Below, in pieces: positions 1 to 64,000 of a stretch of 64,000 nucleotides of DNA (within the stretch, counting starts at the first letter, position 1; every line of letters starts with the position of its first letter). Under the pieces are notes generated by a model that worked only from the letters and a program-made list of their open reading frames with translations, was not told the DNA's origin and searched no databases. Origin of the DNA: Antedon mediterranea. Its lineage: Eukaryota > Echinodermata > Crinoidea > Comatulida > Antedonidae. The DNA is taken from positions 1,201,922-1,265,921 of the forward strand of contig NC_092678.1 in NCBI RefSeq assembly GCF_964355755.1, written 5' to 3'. Position numbers and translations under genes: made by a program.

Positions 1-3000
1 AGTACCTTGTTTGACGAAATTTGCGCTTCCATAATATTGAATCAGTACCTTGTTTGACGAAATTTGCCTTCCATAATATTGAATCCGTACCTTTTGTTTG
101 ATGAAATTTGCCTTCCATAATATTGAATCAGTACCTTTTGTTTGACGAATTTTGCCTTCCATAATTTTAAATCAGTACCTTGTTTGACGAATTTTGCCTT
201 CCATAATATTGAATCAGTACCTTTTGTTTGACGAAATTTGCCTTCCATAATATTGAATCAGTACCTTGTTTAAATTTGCCTTCCATAATATTGAATCAGT
301 ACCTTTTGTTTGACGAAATTTGCCTTCCATAATATTGAATCGGTACCTTTTGTTTGACGAATTTGCCTTCCCTAATATTGAATCAGTACCTTTTGTTTGA
401 CGAAATTTGCCTTCCATAATATTGAATCAATAAATTGTTTGTCGAAATTTGCCTTCCATAACACTGAATCAATACCTTGTTTGACGAAATTTGCCTTCCG
501 TAATATTGAATCAGTACCTTTTGTTTGACGAAATTTGCCTTCCATAATTTTAAATCAGTACCTTGTTTGACGAATTTTGCCTTCCATAATATTGAATCAG
601 TACCTTTTGTTTGACGAAATTTGCCTTCCATAATATTGAATCAGTACCTTGTTTGACGAATTTCGCCTTCCATAATATTGAATAAGTACCTTTTGTTTGA
701 CGAACTTTGCCTTCCATAATATTGAATCAGTACCTTTTGTTTGACGAAATTTGCCTTCCATAATATTGAATCAGTACCTTTTGTTTGACGAATTTTGCCT
801 TCCATAATATTGAATCAGTACCTTTTGTTTGACGAAATTTGCCTTCCATAATATTGAATCAGTACCTTGTTTGACGAATTTCGCCTTCCATAATATTGAA
901 TCAGTACCTTTTGTTTAACGAACTTTGCCTTCCATAATATTGAATCAGTACCTTTTGTTTGACGAAATTTGCCTTCCATAATATTGAATCAGTACCTTTT
1001 GTTTGACGAAATTTGCCTTCCATAATATTGAATCAGTACCTTTTGTTTGACGAAATTTGCCTTCCATAATATTGAATCAGTACCTTTTGTTTGACGAAAT
1101 TTGCCTTCCATAATATTGAATAAGTACCTTTTGTTTGACGAAATTCGCCTTCCATAATATTGAATCAGTACCTTTTTGTTTGACGAATTTTGCCTTCCAT
1201 AATATTGAATCAGTACCTTTTGTTTGACGAACTTTGCCTTCCATAATATTGAATCAGTACCTTTTGTTTGACGAATTTTTCCTTCCATAATATTGAATCA
1301 GTACCTTTTGTTTGACGAATTTTGCCTTCCATAATATTGAATCAGTACCTTTTGTTTGACGAAATTTGCCTTTCATAATTTTAAATCAGTACCTTTTGTT
1401 TGACGAATTTTGCCTTCCATAATATTGAATCAGTACCTTTTGTTTGACGAAATTTGCCTTCCATAATATTGATTCAGTACCTTTTGTTTGACGAATTTTG
1501 CCTTCCATAATATTGAATCAGTACCTTTTGTTTGACGAAATTTGCCTTCCATAATTTTTAATCAGTACCTTGTTTGACGAATTTTTCCTTCCATAATATT
1601 GAATCAGTACCTTTTGTTTGACGAATTTTGCCTTCCATAATATTGAATCAGTACCTTTTGTTTGACGAAATTTGCCTTCCATAATTTTTAATCAGTACCT
1701 TGTTTGACGAATTTTTCCTTCCATAATATTGAATCAGTACCTTTTGTTTGACGAATTTTGCCTTCCATAATATTGAATCAGTACCTTTTGTTTGACGAAA
1801 TTTGCCTTTCATAATTTTAAATCAGTACCTTTTGTTTGACGAATTTTGCCTTCCATAATATTGAATCAGTACCTTTTGTTTGACGAAATTTGCCTTCCAT
1901 AATATTGATTCAGTACCTTTTGTTTGACGAATTTTGCCTTCCATAATATTGAATCAGTACCTTTTGTTTGACGAAATTTGCCTTCCATAATTTTTAATCA
2001 GTACCTTGTTTGACGAATTTTTCCTTCCATAATATTGAATCAGTACCTTTTGTTTGACGAATTTTGCCTTCCATAATATTGAATCAGTACCTTTTGTTTG
2101 ACGAAATTTGCCTTCCATAATTTTTAATCAGTACCTTGTTTGACGAATTTTTCCTTCCATAATATTGAATCAGTACCTTTTGTTTGACGAATTTTGCCTT
2201 CCATAATATTGAATCAGTACCTTTTGTTTGACGAAATTTGCCTTTCATAATTTTAAATCAGTACCTTTTGTTTGACGAATTTTGCCTTCCATAATATTGA
2301 ATCAGTACCTTTTGTTTGACGAAATTTGCCTTCCATAATATTGATTCAGTACCTTTTGTTTGACGAATTTTGCCTTCCATAATATTGAATCAGTACCTTT
2401 TGTTTGACGAAATTTGCCTTCCATAATTTTTAATCAGTACCTTGTTTGACGAATTTTGCCTTCCATAATATTGAATAAGTACCTTTTGTTTGACGAATTT
2501 CGCCTTCCATAATATTGAATCAGTACCTTTTGTTTGACGAAATTCGCCTTCCATAATATTGAATCAGTACCTTGTTTGACGAATTTCGCCTTCCATAATA
2601 TTGAATAAGTACCTTTTGTTTGACGAACTTTGCCTTCCATAATATTGAATCAGTACCTTTTGTTTGACGAAATTTGCCTTCCATAATATTGAATCAGTAC
2701 CTTTTGTTTGACGAATTTTGCCTTCCATAATATTGAATCAGTACCTTTTGTTTGACGAAATTTGCCTTCCATAATATTGAATCAGTACCTTGTTTGACGA
2801 ATTTCGCCTTCCATAATATTGAATAAGTACCTTTTGTTTGACGAACTTTGCCTTCCATAATATTGAATCAGTACCTTTTGTTTGACGAAATTTGCCTTCC
2901 ATAATATTGAATCAGTACCTTTTGTTTGACGAATTTTGCCTTCCATAATATTGAATCAGTACCTTGTTTGACGAAATTTGCCTTCCATAATATTGATTCA

Positions 3001-3820
3001 GTACCTTTTGTTTGACGAATTTTGCCTTCCATAATATTGAATCAGTACCTTTTGTTTGACGAATTTTGCCTTCCATAATATTGAATAAGTACCTTTTGTT
3101 TGACGAAATTCGCCTTCCATAATATTGAATCAGTACCTTTTTGTTTGACTAATTTTGCCTTCCATAATATTGAATCAGTACCTTTTGTTTGACGAACTTT
3201 GCCTTCCATAATATTGAATCAGTACCTTTTGTTTGACGAATTTTGCCTTCCATAATATTGAATCAGTACCTTTTGTTTGACGAAATTTGCCTTTCATAAT
3301 TTTAAATCAGTACCTTTTGTTTGACGAATTTTGCCTTCCATAATATTGAATCAGTACCTTTTGTTTGACGAAATTTGCCTTCCATAATATTGATTCAGTA
3401 CCTTTTGTTTGACGAATTTTGCCTTCCATAATATTGAATAAGTACCTTTTGTTTGACGAATTTCGCCTTCCATAATATTGAATCAGTACCTTTTGTTTGA
3501 CGAAATTCGCCTTCCATAATATTGAATCAGTACCTTGTTTGACGAATTTCGCCTTCCATAATATTGAATAAGTACCTTTTGTTTGACGAAATTTGCCTTC
3601 CATAATATTGAATCAGTACCTTTTGTTTGACGAAATTTGCCTTCCATAATATTGAATCAGTACCTTTTGTTTGACGAATTTTGCCTTCCATAATATTGAA
3701 TCAGTACCTTGTTTGACGAAATTTGCCTTCCATAATATTGATTCAGTACCTTTTGTTTGACGAATTTTGCCTTCCATAATATTGAATCAGTACCTTTTGT
3801 TTGACGACATTTGTCTTCCA
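1..3820. repeat. 42/44-bp tandem satellite
   Basis: About 87 head-to-tail units; the 44-bp form contains GAATCAGTACCTTTTGTTTG followed by ACGAAATTTGCCTTCCATAATATT. A 42-bp form lacks two T in the CCTTTTG run. Variant words (AATTTTAAATC, GATTCAG, GAATAAG, TTCGCC) mark unit subtypes. The array starts before the window. Open frames of 60-99 codons on the minus strand come from the repeat itself: 44 is not a multiple of 3, so each frame cycles through all three readings of the unit. No gene is supported. A small inverted cluster of the family lies at 19575-19830. Confidence 0.97.
1310..2445. repeat. 436-bp higher-order repeat inside the satellite
   Basis: The rare word TTTCATAATTTTAAATC recurs at 1371, 1807 and 2243, exactly 436 bp apart. 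AATTTTTAATC recurs at 1551, 1987 and 2423 and at 1681 and 2117, again 436 bp apart. This is a block of ten 42/44-bp units copied about 2.6 times. Within it a three-unit sub-block is itself duplicated at 130-bp spacing (1551 and 1681). The block points to recent unequal exchange in this part of the array. Confidence 0.9.
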
Positions 3821-4300
3821 TACCAATCTTATATACCCAATGTAAACTCTGTGGCCTAGGAATTCTCGTTGTTTTGTTATTGATTTAAAATTCAGTGTAA
3901 TCATGCTTATCAACAATGTGTTTAATATAAACGAAGGGTGGTTAGAATTAGAGAGTGTTCCAGGTAAGAATTAATGTATAGTTTATTGATAATAATTGAT
4001 AAACCTGATCCTGGTAGCCGCTAGTACTAGGAGCCTCCCTAGTAGTATAGCCTAGGGCCTAGGCCTAGCTAGTAGTAGTAGGCTAGGCCTCCTAACTAGG
4101 CCGCTCTAGCCTAGGCCTAGTAGTACTGTAGTACTAGGCCTAGAAGGCTAGCCTAAATTAAATTTAGAAAGAGATTGCCTATCCCTAGGCTTTGATAGCC
4201 AGCCTAACTCCCTCTTAAGCCCATTCGGTCTAGCAGAAAAGGATCGAGCCTTTAAGTTTAATTGAAAAATTATTATGCAAATGTTATTAATAATTAATTA
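3821..4300. other. Intergenic DNA with AGGCCTAG-rich stretch
   Basis: No coding signal. Positions 4010-4150 are dense in overlapping TAGGCCTAG/CTAGTAGTA words, a compositional habit common in echinoderm noncoding DNA. Confidence 0.6.
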
Positions 4301-4319
4301 TGTCTAGTTTCCCTTGCAT

Positions 4320-4790
4320 GTGCCACAAATTAGGTTCCATTATTGCAAATTCACATTCTGTTCCCAACCTTAAAATAACTAGTATCACCCCATCCCATCC
4401 AAACTTTTTCTCACATCGAATGAACAAACTAGTTGACAAGACTTCATTGAAAATTAGGTTCCATTGCATTATTGCGAATTTAAGTTTATGTTATGTTAAT
4501 ATAGCTTTATAATTTCGCTCACCCATCCCATCCAAATTTCTTCCCATATTATATTATGAACAAACGAGATGACGACCTTATTGCACAATTAGTTTCCATT
4601 ATTAGCAAGTGTTTCCAACATCAAAGAGTGTTAAAACTTGATGAATTAATTAGGTACCATTATTTTGTGCAAATATGTTTAACTGTACGTTTGTAGTGTT
4701 ACGTGACCTATGAAGAGATTGACGACCGAAGATGACAATTCAATATCTAACTCATCTTTATTGCAAAATTAGGTTCCATTATCTATTTAT
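4320..4790. repeat. Degenerate interspersed repeats around AATTAGGTTCCATTATT
   Basis: The word TTAGGTTCCATTATT or a near match occurs near 4330, 4454, 4590, 4650 and 4770, with irregular spacing of about 60-135 bp. CCCATCCAAA-type flanks repeat at 4393 and 4527. This looks like an old, decayed tandem array. Confidence 0.55.
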
Positions 4791-5614
4791 GTTCTATAAA
4801 TTATCTATAAATGTTTTAGCGCCAAAGGTAAATTGACCCAACCCCTGTCCACATAACAATAACATGCAGACACGGGTAGCCTTCCCATCATGCATAACAC
4901 AATTAGCTTGCCAGAATGTGCTATTAGGCGACCTAGCTTTGCGTGATACAGACCATGCGAACTTAATTTGGCAAGTTCACTTAATTTGGCGTTACACCGG
5001 CTTTATCATCTATATTCGGTCTTACCAATCCTGTTAGACCATTGCTATAAATCAGTCTTAGCTAAAACCGTGTACAGTAACAAATTGAGGGCATACTTTA
5101 CGCGTACAGTACCAAATAAGGTAATATTCGTCAAACTTTCTCTTGCCGAACACACTGCTGATGTTTTCAGAACATTCACATAAGTGGGTTAGCGTAACCA
5201 AATAACACAGTGCAGTGGCCATATTACTTTCAGAGGCCAAGTAAATTCATAACTTGTTAACGGACAGTGATATGGATATACATTTTGCATTATAATGTCT
5301 CCACCTTCAACCCCTCCGATAACACTAGGCTAGGTAATGTTTCTTCCTCAAGCTTCTACATATAGCTAAATGCGGGATTATTCGGCCCAGGTGCGACAGG
5401 ACCCATTATTAGGCCGATGTATGTCTGACTAAGAGTGGCTTCTAATTCTGATTTTTTATATGAAATAATGTGAAGTACATGATGCTAACATTATTTGTTT
5501 GTTTTTATTTTGTGGATTTTTAATTGTTTGTTTTGTGTCATTTCTTTTTAGGGGTGTAGGCCTACAAGGAGGTACAAACAAGGAGGATGAAGCTGCAATC
5601 ATATTTACTTTTGT
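4791..5614. other. Intergenic, nothing recognised
   Basis: Both strands contain only short unrecognisable open frames of up to 71 codons. No repeat structure or domain was recognised. Confidence 0.5.
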
Positions 5615-6305
5615 AATTGTATCAATGATCTGGGGATCGAAATATCTAATCATCTGAAATGGAATGAGCACGTCATCAAAGTTGTCTCTAAATGTAATCG
5701 CAAACTTGGTATGATTAAGTGGCTATGGGTTACAATGCTCCTATCAGTATTACTAGGACGTTATTCACCTCCCTGGTTAGAACCGACCTTGAGTATGCTA
5801 GCTCATTGTGGAGTGGCACATCCAAATGTAACATGCAACATTTGGAAAGTATACAGCGTAAAGCTACCAAATACATTTTGAATTACCCCGATCAAGATTA
5901 CAAAGAACGTCTAACCTTGCTCAATTTACTGCCCCTATCATATTGAAGAGAATATATGGATGTTAACTTCTTCCATCAATGCTTGCTTAACATGAATGAT
6001 CTTAATATCAAGGATTTCGTTACATTTTCTGGAGACAATAATGGTCGTGCAACAAGATCATCTGTTGATGACCTCAATCTTACTGTTAGAAATGGTCATA
6101 CTGAATCACATAAATTGATGTATTTCCAACGCATTGTTCCCATTTGGAATCAGTTAGATCAAGATACTAGAAAAGCACCTACGTCTTGCAGGTTTAAGCT
6201 AGGGGCTAAGAAATATTTTAATGACTTATTTACCAATACGTATGAAACTGGCAATATGTGCACATGGGTGTCCTGTTGTCGCTGCTGTAAATGTCGGCCA
6301 ACTTA
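5615..6305 (+). pseudogene. LINE reverse transcriptase C-terminal remnant
   Basis: Three consecutive pieces on the plus strand read as the end of a non-LTR retrotransposon ORF2. The first begins near 5627 with DLGIEISNHLKWNEHV (the segment just after the RT palm). The second, 5719-5946, contains LVRTDLEYASSLWSG and LESIQRKATKYIL, the usual thumb/C-terminal signature. The third, 5956-6305, has the WNQLDQDTRKAPTSCRFK block. The first and second pieces are in different frames (shift near 5715-5720). The second and third share a frame and are split by a TGA at 5944. A short Cys-rich end (CCRCCKCRP) follows. The element is 5'-truncated and inactive. Clade (CR1/RTE-like) is not resolved by eye. Confidence 0.85.
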
Positions 6306-6445
6306 GTTTAATCTTAAATAATACAAATTTATTAATTACTATTATATTTAAATATATGTGATATATCGGGATTCATTAAATGTGATATTTATTCGAAATG
6401 TGTGACCATTCCTATGGTGTATGTGTGACTTATATATTATTTTTT

Positions 6446-6711
6446 AGGAGTGGAGCTGTGGCTTGGTGGTTATGATGCTTGGCTACCAATCTAAGGGTCC
6501 TGGGTTCAAGTCCTGTCATATGTCAGGGTTTTTTTCTCATGACAATTTACAACTCCACTCCCAAAGACTTAATAATAAGTCTTTGTTTATGTAGAGCATC
6601 TTGTGTATATGTTTGTCTTGTGAAATTTTAAATAGTTTATCCATCCTGTAATTGGCGGGTTACTCGCTGTTGGATGAGTATGAAATAAATAAATAAATAA
6701 ATAAATATTTA
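6446..6711 (+). mobile_element. tRNA-derived SINE with (AAAT)n tail
   Basis: A Pol III A-box-like word TGGCTTGGTGG lies at 6459-6469, and a B box GGTTCAAGTCC at about 6503-6513, at the spacing expected for a tRNA head. A small hairpin AAAGACTT/AAGTCTTT follows near 6553-6575. The unit ends in AAATAAATAAATAAAT at 6683-6706. It sits about 140 bp behind the LINE remnant, so the tail may have been acquired from that LINE, or the head may be part of a longer composite 3' end. Confidence 0.75.
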
Positions 6712-6741
6712 TTATAATGTTATAAACCTTTTCATTACTCA

Positions 6742-7002
6742 TTGTGCAATTTGGGATTGGACCGTTCTAGAGGTGCTTACCACCTGTTTGTCCCATCCTT
6801 CACTGAATTTAAGGCAATACTGGATATGAAACTTTATTGTGACTTTACCAAAATAAAAGACGCTAAAGAAAAATTGTGCTGTGTGAATATTAATCTAGGG
6901 TGCACATCAGAAAGTTACATCATGAATGTACATGAGAGGTACATGCACGTTGAACTTTTTCAATCAGTCGGCAGTTTAAAACATTTCAATGATAAAATAT
7001 GA
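6742..7002 (+). CDS. Unrecognised 86-codon open frame
   Basis: The frame begins MCNLGLDRSRGAYHLFVP and ends FNDKI. I recognise no domain, signal peptide or membrane segment. It starts directly after the SINE tail, has no visible promoter and no partner exon. It may be a chance frame or an internal piece of a decayed gene. Confidence 0.15.
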   Translation: MCNLGLDRSRGAYHLFVPSFTEFKAILDMKLYCDFTKIKDAKEKLCCVNINLGCTSESYIMNVHERYMHVELFQSVGSLKHFNDKI

Positions 7003-7894
7003 ATTGGTAATTTATAGAAAGATGTGAAGTATTGGAATAATAAAACTACAGCTGCTTACGAACTTGGAATAAACAAAAAAATGCACATGGTGTTAATCGA
7101 AATTAGATTATGTGCGCGAACACTAATATACCAAGAGGTAACCGTAATTTACGAAATACATTATGTTCCAGGAATATGTGTACTTAATTAAAACTACAAC
7201 GATCAGTCGAGACAGTTGGCCGGCTGCCGAGACTAAACTCTCTTTTAAGTTGGCGGCTCGGCATGGTATTTGCAGATCAACTCAACTCTACATGTGTGGG
7301 TGGGTTAGTCACCATCTAACATATCTTAATTATCTTCCTCACTGTTGGTTGTTTGAATTAAAAGTCAATTTTTAACAATATATTCCTTATGGCCAGGAAT
7401 CGATGTGGTTATGTTTTCACGGTGCGCAATACAAAATTACGCGGTCTACGCACGATTTAACGAAATCACGTTTGTAATCATATCTTCACAAGCATGAATC
7501 ACAATTAAATAAAATTTGATACTAATAAATTTCAGGGCATAAATCATCATATGGCAATACAATTACGTGCGTAGCGCATGTAACGCATGCGTACGCGCGC
7601 TTAAAATTTTTCCTAATTGTCAAAATTGATTTTCGATGAAATAAGAGTACGTTTAAGGCAATTTTAAGCGTTTAAAAAATTGCCATGATTACAGTGCACA
7701 GATTTTTGCACGCGTGCTGCGCGTTAAATGTTAATACGCACTCTTTTTGCCAGATTTCTGTTTTCTTGACTTACTTTTCAACTCGAAATTACGTTATACG
7801 AGCACGTAAAAAGTGACAGGCTACGCACGTGTAAATCAAAAAAATATAAATGTTTTTAAACATTTTCAACATTTTTAAACATGTTCAGCAATTT
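7003..7894. other. Noncoding stretch with CpG-rich ACGCGTGC words
   Basis: No coding signal. 7560-7800 is rich in ACGCATGCG / ACGCGCGC / CACGCGTGC words against an AT-rich background, suggesting an old dispersed repeat. No terminal repeats were found. Confidence 0.4.
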
Positions 7895-7983
7895 CGGTCG
7901 GTTGGTCGATCGGTTGGTAGGTCGGTCGGTCGGTCGGTAAACACTAACTTGAGCACGCGACTGCAGCCATCTATATGGCCTTG
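7895..7983 (-). repeat. CAAGG-(ACCG)n dispersed repeat, copy 1
   Basis: Read on the minus strand it starts CAAGGCCATATAGATGGCTG, continues through CGCGTGCTCAAGTTAGTG and TTTACC into an ACCG microsatellite. A second copy in opposite orientation lies at 30761-30869 and starts at the same CAAGG. The matching start in both copies suggests a real element boundary. It lies about 50 bp beyond the presumed polypurine tract of the Gypsy element. Confidence 0.7.
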
Positions 7984-8072
7984 TTAATATTGTGTAAGGT
8001 TGGTTCTCATATGGAGTTGTAGACTTGTACAACATCTCCCATCTGCATGTTTCTAGTAGTTTTTGTCATCGT

Positions 8073-8312
8073 TTATTTTGATTTGTCATCTTTATAGCTT
8101 ATTGATTCTTCTTGTTGGTGTTCTTGTGGATCTACAAGTATTTTGCTTGGTAACTTTGTGTTAAATTGTCTATCAAATAGTATTTCTGCTGGAGGTGGTC
8201 TTGTACTGGTGTGCTTTGTCGCTTTGTAGTTCATCAGAAATATGCACAGCCCTTGCTCCCATGGTAGTCCGTCTTCTCGGGCTGTTGCTATGGCCTTTTT
8301 GAATGTAAGCAT
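8073..8312 (-). pseudogene. Gypsy integrase C-terminal segment
   Basis: The 79-codon frame contains AIATAREDGLPWEQGL and PPPAEILFDRQFNTKLP, the conserved stretch that follows the catalytic core in Gypsy integrases. It overlaps the end of the core frame by about 25 bases in another phase. The two are one gene broken by a single-base frameshift near the third catalytic acidic residue. Function in the parent element: insertion of the cDNA into host DNA. Confidence 0.8.
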
Positions 8313-8656
8313 GAAACGCTCCGCTTCTCATTGGCTCTTGGCCATTCAGGTGTTATCTTCCGGTGTTTAAATCCCATGTATTGTGAGAACTGTTTGAATT
8401 CTTCCCCATTGAATGGTGTGCAATTATCACTCCTTATGATGTTGGGTATACTGAACATTGATATGATAGTAGCTAGTTTGGGAATTACTGCTTTGAAAGA
8501 TGTTAATATTTCAATCACTGGATATCTGGTATAATCATCTGTTACGACCATGATGTAGTATCCATTTGGGAAATGACCACAAAAGTCTTTGCTCAGAACT
8601 GTCCACCGTCCATCACTTTGTAATTTGGACTTCTTTAACGGCAACTTCTTTTGCAT
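8288..8656 (-). pseudogene. Gypsy integrase catalytic core
   Basis: The frame contains KDFCGHFPNGYYIMVVTDDY (first Asp of the D,D(35)E triad), then IIRSDNCTPFNGEEF (second Asp), then PEWPRAN just before the third acidic position. There the frame shifts and the normal context is lost. The usual SDNG reads SDNC, a substitution in the active-site loop. Upstream on the same strand, out of frame, EGHQSVVKTKSLVREN and later residues represent the zinc-binding HHCC domain (about 8655-8780). Confidence 0.85.
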
Positions 8657-8989
8657 CCTGTAGACTCTTTAATCATCTCTTCTACTTGTTTATCTATTCT
8701 TGGAAACCATATATTCTCTCTCACTAAGCTCTTGGTTTTCACTACGCTTTGGTGTCCTTCTTGTGCTATAGAAATCGATTTCTTTTTGTAGCGATTCTGG
8801 TATTACTATTCTTGTTCCACAAAGTATGATTTTATTTTCTGGGCTTAGAGTTAGTTCTTCACGAACTTGACAATAAGGTTTCTTTGTTGATGCATTGATG
8901 TTGTCGTTGGTATCTTGAAACCATTTCCCATCTTGTATTCGTTTACTGACCCACTGTAGTGTTGGATCAGTTTCTGTTTCTCTTTAGAT

Positions 8990-9050
8990 TTCTTCTTTGG
9001 TCGTAGCTTCTCGTTCAGTTTGAGAATATCGGCTTTCCGTGTCATACAGT
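8990..9050 (-). pseudogene. Gypsy RNase H fragment
   Basis: In one minus-strand frame the sequence reads YDTESRYSQTERE, the motif at the start of the RNase H domain of Gypsy polymerases. The longer open frame in this place (8851-9045) is in a different phase and is not the ancestral one. Confidence 0.6.
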
Positions 9051-9389
9051 ATAGTGCCCTACTCCCATATGCAACTATCTGTGACCATAGAAGGATAGGT
9101 TGGTTTATTGAAGATGAATTTATCAGTATTCAAGCCTTTTTTAAAAATCTTTTGAGTACATCTCGTAGGCTTTGATCATGTTGCACCAAACACTCTTATA
9201 TCATCACTCATGTTTCGTCCTCGTGGTATGCATTGTAGGACTTGTTCAATCACATTTTGTTATAGTCTTTTATTTTTTCTTAGAACAGCATGTGCTGCAA
9301 ATGTTGCCTGCTGTCTGGATGTAGTTCCAATTGGTGGTTTTTAAATCAAGCTTCGAGAATATCTTTGCACCGTTCAAGTCATGATGTCA

Positions 9390-9530
9390 TCAATTGTTGG
9401 GGTCCCATGTCTTTCCCTCTGAATGGCTTCGTTGACCTGTCTCATGTCGATGCATAACCGCACTCACCTTTGGGATAATTACGAGTTGTGACACCCATGG
9501 TGTTGGTTCTTGCTGCTACTTTCTCATTAT
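9390..9530 (-). pseudogene. Gypsy reverse transcriptase fragment
   Basis: Minus-strand reading gives PTPWVSQLVIIPK and, after a frameshift, RLCIDMRQVNEAIQRERHGT, the fingers-domain start of Gypsy RT. The catalytic YxDD region was not found as a clean frame in 9060-9390, so the palm is badly decayed or deleted. Confidence 0.75.
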
Positions 9531-9773
9531 ATCAAGATATAGCATCTTTAATTATTTTTCAACTTTCTTTCTTAAATTGAATCAGTCTGTGTGCTTGTTT
9601 CTGTGGTTGGATACTTTCATCAATGTGTAGCTTAACTTGGTAGTTCTTTAGTTTGCCAATGCCACCAAACACTTCTGGGTATTCATCAATGATCCTTGTA
9701 TTTTCTTCCTTATTTGGAATGTGTTGGTCATTGATTATCGTGTTTGAATTAGGTCAAGTTCTCTTGCCATTTT

Positions 9774-9992
9774 CTAACTCAGTAGACATCCTGTATCGCC
9801 TTGAACAATATATAATTCAGCAACTCCTATCTTCTTGTTGCTTTTAGTGTGTGCTGTGAATGGAATAGTCGCCTGTGTACCATATGGATGGATTTTAGCT
9901 GAGCTTTTCTGGAGCCTCGGTTGGTATTTCATTGCCTTGTATGTGGTTTCATCTATTAAATTTACTGAGGCTTCCGTGTCTAGCACTGTCAT
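9774..9992 (-). pseudogene. Gypsy aspartic protease remnant
   Basis: The 72-codon frame begins MTVLDTEASVNLIDETTYKA. In retropepsins the catalytic triplet is D-T/S-G; here it reads D-T-E, a change expected to abolish activity. The following ASVNLID strand and spacing match the family. It lies between gag and RT as expected. Confidence 0.8.
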
Positions 9993-10057
9993 TAGGTTGA
10001 TATTTCTTCAATCTACATGCAAAGTGATGCCAATTGTTGGTAGACCATCTGTATCAT

Positions 10058-10282
10058 TCATGCCAACTCTATTTTTATTTGTTTCGTTTGTCGACACGTA
10101 CTGGAAAAGTGGTTATTCTTTTCACACAATGTTCTTCCAAATGCTGGGCATAAGGTTTTCCCATTTTTATGTGGAATATTGCCTCCACAATTTCTGCATT
10201 TTGTACCAGTCTCCTTCTTGTTTAGTCTAGTGTCACATTTGTGTCTCAGAATGCTTGGCGTTGTAATCTCCCTGACAGGCAA
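10058..10282 (-). pseudogene. Gag nucleocapsid zinc-knuckle segment
   Basis: The 74-codon frame has two Cys/His clusters, CRNCGG..H and C..C..H..C (KCRNCGGNIPHKNGKTLCPA and EKNNHFSSTCRQ). They resemble the CCHC knuckles of Gypsy gag, which bind genomic RNA. The second knuckle is incomplete in this frame. Confidence 0.65.
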
Positions 10283-10332
10283 CTTTGTATTATTTGGCTT
10301 TGTATTTCATTATTGGTGTCACTAAATTCATA

Positions 10333-10578
10333 CTATTTGGCTAATGCCCTGGTTGCGTATGTGTCAAGTTTTTCACCATGGTTCTGTTTAGCTTCTCTGA
10401 ATCTAAATATTTCATACTGAATGTTTTTCTTTGGTTCAAAGTTCTCACTCAGTTTTTGTTTTACTGTCTGGTAATTGTCATCGTTATCTTTCATAGTGTC
10501 ATAGATATCATGTACGTGCACTCCACCAGCATAGTGTAAGAGCAACGACAATTTTCTTTGAAATGCATTGATATTCAT
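10333..10578 (-). pseudogene. Gag capsid-like segment
   Basis: The 81-codon frame reads FQRKLSLLLHYAGGVHVHDI then a YQTVKQKLSENFEPKKN block and FRFREAKQNHGEKLDTYATR. This is typical of retrotransposon gag: helix-rich, with a short F.P..N then E...FR...Q..GE pattern. It is the 5'-most recognisable part of the element; no LTR is evident before the tRNA-like satellite begins at about 10630. Confidence 0.7.
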
Positions 10579-10629
10579 GGAGACTAGGCCAGTCTATATA
10601 TTGGCCAGGTCTGTCGAAATAAAACATCA

Positions 10630-10736
10630 AGTAGCAACTGATGTAGCTTAGAAGGGGTTCGAATCCAACCGGGTACGGTTGTTTAAATTTATATATAAAT
10701 CGAGTCAATTACAATGTATAAAGTATCTTCGAAATT
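10630..10736 (+). repeat. Truncated first unit of the tRNA-like 158-bp satellite
   Basis: Carries the B box GGTTCGAATCC at 10656-10666 and the normal unit tail (TCAATTACAATGTATAAAGT), then breaks off at CTTCGAAATT into the 21-bp array. The A-box half is missing. Confidence 0.85.
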
Positions 10737-11880
10737 GGCACGTCCAATATCAGGTAGCGCACGTCCAATATCAGGTAGCACACGTCCAATATCAGGTAGC
10801 GCACGTCCAATATCAGGTAGTGCACGTCCAATATCAGGTAGCTCACGTCCAATATCAGGTAGCACACGTCCAATATCAGGTAGCTCACGTCCAATATCAG
10901 GTAACGCACGTCCAATATCAGGTAGCGCACGTCCAATATCAGGTAGCGCACGTCCAATATCAGGTAGCGCACGTCCTATAAAACATCCTACCTGATATTT
11001 GTTGGCGCTACTTGATATTTGTTGGCGCTACCTGATATTGGACGTGCGCTACCCGATATTGGACGTGCGCTACCTCATATTGGACGTGCACTACCTGATA
11101 TTGGACGTACGTTACCTGATATTGGACGTGCGCTACCTGATATTGGACGTGCGCTACCTGATATTGGACGTGAGCTACCTGATATTGGACGTGAGCTACC
11201 TGATATTGGACGTGAGCTACCTGATATTGGACGTGAGCTCACGTCCAATATCGGGTAGCGCACGTCCAATATCAGGTACCACACGTCCAATATCACGTGC
11301 GCTACCTGATATTTGTTGGCGCTACCTGATATTTGTTGGCGCTACCTGATATTGGACGTGCGCTACCCGATATTGGACGTGCGCTACCCGATATTGGACG
11401 TGCGCTACCTCATATTGGACGTGCACTACCTGATATTGGACGTGCGCTACCTGATATTGGACGTGCGCTACCTGATATTGGACGTGAGCTACCTGATATT
11501 GGACGTGAGCTACCTGATATTGGACGTGAGCTACCTGAAATTGGACGTGAGCTACCTGATATTGGTTGGCGCTACCTGATATTGGATGTGTGCTACCTGA
11601 TATTGGACGTGCGCTACCTGATATTGGACGTGCGCTACCTGATATTGGACGTGCGCTACCTGATATTGGACGTGCGCTACCTGATATTGGACGTGCGCTA
11701 CCTGATATTGGACGTGAGCTACCTGATATTGGATGTGTGCTACCTGATATTGGACGTGCGCTACCTGATATTGGACGTGCGCTACCTGATATTGGACGTG
11801 CACTACCTGATATTGGACATGAGCTACCTGATATTGGACGTGCGCTACCTGATATTGGACGTGTGCTACCTGATGAAGTC
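10737..11880. repeat. 21-bp tandem array with three orientation switches
   Basis: Unit CACGTCCAATATCAGGTAGC plus one base. Orientation is forward at 10737-10977, reverse at about 11000-11234, forward at 11235-11297 and reverse at about 11298-11873. The switch at 11234 is a perfect palindrome, GACGTGAGCTCACGTC. The variant order CCCGATATT, CTCATATTGG, GTGCACTACC occurs at about 11045-11100 and again at about 11365-11440, so part of the reverse block was copied. Because 21 is a multiple of 3, all frames stay open, which explains predicted proteins of up to 225 residues; none is credible. Confidence 0.95.
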
Positions 11881-13735
11881 AAGCGAAATCCCAAGTGGCT
11901 CAGGCGGTTAAGACCACTGCACTTGGATCTAAACCTTTGCCCGTTTAGAAGGGGTTCGAATCCAACCAGGTACATTTTTATTATATTGAATTGAGTCAAT
12001 TACAATGTATAAAGTATCTTAGAATTTGCGGCGATCCATCAAAATCCAAAGTGGCTCAGGTGGTTAAGACCACTGCACTTGGATCTAAACTTTTGCCCGT
12101 TTAGAAGCGGTTCGAATCCAACCCGGTACATTTAAATTTATATATAAATTGAGTCAATTACAATGTATAAAGTATCTTAGAATTTGCGGCGATCCATCAA
12201 AATCCCAAGTGGCTCAGGTGGTTAAGACCACTGCACTTGGATCTAAACCTTTGCCCGTTTAGAAGGGGTTCGAATCCAACCAGGTACATTTAAATTTATA
12301 CATAAATTGAGTCAATTACAATGTATAAAGTATCTTAGAATTTGCGGCGATCCATCGAAATCCCAAGTGGCTCAGGTAGTTAAGACCACTGCACTTGGAT
12401 CTAAACCTTTGCCCGTTTAGAAGGGGTTCGAATCCAACCAGGTACATTTTTATTATATTGAATTGAGTCAATTACAATGTATAAAGTATCTTAGAATTTG
12501 CGGCGATCCATCGAAATCCAAAGTGGCTCAGGTGGTTAAGACCACTGCACTTGGATCTAAACCTTTGCCCGTTTAGAAGGGGTTCGAATCCAACCAGGTA
12601 CATTTAAATTTATATATAAATTGAGTCAATTACAATGTATAAAGTATCTTAGAATTTGCGGCGATCCATCGAAATCCCAAGTGGCTCAGGTCGTTAAGAC
12701 CACTGCACTTGGATCTAAACCTTTGCCAGTTTAGAAGGGGTTCGAATCCAACCCGGTACATTTAAATTTATTTATAAATTGAGTCAATTACAATGTATAA
12801 AGTATCTTAGAATTTGCGGCGATCCATCGAAATCCAAAGTGGCTCAGGTGGTTAAGACCACTGCACTTGGATCTAAACCTTTGCCCGTTTAGAAGGGGTT
12901 CGAATCCAACCCGGTATATTTAAATTTATATATAAATTGAGTCAATTACAATGTATAAAGTATCTTAGAATTTGCGGCGATCCATCGAAATCCCAAGTGG
13001 CTCAGGTGGTTAAGACCACTGCACTTGGATCTAAACCTTTTCCAGTTTAGAAGGGGTTCGAATCCAACCAGGTACATTTAAATTTATATATAAATTGAGT
13101 CAATTACAATGTATAAAGTATCTTAGAATTTGCGGCGATCCATCAAAATCCCAAGTGGCTCAGGTGGTTAAGACCACTGCACTTGGATCTAAACCTTTTC
13201 CAGTTTAGAAGGGGTTCGAATCCAACCAGGTACATTTAAATTTATATATAAATTGAGTCAATTACAATGTATAAAGTATCTTAGAATTTGCGGCGATCCA
13301 TCAAAATCCCAAGTGGCTCAGGTGGTTAAGACCACTGCACTTGGATCTAAACCTTTGCCCGTTTAGAAGGGGTTCGAATCCAACCAAGTACATTTAAATT
13401 TATATATAAATTGAGTCAATTACAATGTATAAAGTATCTTAGAATTTGCGGCGATCCATCGAAATCCAAGTGGCTCAGGTGGTTAAGACCACTGCACTTG
13501 GATCTAAACCTTTGCCCGTTTAGAAGTGGTTCGAATCCAACCAGGTACATTTAAATTTATATATAAATTGAGTCAATTACAATGTATAAAGTATCTTAGA
13601 ATTTGCGGCGATCCATCGAAATCCCAAGTGGCTCAAGTGGTTAAGACCACTGCACTTGGATCTAAACCTTTGCCGGTTTTAGAAAGGGTTCGAATCCAAC
13701 CAGGTACATTTTTATTATATTGAATTCAATTCAAT
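11881..13735 (+). repeat. 158-bp tRNA-like tandem satellite
   Basis: The word GCGATCCATC recurs at 12031, 12189, 12347, 12503, 12661, 12819, 12977, 13135, 13293, 13451 and 13608, a 156-158-bp period. Each of the 12 full units has a box-A-like TGGCTCAGGTGG and an invariant B box GGTTCGAATCC. The segment between resembles a class II (Ser/Leu-like) tRNA: GTGGC..AG.TGGTTAAG. No unit can form a proper acceptor stem. Three self-complementary pairs are seen instead: CCAAGTG/CACTTGG, TCTAAAC/GTTTAGA, and GGTT/AACC around the B box. These are tRNA-derived, not functional tRNA genes. Confidence 0.92.
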
Positions 13736-13739
13736 TAAA

Positions 13740-13855
13740 AATATAAAAATACTGGGGTTTGAACCAGCTACCCTTTAGTCGTTAGACTTTGGCACTATCC
13801 GTTGCGCCACACAAGATAACATATAAACTATGTAAAAAAAAAAAAATTAAGAACC
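13740..13855 (-). mobile_element. tRNA-like SINE head (minus strand)
   Basis: On the minus strand the sequence reads GTGTGGCGCAACGGATAGTG, then GGTTCAAACCC (B box). The T-stem pairs only with an extra loop base, so it is a degenerate tRNA-like head. An A-run (13834-13846) and AAGAACCTT follow on the plus strand, as in the copy at 14040. Confidence 0.65.
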
Positions 13856-13867
13856 TTTGTACTAATT

Positions 13868-14015
13868 AAAATGTACAAAATATAAAGTATTTTAGAATCT
13901 TTAGTTGGTCATCAAATCCTCAAGTAGCTCGTTGGTGAGTAATAGTGTGATTGGATCTGAACATGTTTGCTTTGGCGAGGGTTCATATACCACCAAGTGC
14001 ATTTTTTTTATATAA
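13868..14015 (+). repeat. Diverged edge unit of the tRNA-like satellite
   Basis: TATAAAGTATTTTAGAATCT, then AAATCCTCAAGTAGCTCGTT, GGATCTGAACATGTTTGC, GGGTTCATATACCACCAAGT align with the 158-bp unit in order but with many changes; the B box is destroyed. This marks the old edge of the array. Confidence 0.65.
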
Positions 14016-14039
14016 ATTGAATTCAATTTGCAAACAAAA

Positions 14040-14165
14040 AAAGTAAATAGTGTGGTATCACTGGGACTCGAACCAGTGACCCTCCAATCACTATACGTAG
14101 CACTAACCGCTGCGCTACACAAGTGAATATATTAACTTAAAAAAAAAAAAAATAAGAACCTTCGT
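14040..14165 (-). mobile_element. tRNA-like SINE head (minus strand), second copy
   Basis: Minus-strand reading GTGTAGCGCAGCGGTTAGTG carries an A box with a pairable D-stem (GCGC/GTGC) and GGTTCGAGTCC carries the B box. The T-stem CACTGG/CCAGTG closes an 8-base loop instead of 7 and the anticodon stem does not pair, so it is not called as a tRNA gene. Flanks match the copy at 13740. Confidence 0.65.
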
Positions 14166-14179
14166 TTTTCGATTGATGC

Positions 14180-14320
14180 TTTTATAAGTTTATGGCGTAC
14201 AAATTAACGTACACTTTCAGTAAGTTCCTAGGTAGCTCAGAGGTACAGACGTATGGCTGACGTGGTCGGTGGTTCGAGAGCTGTGCTGGACGAGATGGAC
14301 TTGGTGATGGACCTTCAGAT
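14180..14320 (+). mobile_element. tRNA-derived SINE, family shared with 19835
   Basis: TACAAATTAACGTACACTTT, CAGTAAGTT, A-box-like TAGCTCAGAGG, B-box-like GGTTCGAGAGC, then CTGTGCTGGACGAGATGGAC. The whole string recurs at 19840-19970 with small differences. Both carry the downstream TGGACTTGGTGATG. Confidence 0.75.
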
Positions 14321-14510
14321 GCACTTGGAGATGGTTGGAATTGACTCGGACAGGCAATCGATACGGACAGGCAATCGGATACGGACAGGGAAACGGATAA
14401 GGACAGGCAATCGGATACGGTCAGGCATCGAAAACGGACAGGGAAACGGATAAGGACAGGCAATCGGATACGGACAGGCATCGGAGACACATCGAAACGG
14501 ACAGGGAAAC
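14321..14510 (+). repeat. GGACAGGCAATCGGATA minisatellite
   Basis: About ten imperfect 16-19-bp units alternating GGACAGGCAATCGGATAC and GGACAGGGAAACGGATAA. The sister SINE at 19990 has a single GGACAGGCGTCGAAACG, so the array likely grew from an internal SINE word. Confidence 0.85.
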
Positions 14511-14514
14511 GGAT

Positions 14515-14631
14515 AGTGGTGGAGGAGAGTGGAGGAGAGTGGAGAAGAGATGGGAGAAGAGATGGGAGAAGATGAGGAGAAAATAATTTTAAATTAAAAT
14601 TTTTTTTTTTTTTTATTTTTTTTTTTTTTTG
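14515..14631 (+). repeat. GA-rich tract then poly-T
   Basis: GTGGAGGAGAGTGGAGGAGA-like purine run to 14585, then T runs of up to 16 at 14600-14630. Confidence 0.85.
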
Positions 14632-14702
14632 CCCATAGCGGGAATCGATCCCGCGATCTCTAGATCCATAGGCGCTAGTTTAGCGCGTTAAGCCAAAAAT
14701 CA
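14632..14702 (-). mobile_element. tRNA-like sequence with a perfect T arm
   Basis: On the minus strand GCGGG-ATCGATT-CCCGC is a perfect five-pair T arm with a 7-base loop, and TTGGCTTAACGCG resembles box A. The 5' and 3' ends (TGATTTT and TATGGGC) do not pair as an acceptor stem, so this is a SINE head or tRNA pseudogene. Confidence 0.6.
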
Positions 14703-14765
14703 ACCTGAAAGAAAAAAAAAATTTTTCGAAGTGTTAAACCTTCGGTCAAAAATCAGAAATTTTTA

Positions 14766-15045
14766 AAAAAGTCGGTCCAAACCGCAAATATTCCGTGTTT
14801 TACCATTTTATGTCGGTCCAAACCGCTACTATTCCATGTTTTACAAAAGAGAGATGGTAAAACATGGAATATTTGCGGTTTGGACCGACATGTAAATGGT
14901 AAAACACGGAAAATAAGCGGTTTGGACTGACATGTTTTTAAAATGAGAAATGGTAAAACACGGAATATTCACGGTTTGGAACGACATATAAATGGTAAAA
15001 CACAGAAAAACAGCGGTTTAGCCTGACATATTTTCTAAAGTTTTG
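14766..15045. repeat. Foldback of about 47-bp units
   Basis: The left arm has two units of GTCGGTCCAAACCGC...TTCC(A/G)TGTTTTAC; the right arm has four in reverse orientation, beginning GTAAAACATGGAATATTTGC. The inner 33-base pair of arms around the 12-base loop (AAAAGAGAGATG, about 14845-14856) mismatches at only about three positions. A transcript would form a hairpin of about 80 bp. Confidence 0.85.
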
Positions 15046-15984
15046 ATTAATCAGGCAAAGACAACAATTTAGACTAACATTTGGACATTAATTTGTATTT
15101 AATTTTCAATTTGAATCAAAAAGTATTAAATATATGTATGTCAATTTGTCAATTTCAAATGGGACGGGGTAGGGCCAGAGTAATGGGGGAGGAGAAACAT
15201 TATTATATGTATCATTAAATGTTAAATCAGTTAGTTTGAAATTTAAATATATTTGAAAATGTGTATTTAAAATATATCATATCTTATTTACCAATTTGTC
15301 AGTAGTTAATAAAGTCCTACAAAACAAAGTGCGAATTATAAATAAATTTACATAGCAATCATAGGAAAAGGACCGAACAATAATGATAATAATAGTTAGT
15401 TTTTGTATTTACCAATTAAGCCAGTAGCCTAATAGTAAAGTTGCCTGTACCCTATACAAATAATACTACGTGAACAAATTAAAAATAGGCACAATGGGGG
15501 CACAATGTCGCGATCAAAAGAGATAATAAATCAGTTTCCTGACCTACAAATTAAGCTGAATAAGGTCTGTATTAATAAAGTTTCTATAAAGTCACGTATG
15601 TGTACGAAGAATTAATAATGGGGCCCTTTTATAATATTTCATTCTTATAAAGCAAGCTCTCAATGCGCTGAACATTATTACCCCAGTCAGTAGACGATTA
15701 CAACTAAGCAAGCTAACAAAGTTGCCTGTACCATATAAACCTGTATAAATGCGTGAACGAATTATTAATAGGGTGGTACAGTATTTACATTTAATTCTCA
15801 GACACAGCTAGAGCCACAATGTCACAAAACAATAATGATATTAATAATAGTTAAGTTGCCCAACTAAAGTAAGCACCTGTACCGTACTAATAAAGTTGCC
15901 TGTACCCTATAAACCTGTATAAAAGGATGCGTGTGCGAATTATTAATAGGGTCCTGTATGTAATTCAAAGTACCAAAGCTCCTG
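15046..15984. other. AT-rich noncoding DNA with precursors of the next array
   Basis: No coding signal. From 15420 the words AAGTTGCCTGTACC, TATAAACCTGTATAA and GAATTATTAATAGGG recur every 150-300 bp and grade into the 51-bp array. Confidence 0.5.
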
Positions 15985-18310
15985 TACTAACAAAGTTGCC
16001 TGTACTCAATAAGATCCTGCACTAATAAAGTTGCTTGTACCCAATGAAGGTACCTGTGCCAGAGCTCCTGTACTAATACAGTTGGTTGTACCCAATAAAG
16101 GTGCCTGTACCAAAGCTCCTGTACTAATAAAGTTGCTTGTACCCAATGAAGGTACCTGTACCAAAGCTCCTCTACTAATAAAGTTGCGTGTACCAAATGA
16201 AGGTACCTGTACCAATAAAGCTCATGTACTAATAAAGTTGCTTGTACCCAACGAAGGTACTTGTACCAAAGCTCCTGTACTAACAAAGTTGCCTGTACTC
16301 AATTAAGATCATGTACTAATAAAGCTGCTTGTACCCAATGGAGATACCTATACCAGAGCTCATGTACTAATACAGTTGGTTGTACCCAAGAAGGTACCTG
16401 ACCAAAGCTCCTGTACTAATAAAGTTGCGTGTACCCAACGAAGGTACCTGTACCAAAGCTCATGTACTAATAAAGTTGATTGTACCCAATAAAGGTGCCT
16501 GTACCAAAGCTCATATACCAATAAAGTTGAGTGTACCCAATGAGTACCTATACCAATGAAGCCCCTGTAAAAATTCAACTGTATGATCACTACGTGTACG
16601 AATTACGGCTGAAACCTGCAGTACTACTACCACCAATTAAGCTGTACTAAAAACGTTGCTTGTACTCAACGAAGGTACCTGAGACCAAACGTTAATGATA
16701 ATATCGTAATTAGTTGCGTGTACCAATAAAGCTCCTGTACTAATAAAGTTGCCTGAACTCAATTAAGATCCTGTACTAATAAAGTTGCTTGTACCCAATG
16801 GAGATACCTGTACCAGAGCTCCTGTACTAATACAGTTGGTTGTACCCAATAAAGGTGCCTGTACCAAAGCTCCTCTACTAATAAAGTTACCTGAACTCAA
16901 TTAAGATCCTGTACCAAAGATCCTGTACTAATAAAGTTGCGTGTACCCAACGAAGGTACCTGTACCAAAGCTCCTGTACTAACAAAGTTGCCTGTACTCA
17001 ATTAAGATCCTGTACTAATAAAGTTGCTTGTACCCAATGGAGATACCTGTACCAGAGCTCCTGTACTAATACAGTTGGTTGTACCCAACGAAGGTACCTG
17101 TACCAAAGCTCCTGTACTAATAAAGTTGCGTGTACCCAACGAAGGTACCTGTACCAAAGCTCCTGTACTAACAAAGTTGCCTGTACTCAATTAAGATCCT
17201 GTACTAATAAAGTTGCTTGTACCCAATGGAGATACCTGTACCAGAGCTCCTGTACTAATACAGTTGGTTGTACCCAACGAAGGTACCTGTACCAAAGCTC
17301 CTGTACTAATAAAGTTGCGTGTACCCAATGAAGGTACCTGTACCAATAAAGCTCCTGTACTAATAAAGTTGCTTGTACTCAACGAAGATACCTGTACCAA
17401 AGCTCCTGTACTAATAAAGTTGCCTAAACTCAATTAAGCTCCTGTACTAATAAAATTGCTTGTACTCAACGAAGGTACCTGTACCAAAGCTCCTGTACTA
17501 ATAAAGTTGCTTGTACCCAATAAAGGTACCTGTACCAAAGCTCCTGTACTAATAAAGTTGCTTGTACCCAATAAAGGTACCTGTACCAAAGCTCCTGTAC
17601 TATAATAAAGTTGAGTGTACCCAATGAGTACCTATACCAATGAAGCCCCTGTACAAATTCAACTGTATGATCACTACGTGTACGAAATACGGATGAAACC
17701 TGCAGTACTACTACCACCAATTAAGCTGTACTAAAAACGTTGCTTGTACTCAACGAAGGTACCTGACACCAAAAGTTAACATTGTAATTAGTTGCGTGTA
17801 CCAATAAAGCTCCTGTACTAATAAAGTTGCCTGAAATCAATTAAGATCCTGTACTAATAAAGTTGCTTGTACCCAATGAAGGTACCTGTACCAAAGCTCC
17901 TGTACTAATAAAGTTACCTGAACTCAATTAAGATCCTGTACCAAAGATCCTGTACTAATAAAATTGCTTGTACCCAATAGAGATACCTGTACCAGAGCTC
18001 ATGTACTAATACAGTTGGTTGTACATAATGAAGGTGCTTGTACCAAAGCTCCTGTACTAATAAAGTTGCCTGAACTCAATTAAGATCCTGTACTAATAAA
18101 GTTGTTTGTACCCAACGAAGGTACCTGTACCAAAACTCCTGTACTAATAAAGTTACCTGAACTCAATTGAGCTACCCGTACCAATTAAGCTCCTATATCA
18201 AATAAGCTGTAGTAATAAAGCTTGTACTAATAAAGTTGGTTTCACCAAGTTAGCTCCTGTACTAATAAAGACAACGTTTACCAATTAAGCTACCTATATA
18301 CCAATTAAGC
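15985..18310. repeat. 51-bp GTAC-rich tandem array
   Basis: Unit CTCCTGTACTAATAAAGTTG + CTTGTACCCAATGAAGGTAC + CTGTACCAAAG (51 bp), about 40 copies with indels. A distinctive insert (AAGCCCCTGTA.., TTCAACTGTATGATCACTAC) occurs at 16558-16720 and again at 17642-17800, offset 1,084 bp, so about 1.1 kb of the array was duplicated as a block. 51 is divisible by 3, hence the 17-residue-repeat open frames on both strands; these are not genes. Confidence 0.93.
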
Positions 18311-19570
18311 TGTACTAATACGTGTACGAATTAATAATAGGGCCCTGTCTACATGAAATTCACAAGCGGCTAGCCTCAATGTGACCAACAATAATTATAA
18401 TAATAATAGTTAATTGCCTGTGCAGTACAAATAAAGTGGCTTAGGTGACCCATACCAATTCAGTTCCCTCTACCCTACAATGTAATTAAGTTGCCTGCAC
18501 GAATTTACCGTACCAATAAGTTAACTGTACCAATTAAAAACCATTTGCATTATGGAAATATGAAACTTTAAAAATTGATGACATTTAATTTAAATCTACA
18601 CATCTACTCAAAAAACTTCTTAAATAAAGACAGATTGCTAAAGAAGATGTTAGTCAAATTAAACAATGTTTAATCTCCAAATAAATCCGTATTAAGACCA
18701 ATTTGTTTGACTATACCTATATGTTACCCCAATATTAAGCTATATCAACCACGTGCTTCCTATTATGAGGAGTTTAGGCTAGTTTGACTCAATGCTAGGC
18801 CTAGCCAACTACCGGGCTTTTATTAATAACATCTAAATCTATATTGTTTAAAACTATTGCTTACCTTTAAAACATCATTGTTTCACGTCCTGAGATTTTA
18901 CGCTAGCAAACGTCTTTAAATTTCTGTAGTCGACGACGTGCAGAGCCAATATTATTCCATGTTTGTTGTTATTGTGTGCAGTGATGCATTGATATTTAAA
19001 TGAGCTATTCCCAGACGTGACGAGGTAATCTTGAATATGCATGTGCTGCTGCAGAAAATACTATACTATTACGATCATCATTACCGGTGTAATATTAATG
19101 TGATATCGCTTCAATTCTAGCCTTGTGTCCATTGTCGGCCGGTCGATCGGACTGCTAAAATTACAATTAACTCTTTCAATAATAGAAACTAAACACACAA
19201 ATGCAAAACAAACAATTTTATCATTACAAAATTAACATTCGGTAAAAACAGTAAATTGAGAGGTAAAATAAAAAAGGTCTGTAACTGAATCATTTTCTTA
19301 TCTCCGCAAAACATTATTTTGTTATTTGTAACTTATAAATAACAAAATATGTATTGTTTTTTTCATTTTGTATCAAGAGACAAATAAAAGAAATGATGTT
19401 TTTTGGATTTCATTTCAAGATGCAAGATTCATTTTTTGTACAATATCACTGAAAAACGGATAATATTTAATTTAATTTATACTTAATTCTAACAGTATAT
19501 TCTTTGAAACATTTTAAAAAGATTATTTTACTCAAATTTTTTTTTTTTTACAAACTTGAATTGGTTAAAA
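18311..19570. other. AT-rich noncoding DNA
   Basis: 18311-18540 keeps scattered words of the 51-bp array. Beyond that no repeat, RNA gene or protein-like frame was recognised. Confidence 0.5.
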
Positions 19571-19574
19571 TAGT

Positions 19575-19830
19575 TATGATTCAGTATTATGGAAGGCACA
19601 ATTCGTCAAATAAAGTATTGATTCAGTATTATGGAAGGCAAAATTCGTCAAAACAAGGTATTAATTCAGTTTTATGGAAGGCAAAATTCGTAAAATAAAG
19701 TATTGATTCAGTTTTATGGAAGGCAAAATTCGTCAAATAAAGTATTGATTCAGTTTTATGGAAAGCAAAATTCGTCAAATAAAGTATTGATTCAGTATTA
19801 TGGAAGGCAAAATTCGTCAAACAAAGTTTC
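19575..19830 (-). repeat. Inverted cluster of the 42/44-bp satellite
   Basis: Six units of ATTCAGT(A/T)TTATGGAAGGC + AAAATTCGTCAAA(T/C)AAAG(T). This is the reverse complement of the 1-3820 family, in a distinct subtype (TTTTATGG). It abuts a tRNA-derived SINE at 19835. Confidence 0.9.
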
Positions 19831-19834
19831 AGTG

Positions 19835-20015
19835 CTTATGTTTATTAGGTACAAATTAACTTAGACTTCCAGTAAGTTGTTATGTGGCTCGGAGAGTCAG
19901 ACGTACGTAGGTTTGCTGTAGTGGTTGGTGGTTCGAGGGCTGTGCTGGTACCTGACGAGATGGACTTGGTGATGATGGAAGCGCGCGATTTTAATCGGAC
20001 AGGCGTCGAAACGTA
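19835..20015 (+). mobile_element. tRNA-derived SINE, sister of 14180
   Basis: TACAAATTAACTTAGACTTC, CAGTAAGTT, box-A-like TGGCTCGGAGAG, box-B-like GGTTCGAGGGC, CTGTGCTGG and ACGAGATGGACTTGGTGATG, all in the order seen at 14190-14320. The internal minisatellite is not expanded here. Confidence 0.75.
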
Positions 20016-21614
20016 CATGGATTTAAATCACCATGTAAATGGAAAAATATAAACTAAAATTGTGAATAATTTAATATTTTTATCATTTTTAAATATAAAA
20101 TAAATAGTGTTGACTTGTATAAATAAAATATACATTCAGAATTTAATTTTACCGGAATTGATTAGGCGCGGCCTATACACAGAAAGCACGGGAGCGATAT
20201 TTATTTTCACTTAAACGACATAGTGAAAAATTAATTTGTAATAGATTGAATTTAACATAATAATAAAACATCGTAACCAGTGATTTTAAAGTGATCTTTA
20301 AAACTTACTTAATACGAATAGAATTATGTACAAGCGGTTGTCTGTAGCGTTTGATTTAGAGTGATCATAATATCATTACAGAAAGACGGATTAATTTGTA
20401 TTAACTACTAAAATAATATAATGACAATAACGATATTAAATTATAGTTAAACATCGCATCATTTAGACATAAATATACGTTAAATTAGTTACCGTACTTT
20501 AACTACGTCGAAAAAATAATCTGTAAATAAACGTTCAATTAATCATTTTAAATAGAATGAATGCCTCATTGTGAAGTTTCCGAACTTTTAATTTATGATT
20601 ATTTTATCTTGATATTAATTAATTTAACTTAATTGATGTTTACATTTTAAAATAATCAATCAAATAAATTAATTTGAAGAGTGGAAAATAAAGGAAATGA
20701 AAAAAATATAAAAAACACAATTCAATTCTTACAGTATTTATATATATATATAGCATTTAAAACAGATCTTTTCATCTGCTCGTCTTTGGAATAATAATTA
20801 AAGAGCCAACATCAATCGAATTTTTAGTGGTAAAGCAACATCTCCCTCCTTCTTTTTTAATTTGAATACTTGTTTCGGCGAGCTTCAAAGTGCTCTGCTT
20901 TTCTTCCCTTTTTTGTCGTTATTTTGGGATATTTTATGGATCATTTTTGTTTGTGTAAAGTGTAAAGCACTTAGAAACATTGTATTAGGTGTTATATACT
21001 AAAAGGGCTCTTATATTTTAATTTACCGCTCTTTTCAGTTTCTGGAATTACTCTAGTACCTGTAGTAATAAATGTAATGTGATATTACATGGAGGTAAAT
21101 TGAGGTACATACAATAAAACAAACCGGCCTTACAATAATTATGTATGCCTACTTATATCATTTTGTCTGAATGATCAATCAATGTTCAATTCTATAATAA
21201 AAAGGACACTTTTTAAAATTGGTTCTTTATTTACAATATGAAATCATTTGGGTTCCAAACAAATGGACAACTTTTACCAGTCATTCACACTGGATATTTT
21301 ACTAAATAATTGACAAATATGAAATAATGATAATAATATTGTGATTTTACAGCGTTGATTTATAAATCAATTTTTGAGAAAACCTTGCAGTCAACATTGT
21401 AAACAATTAAATCTCAATTATAAATATATGGAATATATTATATATATAATAAATAATTTTAGAATCAATTTTAAATTTAGTAATAAATAAAAACAGCAAA
21501 AGACAAAGTATTCATAATGATATTGTATTTATTCATAATAATATCAATCAACAAGTATAAATATATTTATGTTTCAGTTTTCCTGATCAATAGAGTTATG
21601 ATAGGTATTATAAT
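20016..21614. other. AT-rich noncoding DNA
   Basis: No credible gene. A degraded GTAAAGCACTTAGAAACATT + GTATTAGGTGTTATAT word at 20957-21000 resembles the GGCGCTATATAAAT repeat tail at 37683 and 61320. Confidence 0.5.
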
Positions 21615-22075
21615 AGTTATTATTATTATTATTATTTATTGCCAAAAACCAGTTACAAACAACAAAAACACAGAAACTAGGGGAGTAGGCAGGAACCTAA
21701 AAGTGAACCTAATCACTATAACAAGAGTTCAGGTTCCGTACTCCCAAAGTAACAACAATGATTATAATAAACTATATAAAAATATTTAAATAACAAATAG
21801 ACGAATCAACAGTGTCAATATAAAATAAACGGATAAAATACATTATAGTCGATTCAACAAAGTCAATATAAAACACGTGATTTAAGTGAATTTAAAAATG
21901 TTGGAAAACTGTCTAAAATTAAAGAATTTTTAATCATTTCCGGTAATTCTTCCCACAACCTAGGGAATATGTTAATAGCGGAATGATGAAGACAATTGGT
22001 TCGAGCATAGTGATGAATGAACTTAAGTGTATCAAGGTGACGGCCATATTATGTTCTCAATATTACAGTGCTGTT
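21615..22075 (-). pseudogene. LINE 3' end with ORF2 C-terminus
   Basis: Minus-strand reading from about 22060 gives YGRHLDTLKFIHHYARTNCL, then INIFPRLWEELPEMIKNS, and ends at a TGA at 21865-21863. This IPRLWN.LP pattern is the C-terminal block of CR1/RTE-like non-LTR elements. An in-frame TAA lies just upstream of YGRHLD. The 3' UTR runs to an (AAT)n tail, seen on the plus strand as TTATTATTATTATTATT near 21625. The 5' end is missing. Confidence 0.8.
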
Positions 22076-22164
22076 AAATATGAAAAAGATTTAAAGTGAA
22101 ATGATAGTAAAATATTAGCTGGTAACACACAAATTTAAAATGAACAGACATGTAATGGTATGTT

Positions 22165-22470
22165 CTCCTACTTTACCTGGACTTACTTACATAGGACTTA
22201 CATACTTGACCTACTTACATACCTGGACTTACTTATATGACCTACTTACATACCTGGACATACTTATATGACCAACTTACATACCTGGACTTACTTACAT
22301 AGGACTTGTATACCTGAACTTACTTACATAGAACTTACATACATGATCTACTTACATACATGACCTACTTACATACATGGTCTACCTACCTGGACTGACT
22401 TACTTAAACTTGCATACATAGGACTTATTTCCATATCTGGCCTACTTACATACCTTACCAACTAGCTAAG
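22165..22470. repeat. ACTTACATACCTGG minisatellite
   Basis: Irregular units of 13-28 bp mixing CTTACATACCTGG, CTTACATAGG and TATGACCTACTTACATA. Confidence 0.85.
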
Positions 22471-22654
22471 AAAGGGGGTATATAATATGGAGAGAAGGAT
22501 GTAAAATAAAAGAGGGATACCATTACATGAAAGCCAACAACAACAAGATGTAAAAACGAATTAGTGAATTAGAAAAAATGAAGAAAAATTGTTAAGCAAG
22601 TTAGTGTAGTTGTATTGCAAAATTAGAACACAATATATTTGTCATTGTCTCGTA

Positions 22655-22868
22655 TTTTGTCCGGTTCTCGTACTTTTACCGGTTCTTGTCGCGTGTTGTC
22701 CGGTTCTTGTCGCGTGTTGTCCGGTTCTTGTCGCGTGTTGTCCGGTTCTTGCCGCGCGTTGTTCGGTTCTTGCCGCGCGTTGTTCGGTTCTTGTTCGTCG
22801 TTGTTCGGTTCTTGTCATGCGTTGTTCGGTTCTTGTTCGTCGTTGTTCGGTTCTTGTCGCGCGTTCCC
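22655..22868. repeat. 21-bp minisatellite
   Basis: About ten units of CGGTTCTTGTCGCGTGTTGTC with CGCGTTGTT and TTCGTCGTTGTT variants. Divisible by 3, so open in several frames (for example SGSCRVL repeats); no gene inferred. It is much richer in CpG than its surroundings. Confidence 0.92.
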
Positions 22869-23375
22869 AATCTATAAAATATTTTAAAATACAGCAGTTA
22901 TATGCCTAATGTCCACATTTCCTTTGTGGTCACAAAAACATTAAAAGCAAAATTGTTTATTACAAAAATGGACTCTACATTATTGGACTTACATTTACGT
23001 GATGTATTTGATACAGTTTTTATACAACGATGGCATACACTACGTTCATTACTCAGTCTAGAAAAAAAAACCAAAAAGAAATTCTGAAAATTACATTTTG
23101 AACATTGCTTAGATTTTTTAATTTAGTAAGAGGTTTCCGTTTAAAATAATATTAGAATGCAGGGATTTGTAATTGTTGGTCTTGGGCACACTTACCAATC
23201 GAAACAAAACAAAGATTATTACAGTCATTTTATATTTTCTTAGTTTGATACCATATTTTGCAGGATATGAAATGTTTAATAAGACATACCTACCTATGAT
23301 ATAATGTATTTACGTGAAAACGTTAAATTCTATTTCTACAAAAAATATCTCCAATCTCTGAAAAAATAAAAATAC
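22869..23375. other. Intergenic, nothing firm
   Basis: A 61-codon plus-strand frame at 22902-23087 (MPNVHISFVVTKTLKAKLF...) has no recognisable family. Otherwise AT-rich. Confidence 0.4.
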
Positions 23376-24192
23376 ATTTGATTCTTTTAAACGGTTACCG
23401 ATTATTAAAATAAGGTAACCAATACTAAATGTAAATTTATAATATTTATTGAAAGATAAAAAAAAAATCTCCAAAAGAAAAAAATAGAAAAACTCCAAAA
23501 GTCTGAAAAGATAAAAATACATTTGAATCGAAATGGGTCCAGTTATGTTTCTTTTAAACGGTTACCGTTTATTAAAATAAATAGACCTACAAGTAAGGTA
23601 ACCAATACTATATGAGAATTTATAATTGCATTTTCATAAGTTATTTATTTAAAGGTAAAAAAGAAAATCCCCACAAGAAAATTCCAATCTCTGAAAAGAT
23701 AAAAATACATTTGATTAACCTGAAAAAGAATAAATATTGTTAGTTGCACATTATGATATTAACTGGGTTGGGTTGAAAATTATGAAATAGAATTAATTTT
23801 ATTTGCACCATCATCAAATTGATTTAGGCTACGCAAATGGAAATAAATAATATATAGATGGTACAATCGAAATGGGTCCAGTTATGTTTCTTTTAAACGG
23901 TTACCGTTTATTAAAATAAATAGACCTACAAGTAAGGTAACCAATACTATATGAGAATTTATAATTGCATTTTCATAAGTTATTTATTTAAAGGTAAAAA
24001 AGAAAATCCCCACGAGAAAATTCCAATCTCTGAAAAGATAAAAATACATTTGATTAACCTGAAAAAGAATAAATATTGTTAGTTGCACATTATGATATTA
24101 ACTGGGTTGGGTTGAAAATTATGAAATAGAATTAATTTTATTTGCACCATCATCAAATTGATTTAGGCTACGCAAATGGAAATAAATAATAT
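23376..24192. repeat. 339-bp satellite, left block
   Basis: A truncated, diverged unit (23376-23528), then full units starting CGAAATGGGTCCAGTTATG at 23529 and 23868. The unit includes AAACGGTTACCGTTT, a 7-bp inverted repeat. The last unit is interrupted at AATAAATAATAT by the TIR element. Confidence 0.95.
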
Positions 24193-25840
24193 GTGACCCG
24201 ATCTGGCAAAACCCTACTTTTGTCGGAAATATTCATTTTTTATTTTTTTATATATTTGGATTATTTGAATCATAAGCTTTGTAGTGGTGTTTATTTCATA
24301 AAAATTGAGTAAATATTTAAAAAGTTATTACATTTTAAAAACTTACAAATCATTCAATTAGTTTACGAGAAAATCGCGTTTGAAGTTTGCAATGAAATTC
24401 TTTTTGATACGCGCTGAAAACTCACTCCGTAGCAACGCGGTATTTTGGTCTAAGGCACAATGACGTCATACCAGGAAGTGTGTGCGATATAATAGCAGCG
24501 TGCACATCATAGTCAATTTGACTGATTTCAGACGCCGTTTTAACCTATTTAGTCACTCGAATTAACTATTTTGCACTATTGAAAAGCAGCATTATAACGT
24601 CAAGCTTATTTTAACTGGTTTCGGAGGTGTTTACGATATCAACAGCGAAAAACCAAGCAGGCCTAGGCCTAGCTAGGCCTTTTCAGATTTTCGCCGTCAT
24701 CGCCTGTACTGTATTAAGACCTACTACTGATGGGTGTTTATCAGGCCGTGTATGGCAGCGGTGCATCCACATTGGGGCTGGCGTTAGTAGTAAACTAGCC
24801 TAGACAAGTTTGGCGCCTTGCAGAGTCACAGCTTGCTAACTACTAACATTGTATTGACGATTTAATACATTTATTTTTTTTTATAACGTGGAAGATTCGC
24901 TGTAATGTTTGGACTTGAATCCAATGAGTTTAAAAAACATTTAAGATGAAAGGACTGGACAATAAATTAAATAAATAATTAAGAGCCGATTGGATATATA
25001 AAATGTATAAAGAAAACTATTTATTGACTAGACTAAAGCTAGGCCCAGTAGTAGTAGTAGGCCTACAAAACCATAATAAAATTAAGGCCTAGCCCCAAAA
25101 AATATAGAAAATACAATTGAATTTATGACGTGAATTGTCTATTTTACTATGGTATAAACAAATACAGGCTACAGCTATTGCAGAACACGCCGAACACTTT
25201 ACTTTGAATATTAAAATCGTTTTTATTCCAATTTAGGACATGCTGTGTGTAAAATGAAAATAACCTCACAAAAATGTAAACAACTTTTTATTTCCGCGCG
25301 TAGAGCGTATAACATCTAGCGCGTTGACCAATAACGTTTGTTATTGCGATGATGCACCATAGCAACACACGCAGTTCGCTGTTCCAGAAACTTCGAAGAA
25401 CCGAATTTTCTGAAATTATGTCATAGGAAATCAAAGTTTTCATTGGTTCCTTCTTTAAACTCCGCCCTAATACTTCCATATTTGGAATGTCAAATGGATG
25501 AGCTTTATTTTGATGTGTGACCTTTCAACATTGTGCAGCGAACTGGCGATCAAAATGTCGTCAAACTCGGCAACTTTCAACTGAATTTACGCAAAATTTT
25601 AGCGTAGATCGTGAATAAATTGTTAGGCTTGAGGAAAATACATGTTTTTAAAACTCTCTTTTTTCATAATTTTAATTAAATTTCGGGAGTTTAAATCAGG
25701 TAGACGTATTCTTAAATAGTGAAACATTTCGAAAATGCAAAAACATGAAATCTGCCAGGGTAGTCGATTTGGACTTATTCTGACTGATTACGTGAATTTT
25801 GAATTGCCGACAAAGAGAGGGTTTTGCGAGATCGGGTCAC
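24193..25840. mobile_element. 1.65-kb non-autonomous TIR DNA transposon
   Basis: The left end is GTGACCCGATCTGGCAAAAC and the right end, reverse-complemented, is GTGACCCGATCTCGCAAAAC; similarity continues for about 40 bp through TTTGTCGG. Intact satellite units give the empty site AATAAATAATATATAGATGG; the filled site has ATAT on both sides. This means a 4-bp ATAT duplication, or a TA duplication if the ends are read as TGTGACCC. No transposase frame is present; the interior has CpG-containing words and an AGGCCTAG cluster near 24660. The family is not identified. Confidence 0.9.
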
Positions 25841-28800
25841 ATATATAGATGGTACAATCGAAATGGGTCCAGTTATGTTTCTTTTAAACGGTTACCGTTT
25901 ATTAAAATAAATAGACCTACAAGTAAGGTAACCAATACTATATGAGAATTTATAATTGCATTTTCATAAGTTATTTATTTAAAGGTAAAAAAGAAAATCC
26001 CCACAAGAAAATTCCAATCTCTGAAAAGATAAAAATACATTTGATTAACCTGAAAAAGAATAAATATTGTTAGTTGCACATTATGATATTAACTGGGTTG
26101 GGTTGAAAATTATGAAATAGAATTAATTTTATTTGCACCATCATCAAATTGATTTAGGCTACGCAAATGGAAAATAAATAATATATAGATGGTACAATCG
26201 AAATGGGTCCAGTTATGTTTCTTTTAAACGGTTACCGTTTATTAAAATAAATAGACCTACAAGTAAGGTAACCAATACTATATGAGAATTTATAATTGCA
26301 TTTTCACAAGTTATTTATTTAAAGGTAAAAAAGAAAATCCCCACAAGAAAATTCCAATCTCTGAAAAGATAAAAATACATTTGATTAACCTGAAAAAGAA
26401 TAAATATTGTTAGTTGCACATTATGATATTAACTGGGTTGGGTTGAAAATTATGAAATAGAATTAATTTTATTTGCACCATCATCAAATTGATTTAGGCT
26501 ACGCAAATGGAAATAAATAATATATAGATGGTACAATCGAAATGGGTCCAGTTATGTTTCTTTTAAACGGTTACCGATTATTAAAATAAATAGACCTACA
26601 AGGAAGGTAACCAATACTATATGAGAATTTATAATTGCATTTTCATAAGTTATTTATTTAAAGGTAAAAAAGAAAATCCCCACAAGAAAATTCCAATCTC
26701 TGAAAAGATAAAAATACATTTGATTAACCTGAAAAAGAATAAATATTGTTAGTTGCGCATTATGATATTAACTGGGTTGGGTTGAAAATTATGAAATAGA
26801 ATTAATTTTATTTGCACCATCATCAAATTGATTTAGGCTACGCAAATGGAAAATAAATAATATATAGATGGTACAATCGAAATGGGTCCAGTTATGTTTC
26901 TTTTAAACGGTTACCGTTTATTAAAATAAATAGACCTACAAGTAAGGTAACCAATACTATATGAGAATTTATAATTGCATTTTCATAAGTTATTTATTTA
27001 AAGGTAAAAAAGAAAATCCCCACAAGAAAATTCCAATCTCTGAAAAGATAAAAATACATTTGATTAACCTGAAAAAGAATAAATATTGTTAGTTGCACAT
27101 TATGATATTAACTGGGTTGGGTTGAAAATTATGAAATAGAATTAATTTTATTTGCACCATCATCAAATTGATTTAGGCTACGCAAATGGAAATAAATAAT
27201 ATATAGATGGTACAATCGAAATGGGTCCAGTTATGTTTCTTTTAAACGGTTACCGTTTATTAAAATAAATAGACCTACAAGTAAGGTAACCAATACTATA
27301 TGAGAATTTATAATTGCATTTTCATAAGTTATTTATTTAAAGGTAAAAAAGAAAATCCCCACAAGAAAATTCCAATCTCTGAAAAGATAAAAATACATTT
27401 GATTAACCTGAAAAAGAATAAATATTGTTAGTTGCACATTATGATATTAACTGGGTTGGGTTGAAAATTATGAAATAGAATTAATTTTATTTGCACCATC
27501 ATCAAATTGATTTAGGCTACGCAAATGGAAATAAATAATATATAGATGGTACAATCGAAATGGGTCCAGTTATGTTTCTTTTAAACGGTTACCGTTTATT
27601 AAAATAAATAGACCTACAAGTAAGGTAACCAATACTATATGAGAATTTATAATTGCATTTTCATAAGTTATTTATTTAAAGGTAAAAAAGAAAATCCCCA
27701 CGAGAAAATTCCAATCTCTGAAAAGATAAAAATACATTTGATTAACCTGAAAAAGAATAAATATTGTTAGTTGCACATTATGATATTAACTGGGTTGGGT
27801 TGAAAATTATGAAATAGAATTAATTTTATTTGCACCATCATCAAATTGATTTAGGCTACGCAAATGGAAATAAATAATATATAGATGGTACAATCGAAAT
27901 GGGTCCAGTTATGTTTCTTTTAAACGGTTACCGTTTATTAAAATAAATAGACCTACAAGTAAGGTAACCAATACTATATGAGAATTTATAATTGCATTTT
28001 CATAAGTTATTTATTTAAAGGTAAAAAAGAAAATCCCCACGATAAAATTCCAATCTCTGAAAAGATAAAAATACATTTGATTAACCTGAAAAAGAATAAA
28101 TATTGTTAGTTGCACATTATGATATTAACTGGGTTGGGTTGAAAATTATGAAATAGAATTAATTTTATTTGCACCATCATCAAATTGATTTAGGCTACGC
28201 AAATGGAAATAAATAATATATAGATGGTACAATCGAAATGGGTCCAGTTATGTTTCTTTTAAACGGTTACCGTTTATTAAAATAAATAGACCTACAAGTA
28301 AGGTAACCAATACTATATGAGAATTTATAATTGCATTTTCATAAGTTATTTATTTAAAGGTAAAAAAGAAAATCCCCACAAGAAAATTCCAATCTCTGAA
28401 AAGATAAAAATACATTTGATTAACCTGAAAAAGAATAAATATTGTTAGTTGCACATTATGATATTAACTGGGTTGGGTTGAAAATTATGAAATAGAATTA
28501 ATTTTATTTGCACCATCATCAAATTGATTTAGGCTACGCAAATGGAAATAAATAATATATAGATGGTACAATCGAAATGGGTCCAGTTATGTTTCTTTTA
28601 AACGGTTACCGATTATTAAAATACCTACAAGGAAGGTAACCAATACTATATGAGAATTTATAATTGCGTGTTTATAAGTTATTTATTGACATCTATAAAA
28701 AGAAAATCTCAAAAACAAAAATAGAAAAACTCCAATCTCTGAAAGAATAAAAACACATTTGATTAACCTGAAAAAAAAATGTTGTTAGTTGGGTCCAGTT

Positions 28801-28910
28801 ATGTTTCTTTTAAACGATTACCAGATTAAAATAAATAGACCTACAAGTAAGGTAGCCAATACAATGAATATTTATAATTTCATTTTTATAAGTTATTTAT
28901 TTAAAGGTAT
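25841..28910. repeat. 339-bp satellite, homogeneous core
   Basis: Unit starts (CGAAATGGGTCC) at 25859, 26199, 26538, 26878, 27217, 27556, 27895, 28234 and 28573: eight full periods of 339-340 bp with very few differences. The CACGAG variant is shared by the units at 23868 and 27556, and GATTATT/AAGGAAGG by those at 26538 and 28573, so variants have moved between non-adjacent units. No coding potential. Confidence 0.97.
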
Positions 28911-31188
28911 AAAAAGAGTATCTCCAAAAGAAAAATTCTAATCTCTGAAAAGATAAAAATACATTTGATTAACCTGAAAAGAATAAATATTGTTAGTCAC
29001 AGATTATGATAACTGGTTTGGGTTGGAAATTATGAAATATAATTAATTTTATTTGCACCATCATTAAATTGATTTAGGCCTACGTAAATAGAAATAATAC
29101 AAAAAATGGGCCCAGTTATGTTTCTTTTAAACGGTTACCGATTATTAAAATAAAGAGGCCTACAAGTAAGGTAACCGATACTACATGACAATTGTAAATT
29201 TATAATAGCGTTTTTATATGTTATTTATTAGAAGATAAAAAAAGAAAATCTCTAAAAGCAAAACTCCAATCTCTGAAAAGATAAAAATACATTTGATTAA
29301 CATGAAATAGAATAGTTGCACATTTATGGGAACTGGTTGGGGTTGAAAATAATTAATTTCTACGTAAATGGAAATAATATTTTTATGGTACAATCGAAAT
29401 GGGTCCATGATAGTTATGTTTTGTATTTAAATAGTTACCGTTTATTAAAATAAATAGACCTACAAGTAAGGTGAGTAAGTGAGAATTTATAACTTCGTGT
29501 TTATAAGTTATTTATTTAAAGGTATGAAAAGAAAATCTCTAAAAGAAATATAGAAATACTCCAATCTCTGCAAAGATAAAAATACATTTGATTAACCTGA
29601 AAAAAAAATTGTTAGGTGGGTCCAGTTGTTTCTTTTAAACGGTTACCAGGTTAAAATAAATAGGCCTACAAATAAGGTAACCAATACTAAGTTATTTATT
29701 GAAAAATATAAAAAGAAAATCCCCAAAGAAAAACTTCATTATCTGAAAAGATAAAAATATATTTGATTAACCTGAAAAAGAATAACTATTGTTAGTCGCG
29801 CATTATGGTATTAACTGGTTTGTGTTGAAATAAAATTAATTTTATTTAAATATCGTTGCACATTATGATAACTGGTTTAGGTTGGAAATTATGAAATAGA
29901 ATTAATTTTATTTACACTATTATCAGATGGATTTAGGCCTACGTAAATACTAATAATATGAATGGTACAATCAAAATGGGTGTTCCTTTTAAACGGTTAC
30001 CAGTTATTAAAATAAATAGGCCTACAAGTAAGGTAACCAATACTGTACTACATGACAATTGTGAATGAATGAATGAATTGTAAATTTATAATAGTGTTTT
30101 TATAAGTTATTTATTGAAAAATAAAAAAGAGAATTAACTTTATTTACACCATCATCAAATGAATTTAGGCCTACGTAATTGGAAATAACATTTATGGTAC
30201 GACTAAAATAGGTGCTTCTTTTAAATGGTTACCAGTTATTAAAATAAATAGGCCTACAACTAAGGTAACCAATACTAAGTTATTTATGACAAATATAAAA
30301 AGAAAATCTCCAAAACAAAATAGAAAAATTCCAATCTCTGAAAAGATAAAAATACATTTGATTAACCTGAAAAAGAATAAATATTGTTAGTTGCACATTA
30401 TGATATTAACTGGGTTGGATTGGAAATTATGGAATAGAATTCATTTTATTTATACCATCATCAAATGGATTTAGGCCTACGTAAATGGAAATAATATTGA
30501 TGGTACAATCAAAATGGGTGTTTCTTTTAAACGGATACCAGTTATTAAATAAATAGGCCTACAAGTATGAAAAAAGATTAAAATTATTAGTTGCACATTA
30601 TGATATTAACTGGGTTGGGTTGGGTTGGAAATTAAGAAATAGAATTTATTTTATTTGCACCATCATCAAATGGATTTAGGCCTACGTAGAATTTCGTCAT
30701 TAAATGGAAATAATATTTGTATGGTCCAGTTACGTTTATTTTAAACGATTACCAGTTATTAATACAAGGTCATATACATGGTTACAGCCGCGTGCTCAGG
30801 TTAGTGTTTACCGACCGACCGACCGACCGACCGACCGACATAGTGAGATGTAGAGTCGCGTTGCAAGCGACTAATAAATAGACCTGCAAGTAAAGTAACG
30901 CAATACTAACTTTATAAATGCGTTTTTATAATAGTTATTTATCGAAAGATATTGAAAGAAAATCACGTAAAATCGATAAAACATAAATACCTTACCTCGA
31001 CATTATCGTGTTTTAGTCTTTGTATCGTTTATGCTGTACAGTATTACGATGACGTAGACTACGATGACCTACGATGACGTAGACTACGTTGATAATCATT
31101 CACAAACAAGAATAATATAATCATTCAATGTAGCAGGTTAATATTTTTTTTTAATTTACGCTAAAAAATGATCATTTATTTATATTGA
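28911..31188. repeat. 339-bp satellite, diverged and deleted flank
   Basis: Recognisable landmarks (GGTTACC, GGCCTACAAGTAAGGTAACC, CTCCAATCTCTGAAAAGATA, AACTGGGTTGG) recur at shortened, variable spacing with many substitutions. Decay increases away from the core. Unit remnants continue to about 31010. Confidence 0.85.
30761..30869 (+). mobile_element. CAAGG-(ACCG)n element, copy 2, with possible TSD
   Basis: CAAGGTCATATACATGG, CGCGTGCTCAGGTTAGTG, TTTACC, (GACC)6, then GTAGAGTCGCGTTGCAAGCG. It interrupts a satellite unit; TAATA lies on both sides (before CAAGG and after GCGAC), compatible with a 5-bp target duplication. It matches 7895-7983 in opposite orientation over about 55 bp plus the microsatellite. 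Confidence 0.7.
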
Positions 31189-31406
31189 TGGCTTCCGTAC
31201 CCCTCTGAGTTTGTTAATAATTATTATATTATGTAAAAATGTGAATAAAAAGAATGAACGCGCGCGGTGCACCTCTTCTGAACCTGAAAAACAAACCAAT
31301 ATTATTAGATGACGTCATGATTGATGAAAGTTAGGCCGGCTATTACTTTGTAGGTTATGGTAATGTGAACTAAATGATTGGAAAATCTAAAAGGGTACGG
31401 AAGCCA
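31189..31406. mobile_element. Candidate 218-bp MITE
   Basis: The ends TGGCTTCCGTACCC and GGGTACGGAAGCCA are perfect 14-bp inverted repeats. The interior is noncoding, with GATGACGTCATGATTG. Satellite-like sequence lies on both sides. No clean target duplication is visible. Confidence 0.6.
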
Positions 31407-34400
31407 TTCAAGCCACGCTGCGTTTATATTTTCAGTTTTTAAAAGTTACAAAGTCTAAATTTGCTAAAGAAAAAAAAATTATCTTCAATCTCTGGAAAGA
31501 CAAAAATACATTGATTACCCTTAAAAAGAATATTTATTGTTAATGTATCGTCCATGTGTGACTGTGGCTTAAGAATTACTGGAAAAATAGATTTACTTAA
31601 AATATAAATAATGTTTAAATAGGCCTACATGTAATTTGGTAATTTTTTCTCAAACTAGTTTGATAATGTAGTAGAGTAATTCTTTCTATTTTGGTACGAT
31701 GAGCGAAAATTGATAATTATTCGCCTCTTGGATTAAATGGTGGTTAAAATGGCGTCTACATTTTCCACCATTTCATTCGATATACAACTTTTATAATAAG
31801 ATATCAAATAACTGGAATTGTATTGGGAAACGTGTCCTTGTTGGCTTAGGCCCTTACATGTCAACAATAACCGCCGACGACGACGGGAGACCAGAAAGAG
31901 TGTATTCCAAAACAAGCAATAGGTCTAGCTACTGGTAGTGTAGACTATTAGTAATAGAGGTGGTTAGAGGCTTCAATATATTCTTAATTCGATTCAGGGA
32001 GTGAATATAGACTATTAAATTAAAAAGTGAATTATTTAGATTAATATAATTTATCAAAATGTACAAAATGATGTTCTGTTACTTACTGCACTGCAAAACC
32101 CGTTCCGCTAAACCGGTAAAGACGTGCAGGTGCACGTCACGCGGCCTTTCAAAAACTGAATTGTTAACGATTTCATTGGATCCTTCGCTAATATATGCAA
32201 CTATTTTAATTGTGCGGCATATTTGTTTGCAAGGTTCGAGTGTGTGTTGTGTTTTTAACGAACGACCATTTTATATATTATCCATTACCACTTACTTCAA
32301 CTAATTTGTCCTATTAGAAGAGGCGCCTAAATCCCATGGAAATCACGCTGGCTTATTTTATCTATTTATTAATTGTTTGATAAAACAATCAAATAGTAGT
32401 TTTATTGTGGAAAGCAAATGACAATTAATACTCAGTTTTATCAAAACTGGTTGAATTGATGATAAATGGAACATCCAATCTCTCTTCCAGGCGTATTTTC
32501 TTCCGTAATAAATAATTGAATAAATACAGTATTTGGGCTTTTTAGAAGTCAGGCCTACATAAACACATTATACAAAATAAACTGTATTACTTTTTAATGG
32601 TTTGCATGCATGGCGTAAGAAATGTTGAAGTTTGCGTATACGTACCGTCTCACACAAAGCATAATATTGAACGAAACGTCGAGAAACTCAACAGTTCTTT
32701 TCAGAAACTTTATATTAACGGTTTGTGTGAATAATAATATAGACTTCCTGCTGTTCACTATCAAGTTTTACTTCTTTAGAAAACAGAGACGTCATTTTGG
32801 AGGTTTAGTGGTAGCCTAACGGTGTTTTTTTAGGGTGCAGTTTCATCATACAACGATTTTTTTCAACCATTTGAACATCTAGCCTTAATGTTTGGAATAA
32901 TATTAATACCACCTTTTAATATTTCTTTAATAAAAAGGTTCATCTGGATCTCTGTATAGTATGCAAATAATTTCTTCTTTTGGATAACCCAGGGTATAAA
33001 ACCGTGAAACTTTTACTCTAGCTTTCGCTGGTTCAACGACGCAGCTTAATCATGAGTGAGTGAGTGAGTCTATGTGACTTGGAATTGAAATGAGATCTCG
33101 TATTTGGTATAGCGCCGTCTATGGAACATTCATGTATACCCAAATGGGATTGTCGGGGTCTCCTCTTTATTAATATTTCACCTATTTGATCGGTTTTGGA
33201 GTTCTATAGGAAAGCCAAGATTATTCTGATGTTTGGTATACGAAATTTGAAAAATATCAATAGCATTTGCTGTGAACATAATGCAGAATAGAAGGAGAGA
33301 ATGTTGAGAACAGAAACCCGTCAGTCTTGGGTCTGGCCTGATTTCGAGGTAGAAAGAAACTGTACAGTTGAAACGGCAGTTATTCATCATTATTTTCTTA
33401 ACTATTAGTTTATGTAACGATGTCATATTTTATCTTCTATTCATGTAGGCATATTCTCATTTAAACATGCATACTGTAACATAATCAAGAATCTCAATGT
33501 GAATGTTTGTCACAAACAACTGACACGGGGAGTTGAGCGAGTCCAATTTGGTTAAAATTTTAGCCTCAGGAGCAAGTCGTTTGTGATTGGTTGTTGTAGC
33601 CGTGGATTGATTCCGCGTTTTTGATTGGTTGTAGCCATGGATTAGCGTTCGCATTTTTGATTGGTTACAAGTATTTTATTTGTCAGACCGTATTTACTTG
33701 AATATAAATGTTATATTTTTTTTCACGCTGCTGCTCTAGCCCGCTACGTCCCATTAGGACTACTCAATCAGAAGCTAAAGCAAGCAGCAGTTATAGTTCT
33801 AAGGACAGACAGTTTTGTGAAAATGGAAACTCCACTATAATTTATTGATTCCAGCTGCTACAGTAGACCCAAAAAACGTCTGGGAAAGAGTCTATTTAGG
33901 ACATGTCATGCTAAAATTACAAATCCCTAAGCATTTCTGGTATATTCACTGTCAGATATTCATTGAATTATTATCGAAACAGTCCATTAAAGTTTGTGTT
34001 TGTAATAGGATACTTCACAATTGAAATATCTAGGGTGATGAAGTGACCCCCAGATTTGACCTTAGCAATAAAATTAACTAAAGTGACAGAAATTGAGTAT
34101 TCACTTCTGTAACAAAAAAATAATATTTATTCACATATAAAAAAGAAAAGAAACCCAAAGTATTAAGTATTTGTTGCTTTAAATTACATTTTTTTCAGGT
34201 AAAATAACTATTCTGTGACAATAAAATGACACATTCAAAAACATTTGAAATAAAAAATATTTTTCAATAAGCGAGCAGCGTTTTTTGTAAGAAATATTTC
34301 TTGTTTAATATCTAGGGAGTATTTATTTAATTATACTTGGTTCTATATTACACCCAAGAAACGCCTCCCCTGAAAACACTTTATAAAACCCTATTATACA

Positions 34401-35470
34401 TGAATAATGAAAATCAAGCCAATGACAGTATTAATAATCATTTCAAGTCAAATTGTTAAATCCCTTGGGAGTGGCCATTATATAGATTTTGCAGTGTCAT
34501 TCATGAATTCAAATTAAGTCAGAAGAATTCACAGATTTCATGAAAGCAAACCGTATACTATGGCCGAGCAGAGACATTTTTGCAAACATTTAAATAGGCC
34601 ATTAAGCCACTAATTTTAGTTGAACTTTATTATTTGCATTGAAAGATACCTACAGGAATCTTTAACATTATAATTATGAATGATTGATGCAGCCATAGAA
34701 CTCTAATTACATTTACTATTCATAAAACGGTAAGGAGGAATGCATGTATATATGCATGTTTAATGGCACCTTTGGTGTACCATATGATTCTTTCTCGTCT
34801 GAATAATACTTCTGTTGGAATGTATTGATGAGTTTTACACAGCTCAGACCGTAAAAAAAACACACTACTTTTCATATCATTTATTATTTATACAACAGTT
34901 TAGTTTCAACAACCTAGTTTCAATGTCAATAATACTGTTATTAACACATTGATATACAATATTATTAACAACATCTTCACTCCCTTTTCTGTGTTGTTTT
35001 AGGATATCCCCTGGTTACTAATAGTAGTGTTGATATCCATTAAAATACACTGTATATCTTCTAGATAGATAAAATAGACAAAAATTATTTTGCCTCACAT
35101 TTGAAGTCCTCCGTTCTTTTACCATCATTATAATCAAACCCGTATCAGCAATAATTCATAAAATTTATCAATAATTGTTTACACTCAAATATGAAGGAAA
35201 CGGCCTCATTTAAACAAAAACAATTTCTAATTTTTACAATGACTAAATTTACTACTATTTTTTGTTTTCATCACTATGGTGTTGATAACCTTTAAAAAAT
35301 CTCACCTTACTGGAGCCTCTGGTATTGGCAGATGCATAATAGGATGTGGTGGTAAAAATTAACCCAGCTTGTATATATTACTATTATTACTATTACTATG
35401 AACCTTTAAGGGACAGAAAAAGCTCCCAAATCTCTGTGATCCAATGTGAAATAAATTTCAATGAATGATT
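31407..35470. other. Long intergenic stretch, nothing firm
   Basis: Open frames are at most 82 codons and none is recognisable, including the Cys-containing 81-codon frame at 32059-32304. A TATA-like word GGGTATAAAACC lies at about 32991 and a (GAGT)n run at 33053-33070. No SINE head, LINE or exon was recognised. Confidence 0.45.
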
Positions 35471-35477
35471 TACACTC

Positions 35478-35815
35478 TGAAATTGTATATGTTCCATTCT
35501 TGACAACAGATTGAAATTGTACATGTTCCATTCTTGACAACAGATTGAAATTGTACATGTTCCATTCTTGACAACAGATTGAAATTGTACATGTTCCATT
35601 CTTGACAACAGATTGAAATTGTACATGTTCCATTCTTGACAACAGATTGAAATTGTACATGTTCCATTCTTGACAACAGATTGAAATTGTACATGTTCCA
35701 TTCTTGACAACAGATTGAAATTGTACATGTTCCATTCTTGACAACAGATTGAAATTGTACATGTTCTATTCTTGACAACAGATTGAAATTGTACATGTTC
35801 CATTCTTGACAAAAG
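35478..35815. repeat. 34-bp minisatellite
   Basis: Ten near-identical units of GAAATTGTACATGTTCCATTC + TTGACAACAGATT. Open frames of up to 138 codons on the minus strand (repeating NLLSRMEHVQFQSVVKNGT) are products of the repeat. Confidence 0.95.
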
Positions 35816-35837
35816 AATACAGTAGAATAAGTCTGCC

Positions 35838-35896
35838 AGAAGAATTAAAGCCTCAGAAGAACTAAAGCCTCAGAGGAATTAAAGCCTCAGAAGAAT
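35838..35896. repeat. 18-bp short tandem repeat
   Basis: About three and a half units of AGAAGAATTAAAGCCTCAG with small variants. Confidence 0.85.
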
Positions 35897-36446
35897 TCAA
35901 TTAATTCTCATTTATGTACAGAAGACTAAAAGTAGTATAGTGCCCTCTGTGGCGGTAATGTATTTAATTGGGACCAAGTGAATAGCAGATAATGCTCCAA
36001 AAAAAGCAGTATTATTGCATGGCGGAGGGGTGAGATTGCAATAAATCTACACTAATGCAACAAAATGAGTATGAAAGACCAATCATAAAACTATTTTACA
36101 ACAAAAATAAATACACCGTACGTCATAAATTTTCGTAAATTGTCCAAGCCGAGACTGTGGCATCGTTTACTGCTAAATGGAAGGACAGGCCGACACCAGC
36201 ACCCATTGCAAGAGATCTATTGTAGTATTGATTCAAACAAGGCTGCACTGCTACTCGCCTGAAAAAGCTTTTTAGAAAAAAGGAATGAATGAACCAACAG
36301 TTCAGAAAACTATGACAATAGCAAGTTCTTATGAATTGCGGTGATGCATCAATCTGCTGAAATGTGAACAAGCTGCAGGAGGTGAAAGGAACTTGATCAA
36401 AATGTTCGAAACAAGGACATTTCACAAAAGATATTAAAGTAGGATA
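35897..36446. other. Intergenic, nothing recognised
   Basis: A 100-codon minus-strand frame (36123-36425, MKCPCFEHFDQVPFTS...) shows no known domain and no matching exon context. Confidence 0.35.
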
Positions 36447-36569
36447 GATAATGTGCCATTTTTGGTTTTCGAGACAAAAGGGGGACCACTGTTCGGTAGA
36501 ATGAACTCCACTGATATGAAGGTTTTCAAAATATCATTAGCTGTAAATTCAATTGAAAATGATTTATAA
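36447..36569 (+). pseudogene. Possible Gypsy-type PR-RT linker fragment
   Basis: A 40-codon plus-strand frame reads VPFLVFETKGGPLFGR, then TDMKVFKISL. Many Gypsy-like polyproteins have a PLLGR..A..L.VLKI motif between protease and RT, and this resembles it. No flanking protease or RT was found, so the call is tentative. Confidence 0.3.
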
Positions 36570-37660
36570 GGTATTTTAACGATCAGCTGAATGTACAGCC
36601 ATGCAGAAGAATTACATATAGTTAAAGGCCGAAGATGCATGACAATATATGCACAAAATTTTAATCGTTTGAGAAAAAAAAAATACATCACAGTCAATTG
36701 CCGGGCCTACGCGTACTCAACCCCCGAATCCGGCCCTGGGACTGGCCAATGGCAAAATACGTCATGACCAGCTCAAAAAGACGACATGAAGGACAATTTA
36801 TTAGAGAAGACACAATTATTACAAGATTTATCAAGTACAATACTGAAATGACAATTATCTCAGGTGAGTACTACGATGAGACTAAAACTGTCCCCTAGGT
36901 GACATATATATAAATAGTCTCTTTAATGGTGATGAGGAATTTACATGGCATGTCAGAAACTGAGAAAAGCTGTTTAGCTTCATGGGAATCATTGTTCTAG
37001 AACTATGATCCCAATCTGTTTGGGAACACCTTGGGGGAACAAATCAGGTTAATCATTCCCACATTTCTCCCAACGGAGAAGATGGATTCATAAGATATGA
37101 TCCTGAATTAGTTAGTCAAATAGCCAAAATAGCATCATTGGATGATATACAGGACATAAAGATGAAGATGAAGTGGACTTTAACTTACTTTGTTCAATGC
37201 TCGAGGTACGGGCCAATGAAAACCAAATGATGGACAGGGAGTTTTACATTCATGATGAGAACAAAATATAATTATGTTGCTAAGTATGTGCAGTGTACTA
37301 TAGAATTCAAAAGAGCCACGAACAAGAAACATATAAAAGTTCAATTTTTGATGCCATTAAGAAAATGAAAACTTTAGTACAAGGCGCTGAAAATGGATAT
37401 GCATTTGAGACTTTGATAGACAATAGTTGCCGGCTTATAGCCATAGGAGCAAAGAAAATACCCTCTTGGCTGGATTAAAGTATCAGGAAGCCACAGTAAA
37501 TATGAAGTTGATACTAACAGTAATGTGGTCACGTATGCACAGCAAGAACCAGATGCGATGATATGGATATCCTTTGTCGAAAATGTCAAAGGTTTTGAAT
37601 GAATTTAACTGTTTGCAAAGGTCACTGAGGTGCAGCTTTTCCAATCAACAGTTAGTTTAG
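36570..37660. other. Intergenic with short unrecognised frames
   Basis: Frames at 36698-36898 (66 codons) and 37293-37478 (61 codons) look protein-like but match no family I know. They could be decayed transposon pieces. Confidence 0.3.
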
Positions 37661-37669
37661 AAAGACCTT

Positions 37670-37720
37670 TGATCCTTGTAAAGGCGCTATATAAATTGAA
37701 ATGTTAATGTTAATGTTAAA
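37670..37720 (+). repeat. GGCGCTATATAAAT repeat tail with (GTTAAT)n
   Basis: CCTTGTAAAGGCGCTATATA + AATTGAAAT followed by TGTTAA repeats. The same core occurs at about 61316-61330, there followed by (TTA)n, and in decayed form at 20980 and 44384. Confidence 0.7.
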
Positions 37721-38002
37721 GAAGCGCTCCGAAAAATTGCAGAAGTGATCAATTATCTTAAAACCAAACTTGAGGCCAAGCAGATATGCTAACAGAGAAG
37801 ATCTTTTTTGCTTTCATTGTCTTTCCAACCAATCAGTTGCCTGTAGTGAGGAGTCCATTAAAGAAAGCCAAGTTATCAAAAGAAGATAATGGGTTACATG
37901 TACATGAGATCATTTTCCCTAAAATTTTGACAAATTGATTTTTTTTTTGACCGAAAAAGGAAACAATGTACAGCAGGAAATGATTGTGATATTATTTATA
38001 TA

Positions 38003-38117
38003 ATGAAAGCATTAATAGGGACAACATCAACATTCACTTAATGAAAGCATTAATAGGGACAACATCAACATTCACTTAATGAAAGCATTAATAGGGACAA
38101 CATCAACATTCACTTAA
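38003..38117. repeat. 38-bp tandem repeat, three copies
   Basis: ATGAAAGCATTAATAGGGAC + AACATCAACATTCACTTA, three identical copies. Confidence 0.95.
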
Positions 38118-38585
38118 GTTGATGGTAAAATTAATTCTCTGTTTCTTTGTATCTTTTTTATTTTTTTTTAATTAAATATGGTAATAGCCATATTAAATAA
38201 ACCTGAAATTTTTTAAATTACTATTTACAGTTATACCTTTTTTTTTTTAAATTTCATATGGTAATATCGGCTAGTTTCAGAGATTTGAAACAATACCAAG
38301 TTAAAATAAAAGAAGATATTCATTTTGTTTGTGTGTATGTTGGTAGCAATCCCTATTTTCCAAGATCAACATAATTTCCTTGTGTATCAAGTATTAAATA
38401 AAAAATATCGATTAAGTACAAAATGTGGTAAAGACTAGTGTACGTTCTATACAGGGCCATAGCGAGAGGTAAAAAATAGATGAAGCAAAGATGTTTTAAA
38501 TATAATTAGTAATATAAAATTCAAAATTCCAGACAAGCTAACCGCCTCATCTGCCTTGACATAAAGTTTTAGGGTTTGAAATAAT
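38118..38585. other. AT-rich intergenic
   Basis: T-rich tracts near 38155 and 38240; no features recognised. Confidence 0.5.
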
Positions 38586-38715
38586 GAGCACACTCTACTA
38601 GCGCAGTTGAGATGTTATACAGCATTGTATCAGTCAATGTCACACCGTCACAACTTTGACCTTCAACCTCAACATCATTTCCAACATTTTCTGCAAGTCT
38701 CAGGTTGTGCCTCTA
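38586..38715 (-). pseudogene. Exon X, copy 1 (unknown protein end)
   Basis: Minus-strand: acceptor TCTTTTAG, then an open frame RHNLRLAENVGNDVEVEG, QSCDGVTLTDTMLYNIS, ending HYFKP and a stop near 38575. Diverged copies lie at 44690-44776 and 45618-45697 and keep the N.VENDVE..G.SCD.VTL core. I cannot name the protein. The copies travel with the SPT6 modules. Whether this copy is expressed is unknown. Confidence 0.5.
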
Positions 38716-38769
38716 AAAGATAAAACACAAAAACAAAATATTAAGTATTATTAAACGGCGAAGCACTAA

Positions 38770-38995
38770 CATATTGATATCAACAAGTAGTTCATACGGG
38801 GGAGCACTAACATATCAATATCAACAAGTAGTTCATACGGGGGAGCACTAACATATTAATATCAACAAGTAGTTCATACGGGGGAGCACTAACATATTAA
38901 TATCAATAAGTAGTTCATACGGGGGAGCACTAACATATTAATATCAACAAGTAGTTCATACGGGGGAGCACTAACATATTAATATCAACAAGTAC
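38770..38995. repeat. 41-bp minisatellite
   Basis: About five and a half copies of GGGGGAGCACTAACATATTA + ATATCAACAAGTAGTTCATAC. Single units of the same sequence lie at 44818-44865 and 45731-45775, so it expanded only in this module. Confidence 0.93.
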
Positions 38996-39240
38996 CACTC
39001 TCTAGCTGGATCCACCCCCTGGAAACAGGAACCATGCAACCCAAGTGCCACTCTCCTGGATCCACCCCCTGGAAACATAATACAACGAAACTGCTTTGTC
39101 ATGCTTAAATCAAAATAATAATTTATTATATTAATTATATTATAATAATAACTTTTCATGTCTGGTTGGGGAATACTACGTACTTGACCTTCTTCATCGG
39201 ACCTTGACCTTTTTACAAAAAATAAAATATGTAAGGCTGA
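38996..39240. repeat. Segmental-duplication spacer
   Basis: CCAAGTGCCACTCTCCTGGA, CCACCCCCTGGAAACATAAT and GGGGAATACTAC recur in the same order near 44895-45015 and 45808-45915. Confidence 0.75.
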
Positions 39241-39256
39241 AAAAAAAGTTTTTAAA

Positions 39257-39535
39257 ATGTACCTTTAAACTCAGTAGAGTTGATAAAAGTTTCAAAGTAC
39301 CATCATTGACGTCATAATGCTCAGACTCATCAAATGTGATATATATTGGATCCATTACGTACTTAAATGTAGTTATGTTGTGTACGTAACCATCAAAGAA
39401 CACTTGCATTTCAGCATTGAAGGCTTCATCTTCACCACAACTGGTTGGACAATTTCTAGTAGGTAGCTGTGGCGTCTTTCAAACTACAACTACATTTTGT
39501 TCCATTGTGCAATTCTGCAATTTAAAACATTGTAA
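39257..39535 (-). pseudogene. Exon Y, copy 1 (unknown protein)
   Basis: Minus-strand: acceptor TTGCAG at about 39520, then NCTMEQNVVVV, an in-frame TGA, then KTPQLPTRNCPTSCGEDEAF, NAEMQVFFDGYVHNITTFKY and VMDPIYITFDESEHYDVND, ending LSTLLSLK before a GT donor. Partial copies lie at 43381-43432 and 46012-46225. The Cys pattern suggests a structured domain but I recognise no family, and it does not match the SPT6 regions I know. The TGA makes this copy a pseudo-exon unless the acceptor lies further in. Confidence 0.5.
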
Positions 39536-39788
39536 TATTACAATCATTATCTTAAATGCATCTCATAGGTTGGTGATTATTTTTTAACTAAGCATGCACC
39601 TGATGCACACTTGCTCCGGAATTTTGCATCAAAGCGTCAACATTTTCCTCCTATAATTTTAACTTCTAAGCCGCCACTGGAAATAAACCAAAAGTAATAA
39701 TCGTAGCTTGGAACAGATCTGACAGCGTCTAGGCTTTGATTAGCTTCTACTATTTCATAGATGAAATATCATGAATGCATGTAACTGC

Positions 39789-40860
39789 AGGGTGTCACGA
39801 AAGCTCAGACCACGAAAGCTCAGACCCCCTAAGACCTAAGATCACGAAAGCTAAGACCCAACACCTAAGATTACAAATATTTATCTTTCGCACCTGCCTT
39901 GTATTTTAACTCCCAACATTTATTCTGAATACCACACCTTAGAATTGGCACTTTCATGAAAAAGAATCACATAAAAAGTAACAAATACATTTTTAAATTG
40001 ATGATTTTACAGACGTTTTTCTCGCACACAAAATGACTAGCCTACACCGTACAGTAGGCCTACCCCATGGGCCATGTTCAATGTTTTTGTTTCTATGGAA
40101 CGTCAAAAGAGCAAAAATTATATAGAGGGCTGAAAACTCTGTGGAGTCCATCTACAGTGTGGATGGAACAATGTAAAATTAAAATTGTAATGATAATAGT
40201 ATAATCATGCAAGTACGAAGAAATAAATACTGGCAAATAAATTTTAACTTAAAAGGTTTTTTGTTTCGTTTTCTTTCTGTTTTTATACTTGTACTATTAT
40301 TGTTGCTCTTTTGGCGCTCCATAGAAACAAAAACATTGAGCGGGGAGCTCGAGGAGTTACATTACAGTATACAAAGAAACACGCCTGTAAAATCATCAAT
40401 TTAAAGGATTTATTTATTTGTTATGTGTTTCTCCTTCTGAAAGTACTTATAAGTCCTAATTTTAAAGTGTGGTGTTCAGGATAAAGTTAGTCAACAAATT
40501 ATTTGGAGTCAAAATACAAGAAAGGCAGGTGCGTAAGAAAAACATCCTCTGAAGCAACACAATGGAGTAAATATATACCAACAAACAACCCGTCAAGTTT
40601 GTTTGTTGTAAAGAAAAAATATACATTTACTCAACGGGCGAAAATAATGTGAGTTTATCTATGTTTTGCGGTAGTATTAAATTATATTTATGGTAATAAA
40701 TGAAACCTACTGTGTTTAAAATTATGTATGGATAAACAAGTATTGTTTTTAAGCTGTAGTATATCTTAGTATTTGTAATCTTAGGTGTTGGGTCTTAGCT
40801 TTCGTGATCTTAGGTCTTAGGGGGTCTGAGCTTTCGTGGTCTGAGCTTTCGTGACACCCT
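39789..40860. mobile_element. Foldback hAT-like element with 8-bp target duplication
   Basis: Perfect terminal inverted repeats of about 85 bp start AGGGTGTCACGAAAGCTCAG and contain repeated CACGAAAGCT(C/A)AGACC words. GTAACTGC flanks both ends (39781-39788 and 40861-40868), the 8-bp duplication typical of hAT elements. Beyond the terminal repeats the arms stay complementary: GCACCTGCCTT.. and TTGATGATTTTACAG.. in the left arm match the right arm reversed, to about 40105 and from 40305. The right arm carries an extra 230 bp (about 40540-40765) that is itself palindromic. No transposase is present. Confidence 0.9.
40207..40404 (+). CDS. 65-codon frame with a membrane segment inside the foldback
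   Basis: MQVRRNKYWQ, then a strongly hydrophobic run FLFRFLSVFILVLLLLLFW, then RSIETKTLSGELEEL. A basic N-terminus plus a single hydrophobic segment is the layout of a type II membrane anchor (as in Golgi glycosyl- or sulfotransferases). It spans the loop and part of the right arm. It may be a captured first exon or a chance frame; there is no other support. Confidence 0.2.
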   Translation: MQVRRNKYWQINFNLKGFLFRFLSVFILVLLLLLFWRSIETKTLSGELEELHYSIQRNTPVKSSI

Positions 40861-40971
40861 GTAACTGCATTCTATTTTCCCATAGTGGACAATTAAATGA
40901 ATTTGAAAAAAAGAAGCAAGTTTAAGTTGATGTTGTAGAGAGTGGGAAGTGGTTGTTTTACCTTGCTACTT

Positions 40972-41066
40972 GGCTTTATAATAACACTCTTTGGTCCATA
41001 TCCAAGTTTCTCTGCCTGTTTGAAGGCAATGTTGTAAAATGATGGATGAACAGTAACACGTTAATG
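40972..41066 (-). pseudogene. SPT6 first SH2 exon
   Basis: Minus-strand reading VHPSFYNIAFKQAEKLGYG, then PKSVIIKPSSK followed by a GT donor at 40971-40970. This corresponds to the start of the tandem SH2 domain of SPT6, which binds the phosphorylated RNA polymerase II linker. Just upstream the frame is broken (a TAA before RVTVHP). It lies in the collinear module A (40972-43045). Confidence 0.85.
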
Positions 41067-41318
41067 TAAGCTGTGAAGAACAAATATTTACTGCCTCATC
41101 TGTTGCATCATGCTTGTAGAAAAATTCTGTGGCTCCCATTCTCATTTGCTATCCTGGAGGTGGTATGAGCTTCTGCTTGTTAGATCTACCATAAACCTAT
41201 CAACATAAGATGAGGAAATCTGTGAAAATGAGAAAAAGTCGTCCCAAACAAGAATTTTATTTAAATAGCATTGCTTTAAATACTAATTAAAATACAAATA
41301 GTATTTTGGTAAACCTAC

Positions 41319-41458
41319 CTTCACTCTATCTTCTGGGTTTATAACATGTTTATCACTAATTGCTTTTGTTTGAATGAATTCCATCAACCCATTATCAAGA
41401 TGCACTTTGACATCGATTGCTAGACCTGGGCAGTTCCACCGTCAAAATGACTCCACAC
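41319..41458 (-). pseudogene. SPT6 S1-domain exon, copy A
   Basis: Acceptor CAG at 41459-41461, then VWSHFDGG; a one-base deletion; [37 protein letters not shown] and a GT donor at 41318-41317. The (V)RLDNG...GFI.TK..SDK pattern is the SPT6 S1 domain. It lies between the WQCPFC exon and the SH2 exon, as in true SPT6 genes. Copy B at 43782-43915 has the same layout. Confidence 0.9.
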
Positions 41459-41666
41459 CTGAACAAAATCAAATTAATAAAATTAGAAACATGAAAAAGA
41501 AAAACACACATATTACATGGACACTGAACAGCATGTACGGGAAGATTAGTATCCAAGCTGGAGATGACTGATAGACCATAATTTTTCCTCTCATACTACA
41601 ATAATAATTTATGTAGATATTTTGCACAAAATTAATATTTGTTAAATATTGTAATGTCTTAAGTAC

Positions 41667-41813
41667 CTCACGTAGTTCAGGAAAGTCATCCTGTAAACAG
41701 AATGGACACTGCCAGACCAGTATCATTTTTACACACTGTGTTGGCACTATTGAATTTCTCACCATGTGGACAACGACGAGCAATTTGTATTACTTGCCAT
41801 AGCACCAATATTC
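41667..41813 (-). pseudogene. SPT6 exon with WQCPFC motif, copy A
   Basis: Acceptor CTGCAG, then ILVLWQVIQIARRCPHG, CKNDTGL; a two-base frame break; VWQCPFCLQDDFPELRE; GT donor at 41666-41665. SPT6 proteins have an LWQCPFCQ.D.FPELSE-like segment just before the S1 core. Decayed copies with added stops lie at 44116-44263 and 45096-45240. Confidence 0.9.
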
Positions 41814-41872
41814 CTGCAATCAAATAAATTTAAATAAGTAATTCAATAACCTTGCAATGTTATTACATTTTA

Positions 41873-41891
41873 ATGGGGGGGGGAGGGGGGT
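41873..41891 (+). other. G-run, possible G-quadruplex
   Basis: GGGGGGGGGAGGGGGGG in an AT-rich intron-like region. Confidence 0.5.
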
Positions 41892-42117
41892 ATGCCTTTC
41901 TGTATGTTTACATTTTATGTGTAGTTTTGCTGTGCATTTGTCTACATTTTAATCCATCATTTTTAATGATTCAATCTTTGTAATACAACATTTTCAAAAT
42001 TTTGTCTGCTTTCTGTAAATTTGTTATACCTGAATAAATAAAAAATTAAAATTACATTCTTTCTTCAAATTTCCAGTTGAATAAAGGATGATTAACACAT
42101 TTTTCTCTGTACCTTAC

Positions 42118-42210
42118 CAATATAAAATGTTGCCGGTGTTTCCTTGGTCCACATCCGGAATCGCTCTTCAGGTGTCACGTCTTAGAATATAGACCTCAAA
42201 TCTTTGTACA
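42118..42210 (-). pseudogene. SPT6 exon TPEERF..TKETP..FYI, copy A
   Basis: Minus-strand LYKDLRSIF, in-frame TAA, DVTPEERFRMWTKETPATFY, I, then a GT donor after TATTG. This is the SPT6 segment between the DLD region and S1. Copy E (46690-46800) has an extra 30 bp encoding YDIRAEL before KDLRS, so copy A also carries a deletion. Confidence 0.85.
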
Positions 42211-42368
42211 AAGTAATTCTTTATTTTCCATAGTTCTAATAAACCAAGCATATTCATGTAAAATGGTAGAAAGAATAACTTTATAGTAGGTGAGTTTCCA
42301 TACATGTACTGAAGTGCTACAAAGTCTAGACTACAACTGCTACCAGTAATAAACATAACGTTCGTTAC

Positions 42369-42573
42369 CTGTCTTTCTAACTCCTCTGCAAAAGCATCCA
42401 AATCTGATTCTCATAGCTTCTCAGGATTACCAATATAATTCAAAACAGTGGCAGGATTAACGTCCACAGCTGACTCATCATACTCTAAAGCATCTACTGC
42501 CATCTTACGTGACCAATCGTATTTCTCCAGGTGCACATGTGTACTGTCGAGTACCTCCACATACGCCTCAGTA
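42369..42573 (-). pseudogene. SPT6 DLD-region exon, copy A
   Basis: Acceptor at 42575-42574, then [45 protein letters not shown], an in-frame TGA, ESDLDAFAEELERQ and a GT donor. [25 protein letters not shown] followed by LDAFAEELERQ is among the most conserved stretches of SPT6. Here it is complete except for one stop, which argues for recent decay. Confidence 0.92.
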
Positions 42574-42765
42574 CTGTAAACATTAAGAGGTTCCATTAAT
42601 AAATTATTTTTTTGGCATCATTGTATGAATACTTCATTTCATTATTTTATTTATTGGCACAAACAGCCACAACAAGGGCCTTAATATCACAGGTGATTAC
42701 CACATCCCCTGATTAACTGATATAAAAGTAGCTATGTTGAATGTTTACCTTTCACCTATCTTTGC

Positions 42766-42860
42766 TGTATCAATCTTAATAAAACCAGCACAATTTATAA
42801 ATACTTTGGACCCAAATTCCAACATTTCCGAAATTGAGGTTCCCACTTTGTGTTGGGCTA
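42766..42860 (-). pseudogene. SPT6 exon [15 protein letters not shown], copy A
   Basis: The frame QHKVGTSISEMLEFG, then [20 protein letters not shown], then a GT donor (GGTAAAC). In SPT6, GPKVF.NCAGF.KIDTA.LGD directly precedes the Y.EVLD exon, as here. A second copy at 47120-47195 retains the [13 protein letters not shown] words. Confidence 0.9.
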
Positions 42861-42939
42861 TAATAAAATATATACGCCAAATGTTTAATTAATAAATTGT
42901 AAATATAGCCAAGATTGTGAGTACCTACCTGGTATGGGA

Positions 42940-43050
42940 TCCCTCTGCAAGATTTGGAGTCTGAAAAATCATAGCAATATTATCCTCAATGAGTTCCACA
43001 TTGACAGGCATTATCTGCTGATCACAGATCACACATATTGACCTTCTAAA
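42940..43050 (-). pseudogene. SPT6 exon IMPVNVELIEDNIAMIFQ, copy A
   Basis: After a TTTTAG acceptor: RRSICVICDQQIMPVNVELI, EDNIAMIFQTPNLAEGS. It resembles the SPT6 segment with P..VELVD..VA..Y.NSK.AE. Copy at 47890-48020 has a longer start, RRSILDIQKSIDELETKQQ. It lies upstream of the KVFINCAGF exon in both modules, which supports the call. Confidence 0.65.
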
Positions 43051-43059
43051 ACAACAAAA

Positions 43060-44300
43060 ACATCATTTAGTTTTATTAAACAAAGCAAAGGGACAATCAT
43101 CTTTTGTATTGTAGTTATTTTGCTGGTACCATTTCTCTCAACCCCCTATAGAAGCAACATCCGAAATTGAGGTTCCAACTTTTGTGTTCACTTTCCATGT
43201 CTACTCTTGGGACTATATGCCAAATGTTTAATTAATAAATTGTAAAATAGCAAAAATTGTGAGTACCCACCTGGTATGGGATCCCTGAAATGTTCCTTGA
43301 ATCAGTGAAGTAAAGCGTTGAGTGAACTATGTATATGTTGCCGATAGTGATAACCATCTGGCATCAGCATTACGTATTCTGTGGCGTCTTACAAACTCCA
43401 ATTACATTTTGTTCCATCATGCAATTCTGAAAAAAGGTTTAGATATTTTTTCATCAAAACATTGTAATATTACAGTTATTATCTTAAATGCATCTCATAG
43501 GTTGGTGATTATTTTTTAACTCAGCATGCACCTAATGCATACTTGCTCCGGATTTTGCACACCAAAGATTGCATGGATGGCAATACTATCTCTTGTATGT
43601 TAACAACAGTGAAAACTCATTAAGTAGATATTGTGATGCACCATTGACGTCACAGCAATTGACGGCGAGCGCGATTGTTCTGAAATCATATGTACATCCC
43701 TAATACGTTGTTAAAATATGGTCCTCGGTCAAGTTGTCCTTTAAATACTAATTAAAAGACAAATGGTAATTTCGTTAAACCTACCTTCTGGGTTTATAAC
43801 ATCTTTATCACTAATTGCTTTTGTTGGAATAAAACCCTCCAAGCCATTATCAAGACGCACTTGACACCGATTGGTTGACCTGGGCAGTTACCACCGTCAA
43901 AATGACTCAAAACCTGAACAAAATCAAAGGAATAAAATTAGAAACATGATCAAGAAAAACACACATATTACATGGACACTGCACAATAGCAAGGTAAGAT
44001 TAGTATCCAAGCTGAAGATGACTGATAGACCATATTTTTTCCTCTCATACTAAAATAATAATTTATGTAGATACTTTGCACAAATATTTGTTCAATATTG
44101 TAATATCTTAAGTACCTCACTTAGTTCAGGAAAGTCGTCCTGTAAACAGAATGGACACAGACAAGTATCATCTTTACACACTGGGTTGGCATTATCAAGT
44201 TCCTAACCACATGGACGTTAACAAGCAATTTGTATTACTTGGCCAAGCTGAATCCGGTTCAAGCCTTAGGTTTTTTTGTTTCAATGTCTGTCAAATTAAA
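43060..44300 (-). pseudogene. SPT6 module B
   Basis: Contains a repeat of the intron after the IMPVNVELI exon (43145-43290 matches 42820-42965), an exon Y scrap (43381-43432), an S1 exon (43782-43915: FDGGNCPGQPIGVK, one-base deletion, then a shifted LDNG region) and a WQCPFC exon copy (44116-44263: CPFCLQDDFPELSE, with the TGG of WQ deleted and stops in the upstream half). Order S1 downstream of WQCPFC on the minus strand is correct for SPT6, but the DLD exons are absent. Confidence 0.8.
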
Positions 44301-44356
44301 ACAGTAAATAAAATAAATATAAAATCATATTTAGCATAATAGGGTAGGAGTAGATA

Positions 44357-44455
44357 TAATAATAATAATTTAATAATAATTTAGGTATTTGTATAGCGGC
44401 AGAATCAACTAAACCGAAGTAAAAATCAAAGGCGCTTATATGGGAAGTTAAAAGG
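44357..44455 (-). repeat. Dispersed repeat with (AAT)n and GGCGCTTATAT
   Basis: TAATAATAATAAT, TTTAGGTATTTGTATAGCGG, then TCAAAGGCGCTTATATGGG. It resembles, reversed, the GGCGCTATATAAAT + (TTA)n tails. Confidence 0.5.
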
Positions 44456-44559
44456 ATGCATTTTAAGTAATTTTTTTTAAAATAGCAATAGAAGTTGATT
44501 TAGTAAAATGGTGAGGGAAAATTATTTTATAGAGAATACATGCATTATGCATTAGGTAG

Positions 44560-44790
44560 GCATACCTTAATAATTGCGCCTGCTTTTCTTGGGCCCAGTC
44601 AGCACACAAACTGTATCAATGACTGTGTGTGAGGATCAACCCATTATCAAGATGCACATTGACACAGATTTCTTGTCTTGGGCAGTTAGCACCATCAATG
44701 TCACATCATCACAACTTTTACCTTCAACCTCAACATCATTTTCAACATTTTTTTTGCAAATTTCAGGTTGTGCCTCCTAAAAGATAAAAC
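44560..44790 (-). pseudogene. Chimeric SPT6/exon X module C
   Basis: On the minus strand a TTTTAG acceptor is followed by exon X (KNVENDVEVEGKSCDDVTLM), running without an intron into a short S1 scrap, and then into CGLGPRKAGA-type sequence ending at a GT donor near 44563. In SPT6 the GLGPRK helix-hairpin-helix segment lies N-terminal to S1, so the order here is inverted relative to the protein. Confidence 0.75.
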
Positions 44791-45095
44791 ACAATAAAAA
44801 TATTAAGTATTATTAAACGGGGGAGCACTAAACATATTAATATCTAAAAGTAGTTCATAATGTCATTTTAGCCGTCAAAAGTGAGAGCATGCAACCCAAG
44901 TGCCACTCTCCTGGATCCGCCCCCTGGAAACATAATACAACGAAGCTGCTTTGTCATGCTTAAATAATTAATTTTTTTTTTATTATGAATTTCTAAGTCT
45001 GGTTAGGGAATACTACTTGACTTTATTATGTAAATAAAGTAAAGCAATATAAGTAAATACACAAATATTTGTTCAATATTGTAATATCTTAAGTA

Positions 45096-45710
45096 CCTCA
45101 CTTAGTTCAGGAAAGTCGTCCTGTAAAAAGAATGGACACGGACCAGTATCATCTTTACGCACTGGGTTGGCATTATCAAGTTCCTAACCACATGGACGTC
45201 AACAAGCAATTTTTATTACTTGGCCAAGCTGAATCCGGTTCTCAAGCCTTTGGTTTTCTTGTTTCAATGTCTGTCAAAATAAAACAGTAAATAAAATAAA
45301 TATAAAATCATATTTAGCATAATAGAGTAGGAGTAGATATAATTCAACAAATTAAGTTACAGAGAATACATGCATTATGCATTAGGTAGGCATACCTTAA
45401 TAATTGCACCTGCTTTTCTTGGGCCCAGTCCGCACACAAACTGCATCAATGACTGTGTGAGGATGCTCAACAGTATGGTTTATATCCACTCCAACCTCGT
45501 TCACATGGTAAATAAATTGTGTTTATCACTAATTGCTTTTGTTGGAATGAATCCCATCAACCCATTATCAAGACGCACATTGACACAGATTTCTTGTCTT
45601 GGGCAGTTACCACCATCAATGTCACATAATCACAACTTTTACCTGCAAACTCAACATCATTTTCAACATTTTGTGCAAGTTTCAGGTTGTGCTCCTAAAA
45701 GATAAAACAC
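45096..45710 (-). pseudogene. Chimeric SPT6/exon X module D
   Basis: From 45710 down: acceptor CTTTTAG, exon X (EHNLKLAQNVENDVEFAGKS), direct join to S1 ([23 protein letters not shown]), direct join to [20 protein letters not shown], a one-base shift, QSLMQFVCGLGPRKAGAIIK and a GT donor at about 45394. Further down, 45240-45096 is a decayed WQCPFC exon. FIN.VNEVGVD..R...HP..Q.L.QYVCGLGPRK is a hallmark of SPT6. This copy best shows the chimeric order. Confidence 0.85.
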
Positions 45711-46011
45711 AAATTAAAAATATTATTAAACGGGGGAGCACTAACATATTAATATCAGCAACTAGTTCATAATGTCATTTTAGCCGTCAAAAGTGAGAGC
45801 ATGCCACCCAAGTGCCACTCTCCTGGATCCGCCCCCTGGAAGCTGCTTTGTCATGCTTAAATAATTATTATAATTATATTTTTATTATGACTTTCCAAGT
45901 CTGGTTGGGGAATACTACTTAACACTCTTCATTGGACCATTACCTACTTTGTCAAAAAATAAAAATATGTAAGACTAAAAAAAGCTTTCAAAATGTACCT
46001 GAAAACCAAAG

Positions 46012-46225
46012 TTCCATCATTGACATCATAATAATAATACTCGGACTCGACATGTGAAATATATTGGATCCATTACATACTTGAACGTAGTTATGTTGTG
46101 TACGTAACCATCAAAGAACACTTGCATTTCAGCATTGAAGGCTTTATCTTCGTCACAACTGGTTGGACAATTTCTAGTAGGTAGCTGTGACGTCTTCTAC
46201 AACTACATTTTGTTCCATCATGCAA
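46012..46225 (-). pseudogene. Exon Y, copy 3
   Basis: The frame TRNCPTSCDEDKAFNAEM, QVFFDGYVHNITTFKYVMDP matches copy 1 nearly perfectly, then degrades (frameshift after IYFT). The upstream KTPQ part is deleted. Confidence 0.6.
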
Positions 46226-46324
46226 TTCTGCAATTTAAAACATTGTAATATTAAAATCATTATCTTAAATGCATCTCAAGCTGTCTCCTGTTCTCAAGCC
46301 TTTGGTTTTCTTACGTCGTAATGT

Positions 46325-48020
46325 AGGCATACCTTAATAATTATGTCTGCTTTTCTTCGGCCCAGTCCGCACACAAACTGCATCAATATGTCCACTCCAA
46401 CCTCGTTCACACAGTAAATAAATTGTGTTTATCACAAATTGCTTTTGTTGGAATGAATCCCATAAACCCATTATCAAGACGCACATTGACAGATTTCGTC
46501 CTATGGAGATAGCTTGACACAGTCGGAGAGTGTTTTGCCGGAATTCACTCTATAGTCGACGAACAATTTGTTTTACTTGCCCTACCACCAATTTTCCTGC
46601 AATAATATAATTACATTCTTTATTCAAATTTCTTCAGTTTCCAGGTAAATAGAGGATGATTAACAACACATTTTTCACTGTAACTTACCAATATAAAATT
46701 AGCCAGTGTTTCTTTCGTCAACATCTGGAATCGCTCTTCGGGGGTCACTATTTGGAATAAAGATCTCAAATCCTTGCATCAATTGGTTAATTCTGCACGG
46801 ATATCGTACAAAGTAATTGTTTTGTTTCCATAGTACTAGTAAACAAAAAAAATTTAATATTTATGACATATTCATATAAAATGGTAGAAAGAATAACTTG
46901 ATAGTAGTCAAGTTTCTATCCATGTACTGTAAGTGCTACAAAGGCTAGACTACAACTGTAGCTTCTCAAGAATCTCATTCAAAGCATCTGCAGGACTAGC
47001 GTCCACAGCTGACTGTCATACTCAAAATCATCCACTGCCATCTTACAAATGTTTTGGGTGTACATGTGTATGGTCAAGCACATCCCCTGATTAACTGATA
47101 TAAAAGTAACTATGTTGAATGTTTACCTTTCACCTATCTTTGCTGTATCAATCTTGATAAAACCAGCACAATTTATGAATACTTTGGGACCCAAACTGCA
47201 AGTTGTCACAAGCTGTGTCCGGTTCTCAAGCCTTTGGTGTTCTTGTTTCAATGTCTGTAAATTAAAACAATAAATAAAATAAATATAAAATCATATTTAG
47301 CATAATAGGGTAGGAGTAGATATAATTCAACAAATTATTTTATAGAGAAATGCATTCTGCATTAGGTAGGCATACCTTAATAATTGCTCCTGCTTTTCTT
47401 GGGTCCAGTCCACACACTAACTGCATCAATGACTGTGTGTTACTTTATATCCACTCCAACCTCGTTCACACAGTAAATAAATTCCTGATAAGTGTGTTTA
47501 TCACTAATAGCTTTTGTTTGAATGAATCCCATGAACCCATTATCAAGACGCACTTTTACACCGATTTGTCTTGGGCAGTTACCACTGTACTTCGTGCTAT
47601 AGAGATAGCTTGATGCAGTTGTTGATGGTATTGCTGGAATTCACTCTGTAATCGAAAATAATACTAAAGTAATGCTTAACTTATTACTCGATAGCAACAA
47701 CAATGACAATAATCCAGTAGCTGTATTCACCAATCATACTTATTATTAACAATTAACAAAAAGTAAAGTTTATTTTTTTAAGCAACATTTTCATCATTTC
47801 ACACAACATCACAACAGATACTCATTGTAGGAAAGTGGTACCATGTGGAAATAGTTATCTTATAATAACAAAAAAAAAATGTTTACAATACCTTTGCAAT
47901 ATTTGATGTCTGAAAAATCATAGCAACATTATCCTCAATGTTCCACATTGACAGGCATTATCTGCTGCTTGGTTTCCAGTTCATCGATAGATTTCTGAAT
48001 GTCCAGGATTGACCTTCTAA
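46325..48020 (-). pseudogene. SPT6 module E (longest rearranged copy)
   Basis: Minus-strand pieces from high to low coordinates: RRSILDIQKSIDELETKQQ + IMPVNVE (48020-47890); S1 scrap joined to [13 protein letters not shown] and QLVCGLDPRKAGAIIK (47590-47375); [16 protein letters not shown]-type exon (47195-47120); degraded DLD exon (47095-46965); YDIRAELTN, TGA, CKDLRSLFQIVTPEERFQML (46800-46690); GKLVVGQVKQIVRR exon with a TAG (46605-46545); then a second S1 + GLGPRK chimera (46500-46325). All are interrupted by stops or shifts. Confidence 0.85.
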
Positions 48021-48370
48021 AACACCAAGAAAAAAATATTACTAATATTATTATTCAACTATGTTAATACTGGACAGTTTGATGTCTGCTGTTCCAGAAA
48101 TGTCTTGTGTCCTGTATTGGAGGAGTGGACTGTGAATAGACATCAGCAACTGCTTTAAAAATTATTTGTAGGTCTATTGTATTATTATACAAAGCAATAT
48201 AGACTAAATACTTGTTTGTCTACAAAATAGATGTTTGAACTAACCTGGACTCTGCCATAACACCACATGAGCATTTTTACTTCACAGGGAGTTTTTCAAT
48301 ATCCACGTCCTTTAACTCCTTGTCTTATTTCAAATAACTTTGGTACTTTTGAGAAAGTTTGGCAGATAAA
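48021..48370. other. Intergenic, nothing recognised
   Basis: No exon with SPT6 similarity was recognised upstream of the module E start. Confidence 0.4.
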
Positions 48371-49015
48371 CTTCTCTTTTGCCATCCATTTTTTTAACAC
48401 ACAAACTTTTTAGTAACTTCAAAAACTTTTTTTCAGAAATCTTTTTCAAAACAATTTTTTTGTATTTTATTTTTTGTATTTTTTTTGTATTTTTTTTTTT
48501 TAAACTGCACAGAAACTGTGAAAAGTTGAAAATACCAATTTTTTTTGTATTTTATTTTTTAAATTTTTTTTGTATTTTTTTTTTTTTTACGGCCTGAGAT
48601 GCGCGGATAGGAATGGTTTCATCCTAGGTCGAAATGCACCCAATAATCTACACTACAAAACTATGCCCAAATCATATACACAACAAGAAAGTAAAATAAT
48701 AATACAAGGAATAAAAAAGCACTGAAAATAAACAGAAGAATTACAAAAATAGAAATTAAACAAAAAGATAAAAAAGGAAAACATGCCTGTGGCCAGGTTA
48801 GGTACCAGATATCTTTGACTTCAGAAACATTTTTACAGAAATATTTTTCAAAACAATTTTTTTGTATTTTATTTTTTTTATTTTATATATATTTTTTTTA
48901 AAACTGCACAGAAACTCAGTTCTCAAAAGCGAAAATACCTTCTAGAAATTCTTTTTCAAAATTTTTTTTTTGTATTTAATTTTTTTTTGCATTTTATTTT
49001 TTTTCCCATGAGAAC
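48371..49015. repeat. T-rich low-complexity tandem blocks
   Basis: CAAAACAATTTTTTTGTATT and AAACTGCACAGAAACT recur at 48445, 48503, 48850 and 48902; the block is poly-T with degenerate repeats of about 90-110 bp. Confidence 0.8.
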
Positions 49016-49044
49016 CAGAAAAAAGTAGATTTGAATGACATGTT

Positions 49045-49180
49045 GTCTTGGCATTTTCTTGTCTGCATTGATTTCAGAGAGTGTTTTATCTCTGTCCATG
49101 ATATACTTGATGCAGACACGGCATTATCTTGTCTGCATTGATTACAGAGAGTGTTTTATCTCTGTTCATGATATAAACAG
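49045..49180. repeat. Tandem duplication of about 78 bp
   Basis: TTATCTTGTCTGCATTGATT + CAGAGAGTGTTTTATCTCTG + CATGATATA occurs twice, with small differences. Confidence 0.85.
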
Positions 49181-50160
49181 TAGTAAATACAAAGCATGGT
49201 GGCCACAGGAAGTAAAATAAAAGTAAAGAAGATAAAAGGAAGAAAAATAAAAAGCAATGAAGAGAAAGAAAAAGTTCAGGCAACGGCATGAAGAGGCACA
49301 GAGTGGGGCTAGCAGGACACAGATAGCCGGGCATTCAATCCATCCGAATCATCAGTGGGTATGTGTACGAACAAGATCAGATGTTAAATGGGAAGAAAGT
49401 CGTCAGCTACCAATATTCACCAATAAATAATAATAAATGAAAATAATAAATAAAAATAAAACAATAAATAAATAAAATATTAAATAAAATAAAATAAATA
49501 TTAAATTAAATATAAAAAAAATAAATAATAACAAAATTAATATAAATAAATAAAATTTAATATAAATAAATTATAACAAACAATAATAATAAAAATAATT
49601 AAAAAAAGATGCACAAAATTTTGCCTACGGAAAATGAAAAGTAAATGAGCGGAAAATTAACCCACAGATGATTTTGTTATTTGTTTGTATAAGTAAATTA
49701 CTTAGGCTATACTGCATAACCAGATAGGGGTTTCTTATTATTTGATAATTAACTTAGGCTATTCCATTAAACCAGATAGGGGTTTCTTAATAATCAACTT
49801 AGGCTACTCTCGTAAACCAGATGGTATTTTATATCTTATCTATTTTTTTTTTTTTTACATTGCATTTTCAGTAACTGCAGATCCTAAATATTGATTAGCA
49901 GCCAGAAGCTGGTAAGCAATAAATAATGGTGATGGAGATTTTAATTATTGAGAAATAAATATTGATTAGCAGCCATATTTTAGCATCTTGTTTCGAGACA
50001 TTCAATTCTCTCAAGAGACAAGAGTAATTTGGCCTAAATGGCGTATACCAAGACAAAGTACACAAGCCTGCAATCCAACGGCCCTGAATACCTCACCTGG
50101 ATTACTGACACAAGCCTGCAATCCAACGTAGAACAACAACAATTATATTAGAGATTAAAG
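49181..50160. other. Low-complexity and short-repeat DNA
   Basis: Purine-rich 49205-49275. 49420-49610 is almost entirely AAATAAAT-type sequence. 49690-49830 has three units of ACTTAGGCTA...AACCAGATAGGGGTTTC. 50055-50130 has two copies of ACACAAGCCTGCAATCCAAC. No gene. Confidence 0.65.
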
Positions 50161-50162
50161 AA

Positions 50163-50285
50163 AATTCATATGAAACAAGAATAAAAAAACTAAACTTATG
50201 ACACTAGAAGATATTAGAAAAAAAGCTGACCTTATTCAAGTATTTAAAATGAATAGAGAAATTGACAAATTAATTTTTAGGAATT
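50163..50285 (+). pseudogene. LINE RT fragment
   Basis: SYETRIKKL, a one-base shift, then LMTLEDIRKKADLIQVFKMN and REIDKL. The L.TLE.RR.R.DLI.VFKI pattern is typical of the C-terminal part of CR1/RTE-like LINE polymerases. Only about 40 codons remain. Confidence 0.7.
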
Positions 50286-50300
50286 TCATGTTCAGCCAAC

Positions 50301-50516
50301 GTGTTATTGAAAATTACTAAGGACGGAACGCAACTCTATCTAGAGATGGTAGGAGCGGCAAGTTCATCAACAAAGGATGAACGGTACAAATGTACGGCTC
50401 CGAGAAAAGGAATAGGTCAAGTGCAATCAATTTTTGTTTGCACTCTATATGCAAGAGAAGGGATGTGTCACTGGGTTGTCAAGGTTGAAACCTTACCTAT
50501 GGCCCTAAGAAAATAA
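50301..50516 (+). CDS. Unrecognised 71-codon frame
   Basis: MLLKITKDGTQLYLEMVGAA...VCTLYAREGMCHWVVKV. No known domain. It directly follows the LINE fragment and could be unrelated 3' sequence. Confidence 0.15.
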   Translation: MLLKITKDGTQLYLEMVGAASSSTKDERYKCTAPRKGIGQVQSIFVCTLYAREGMCHWVVKVETLPMALRK

Positions 50517-50667
50517 ACATGGACCTGTGGATATGATGAGCACTTTAAACCATAAATTAAACAATAATTTGTAATAAATATTTGTTATACTTTTTCAATG
50601 TTGTTGTACCATACTGATATGAAAAATCAATGGGCAGTTTATGGATTTTCTACACCTGTCAATTTCA

Positions 50668-50699
50668 ATATATGGGGTGGGGTGGGGGGGGGGGGTAGG
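50668..50699 (+). other. G-rich tract, possible G-quadruplex
   Basis: GGGGTGGGGTGGGGGGGGGG is a strong match to a four-tract G4 pattern. Confidence 0.6.
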
Positions 50700-51139
50700 T
50701 CTACTATCAACAAAATACAGGACAGAAGTGTTTTCCATACAGAAATAGGATTTATAAAAGGCTCTTTTTAAAACAACTTTAGTTGCATACATAAAGGTAT
50801 AAACTAAATAAACTGCTGTTGCCAATGTAAGGAAATGGTTCCTTTTATAGCAAATGCTATGATAGGAACTGGTTGAAGATTTTTAAGTATTATGAGAAGC
50901 TTTCTTATATGTTATGTATTAGAAAAATACACGCTTGGATTGAAAACTTTGTTTCAAAAAATAAATGCGATATCATTGTTGTTAAAATTTCAAATTGACC
51001 CCACAATTCACCATTACTAATGGTATTATAGATCTCGTTGCGTGTTTGAAAAAATGCCAAGATCGTTTGAGGATTGTATGAGATGCTTTTAAAATTTAAC
51101 CATCCATTTACTTGTGTTGTCAGTGTTTTTCACAGACGG

Positions 51140-51700
51140 TTTTTATTCTTTATGCTCTCTGCGTGCAACATTTAGAAGCCTTTGGTTTTCTTGTTTTTTC
51201 CCATTCCTTTTCCTCTAACTGGTACATTGTAGTTTCCGTTTCAGCTATTTTGTGAACTGGTCAACAAATGATTTCTATCAATACCAATTAGTTTGTATTT
51301 CTTCTTTGTCCCATCAACCAGAGTAGTCTGGTTTTCAGGGTTTTTTCTTTTTATGCTCTCTGCATGCAACATTCAAAAGCATACAGTTTTCTTGTGAAAC
51401 CATTCCATTTCCTCTAACTGGTACATTGTAGTTTCCTGTACAGCTATTTTGTGAATTGATCAACAATGATTTCTACCAATACCAATTAGTTCATCCAACA
51501 ATGATTTCTGTCAATACCAATTAGTTCGTATTTCTTCTTTGTCCCATCAACCAGAGTTGTTAATTTACACATATTTTTATTTATTAAAAATATTTGGTTT
51601 TCCTGTGAAACCATTCCATTTCCTCTAACTGGTACGTTGTAGTGTTCGGTACAGCTATTTTGTGAACTGGCCAACAATGTTACCAAACCATATTCTGGTT
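51140..51700 (-). repeat. Three tandem copies of an exon-like segment
   Basis: On the minus strand each copy carries SSQNSCT..YNVPVRGNGMVS-like sequence preceded by LVDGTKKKYELIGIDRN-like sequence (51600-51690 best, 51420-51460 and 51220-51260 weaker). The best copy is in a frame of 88 codons (51486-51752). I recognise no family. The repeat period is about 190-200 bp. Confidence 0.55.
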
Positions 51701-52080
51701 GTTGTTCTTTATGATGATTCAAACTTATTGGATGTGGATATATATATAACATAGGCTACTTTGCCTCCTGATCAGTAATAGGAAACAACTCATTTATACT
51801 ATACTTAAATTCCTGCATAGTAAGGTACAGTCTAAATATCCCTGGTTGCAAATATGTCATTTAAAAAACACAAGGGCATTGAAGAATGTATCTTGTCATA
51901 AATTATTTCAATTTTCCATAATATGTACTAAATAAATGGTAGTTAAATTTGTTTCTCTTTGTACAAATCTCAAAAGATATAAGACAATTAACAAATAGTA
52001 AATTTAAATTTAATTTTTACCAAATGGTGAACTGCAGAGTCTGTTTCATTTTGGAATTCTTTTGGAAAACAAAACGAAGT
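51701..52080. other. Intergenic, nothing recognised
   Basis: AT-rich; short frames only. Confidence 0.4.
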
Positions 52081-55000
52081 TTAAAACCTTAATGTTAACT
52101 ATGCCCAATTATATTGCATAATGGCAATACATATACACTATACAAGCTAGGTCTTACTGCTTGTAAGAAAAGGAATAAGGTTTTGAAAACAAGATTATTT
52201 TTCTGCATATAACAGCACTATATACAACAATCTACAATCAATGGTTGATGGCAATTGAAAAGGAAGAGACACAGTATACCTAATATTGGTACAAGTGTAT
52301 TTAAGCAAGAAGCTTATAGCATTAAAATGGAAATGAGAAAAAGATGTAGATGCAAAGCTCTTAGAGCATGCAAAAGTGGTTATTAGCGTTCTAGGTAATA
52401 GGACTACAAAAGGAGTGACGTTGGGGCACAGGGGAAACTATATATCACTATTTTGTCTTATACCAAGTAAAGGTTTAAGAATCTTTAAAGGTTAGGTAAA
52501 GACATATAGGGATTGAAATAATCAAGGTGTAGATGCAAGAGGGTAGTGTGCAAAGCTCTTAAAGCATGCAGAATGGTTGATTTTTTAAAAAGTGATGTTT
52601 TGGTACAGGTGAAACGATATCACCATTATGTCTTATACCAAGTAAAGGTTTAAGAACAGTATGGATTTTTATTTAGTCAACAACATTGAAATAATCAAGG
52701 TAAATAATAATTTCTGGTCATGTCAACAGAGCAGTAACTAAACCATAAGGAAAGGACGAGATCATTACACTGAATGTTCAAAAAGATGCAGGGATATAGT
52801 TGAAAATAAAGGGATACAAGTCATCCACAGAATTGGCCATTTTGAAAATGTAAATGCCTTTGATGAAGATACTTTGTTTAAGATAACTATCGGGTTATCA
52901 ATTAGAACTATAATGCCTGATTATATTGCATAAAGGCAATTCATAAACACTATACAAGCTAGGCCTTACGGGTTGTAAGAAAAGGAATAGTGCTTTAAAA
53001 AAAAGATTGTTTTTAAGAGCTAGTTCTGCATATAACAACACAATACAACAATCTATGAACAATGGTCGATGACAATTAAAAAGGAAGGAAAAAGAGACGC
53101 AGTATAACTAAGATTGGTACAAATGTATTTAAGCAAGAAGCTTATAGCACCAAGAATGGGAATGGGAAAAAGATGTAGATTCAAGAGGCTAGTATGATTC
53201 CAGGCTGATAGCCTTCTGAATGCTCTATCAGCCTGGAAGCAGCAAAGCAGGTTTTAAAAAAAGATTGTTTTTAAGACCTAGTGCTGCATATAACAGCACT
53301 ATACAACAATCTACAATCAATGGTTGATGCGATTGAAACGGACGAACCACAGTATACCTAATATTGGTACAAGTGTATTTAAGCAAGAAGCTTATAGCAT
53401 AAAAAAAAATGAGAAAAATATGTAGATGCAAAGCTCTTAGAGCATGCAAAAGTGGTTATTAGCGTTCTAGGTAATAGGACTACAAAAGGAGTGATGTTTG
53501 GGCACAGGGGAAACAATATATCACTATTTTGTCTTATACCAAGTAAAGGTTTAAGAATCTTTAAAGGTTAGGTAAAGACATATAGCATTGAAATAATCAA
53601 GGTGTAGATGCAAGAGGGTAGTGTGCAAAGCTCTTCAAGCATGCAGAATGGCTGCTTTTTTAAAAAGTGATGTTTTGGTACAGGTGAAACAATATCACCA
53701 TTATGTCTTATACCAAGTAAAGGTTTAAGAACAGTCTGGATTTTTGTTTAGTCAACAACATTGAAATAATCAAGGTAAATAATAATTTCTGGTCATGTCA
53801 ACAGAGCAGTAACTAAAGCATAAGGAAAGGACGAGATCATTACACTGAATGTTCACCAGGATGCAGGGATATAGTTGAAAATAAAGGGATACAATTGTCA
53901 TCCACAGAATTGGCCATTTTGAAAATGTAAATGGCTTTGATGAAGATACTTTGTTAAAGATAACTATCGGGTTATCAATTAGAACTATAATGCCTGATTA
54001 TATTGCATAAAGGCAATTCATGAACACTATACAAGCTAGGCCTTACGGGTTGTAAGAAAAGGAATAGTGCTTTAAAAAAAAGATTGTTTTTAAGAGCTAG
54101 TGCTGCATATAACAACACTATACAACAATCTATGATCAATGGTCAATGACAATTAAAAAGGAAGGAAAAAGAGACGCAGTATAACTAAGATTGGTACAAA
54201 TGTATTTAAGCAATTAGCTTATAGCACCAAGAATGGGAATGGGAAAAAGATGTAGATTCAAGAGGCTAGTATGATTCCAGGCTGATAGCCTTCTGAATGC
54301 TTTGTTTAAAAAAGCAATCACTTTTGCATGCTCTTGAGCATGCAAAAGTGGTTAATTAGCGTTCTAGGTGATACAAAAGGATGCAGGGATATAGTTGAAA
54401 ATAAAGGAATACAAGTCATCCACAGAATTGGCCATTTTGAAAATGTACATGGCTTTGATAAAGATATTTTTGATGGAGATATTTTTTTAAAGATAACTAT
54501 CAGGTTATCAATTAGAACTATGCCTGATTATATTGCATAAAGGCAATTCATAAACACTATACAAGCTAGGCCTTACGGGTTGTAAGAAAAGGAACAGTGC
54601 TTTAAAAAAAGATTGTTTTTAAAACCTAGTGCTGCATATAAGAGCACAATACAACAATCTACGATCAATGGTTGATAGCAATTAAAAAGGAAAGAAAAAG
54701 GAAACACAGTATACCTAATATTGGTACAAATGTATTTAAGCAAGAAGCTTATAGCACCAAGAATGGGAATGGGCAGGTTTTAAAAAAAGATTGTTTTTAA
54801 GACCTAGTGCTGCATATAACAGCACTATACAACAATCTACAATCAATGGTTGATGCGATTGAAAAGTAAGAGACACAGTATACCTAATGTTGGTACATAT
54901 GTATTTAAGCAAGAAGCTTATAGCATTAAAAATGGAAATGAGAAAAAGATTTAGATATAAGAGGATAGTGTGCAAAGCTCTGATTTGTTTTTTAAAAAAA
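52081..55000. repeat. Tandem segmental duplication of about 1,075 bp
   Basis: TAATGCCTGATTATATTGCA lies at 52911 and 53988 (1,077 apart), with a shorter copy at 54520. CAGGTGAAAC(G/A)ATATCACC lies at 52605 and 53679 (1,074 apart). Sub-blocks (AAGATTGTTTTTAAGA.., ATTTAAGCAAGAAGCTTATAG) also recur near 52305, 53125, 53380, 54715 and 54905. One frame, GCRDIVENKGIQVIHRIGHF + NGFDEDTLLKITIGLSIRT, ending DYIA, stays open in two or three copies but has no recognisable family. Confidence 0.85.
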
Positions 55001-55249
55001 ACTTCTGCATGCTGCCTTGAAGCAGCAAAGTTCTTGGTAATAGGACTACAAAAAGAGTGACGTTATGGGCACAGGTGAAACAATATCACCATTATGTCTT
55101 ACCAAGCAAAGATTTAAGAATCTTTAAAGATTAGGTAAAGACATTGCATAGATAAATAATATTTGATTTAATATTTCAAATTCATTTCTGGTCATGTCAA
55201 TAGAGCAGTGACTGAACCACAAGGACAAGATCATTACATTGAATAATCC

Positions 55250-55740
55250 AAAGGAATGTGCAGCCAGCCTAATGTTGCAGGAGTGTGCAGCCAGCCTAAT
55301 GCTGCAGGCGTGTGAAGCCTGCCTAATGCTGCAGGAGTGTGAATCCAGCCTAATGTGACTGAACCACAAGGAAAGTTTGAAATCATTACATTGAATGATC
55401 AAAGGAAGCCAGCCTAATGCTACAAGAGTGTGAATCCAGCCTAATGCTACAGGAGTGTGAAGCCAGCCTAATGCTGCAGGAGTGTGAATCCAGCGTAATG
55501 CTGCAGGAGTGTGCAGCTAGCCTAATGCTGCAGGAGTGTGAATCCAGCTAATGCTGCAGGAGTGTGAAGCCAGCCTAATGCTGCAGGAGTGTGCAGCTAG
55601 CCTAATGCTGCAGGCGTGTGAAGCCAGCCTAATGCTGCAGGAGTGTGAATCCAGCTTAATTTGACTGAATCACAAGGAAAGTTCGAGATCATTACATTGA
55701 ATAATCAAAAAGATGCAGGAGTGTGAAGCCAGCTTTTGAC
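55250..55740. repeat. 27-bp minisatellite
   Basis: Units of AATGCTGCAGGAGTGTGAAG + CCAGCCT with GCAGC(T/C)AGCC and GAATCCAGC variants, broken by two copies of a longer segment (GACTGAA(C/T)CACAAGGAAAGTT). Two more units lie at 56040-56095. Confidence 0.9.
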
Positions 55741-56575
55741 CACACATGCAAATGGTGTATGAAGCCAGCCTGAAAGCACCAAAGTTCTAGGTGATAGGAC
55801 TACAAAAAGAGTGACGTTTGAGCACAGGTGAAACAATATCACCATTATGTCTTATAACCAAGCAAAGGTTTAAGAATTTTTAAAGATTAGGTAAAGACAT
55901 ATAGCATTGAAATAATAAAAGGTAAATAATATTTGATTTAATATTTTGAATTCATTCTATAGACTTCAATTTATTAGGTTTCTGGTGTGAACCATAAGGA
56001 AATGACGAGAATGATCACTACACTGAATGATCAAAAAGCTGCAGGAGTGTGCAGCCAGCCTAATGCTGCAGGAGTGTGCAGCTAGCCTAATGATTCAGCA
56101 GGCCAAGCTGCCACGATTTGACAACACATTGGCCCATGCAAAAAAAAGATAGTGGCAGGTCAAGATGCCACATTTTGACCACATACAAACAGTATGTGAA
56201 GCCAGCATACTTGGGTTTAGGGTCAGGTCTTGTTACAGATCCAATATCTTAAAAACCTGTTATGACAGAAAAGTAGTGTTTGTAAAACTGCCATAGACAC
56301 AGAGGGTAAAGTTTTCTAGTTGTAGTACTACACGTTACTGAAAATGCAATCTAGTCAAAATACATATATAAATAAATGGAATTAGCTATTGTAACAAATT
56401 GCAATATTATGGTTCGTTATGGTCAGATGTTTTGTCCTGGTTTGTTATACTGTAGTATATTTTACTGTATGATATTTTACTAATAAATAACAGAATCTAT
56501 CAAATATGTTATCTGCATATAGATGCATATTAGCTGATGCCAACATACCAGTAAACAAATTATAAAAACATAATA
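55741..56575. other. Remnants of the preceding duplication, then noncoding DNA
   Basis: 55785-55960 repeats the TAGGACTACAAAAAGAGTGA, AAACAATATCACCATTATGT and GATTAGGTAAAGACAT block of 55035-55145. The rest is unrecognised. Confidence 0.6.
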
Positions 56576-58198
56576 TTTAGAATACAAAGATCTACAGACT
56601 TTTAAAAAACCAAAACGTTTATAAACTTGAAAAAAAAAGAGAAAAAAAATGAATACAAACAAAACAAAAACCACCTCTTCTCCAAGAGCCGTACATCCTC
56701 ATGCTTAAGTGTTGTTTTGGTTGTTCTGCCAACTAAGATGACAAACCAAAAAGGTCAATTTGATTTTACTATGAAGTACTCCAACAATTTGACATGAAAA
56801 TACCCACAGAAATTGGATACTAACCACCAGACTATGCATGTAGAGCAGACTCTACCATTGCTAGAGTGTGCCTACCGATGTTAAAGTGCGCCTACCGATG
56901 TTAGAGCAAGTCTACTGAAGATACGTGTGAGCCTATGGAAGAGTGCGTGCCTACGGAAGAGTGCGTGCCTACGGAAGAGTGCGTGCCTACGGAAGAGTGC
57001 GTGCCTACGGAAGAGTGCGATCCTACCGAAGAGTGCGATCCTACCGAAGAGTGCGATCCTACCAAAGAGTGCAATCCAACCATAGAGGACATGCCTACAT
57101 TAGAGTGCGAGCCTACCGAAGAGTACGAGCCTACATCTGCTGAAGAAGCTGCTAAGAAGTACAAGCCTACAGCTGCTTCAGAAGTACAAGCCAACCGCAG
57201 CTGAGAAGTACGAGCCTACAGCTGCTACAGAAGTACCAGCCTATCACTGCTAAAGAGTGCGAGCCTAGAGCTGCTAAAGAGCGCAAGCCTACAGCTGCTA
57301 AAGAAGTACAAGCCTATACAGCTGCTAAAGAGTACAAGCCTACACCTGCTATAAATTGCGAGCCTACAGCTGCTAAAGAGTGGGAGCCTACAGCTGCTAA
57401 AGAGTGCGAGCCTAACGCTATTAAGAATGTGAGCCTAACGCTATTAAGAATGTGAACTAACTCTATTAAGAATGCAAGCCTAACGCTATTATGAATGCGA
57501 GCCTACTGCTATTATAGAGTGCAAGCCTAACGCTAATGAGTGCGAGTCTACGCTAGTAAGAATGCGAGCCTACGGCTATTAAGAGAGTGAACCTAACTCT
57601 AGTAAGAGTGCGAGCCTAACGCTATTATGAGTGCGAACTAACTCTATTAAGAATGCGAGTCTAACGCTATTAAGAATGCGAGCCTACTGCTATTAAGGAG
57701 TGCAAGCCTAACTCTAGTAAGAGTGCGAGCCTAATGCTATTAAGAGTGTGAATCTAACACTAGTAAGAGTGCAAGCTTAACGCTATTATGAGTGCGAGCC
57801 TAACGCTACCAAGAGTGCTAGCCTAACGCTATTAAGAGTGTGAAGTAGATCCCCTATAACATCAGTAGACAAACGCTAACACCAGTAGACAAACGCTAAC
57901 ACCAGTAGACGAACTTTAACAATGGTAGAGTCTACTCTACATGCATTTGTCCAGTGGTTAATAACCAATTTCCATAGGTAATTCCATGTCAAATCATTGG
58001 AGAACTCCAAAGTCTAACCAAATTGGCCTTTTCGGTTTGCCTCTTAGTGGGCAGAACAACCAAAACAAAACAAAAAGCATGGGGATGTACAGGAGTCGGA
58101 GAGGAGGTAGTTTTACAAAGTACAAACAAGCAAACAAAACGTTTATAAACGTTTTGGATTTTTAAAAGTCTGTAGAGCTTATAACATAAAATTCTAAA
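56576..58198. mobile_element. Long-inverted-repeat element with minisatellite core
   Basis: Left arm 56576-56905 and right arm 57893-58198 are inverted copies. TCTACAGACTTTTAAAAA, CCAAAACGTTTATAAAC, TGTTTTGGTTGTTCTGCC, CAATTTGACATG-like and CTACCATTG words follow in order in the left arm and reversed in the right. The interior (56906-57892) is entirely minisatellite. There is no transposase and no obvious target duplication. The layout matches foldback-type elements. Confidence 0.85.
56935..57892 (+). repeat. 18-24-bp minisatellite with ECxPTE coding pattern
   Basis: 56938-57120 is 18-bp units GAGTGCGTGCCTACGGAA that read E-C-V-P-T-E, with the variable codon changing to D, N and E. The 89-codon frame (56935-57204) stays open through this part. 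From 57120 units become 23-24 bp (GAGCCTACAGCTGCTAAAGA, GCGAGCCTAACGCTATTAAG), which do not keep one frame. A protein is not supported beyond the open frame. Confidence 0.85.
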
Positions 58199-59145
58199 TA
58201 AAACAAAATTCTAAAAACGTTTTAAAATAAAACTGACCAAATTTTGTCTTCTAAGATCCATAGTTATTATTTTTCAGATTTATTTGTTGTTTTTTTTAAA
58301 AGGTCCATGCCTTGGTTGTTTTTTTTTAATGTCTTTGAAAAGGTTGATGCCTTGGTTGGTTAGTTGTTTATTTTTTAAATGTCTTTGAAAAGATTCATAT
58401 GGCAAAGCATGGTACACCATTTGTATTTGAAGAGTACCTTAGCATTATACTTAATTCTCAGAAGTAATATTTAAAATAAATGAGAACTTTAAAATTTCAA
58501 AAATGGTTGCCTCACCGACGATTTAAGCATAACAATCTTTCAAGAGAAGTTTTCAAGAGCTGTATATTTAAAAAATAAAATGATCTCAAAGCAAATAGTT
58601 TTCCTGTACCTTATTATATATGAAAAATCTTTGTCCAACTTGTAAGAGGTATAGTTAAAGTCCTGTCGTTTCACAATGTCGTGTCACTCATGATATGTCA
58701 TGTCACTCGCAATATCATATTGGTATGCAAAACAGGACACAAGACTAATTTTTTTTAATAGTAAGTATCTTCCCTACTTTTCCAAATTGCCCTTTGCTAA
58801 GAATAGTCGGGTGATGATGGCATGTTTGTGCGGGGTGGGAGACCCAGTGCTGTACACATTGACACAGGTCACATTGATAAGTGGCACACATTATACTTTT
58901 CTGTTTACAGTGCGAGTTACTTTTCCTAGGATGGCCTAGGCCTTCCTAGGAAAGACAGACTGTGGGTAAGAACTTAGCAGAACAAGTGCAATAGGAGAAT
59001 AAATTTCTGATGAGGTTCAAGGGATCATCTTGTACCCTATTCACTGTAATGAGTCACTATAAGGATATTTGCAGCAATGACATTAAAATTCAACCAGTTG
59101 TGTCCGACTATGCTTTTAAAAAAAATTTTTTTAGTCAGTTGAGAA
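58199..59145. other. AT-rich noncoding DNA
   Basis: 58280-58400 has two to three units of AATGTCTTTGAAAAG(G/A)TT(G/C)AT + GCCTTGGTTG. The frame at 58700-58939 (79 codons) is unrecognised. Confidence 0.5.
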
Positions 59146-59644
59146 GAGTCGTCACCCTGAAAACAAGATATTCCAGAGTGACGTACTGCTCAAAATTTTA
59201 AAGCAGAAGTTCACGCTCTATTCAATAACTTTGATGGATGGGAATGTTGAGTGGATTTTTCCTGCAACGTCCCATAGCAATGGAGAAGTTGATGGCTTAG
59301 GAGGGACTTGCAAGCATAGAGTTCGAGGAGAGAAGACCAATGCTAGAGTTAATCCTCAAACTTCTACAAAATTTGCTGATTATGCATCTGAAGTGTGCAG
59401 CAAAATCACATACAGACAAGGAGAGTGGGTGAAAGTTTTGTATGACAATAAACAGCATGTTAGAGTTTTTGACAAAACCTCCTTCAAAGTGAAGTGCCTC
59501 TTCCCAAAAGAAGAGTGCTGGAAGCTAGAATGTGACAATGATGCAGTGTGGTATAGGGAATGTGAGGTGGTGAACCATAAATCAAACCCCAGGGTGACCT
59601 ATACCAGTTTTAAAGAGGTCAGTTATAATGCAGTTTGTTTTTGA
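59146..59644 (+). pseudogene. Transposase-like gene fragment
   Basis: The frame 59231-59644 reads VEWIFPATSHSNGEVDGLGG, TCKHRV, then GEWVKVLYDNKQHVRVFD and a C-terminal DNDAVWYRECEVV. Many uncharacterised transposon-derived proteins of invertebrates have a W.FFATSHGKGAVDGIGGT.K segment, followed by a small beta-rich (Tudor-like) C-terminus with KYDG..F.G and a Y...D/EVV end. The order fits. The G-K-G is changed to S-N-G and the N-terminal part is missing or stop-filled. Name and superfamily are uncertain. Confidence 0.5.
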
Positions 59645-59779
59645 TGATGCTATAATTCACTCAGATCATAATAATGCCAATAAAACTACGACACATAGGG
59701 ACAAACTTTCTCCATAGAGAGAATATAAGTATATATTTTAGAAAGGTACAATATTTATGTACTACCCTTGTAGAGCAGT

Positions 59780-59860
59780 GGTGGCCCCTGGATTTTTCCG
59801 AGGGGGTTGGGTCGGAGGCTATGCGAGCGAGCGAAGCCCCTGGAAGCAACGTGTTTCTAG
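59780..59860 (-). repeat. Dispersed repeat word GTGGCCCCTGGATTTTTCCG
   Basis: GGCCCCTGGATTTTTCCGAG + GGGGTTGGG resembles a short word at 63300-63350 (GGCCGATCCAGGATTTG + GGTGGGTTGG). Probably a low-copy dispersed repeat. Confidence 0.35.
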
Positions 59861-60049
59861 CGTAATTTGAGGCTGTAGAGGTAGAGAGCAGATGAAGGTC
59901 CCAAACGATTGGGTTCAGACTAGCGTGTATCGTCAGGCCACACTGCACACTTTGTGGACTAGACACCTTGTTCATAATAATTAGACAATTTAGGGTTTTT
60001 ATAAAGAAAATCAATACTTTGTAATCAAAGATTGCAAGCAAACCATCCA

Positions 60050-60120
60050 CAGAAAGATTACAGGCCGAAGCTTTTAAATAATGGTGTATACCGCCCCTAC
60101 TGTCGCTGGTTTTTACAAAT
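60050..60120 (+). pseudogene. Exon Z, copy 3 (truncated)
   Basis: LQAEAFK, one-base shift, NGVYRPYCRW. It matches the first 15 or so residues of the 62158-62970 frame but degrades immediately after. Downstream 60140-60420 has no further match. Confidence 0.6.
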
Positions 60121-60424
60121 CACAAAGAAAAACATGCCTCATCTTACGGCTGTTGCTGTAATGCAATGCAATGCGATGCAACAAAAATCCTAGAGATTTC
60201 AATGCTGCGATTAAATGCAAACATTATCCGATGATGAAGAGTCGTTTAGATTTGTAGTAAATGTTGGAAACCGGATGTACCGATAGGGGGATCTATACAC
60301 TAATTATTATCAATATTTTTACACATGTGACTTTGTGAAAATGCGATAAAAGTGAGGAAAAAATACACGGCTCATCTTACGGCCGTTAGTTCTAGGCAAA
60401 ATCACAACAAGGAAATATTAAGCC

Positions 60425-60680
60425 TAGAATTGATAGGATATTGATATGTGACACGCGTTAATAGAATCTGGACCAATTTCATATAATGGACCATATTGAT
60501 TAAAGTTTAATTTGTTTCACTCATTTATTATTATATTCTGTTTCTATTTTTATAACAGATTGCAGGCTGAAGCCATAAACTTTATTACGGGCGGAGTTTA
60601 CCGTACCTACGATAGAGTTGCCCGGATAGACGAGGAGCTAGTATTTCGACAACGACAACTTCAATTTTGTAAAGGGCGTT
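60425..60680 (+). pseudogene. Exon Z, copy 2, with matching intron
   Basis: Intron 60425-60556 (GATATTGATATGTGACAC, GACCAATTTCATATAATGGA, TTTATAACAG) is almost identical to the intron at 62971-63105 in inverted orientation. The exon reads LQAEAINFITGGVYRTYDRV, ARIDEELVFRQRQLQFCKGR and stops. Differences from the other copy include several silent third-position changes. The frame is lost after about 40 codons; HPYG words reappear near 60740. Confidence 0.75.
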
Positions 60681-61255
60681 GAATACTGTTCCTTACGGAG
60701 ACCAAGATAGATGAAGAAATGCGAGTTTCGCCAGTTTCATCCCTATGGACATAATTGGTTCGTTTGGTTCCACGGACGATTGGGTGCAGATTGGGCCATA
60801 CTGCACATGTTGTGGACTAATTAAATGATAAGCTAGGCCAACACAAAGTAGACAGTTTGGACCTTTTATAAAAAGAAATCAATACTTTGTAATTTTATTT
60901 TAGATTATGCCTTATAAAAAGGATGATCCCAATGAAAATAATATAAGCTAACTTTTTTGGACTTAAATTACTCGACACGATAAGTTTAATTGCTGTATGG
61001 TCTATAATAATATGAATGCATTTAGGCCTAAGATGCTCCTGAACAATTTATATATCATTGGCTTGCACTGCGAATTCATGAATTTGCGCTTAAAAACGTA
61101 TAAAAGAAGTTAAGAATACGTGACTATGTCAGTCATGATTATGCTAGGACATACTTTGATAAGCTTAGTTACATTTATTTTTTTTTTTTTCACATTATTG
61201 ATCGTCTCCATCCCCGAAACCTCGACTAAGAAATACCGGAATGGTGTCCGGCGGG

Positions 61256-61356
61256 GGATAGTTTATTACCATTAGTTAAGGTCCTATGTAAAGCACCTAG
61301 AGGGGTCAGTGATCCATTAGGCGCTATATAAATACTGTTTATTATTATTATTATTA
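61256..61356 (+). repeat. GGCGCTATATAAAT repeat tail with (TTA)n
   Basis: CCTATGTAAAGCACCTAGAG, CATTAGGCGCTATATAAATA and TTATTATTATTATTATAA. The same core as at 37683; no coding part remains. Confidence 0.7.
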
Positions 61357-62157
61357 TAAGAGAATTGTTAGCAAACATCTTAAAAGACATGTGGAAGTGT
61401 ACTGGATATGATAAACAAGGCAAGCTCACAACCTTGTAAGCGACATGAAGTTTGTAATATGTACTATTTTATGTACATCCAATTTTAAGAAGAAATTTTG
61501 AATGGGTGCCATAAAATAAGCCAATTTTTTCTTATGCAGGAGAAAAGAGTGCTATTGGATATTTAAGCCGTAGAGAGTCGCAAGTAAAAAAAAAATATTC
61601 CAAAAAGAGTGGATAGTCCAGTAGCATAGTCATGTCGTCATGTTGTCGTGTCATGGAAAGAAGAAATTTATGACATGCAGTGTTGTGTTTTGATTAATGA
61701 ACTGGATTGACTGTGCATCAACCTTACATTACAACCAAACATTTTTACTCTTTGTAGATTAGTAATTACTATGTTTGAAAGATGGATCCTTCCTATTACA
61801 GTATTGTAGGCCTACATATAAAATAATTGTTTTTATTAATTTTCTAATTTTTTGATAATATAATGTAAAACATTTTTGTAATCAATTTTCAATCAAGATT
61901 CAATAGGGTCAACTATTAATTTTGCATTTTGTTTGAAAAGAGCTAATTCCATTTATTCATGATAAGAAAAATTAAAAGTTACATCTGAGTTAACATTGCC
62001 TAAATGGCCCGATAACATCTCTGGGGACTGTTATTACTGTATTTCAGTAATGTTTTTTTCTTTAATAATTATCTACCTTCTTGCAGGTAGACAGGTACTT
62101 GGGGTGTGCATCATAAAAAAATGAATAATATTAATAAAGAAAAAGAAAAAAAGTTAA
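61357..62157. other. Intergenic, nothing recognised
   Basis: AT-rich. It forms the 3' flank of the 62158-62970 frame. Confidence 0.45.
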
Positions 62158-62970
62158 CTAATATGGTGAATACCTTACTGGTGGCCGACTTATTCTTCCC
62201 GATCGAGTTCTGTACACGCCAGCTGCAACAGCAGGCACGGCCGCCACATCCGGCACCGGAGCCACGTCCGGCACAGGCACCACTACAGCCACATCCGGCA
62301 CCGCTACCGGAACAGCCGGAGCAGCAGGCACGGCCGCTGCCGCAGCCGCAGGCCCACCATCATCGGCTCTTGGATTTGGGATGCCTAGCATATCAAAATG
62401 CCCACCTGCCACGCACATCTGATGCCAATTCGCTGCTGCCCTCTGTCTTTCCATCTCTGCATTGTAAGGTGGCAAATTAGGAGGTGGGCGAAACGCACAT
62501 TCAGACGATGAACAAGTAAGTGATGATGAAGGTGAAGTGGTGCATTGTCGTGGACATTTTCGTCGCTGAGGCAGTGAATGATGTTGTGGCGGTGAATGCT
62601 GTTGTCTTGGTGGGGAATGTTGTAGTCTGCGTAATCTAATGAGGCGTTCACGTTCTTCACGTTGTCGTTGTTGTCTCGTGCGTCTGAACTGTATTCTGTC
62701 TGGTGGTGTTTGTGGTCTGGGTGGTGAATGATGTTGTGGTCGTGGTGGTGAATGATGCTGTGGCCTTCGTCTGCGTGGTGGTCGTGGTTGTGGTGGTGGT
62801 GGTATAGGCACACGTAGTGGGGAGCGATTAAAACCTCTTGCAGTTCGGCCATAAGGATGAAACCGTCGACATTCTCGTTGTCGAAATACTACTTCCTCGT
62901 CTATCCGGGCAACTCTACCGTAGGGACGATAAACACCCTCATAGAAAAAATTGTAAGCTTCGTTTAACAA
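62158..62970 (-). CDS. 270-codon exon of unknown protein (exon Z, intact copy)
   Basis: The longest open frame in the window. It follows a clear splice acceptor (pyrimidine-rich stretch ending TTTTTAACAG at about 62979-62988), so translation probably enters from an upstream exon rather than at the internal Met. Order: a conserved start NEAYNFFYEGVYRPYGRVAR + IDEEVVFRQR (residues 3-32); an Arg/Pro/His-rich middle with HHSPPRPQ repeats (about 60-130); a Ser/Cys stretch; ERQRAAANWHQMCVAGGHFD; an Ala/Val/Pro-rich run of VPDVA repeats; and a basic end TRSGRISRPPVRYSPY. A TRSGR..KPP.RY end is common in integrases and other transposon proteins, so transposon origin is plausible. The 62240-62360 part is GC-rich. 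No known domain is named. Confidence 0.6.
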   Translation of the reverse strand: MLNEAYNFFYEGVYRPYGRVARIDEEVVFRQRECRRFHPYGRTARGFNRSPLRVPIPPPPQPRPPRRRRPQHHSPPRPQHHSPPRPQTPPDRIQFRRTRQQRQREERERLIRLRRLQHSPPRQQHSPPQHHSLPQRRKCPRQCTTSPSSSLTCSSSECAFRPPPNLPPYNAEMERQRAAANWHQMCVAGGHFDMLGIPNPRADDGGPAAAAAAVPAAPAVPVAVPDVAVVVPVPDVAPVPDVAAVPAVAAGVYRTRSGRISRPPVRYSPY

Positions 62971-63105
62971 TCTGTTAAAAACAGAAACAAAATATAATAA
63001 TAAATGAGTGAAACAAATTAAACTTTAATCAATATGGTCCATTATATGAAATTGGTCAAGATTCTATTAACGTGTGTCACATATCAATATCCTATCAAAT
63101 TCAAA
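62971..63105 (-). other. Intron preceding exon Z, inverted copy of 60425-60556
   Basis: On the minus strand: GATATTGATATGTGACACAC, TTAATAGAATCTTGACCAAT, ATGGACCATATTGATTAAAG, TTTGTTTCTGTTTTTAACAG. No upstream exon was identified between 63106 and 64000. Confidence 0.65.
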
Positions 63106-63560
63106 GATACAGTCTCAGTAAATTTTTGCAAAAACACATTTTCCTAATTATTGAATATATTTGGCACTTTTATAAAAATCACAAATAATAAATGTACCTG
63201 TTAAGTTTCAACTTCCAATCACCTTATTTGTTAGTATAAACACTATACTAATAACCCAATAGCGTAACCTATAATGATGCGACTGACCAGTGATTTTGTG
63301 GCCGATCCAGGATTTGTTTAAAATATGTGGTGGGTTGGTGGGGTGGGGGCTAAAAATGGTGAAATGAAGTGAAACTTAATATAATGTCCTATCTTAGGTG
63401 GGATGAATCCACCCCTGGTAAACTTGGTTTAACCCATTGAAAGTTCAAGGTAAAAACGAAACAAAAAATAAAAAATTAACATGCTCTGAAGAAAATGATG
63501 TAAACATTTTTAATAAATAATGTGATTTGATATCAAATGAAATCAACTTTTAACAAAATC
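63106..63560. other. Intergenic, nothing firm
   Basis: GATCCAGGATTTG..GGTGGGTTGGTGGGG at 63306-63350 is a probable dispersed repeat scrap. Confidence 0.4.
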
Positions 63561-63643
63561 AATGTTAACGATAAAGTGATTGATTGAAATATATTTACCC
63601 AGTATAAATATATATTTCAATCAATCACTTTATCGTTAACATT
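63561..63643. repeat. Perfect 34-bp-arm hairpin
   Basis: AATGTTAACGATAAAGTGAT + TGATTGAAATATAT is followed by a 15-base spacer and its exact reverse complement. It lies in AT-rich noncoding DNA. Confidence 0.92.
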
Positions 63644-63788
63644 TCTTGAAAATTCCAGAAAAAAGTCAACACTTGCGCAATGAAAATATATTTTTTTAAT
63701 AATAATGTAATGTAATAATAAATAATTTTAATAATGTTTTAAGAGATCTTTTGTGTAAAGTTCTGTCTACATTATTAAACCAGTTTTA

Positions 63789-63834
63789 TATATGCCCAAA
63801 TATGGTAGTGATATATGCCCAAATATGGTAGTGA
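63789..63834. repeat. 23-bp direct repeat, two copies
   Basis: TATATGCCCAAATATGGTAG + TGA, twice in tandem. Confidence 0.9.
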
Positions 63835-64000
63835 TATGACACCATCATGAAATAGGTTAAGAAAACAATTCATGCACTACAGGATTTAATCGATTTTATT
63901 TGGTTTTCATGGGATATGTTTTTGAGGTTTGCATAGTTTAACGATTACTTTTAAACAAAAAAATCATGTTTTACCCCAAAAATAAGTTGTTCAAACAACA

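Follow-up and report, generated by a model that had tools for sequence, protein, structure and literature searches.

Tandem arrays of rearranged SPT6 and plexin gene fragments on one chromosome of the crinoid Antedon mediterranea

Introduction

Several tandem repeats descend from cellular genes. Stellate and Suppressor of Stellate arose in this way and form a known regulatory pair, and Sdic of Drosophila melanogaster originated from two genes. The arrays that we describe here, from the crinoid Antedon mediterranea, are likewise tandem and derived from cellular genes (a regulatory pairing is known for Stellate) and, like Sdic, are built from pieces of two genes. One of these is SPT6, which encodes an essential elongation factor.

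All 31 of the 31 annotated copies of Sdic have protein-coding potential (PMC7475035), whereas the copies described here lack it. The LCR16a-NPIP core duplicons of primates resemble our arrays in that duplication blocks lie interspersed around a piece of a gene that was rearranged many times over, and in that fusion altered the gene structure. However, NPIP has kept its open reading frame and evolves under positive selection (PMC7419210), while the copies that we read are broken and free of codon constraint, their source is an elongation-factor gene, and one exon has become a satellite. The woodpecker (Esf2/ABT1) repeats in the AT-chX piRNA cluster of Drosophila, a heterochromatic region whose 21 repeated gene copies yield ovarian piRNAs, also involve DNA-mediated amplification of intron-containing copies of a cellular gene on one chromosome (PMC12470439). 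The woodpecker copies differ by less than 1%, carry gene annotations, and are expressed (PMC12470439), in contrast to the copies here, which are partial, chimeric, and decayed and are known from sequence alone. We found no report of SPT6 pseudogene arrays in the literature searched (titles and abstract openings, with subscription papers mostly outside coverage), and a search for satellites derived from exons found no array of this kind among the papers listed (again with subscription papers mostly outside coverage).

A single genome shows the donor, a two-gene chimera, tandem modules, dispersed blocks, and a satellite, and both donors are present. In our judgement, it is rare for all the steps of satellite birth and mosaic duplication to be preserved side by side; in this genome, every join is legible to the base, in what amounts to a fossil record of one essential single-copy gene, with a satellite born of 83 bp of coding exon. 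Very probably, the arrays arose by segmental duplication, rearrangement at short matches, and unequal exchange, followed by neutral decay. The copies most likely represent decaying by-products rather than working genes.

The two donor genes

The original prediction called for a search for an intact SPT6 gene elsewhere in the genome. We found an apparently intact one on another chromosome, C3 (37.69-37.70 Mb), which is the parent of the SPT6 pieces in the window (the whole stretch of 64,000 nucleotides that we analysed, on chromosome C9). Its 12 consecutive 3' exons, Ea to El, have GT-AG borders throughout and encode 666 amino acids without a stop, and the protein's top match in PDB, at 1012.8 bits (E = 0), is a chain of SPT6; tblastn identified additional exons upstream of Ea, and the part of the gene that we located stops short of its start and of its C-terminal tail. 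The SPT6 motifs of the array lie on the minus strand where they had been predicted, and they align with this single genomic gene with E values down to 0. In comparison, 20 block-shuffled versions of parent positions 11801-17000 gave 0 matches at E = 1e-4.

A search with a parent protein of 1156 amino acids (which starts at about human residue 337, with roughly the first 336 residues absent) placed 53 of 53 matches at C3 or C9 among the best 40 of 267 candidates, and the matches on C9 begin at residue 534. Similarly, blastn of the C9 loci that we fetched against 17.5 kb of the parent found one extra upstream exon (11874-12030) and otherwise just short repeats. As judged from these alignments, the C9 copies derive from the 3' half of SPT6. 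A scan with the HHH_7 profile (17 of 17 candidates scored) gave 18 matches: 2 in the C3 gene, 15 on C9, and a weak one on C10 (E = 4.6). Among the scored matches, SPT6 exons cleared E = 0.2 only at the C3 gene and at 1.24-4.82 Mb of C9. We take the weak profile matches elsewhere (C10, and C8 with E = 0.24) to be due to chance, and DNA matches on other contigs fall on dispersed repeats in introns or array spacers, as judged by query positions.

The second donor is a plexin gene at 3.42-3.45 Mb of C9, with Sema, PSI_Plexin-B, TIG, and Plexin_cytopl domains over the Pfam cut-off. An "exon X" had been predicted to lie in front of two modules (C and D, below) and to be unrelated. It does lie there, but it is plexin DNA. 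Exon X has nine matches in the genome, eight in array copies and one in the plexin gene; this last copy (C9, 3.4347 Mb) has intact borders and an open frame of 85 amino acids. The plexin gene surrounds this intact copy, and it is by these neighbours that we assign exon X to plexin, as Pfam does not match the exon on its own; once the copy was found, we dropped an unknown source for exon X. Searches with exon X found C9 copies only, plus one weak match on C8 (E = 0.7), and no match over the cut-off in Pfam or PDB; the plexin exons of the type seen at locus L007 have no Pfam match of their own either. Exon X differs from the plexin locus at 12, 9, and 14 sites by codon position, with no clear excess at third positions. 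Thus, the arrays are mosaics in which pieces from different donor loci, SPT6 (C3) and plexin (C9), adjoin.

Layout of the array in the window

The array had been placed at 38586-48020 of the window. The array is real, but its limits are different: SPT6 homology covers 40866-48366, plexin homology covers 38356-46276, and a transposon occupies 39790-40859. The 10.0 kb from 38356 to 48366 (minus strand) contain 5.1 kb from the 3' half of SPT6, 2.0 kb of plexin, and 1.1 kb of transposon. All of the SPT6 and plexin pieces below are on the minus strand, and we describe them from the high coordinates downward.

The array begins with a fragment of the SPT6 exon RDVPTFGALLDGEGEV... (48223-48366; parent 11874-12030, 83% identity) and exon Ea with both splice sites (47874-48034; parent 12975-13146, 80%). 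Module A (47095-47661), the seed chimera, joins the 5' part of Eb (parent 13221-13292), an S1 piece (14987-15080), and the HhH segment Ec-intron-Ed (13557-13967). A piece of Ee and then Ef to the start of Eg with introns follow at 46557-47046 (parent 14135-14219 and 14306-14700, 86%). Module B (46274-46559) has Eb, an S1 piece (15015-15080), HhH exon Ec (13572-13605 and 13642-13706), and a piece of Ed, with extra deletions. Plexin exon and intron DNA, which includes the exon X before module C, lies at 45647-46276 (where the plexin gene at 3.43 Mb of C9 gives two matches, of 74 and 82%). In module C (45060-45619), the plexin exon is fused to an S1 piece (14981-15080), which is followed by HhH Ec-intron-Ed (13572-13853) and Eg (14671-14844). 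After further plexin fragments (44695-45027), module D (43739-44698) contains an S1 piece (14981-15044), the 3' part of HhH exon Ec (13626-13744), a piece of Ed (13766-13853), and Eg-intron-S1 exon Eh (14671-15154).

The remainder of the array starts with a short plexin fragment (43371-43450) and mixed SPT6 pieces (42874-43379): the end of El (16584-16745), downstream DNA (16938-16980), Ea (12932-13132), and the end of El again (16677-16747). A collinear SPT6 module with introns at 41093-42822 (parent 13861-14656 and 14652-15364; 75.6 and 76.8% including gaps) has no S1-to-HhH join, and exon Ej with both splice sites is at 40866-41088 (parent 15567-15799, 82%). The 1.1-kb transposon, a dispersed element with inverted ends, lies within SPT6-derived intron DNA, is flanked by 10-base copies of TGCAGTTACA, and is a later arrival. 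Finally, 38356-39713 is a plexin fragment that keeps the order of its source (positions 9676-11402 of the plexin locus) and comprises four matches, at 69-84%. A 41-bp tandem array is found inside this fragment, at 38755-38994. Elsewhere in the window, ARAGORN (bacterial code) found no tRNA in a 158-bp array at 11.9-13.7 kb, and we dropped a tRNA origin for it.

The array is held in a larger segmental-duplication block (33525-56038, with outer limits read in part) that is homologous to C9 at 2.63, 2.67, and 3.37 Mb, with 88-98% identity over 43.4-56 kb and 73-89% over 33.5-38.8 kb.

Decay and splice sites

The copies were predicted to be DNA duplications rather than retrocopies, and this holds because introns are kept: in the window, 1555 of 1769 aligned intron positions (88%) are identical to the SPT6 parent. 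The presence of introns rules out a retrocopy or processed pseudogene. As was also predicted, the frames are broken: in the window, the 977 aligned codons include 11 stops, and 18 indels shift the frame. Across the 11 sources that we compared, all 11 have frame-shifting indels and 10 have stops. Furthermore, differences between the window and the block copies, by codon position, are 1.5-2.3% for L003, 1.4-2.4% for L004, and 1.5-3.5% for L006, and third positions show no excess (each locus is represented by its one or two best alignments). By these measures, the array copies are decaying without coding constraint; with an intact-looking parent and retained introns, they are SPT6 pseudogenes of the duplicated type.

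The splice sites remain, as predicted. In the window, 34 of 35 mapped GT/AG dinucleotides are kept, as compared to 844 of 1056 dinucleotides at codon positions 1-2 (Fisher test, P = 0.0043) and 149 of 176 near exon ends (P = 0.032), where the test counts related modules as independent. This is better than neutrality predicts and argues against pure neutrality. The sister blocks keep 22/22, 22/22, and 17/17, in what are the same modules by descent, and seven other loci, with just 2-13 sites each, show no excess. The kept sites are a weak hint that the arrays of the window might give a spliced non-coding RNA. If they prove real, the arrays would be candidates for gene fragments that regulate their own parent.

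We consider it unlikely that the arrays are transcribed and spliced to non-coding RNA or form a piRNA or siRNA locus acting in trans on SPT6 or plexin mRNA. Besides the splice sites, of the 1980 21-mers that the donor exons Ea-El contain once spliced, 374 have an exact counterpart in the C9 copies that we compared (the window by itself accounts for 262), and AT-chX is a precedent for repeated gene copies that give piRNAs. On the other hand, the block copies lack codon constraint, the excess of kept splice sites in the window rests on related modules and does not extend to the seven other loci, and pseudogenes inside primate piRNA clusters generally show no signal of selection (PMC6461890). That window-type arrays are genes for spliced non-coding RNA which lowers SPT6 (or plexin) mRNA in the germ line seems quite unlikely; if so, an essential elongation factor would be dosed by its own rearranged fragments. 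A young chimeric gene similar to Sdic, with at least one working copy, might explain the kept splice sites and the chimeric exons, which combine a plexin acceptor with an SPT6 donor site, but it is highly improbable given the broken frames in every source and the lack of third-position excess between copies. Also, no stop-to-stop frame in the array exceeds 120 amino acids, and the one of that length is on the opposite strand.

Spread along C9

SPT6-derived DNA is present in at least 10 places on C9, which span 3.6 Mb (1.24-4.82 Mb). This count is a lower bound because each genome search scored just the best candidates (39 of 777, 13 of 14, 39 of 206, and 40 of 267). The window shares 5.5 kb at 95% identity with C9 2.67 Mb and 3.4 kb at 97% with 3.37 Mb, and 2.63 and 2.67 Mb share 8.9 kb at 98%. 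Homology of over 1 kb at over 90% identity among several loci is what defines segmental duplications. We also considered a heterochromatic setting and rejected it: tandem repeats make up 1-11% of five 9-kb samples inside 1.2-4.8 Mb of C9 and 0-5% of five samples outside, which is not a clear difference, so there is no independent sign of heterochromatin.

A Helitron- or Pack-type transposon could have taken up pieces of SPT6 and plexin and then spread them, as fragments of the two genes are found with introns and in one orientation at several places. We view this as very unlikely: the copies are confined to one 3.6-Mb stretch of one chromosome, and homology among the four block copies (whose outer limits were read in part) extends past the array on both sides, so that no common termini were seen at the array ends.

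Joins and the seed module

All four of the predicted S1-to-HhH joins were confirmed: in module A, 47585-47495 is joined to 47499-47095; in module B, 46491-46426 to 46424; in module C, 45619-45520 to 45518; and in module D, 44698-44635 to 44636. The join in module D is different, with parent 15044 joined onto 13626 and VNEVGVD lost. The junction at which S1 enters (parent 13292 onto 14987) is common to six copies (module A of the window, L003, L004, L006, L013, and L015), which are at 1.25, 2.64, 2.67, 3.37, and 4.81-4.82 Mb of C9. The long exit (parent 13557-13559) persists in four of these six, and the other two, L006 and L015, have deletions at that point. Because the entry junction recurs in copies at separate places, it is ancestral and not an assembly error. 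Although repeats are hard to assemble, it is extremely unlikely that a normal SPT6 gene was misassembled or wrongly joined, as an intact-looking gene sits on C3, the joins recur at several separate places in mutually differing copies, and neither the window nor loci L001-L013 contain an N.

The original prediction also proposed that one rearranged seed module was amplified. The shared entry junction and a tree of 20 modules agree with this, but some modules lack the chimeric join: it is absent from a separate stretch of 2.5 kb (40.87-43.38 kb), and the copies at 2.87, 4.71, 4.75, and 4.78 Mb of C9 have other joins. The tree clusters mostly by position in the array and not by locus: a groups with a and b with b across loci (support of 0.99 each), and, weakly, c with c and d with d or e. 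The tree supports a history in which the modules would have multiplied before the blocks did.

Proposed history

Under segmental duplication and decay, a 3'-half segment of SPT6 (parent 11874-16980 on C3, exons and introns) would first have been copied to C9, where it came to adjoin duplicated plexin DNA. We infer that rearrangement at short matching sequences, similar to template switching or end joining, then brought a 94-bp S1 piece in between Eb and HhH exon Ec and also produced the fusion of S1 with a plexin exon. Modules would have multiplied through unequal exchange, array-bearing blocks at least about 20 kb long would have been duplicated along C9 (1.24, 2.64, 2.67, and 3.37 Mb), and the copies would be decaying free of coding constraint.

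A satellite derived from exon Ee

Outside the window, at 4799416-4813342 of C9, we found satellite DNA, in which a short unit of 77 bp is repeated head to tail over a long array, with 180.8 copies as assembled. The unit comes from 83 bp of an SPT6 exon (parent 14124-14206). It is non-coding: its period of 77 is not a multiple of 3, and its consensus has TAA where the SPT6 parent reads TCG. Separately from the events above, 83 bp of exon Ee very probably closed at an imperfect short repeat (TGATTG/TGAATG) and expanded into this satellite (4.80-4.82 Mb). A second stretch, at 4815425-4817066, has about 20 copies, which brings the satellite to about 200 copies and 15.6 kb over the two stretches (as assembled).

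A C3 SPT6 gene and a plexin as donors

The array of decayed SPT6 modules claimed in the original prediction is real. With a human SPT6 guide sequence, tblastn against the genome (354.4 Mb in 18 contigs) placed an SPT6 gene on the minus strand of contig C3, about 37.689-37.704 Mb, matching human residues 90 to 1521. Twelve consecutive 3' exons (Ea-El) were fixed with GT-AG borders and join to 666 amino acids with no stops, so elsewhere in the genome SPT6 looks intact over this stretch. Searching PDB with this product gave SPT6 chains as top matches (E 0), and in genome profile scans the best matches to Pfam HHH_7 and SH2_2, without stops, were at this gene. Its ("parent") positions are counted on the sense strand from C3:37706000.

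Blastn of the window (C9:1201922-1265921) against the parent gave a piecewise map, and 20 block-shuffled parents gave no matches to the window. Within window 38356-48366, SPT6 matches cover 5118 of 10011 bases, plexin matches add 1970, the range assigned to a transposon (39790-40866) takes 1076, and 1847 are without assignment. Apart from one 47-bp repeat match, all SPT6 pieces derive from parent 11874-16980. From high to low window coordinate, the order is parent 11874-12030; Ea; module A (parent 13221-13292, 14987-15080 and 13557-13967); parent 14135-14219; 14306-14700; modules B, C and D; the end of El, Ea, and the end of El again; collinear parent 13861-15364; and Ej. Modules A-D are chimeras that join a piece of the S1 exon to the HhH exon. 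Across 977 codons, the window's SPT6 exons carry 11 stops, together with 18 shifting indels; each of the 11 sources compared has such indels, and stops occur in 10 of them.

"Exon X", which fronts modules C and D and had been called unrelated, is plexin. It had no Pfam match over the cut-off and no DNA match in the genome outside C9. Its best copy (C9 3434762-3435016) has an intact acceptor and donor and an open frame of 85 amino acids, and it lies in 21.5 kb of DNA that encode, in order, pieces of Sema, PSI_Plexin-B, TIG and Plexin_cytopl. Window 39713-38356 is collinear with plexin positions 9676-11402 (69-84% match), and three more plexin pieces are interspersed with the window's SPT6 modules. 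An array at C9 3.366-3.370 Mb is some 54 kb distant from the stretch of plexin read here, so this neighbourhood is a reasonable, if unproven, birthplace.

Several rearrangements on C9

Six copies enter the S1 piece after CATAGCACGAAG, with a few added bases: module A and its C9 sisters at 2.636 Mb (L003), 2.673 Mb (L004), 3.370 Mb (L006), 4.814 Mb (L013) and 4.817 Mb (L015). This supports the proposal of a rearranged seed. In four of them (module A, L003, L004, L013) the exit follows GATAAACA (or GATAAAGACA) and leads to parent 13557-13559, and AAACA is present at both parent sites of this long exit; L006 and L015 have separate deletions of their own there. Modules B and C, and an extra module E in L003 and L004, exit at parent 15080 into 13572 and would most simply be deletion derivatives. 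Module D is trimmed further (15044 to 13626). The S1 piece of modules C, D and E starts within the plexin exon, and both sources have TTGA at the join.

Other joins are distinct, and therefore the region has undergone several rearrangements, not one. One join, parent 15698 to 13718, is common to the copies at 2.874 and 4.712 Mb and has the footprint expected of a tandemly duplicated 2-kb unit; at 4.754 and 4.776 Mb the copies join 16725 to 12955 with 43 bases in between; and the window joins 16980 to 12932.

An SPT6 exon part also grew into a satellite of about 200 77-bp units (C9 4799416-4813342 and 4815425-4817066). The unit matches parent 14124-14206, which is coding. Because the parent sequence at the unit ends is TGATTG and TGAATG, the first duplication likely occurred at this short imperfect match. 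The satellite is non-coding, as its 77-bp length is no multiple of 3 and TAA replaces the parent's TCG in the consensus. Elsewhere the unit was found only as single copies, 11 on C9 and one in the C3 gene (best 13 of 14 candidates). SPT6 pieces flank the satellite on both sides, the seed chimera sits between its two stretches and also to its right, and on the outside its flanks align with window 48.5-63 kb at 65-85% and with 56.5-58.4 kb at 70-80%; for these reasons the locus resembles an older sister block to that of the window.

The array also contains a dispersed transposon of ~1.07 kb with inverted ends (window 39790-40859), flanked by a TGCAGTTACA target duplication. A query of 601 bases from its interior had at least 40 full-length matches, itself included (95-100%), over 11 contigs, one on C10 given as 100% identical (best 40 of 1202 candidates).

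Decay and order of duplication

Identity of window to parent is 91.8/92.4/88.0% at codon positions 1/2/3 and 87.9% in introns (aligned columns). A constrained parent paired with an unconstrained copy would give this milder loss at positions 1 and 2. Using the best one or two alignments per locus, substitutions relative to the window at positions 1/2/3 are 2.3/1.5/1.8% (L003), 2.4/1.4/1.6% (L004) and 3.5/2.4/1.5% (L006), and 1.3-1.8% in introns among block copies; given these rates, the block copies show no sign of coding constraint.

In a tree of 20 modules, same-position modules from different loci group together (0.99 for a and b, with weak grouping of d and e). Multiplication of the modules therefore probably preceded the copying of the blocks. 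Block homology with 2.63 Mb spans window 33.5 to at least 56 kb; for the 3.37 Mb copy the outermost homology detected is at 37.35 kb (a further 0.77 kb was read), and reading of the 2.67 Mb copy went as far as 37 kb. The blocks at 2.635 and 2.672 Mb are direct copies, 36.8 kb apart and 98% alike across 8.9 kb. We also observed a direct duplication of about 1.08 kb within the segmental block (window 52203-54373), whose matches vary in number between the copies at 2.63, 2.67 and 3.37 Mb.

Splice dinucleotides are kept at 34 of 35 mapped window sites. As a control we used dinucleotides at codon positions 1-2, which the parent can hardly change: 844 of 1056 are kept across all exons (one-sided Fisher test for splice excess, 0.0043) and, when restricted to the 15 bases nearest an exon end, 149 of 176 (0.032), although the test treats modules related by descent as independent and the true significance is weaker. 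Over 11 sources, 137 of 149 are kept, with L003, L004 and L006 carrying the window's modules; seven other loci, with 2-13 splice sites each, gave no excess. Splice-site retention is thus a hint of misfit with pure decay, and function is not otherwise indicated. We class the array with mosaic segmental duplications and duplicated pseudogenes, among which the exon-born satellite and two-gene modules set it apart. The main point of the original prediction stands, on a chromosomal scale.

Other repeats

The window is repeat-rich (27.5% tandem repeats). Unrelated tandem arrays lie at 7-3822, 10738-13711, 16011-18191 and 25841-28791, with units of 44 bp, 21 bp, 158 bp, a 51-bp family and 339 bp; the 21-bp unit adjoins its own reverse complement. 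Among nine window ORFs scanned, the sole Pfam match over the cut-off was an rve (integrase core) fragment at 8291-8668 (1.1e-8), which we take to be Ty3-like. Arrays of 18- to 24-bp units at 56554-58398 include one stretch without a stop for 99 amino acids, with PTEECV-type repeats, and homologous DNA also flanks the 4.8-Mb satellite (L017 501-1972). Stop-free stretches of more than 400 amino acids occur in C9 samples at 2.2 Mb (L019), 0.4 Mb (L023) and 12 Mb (L025).
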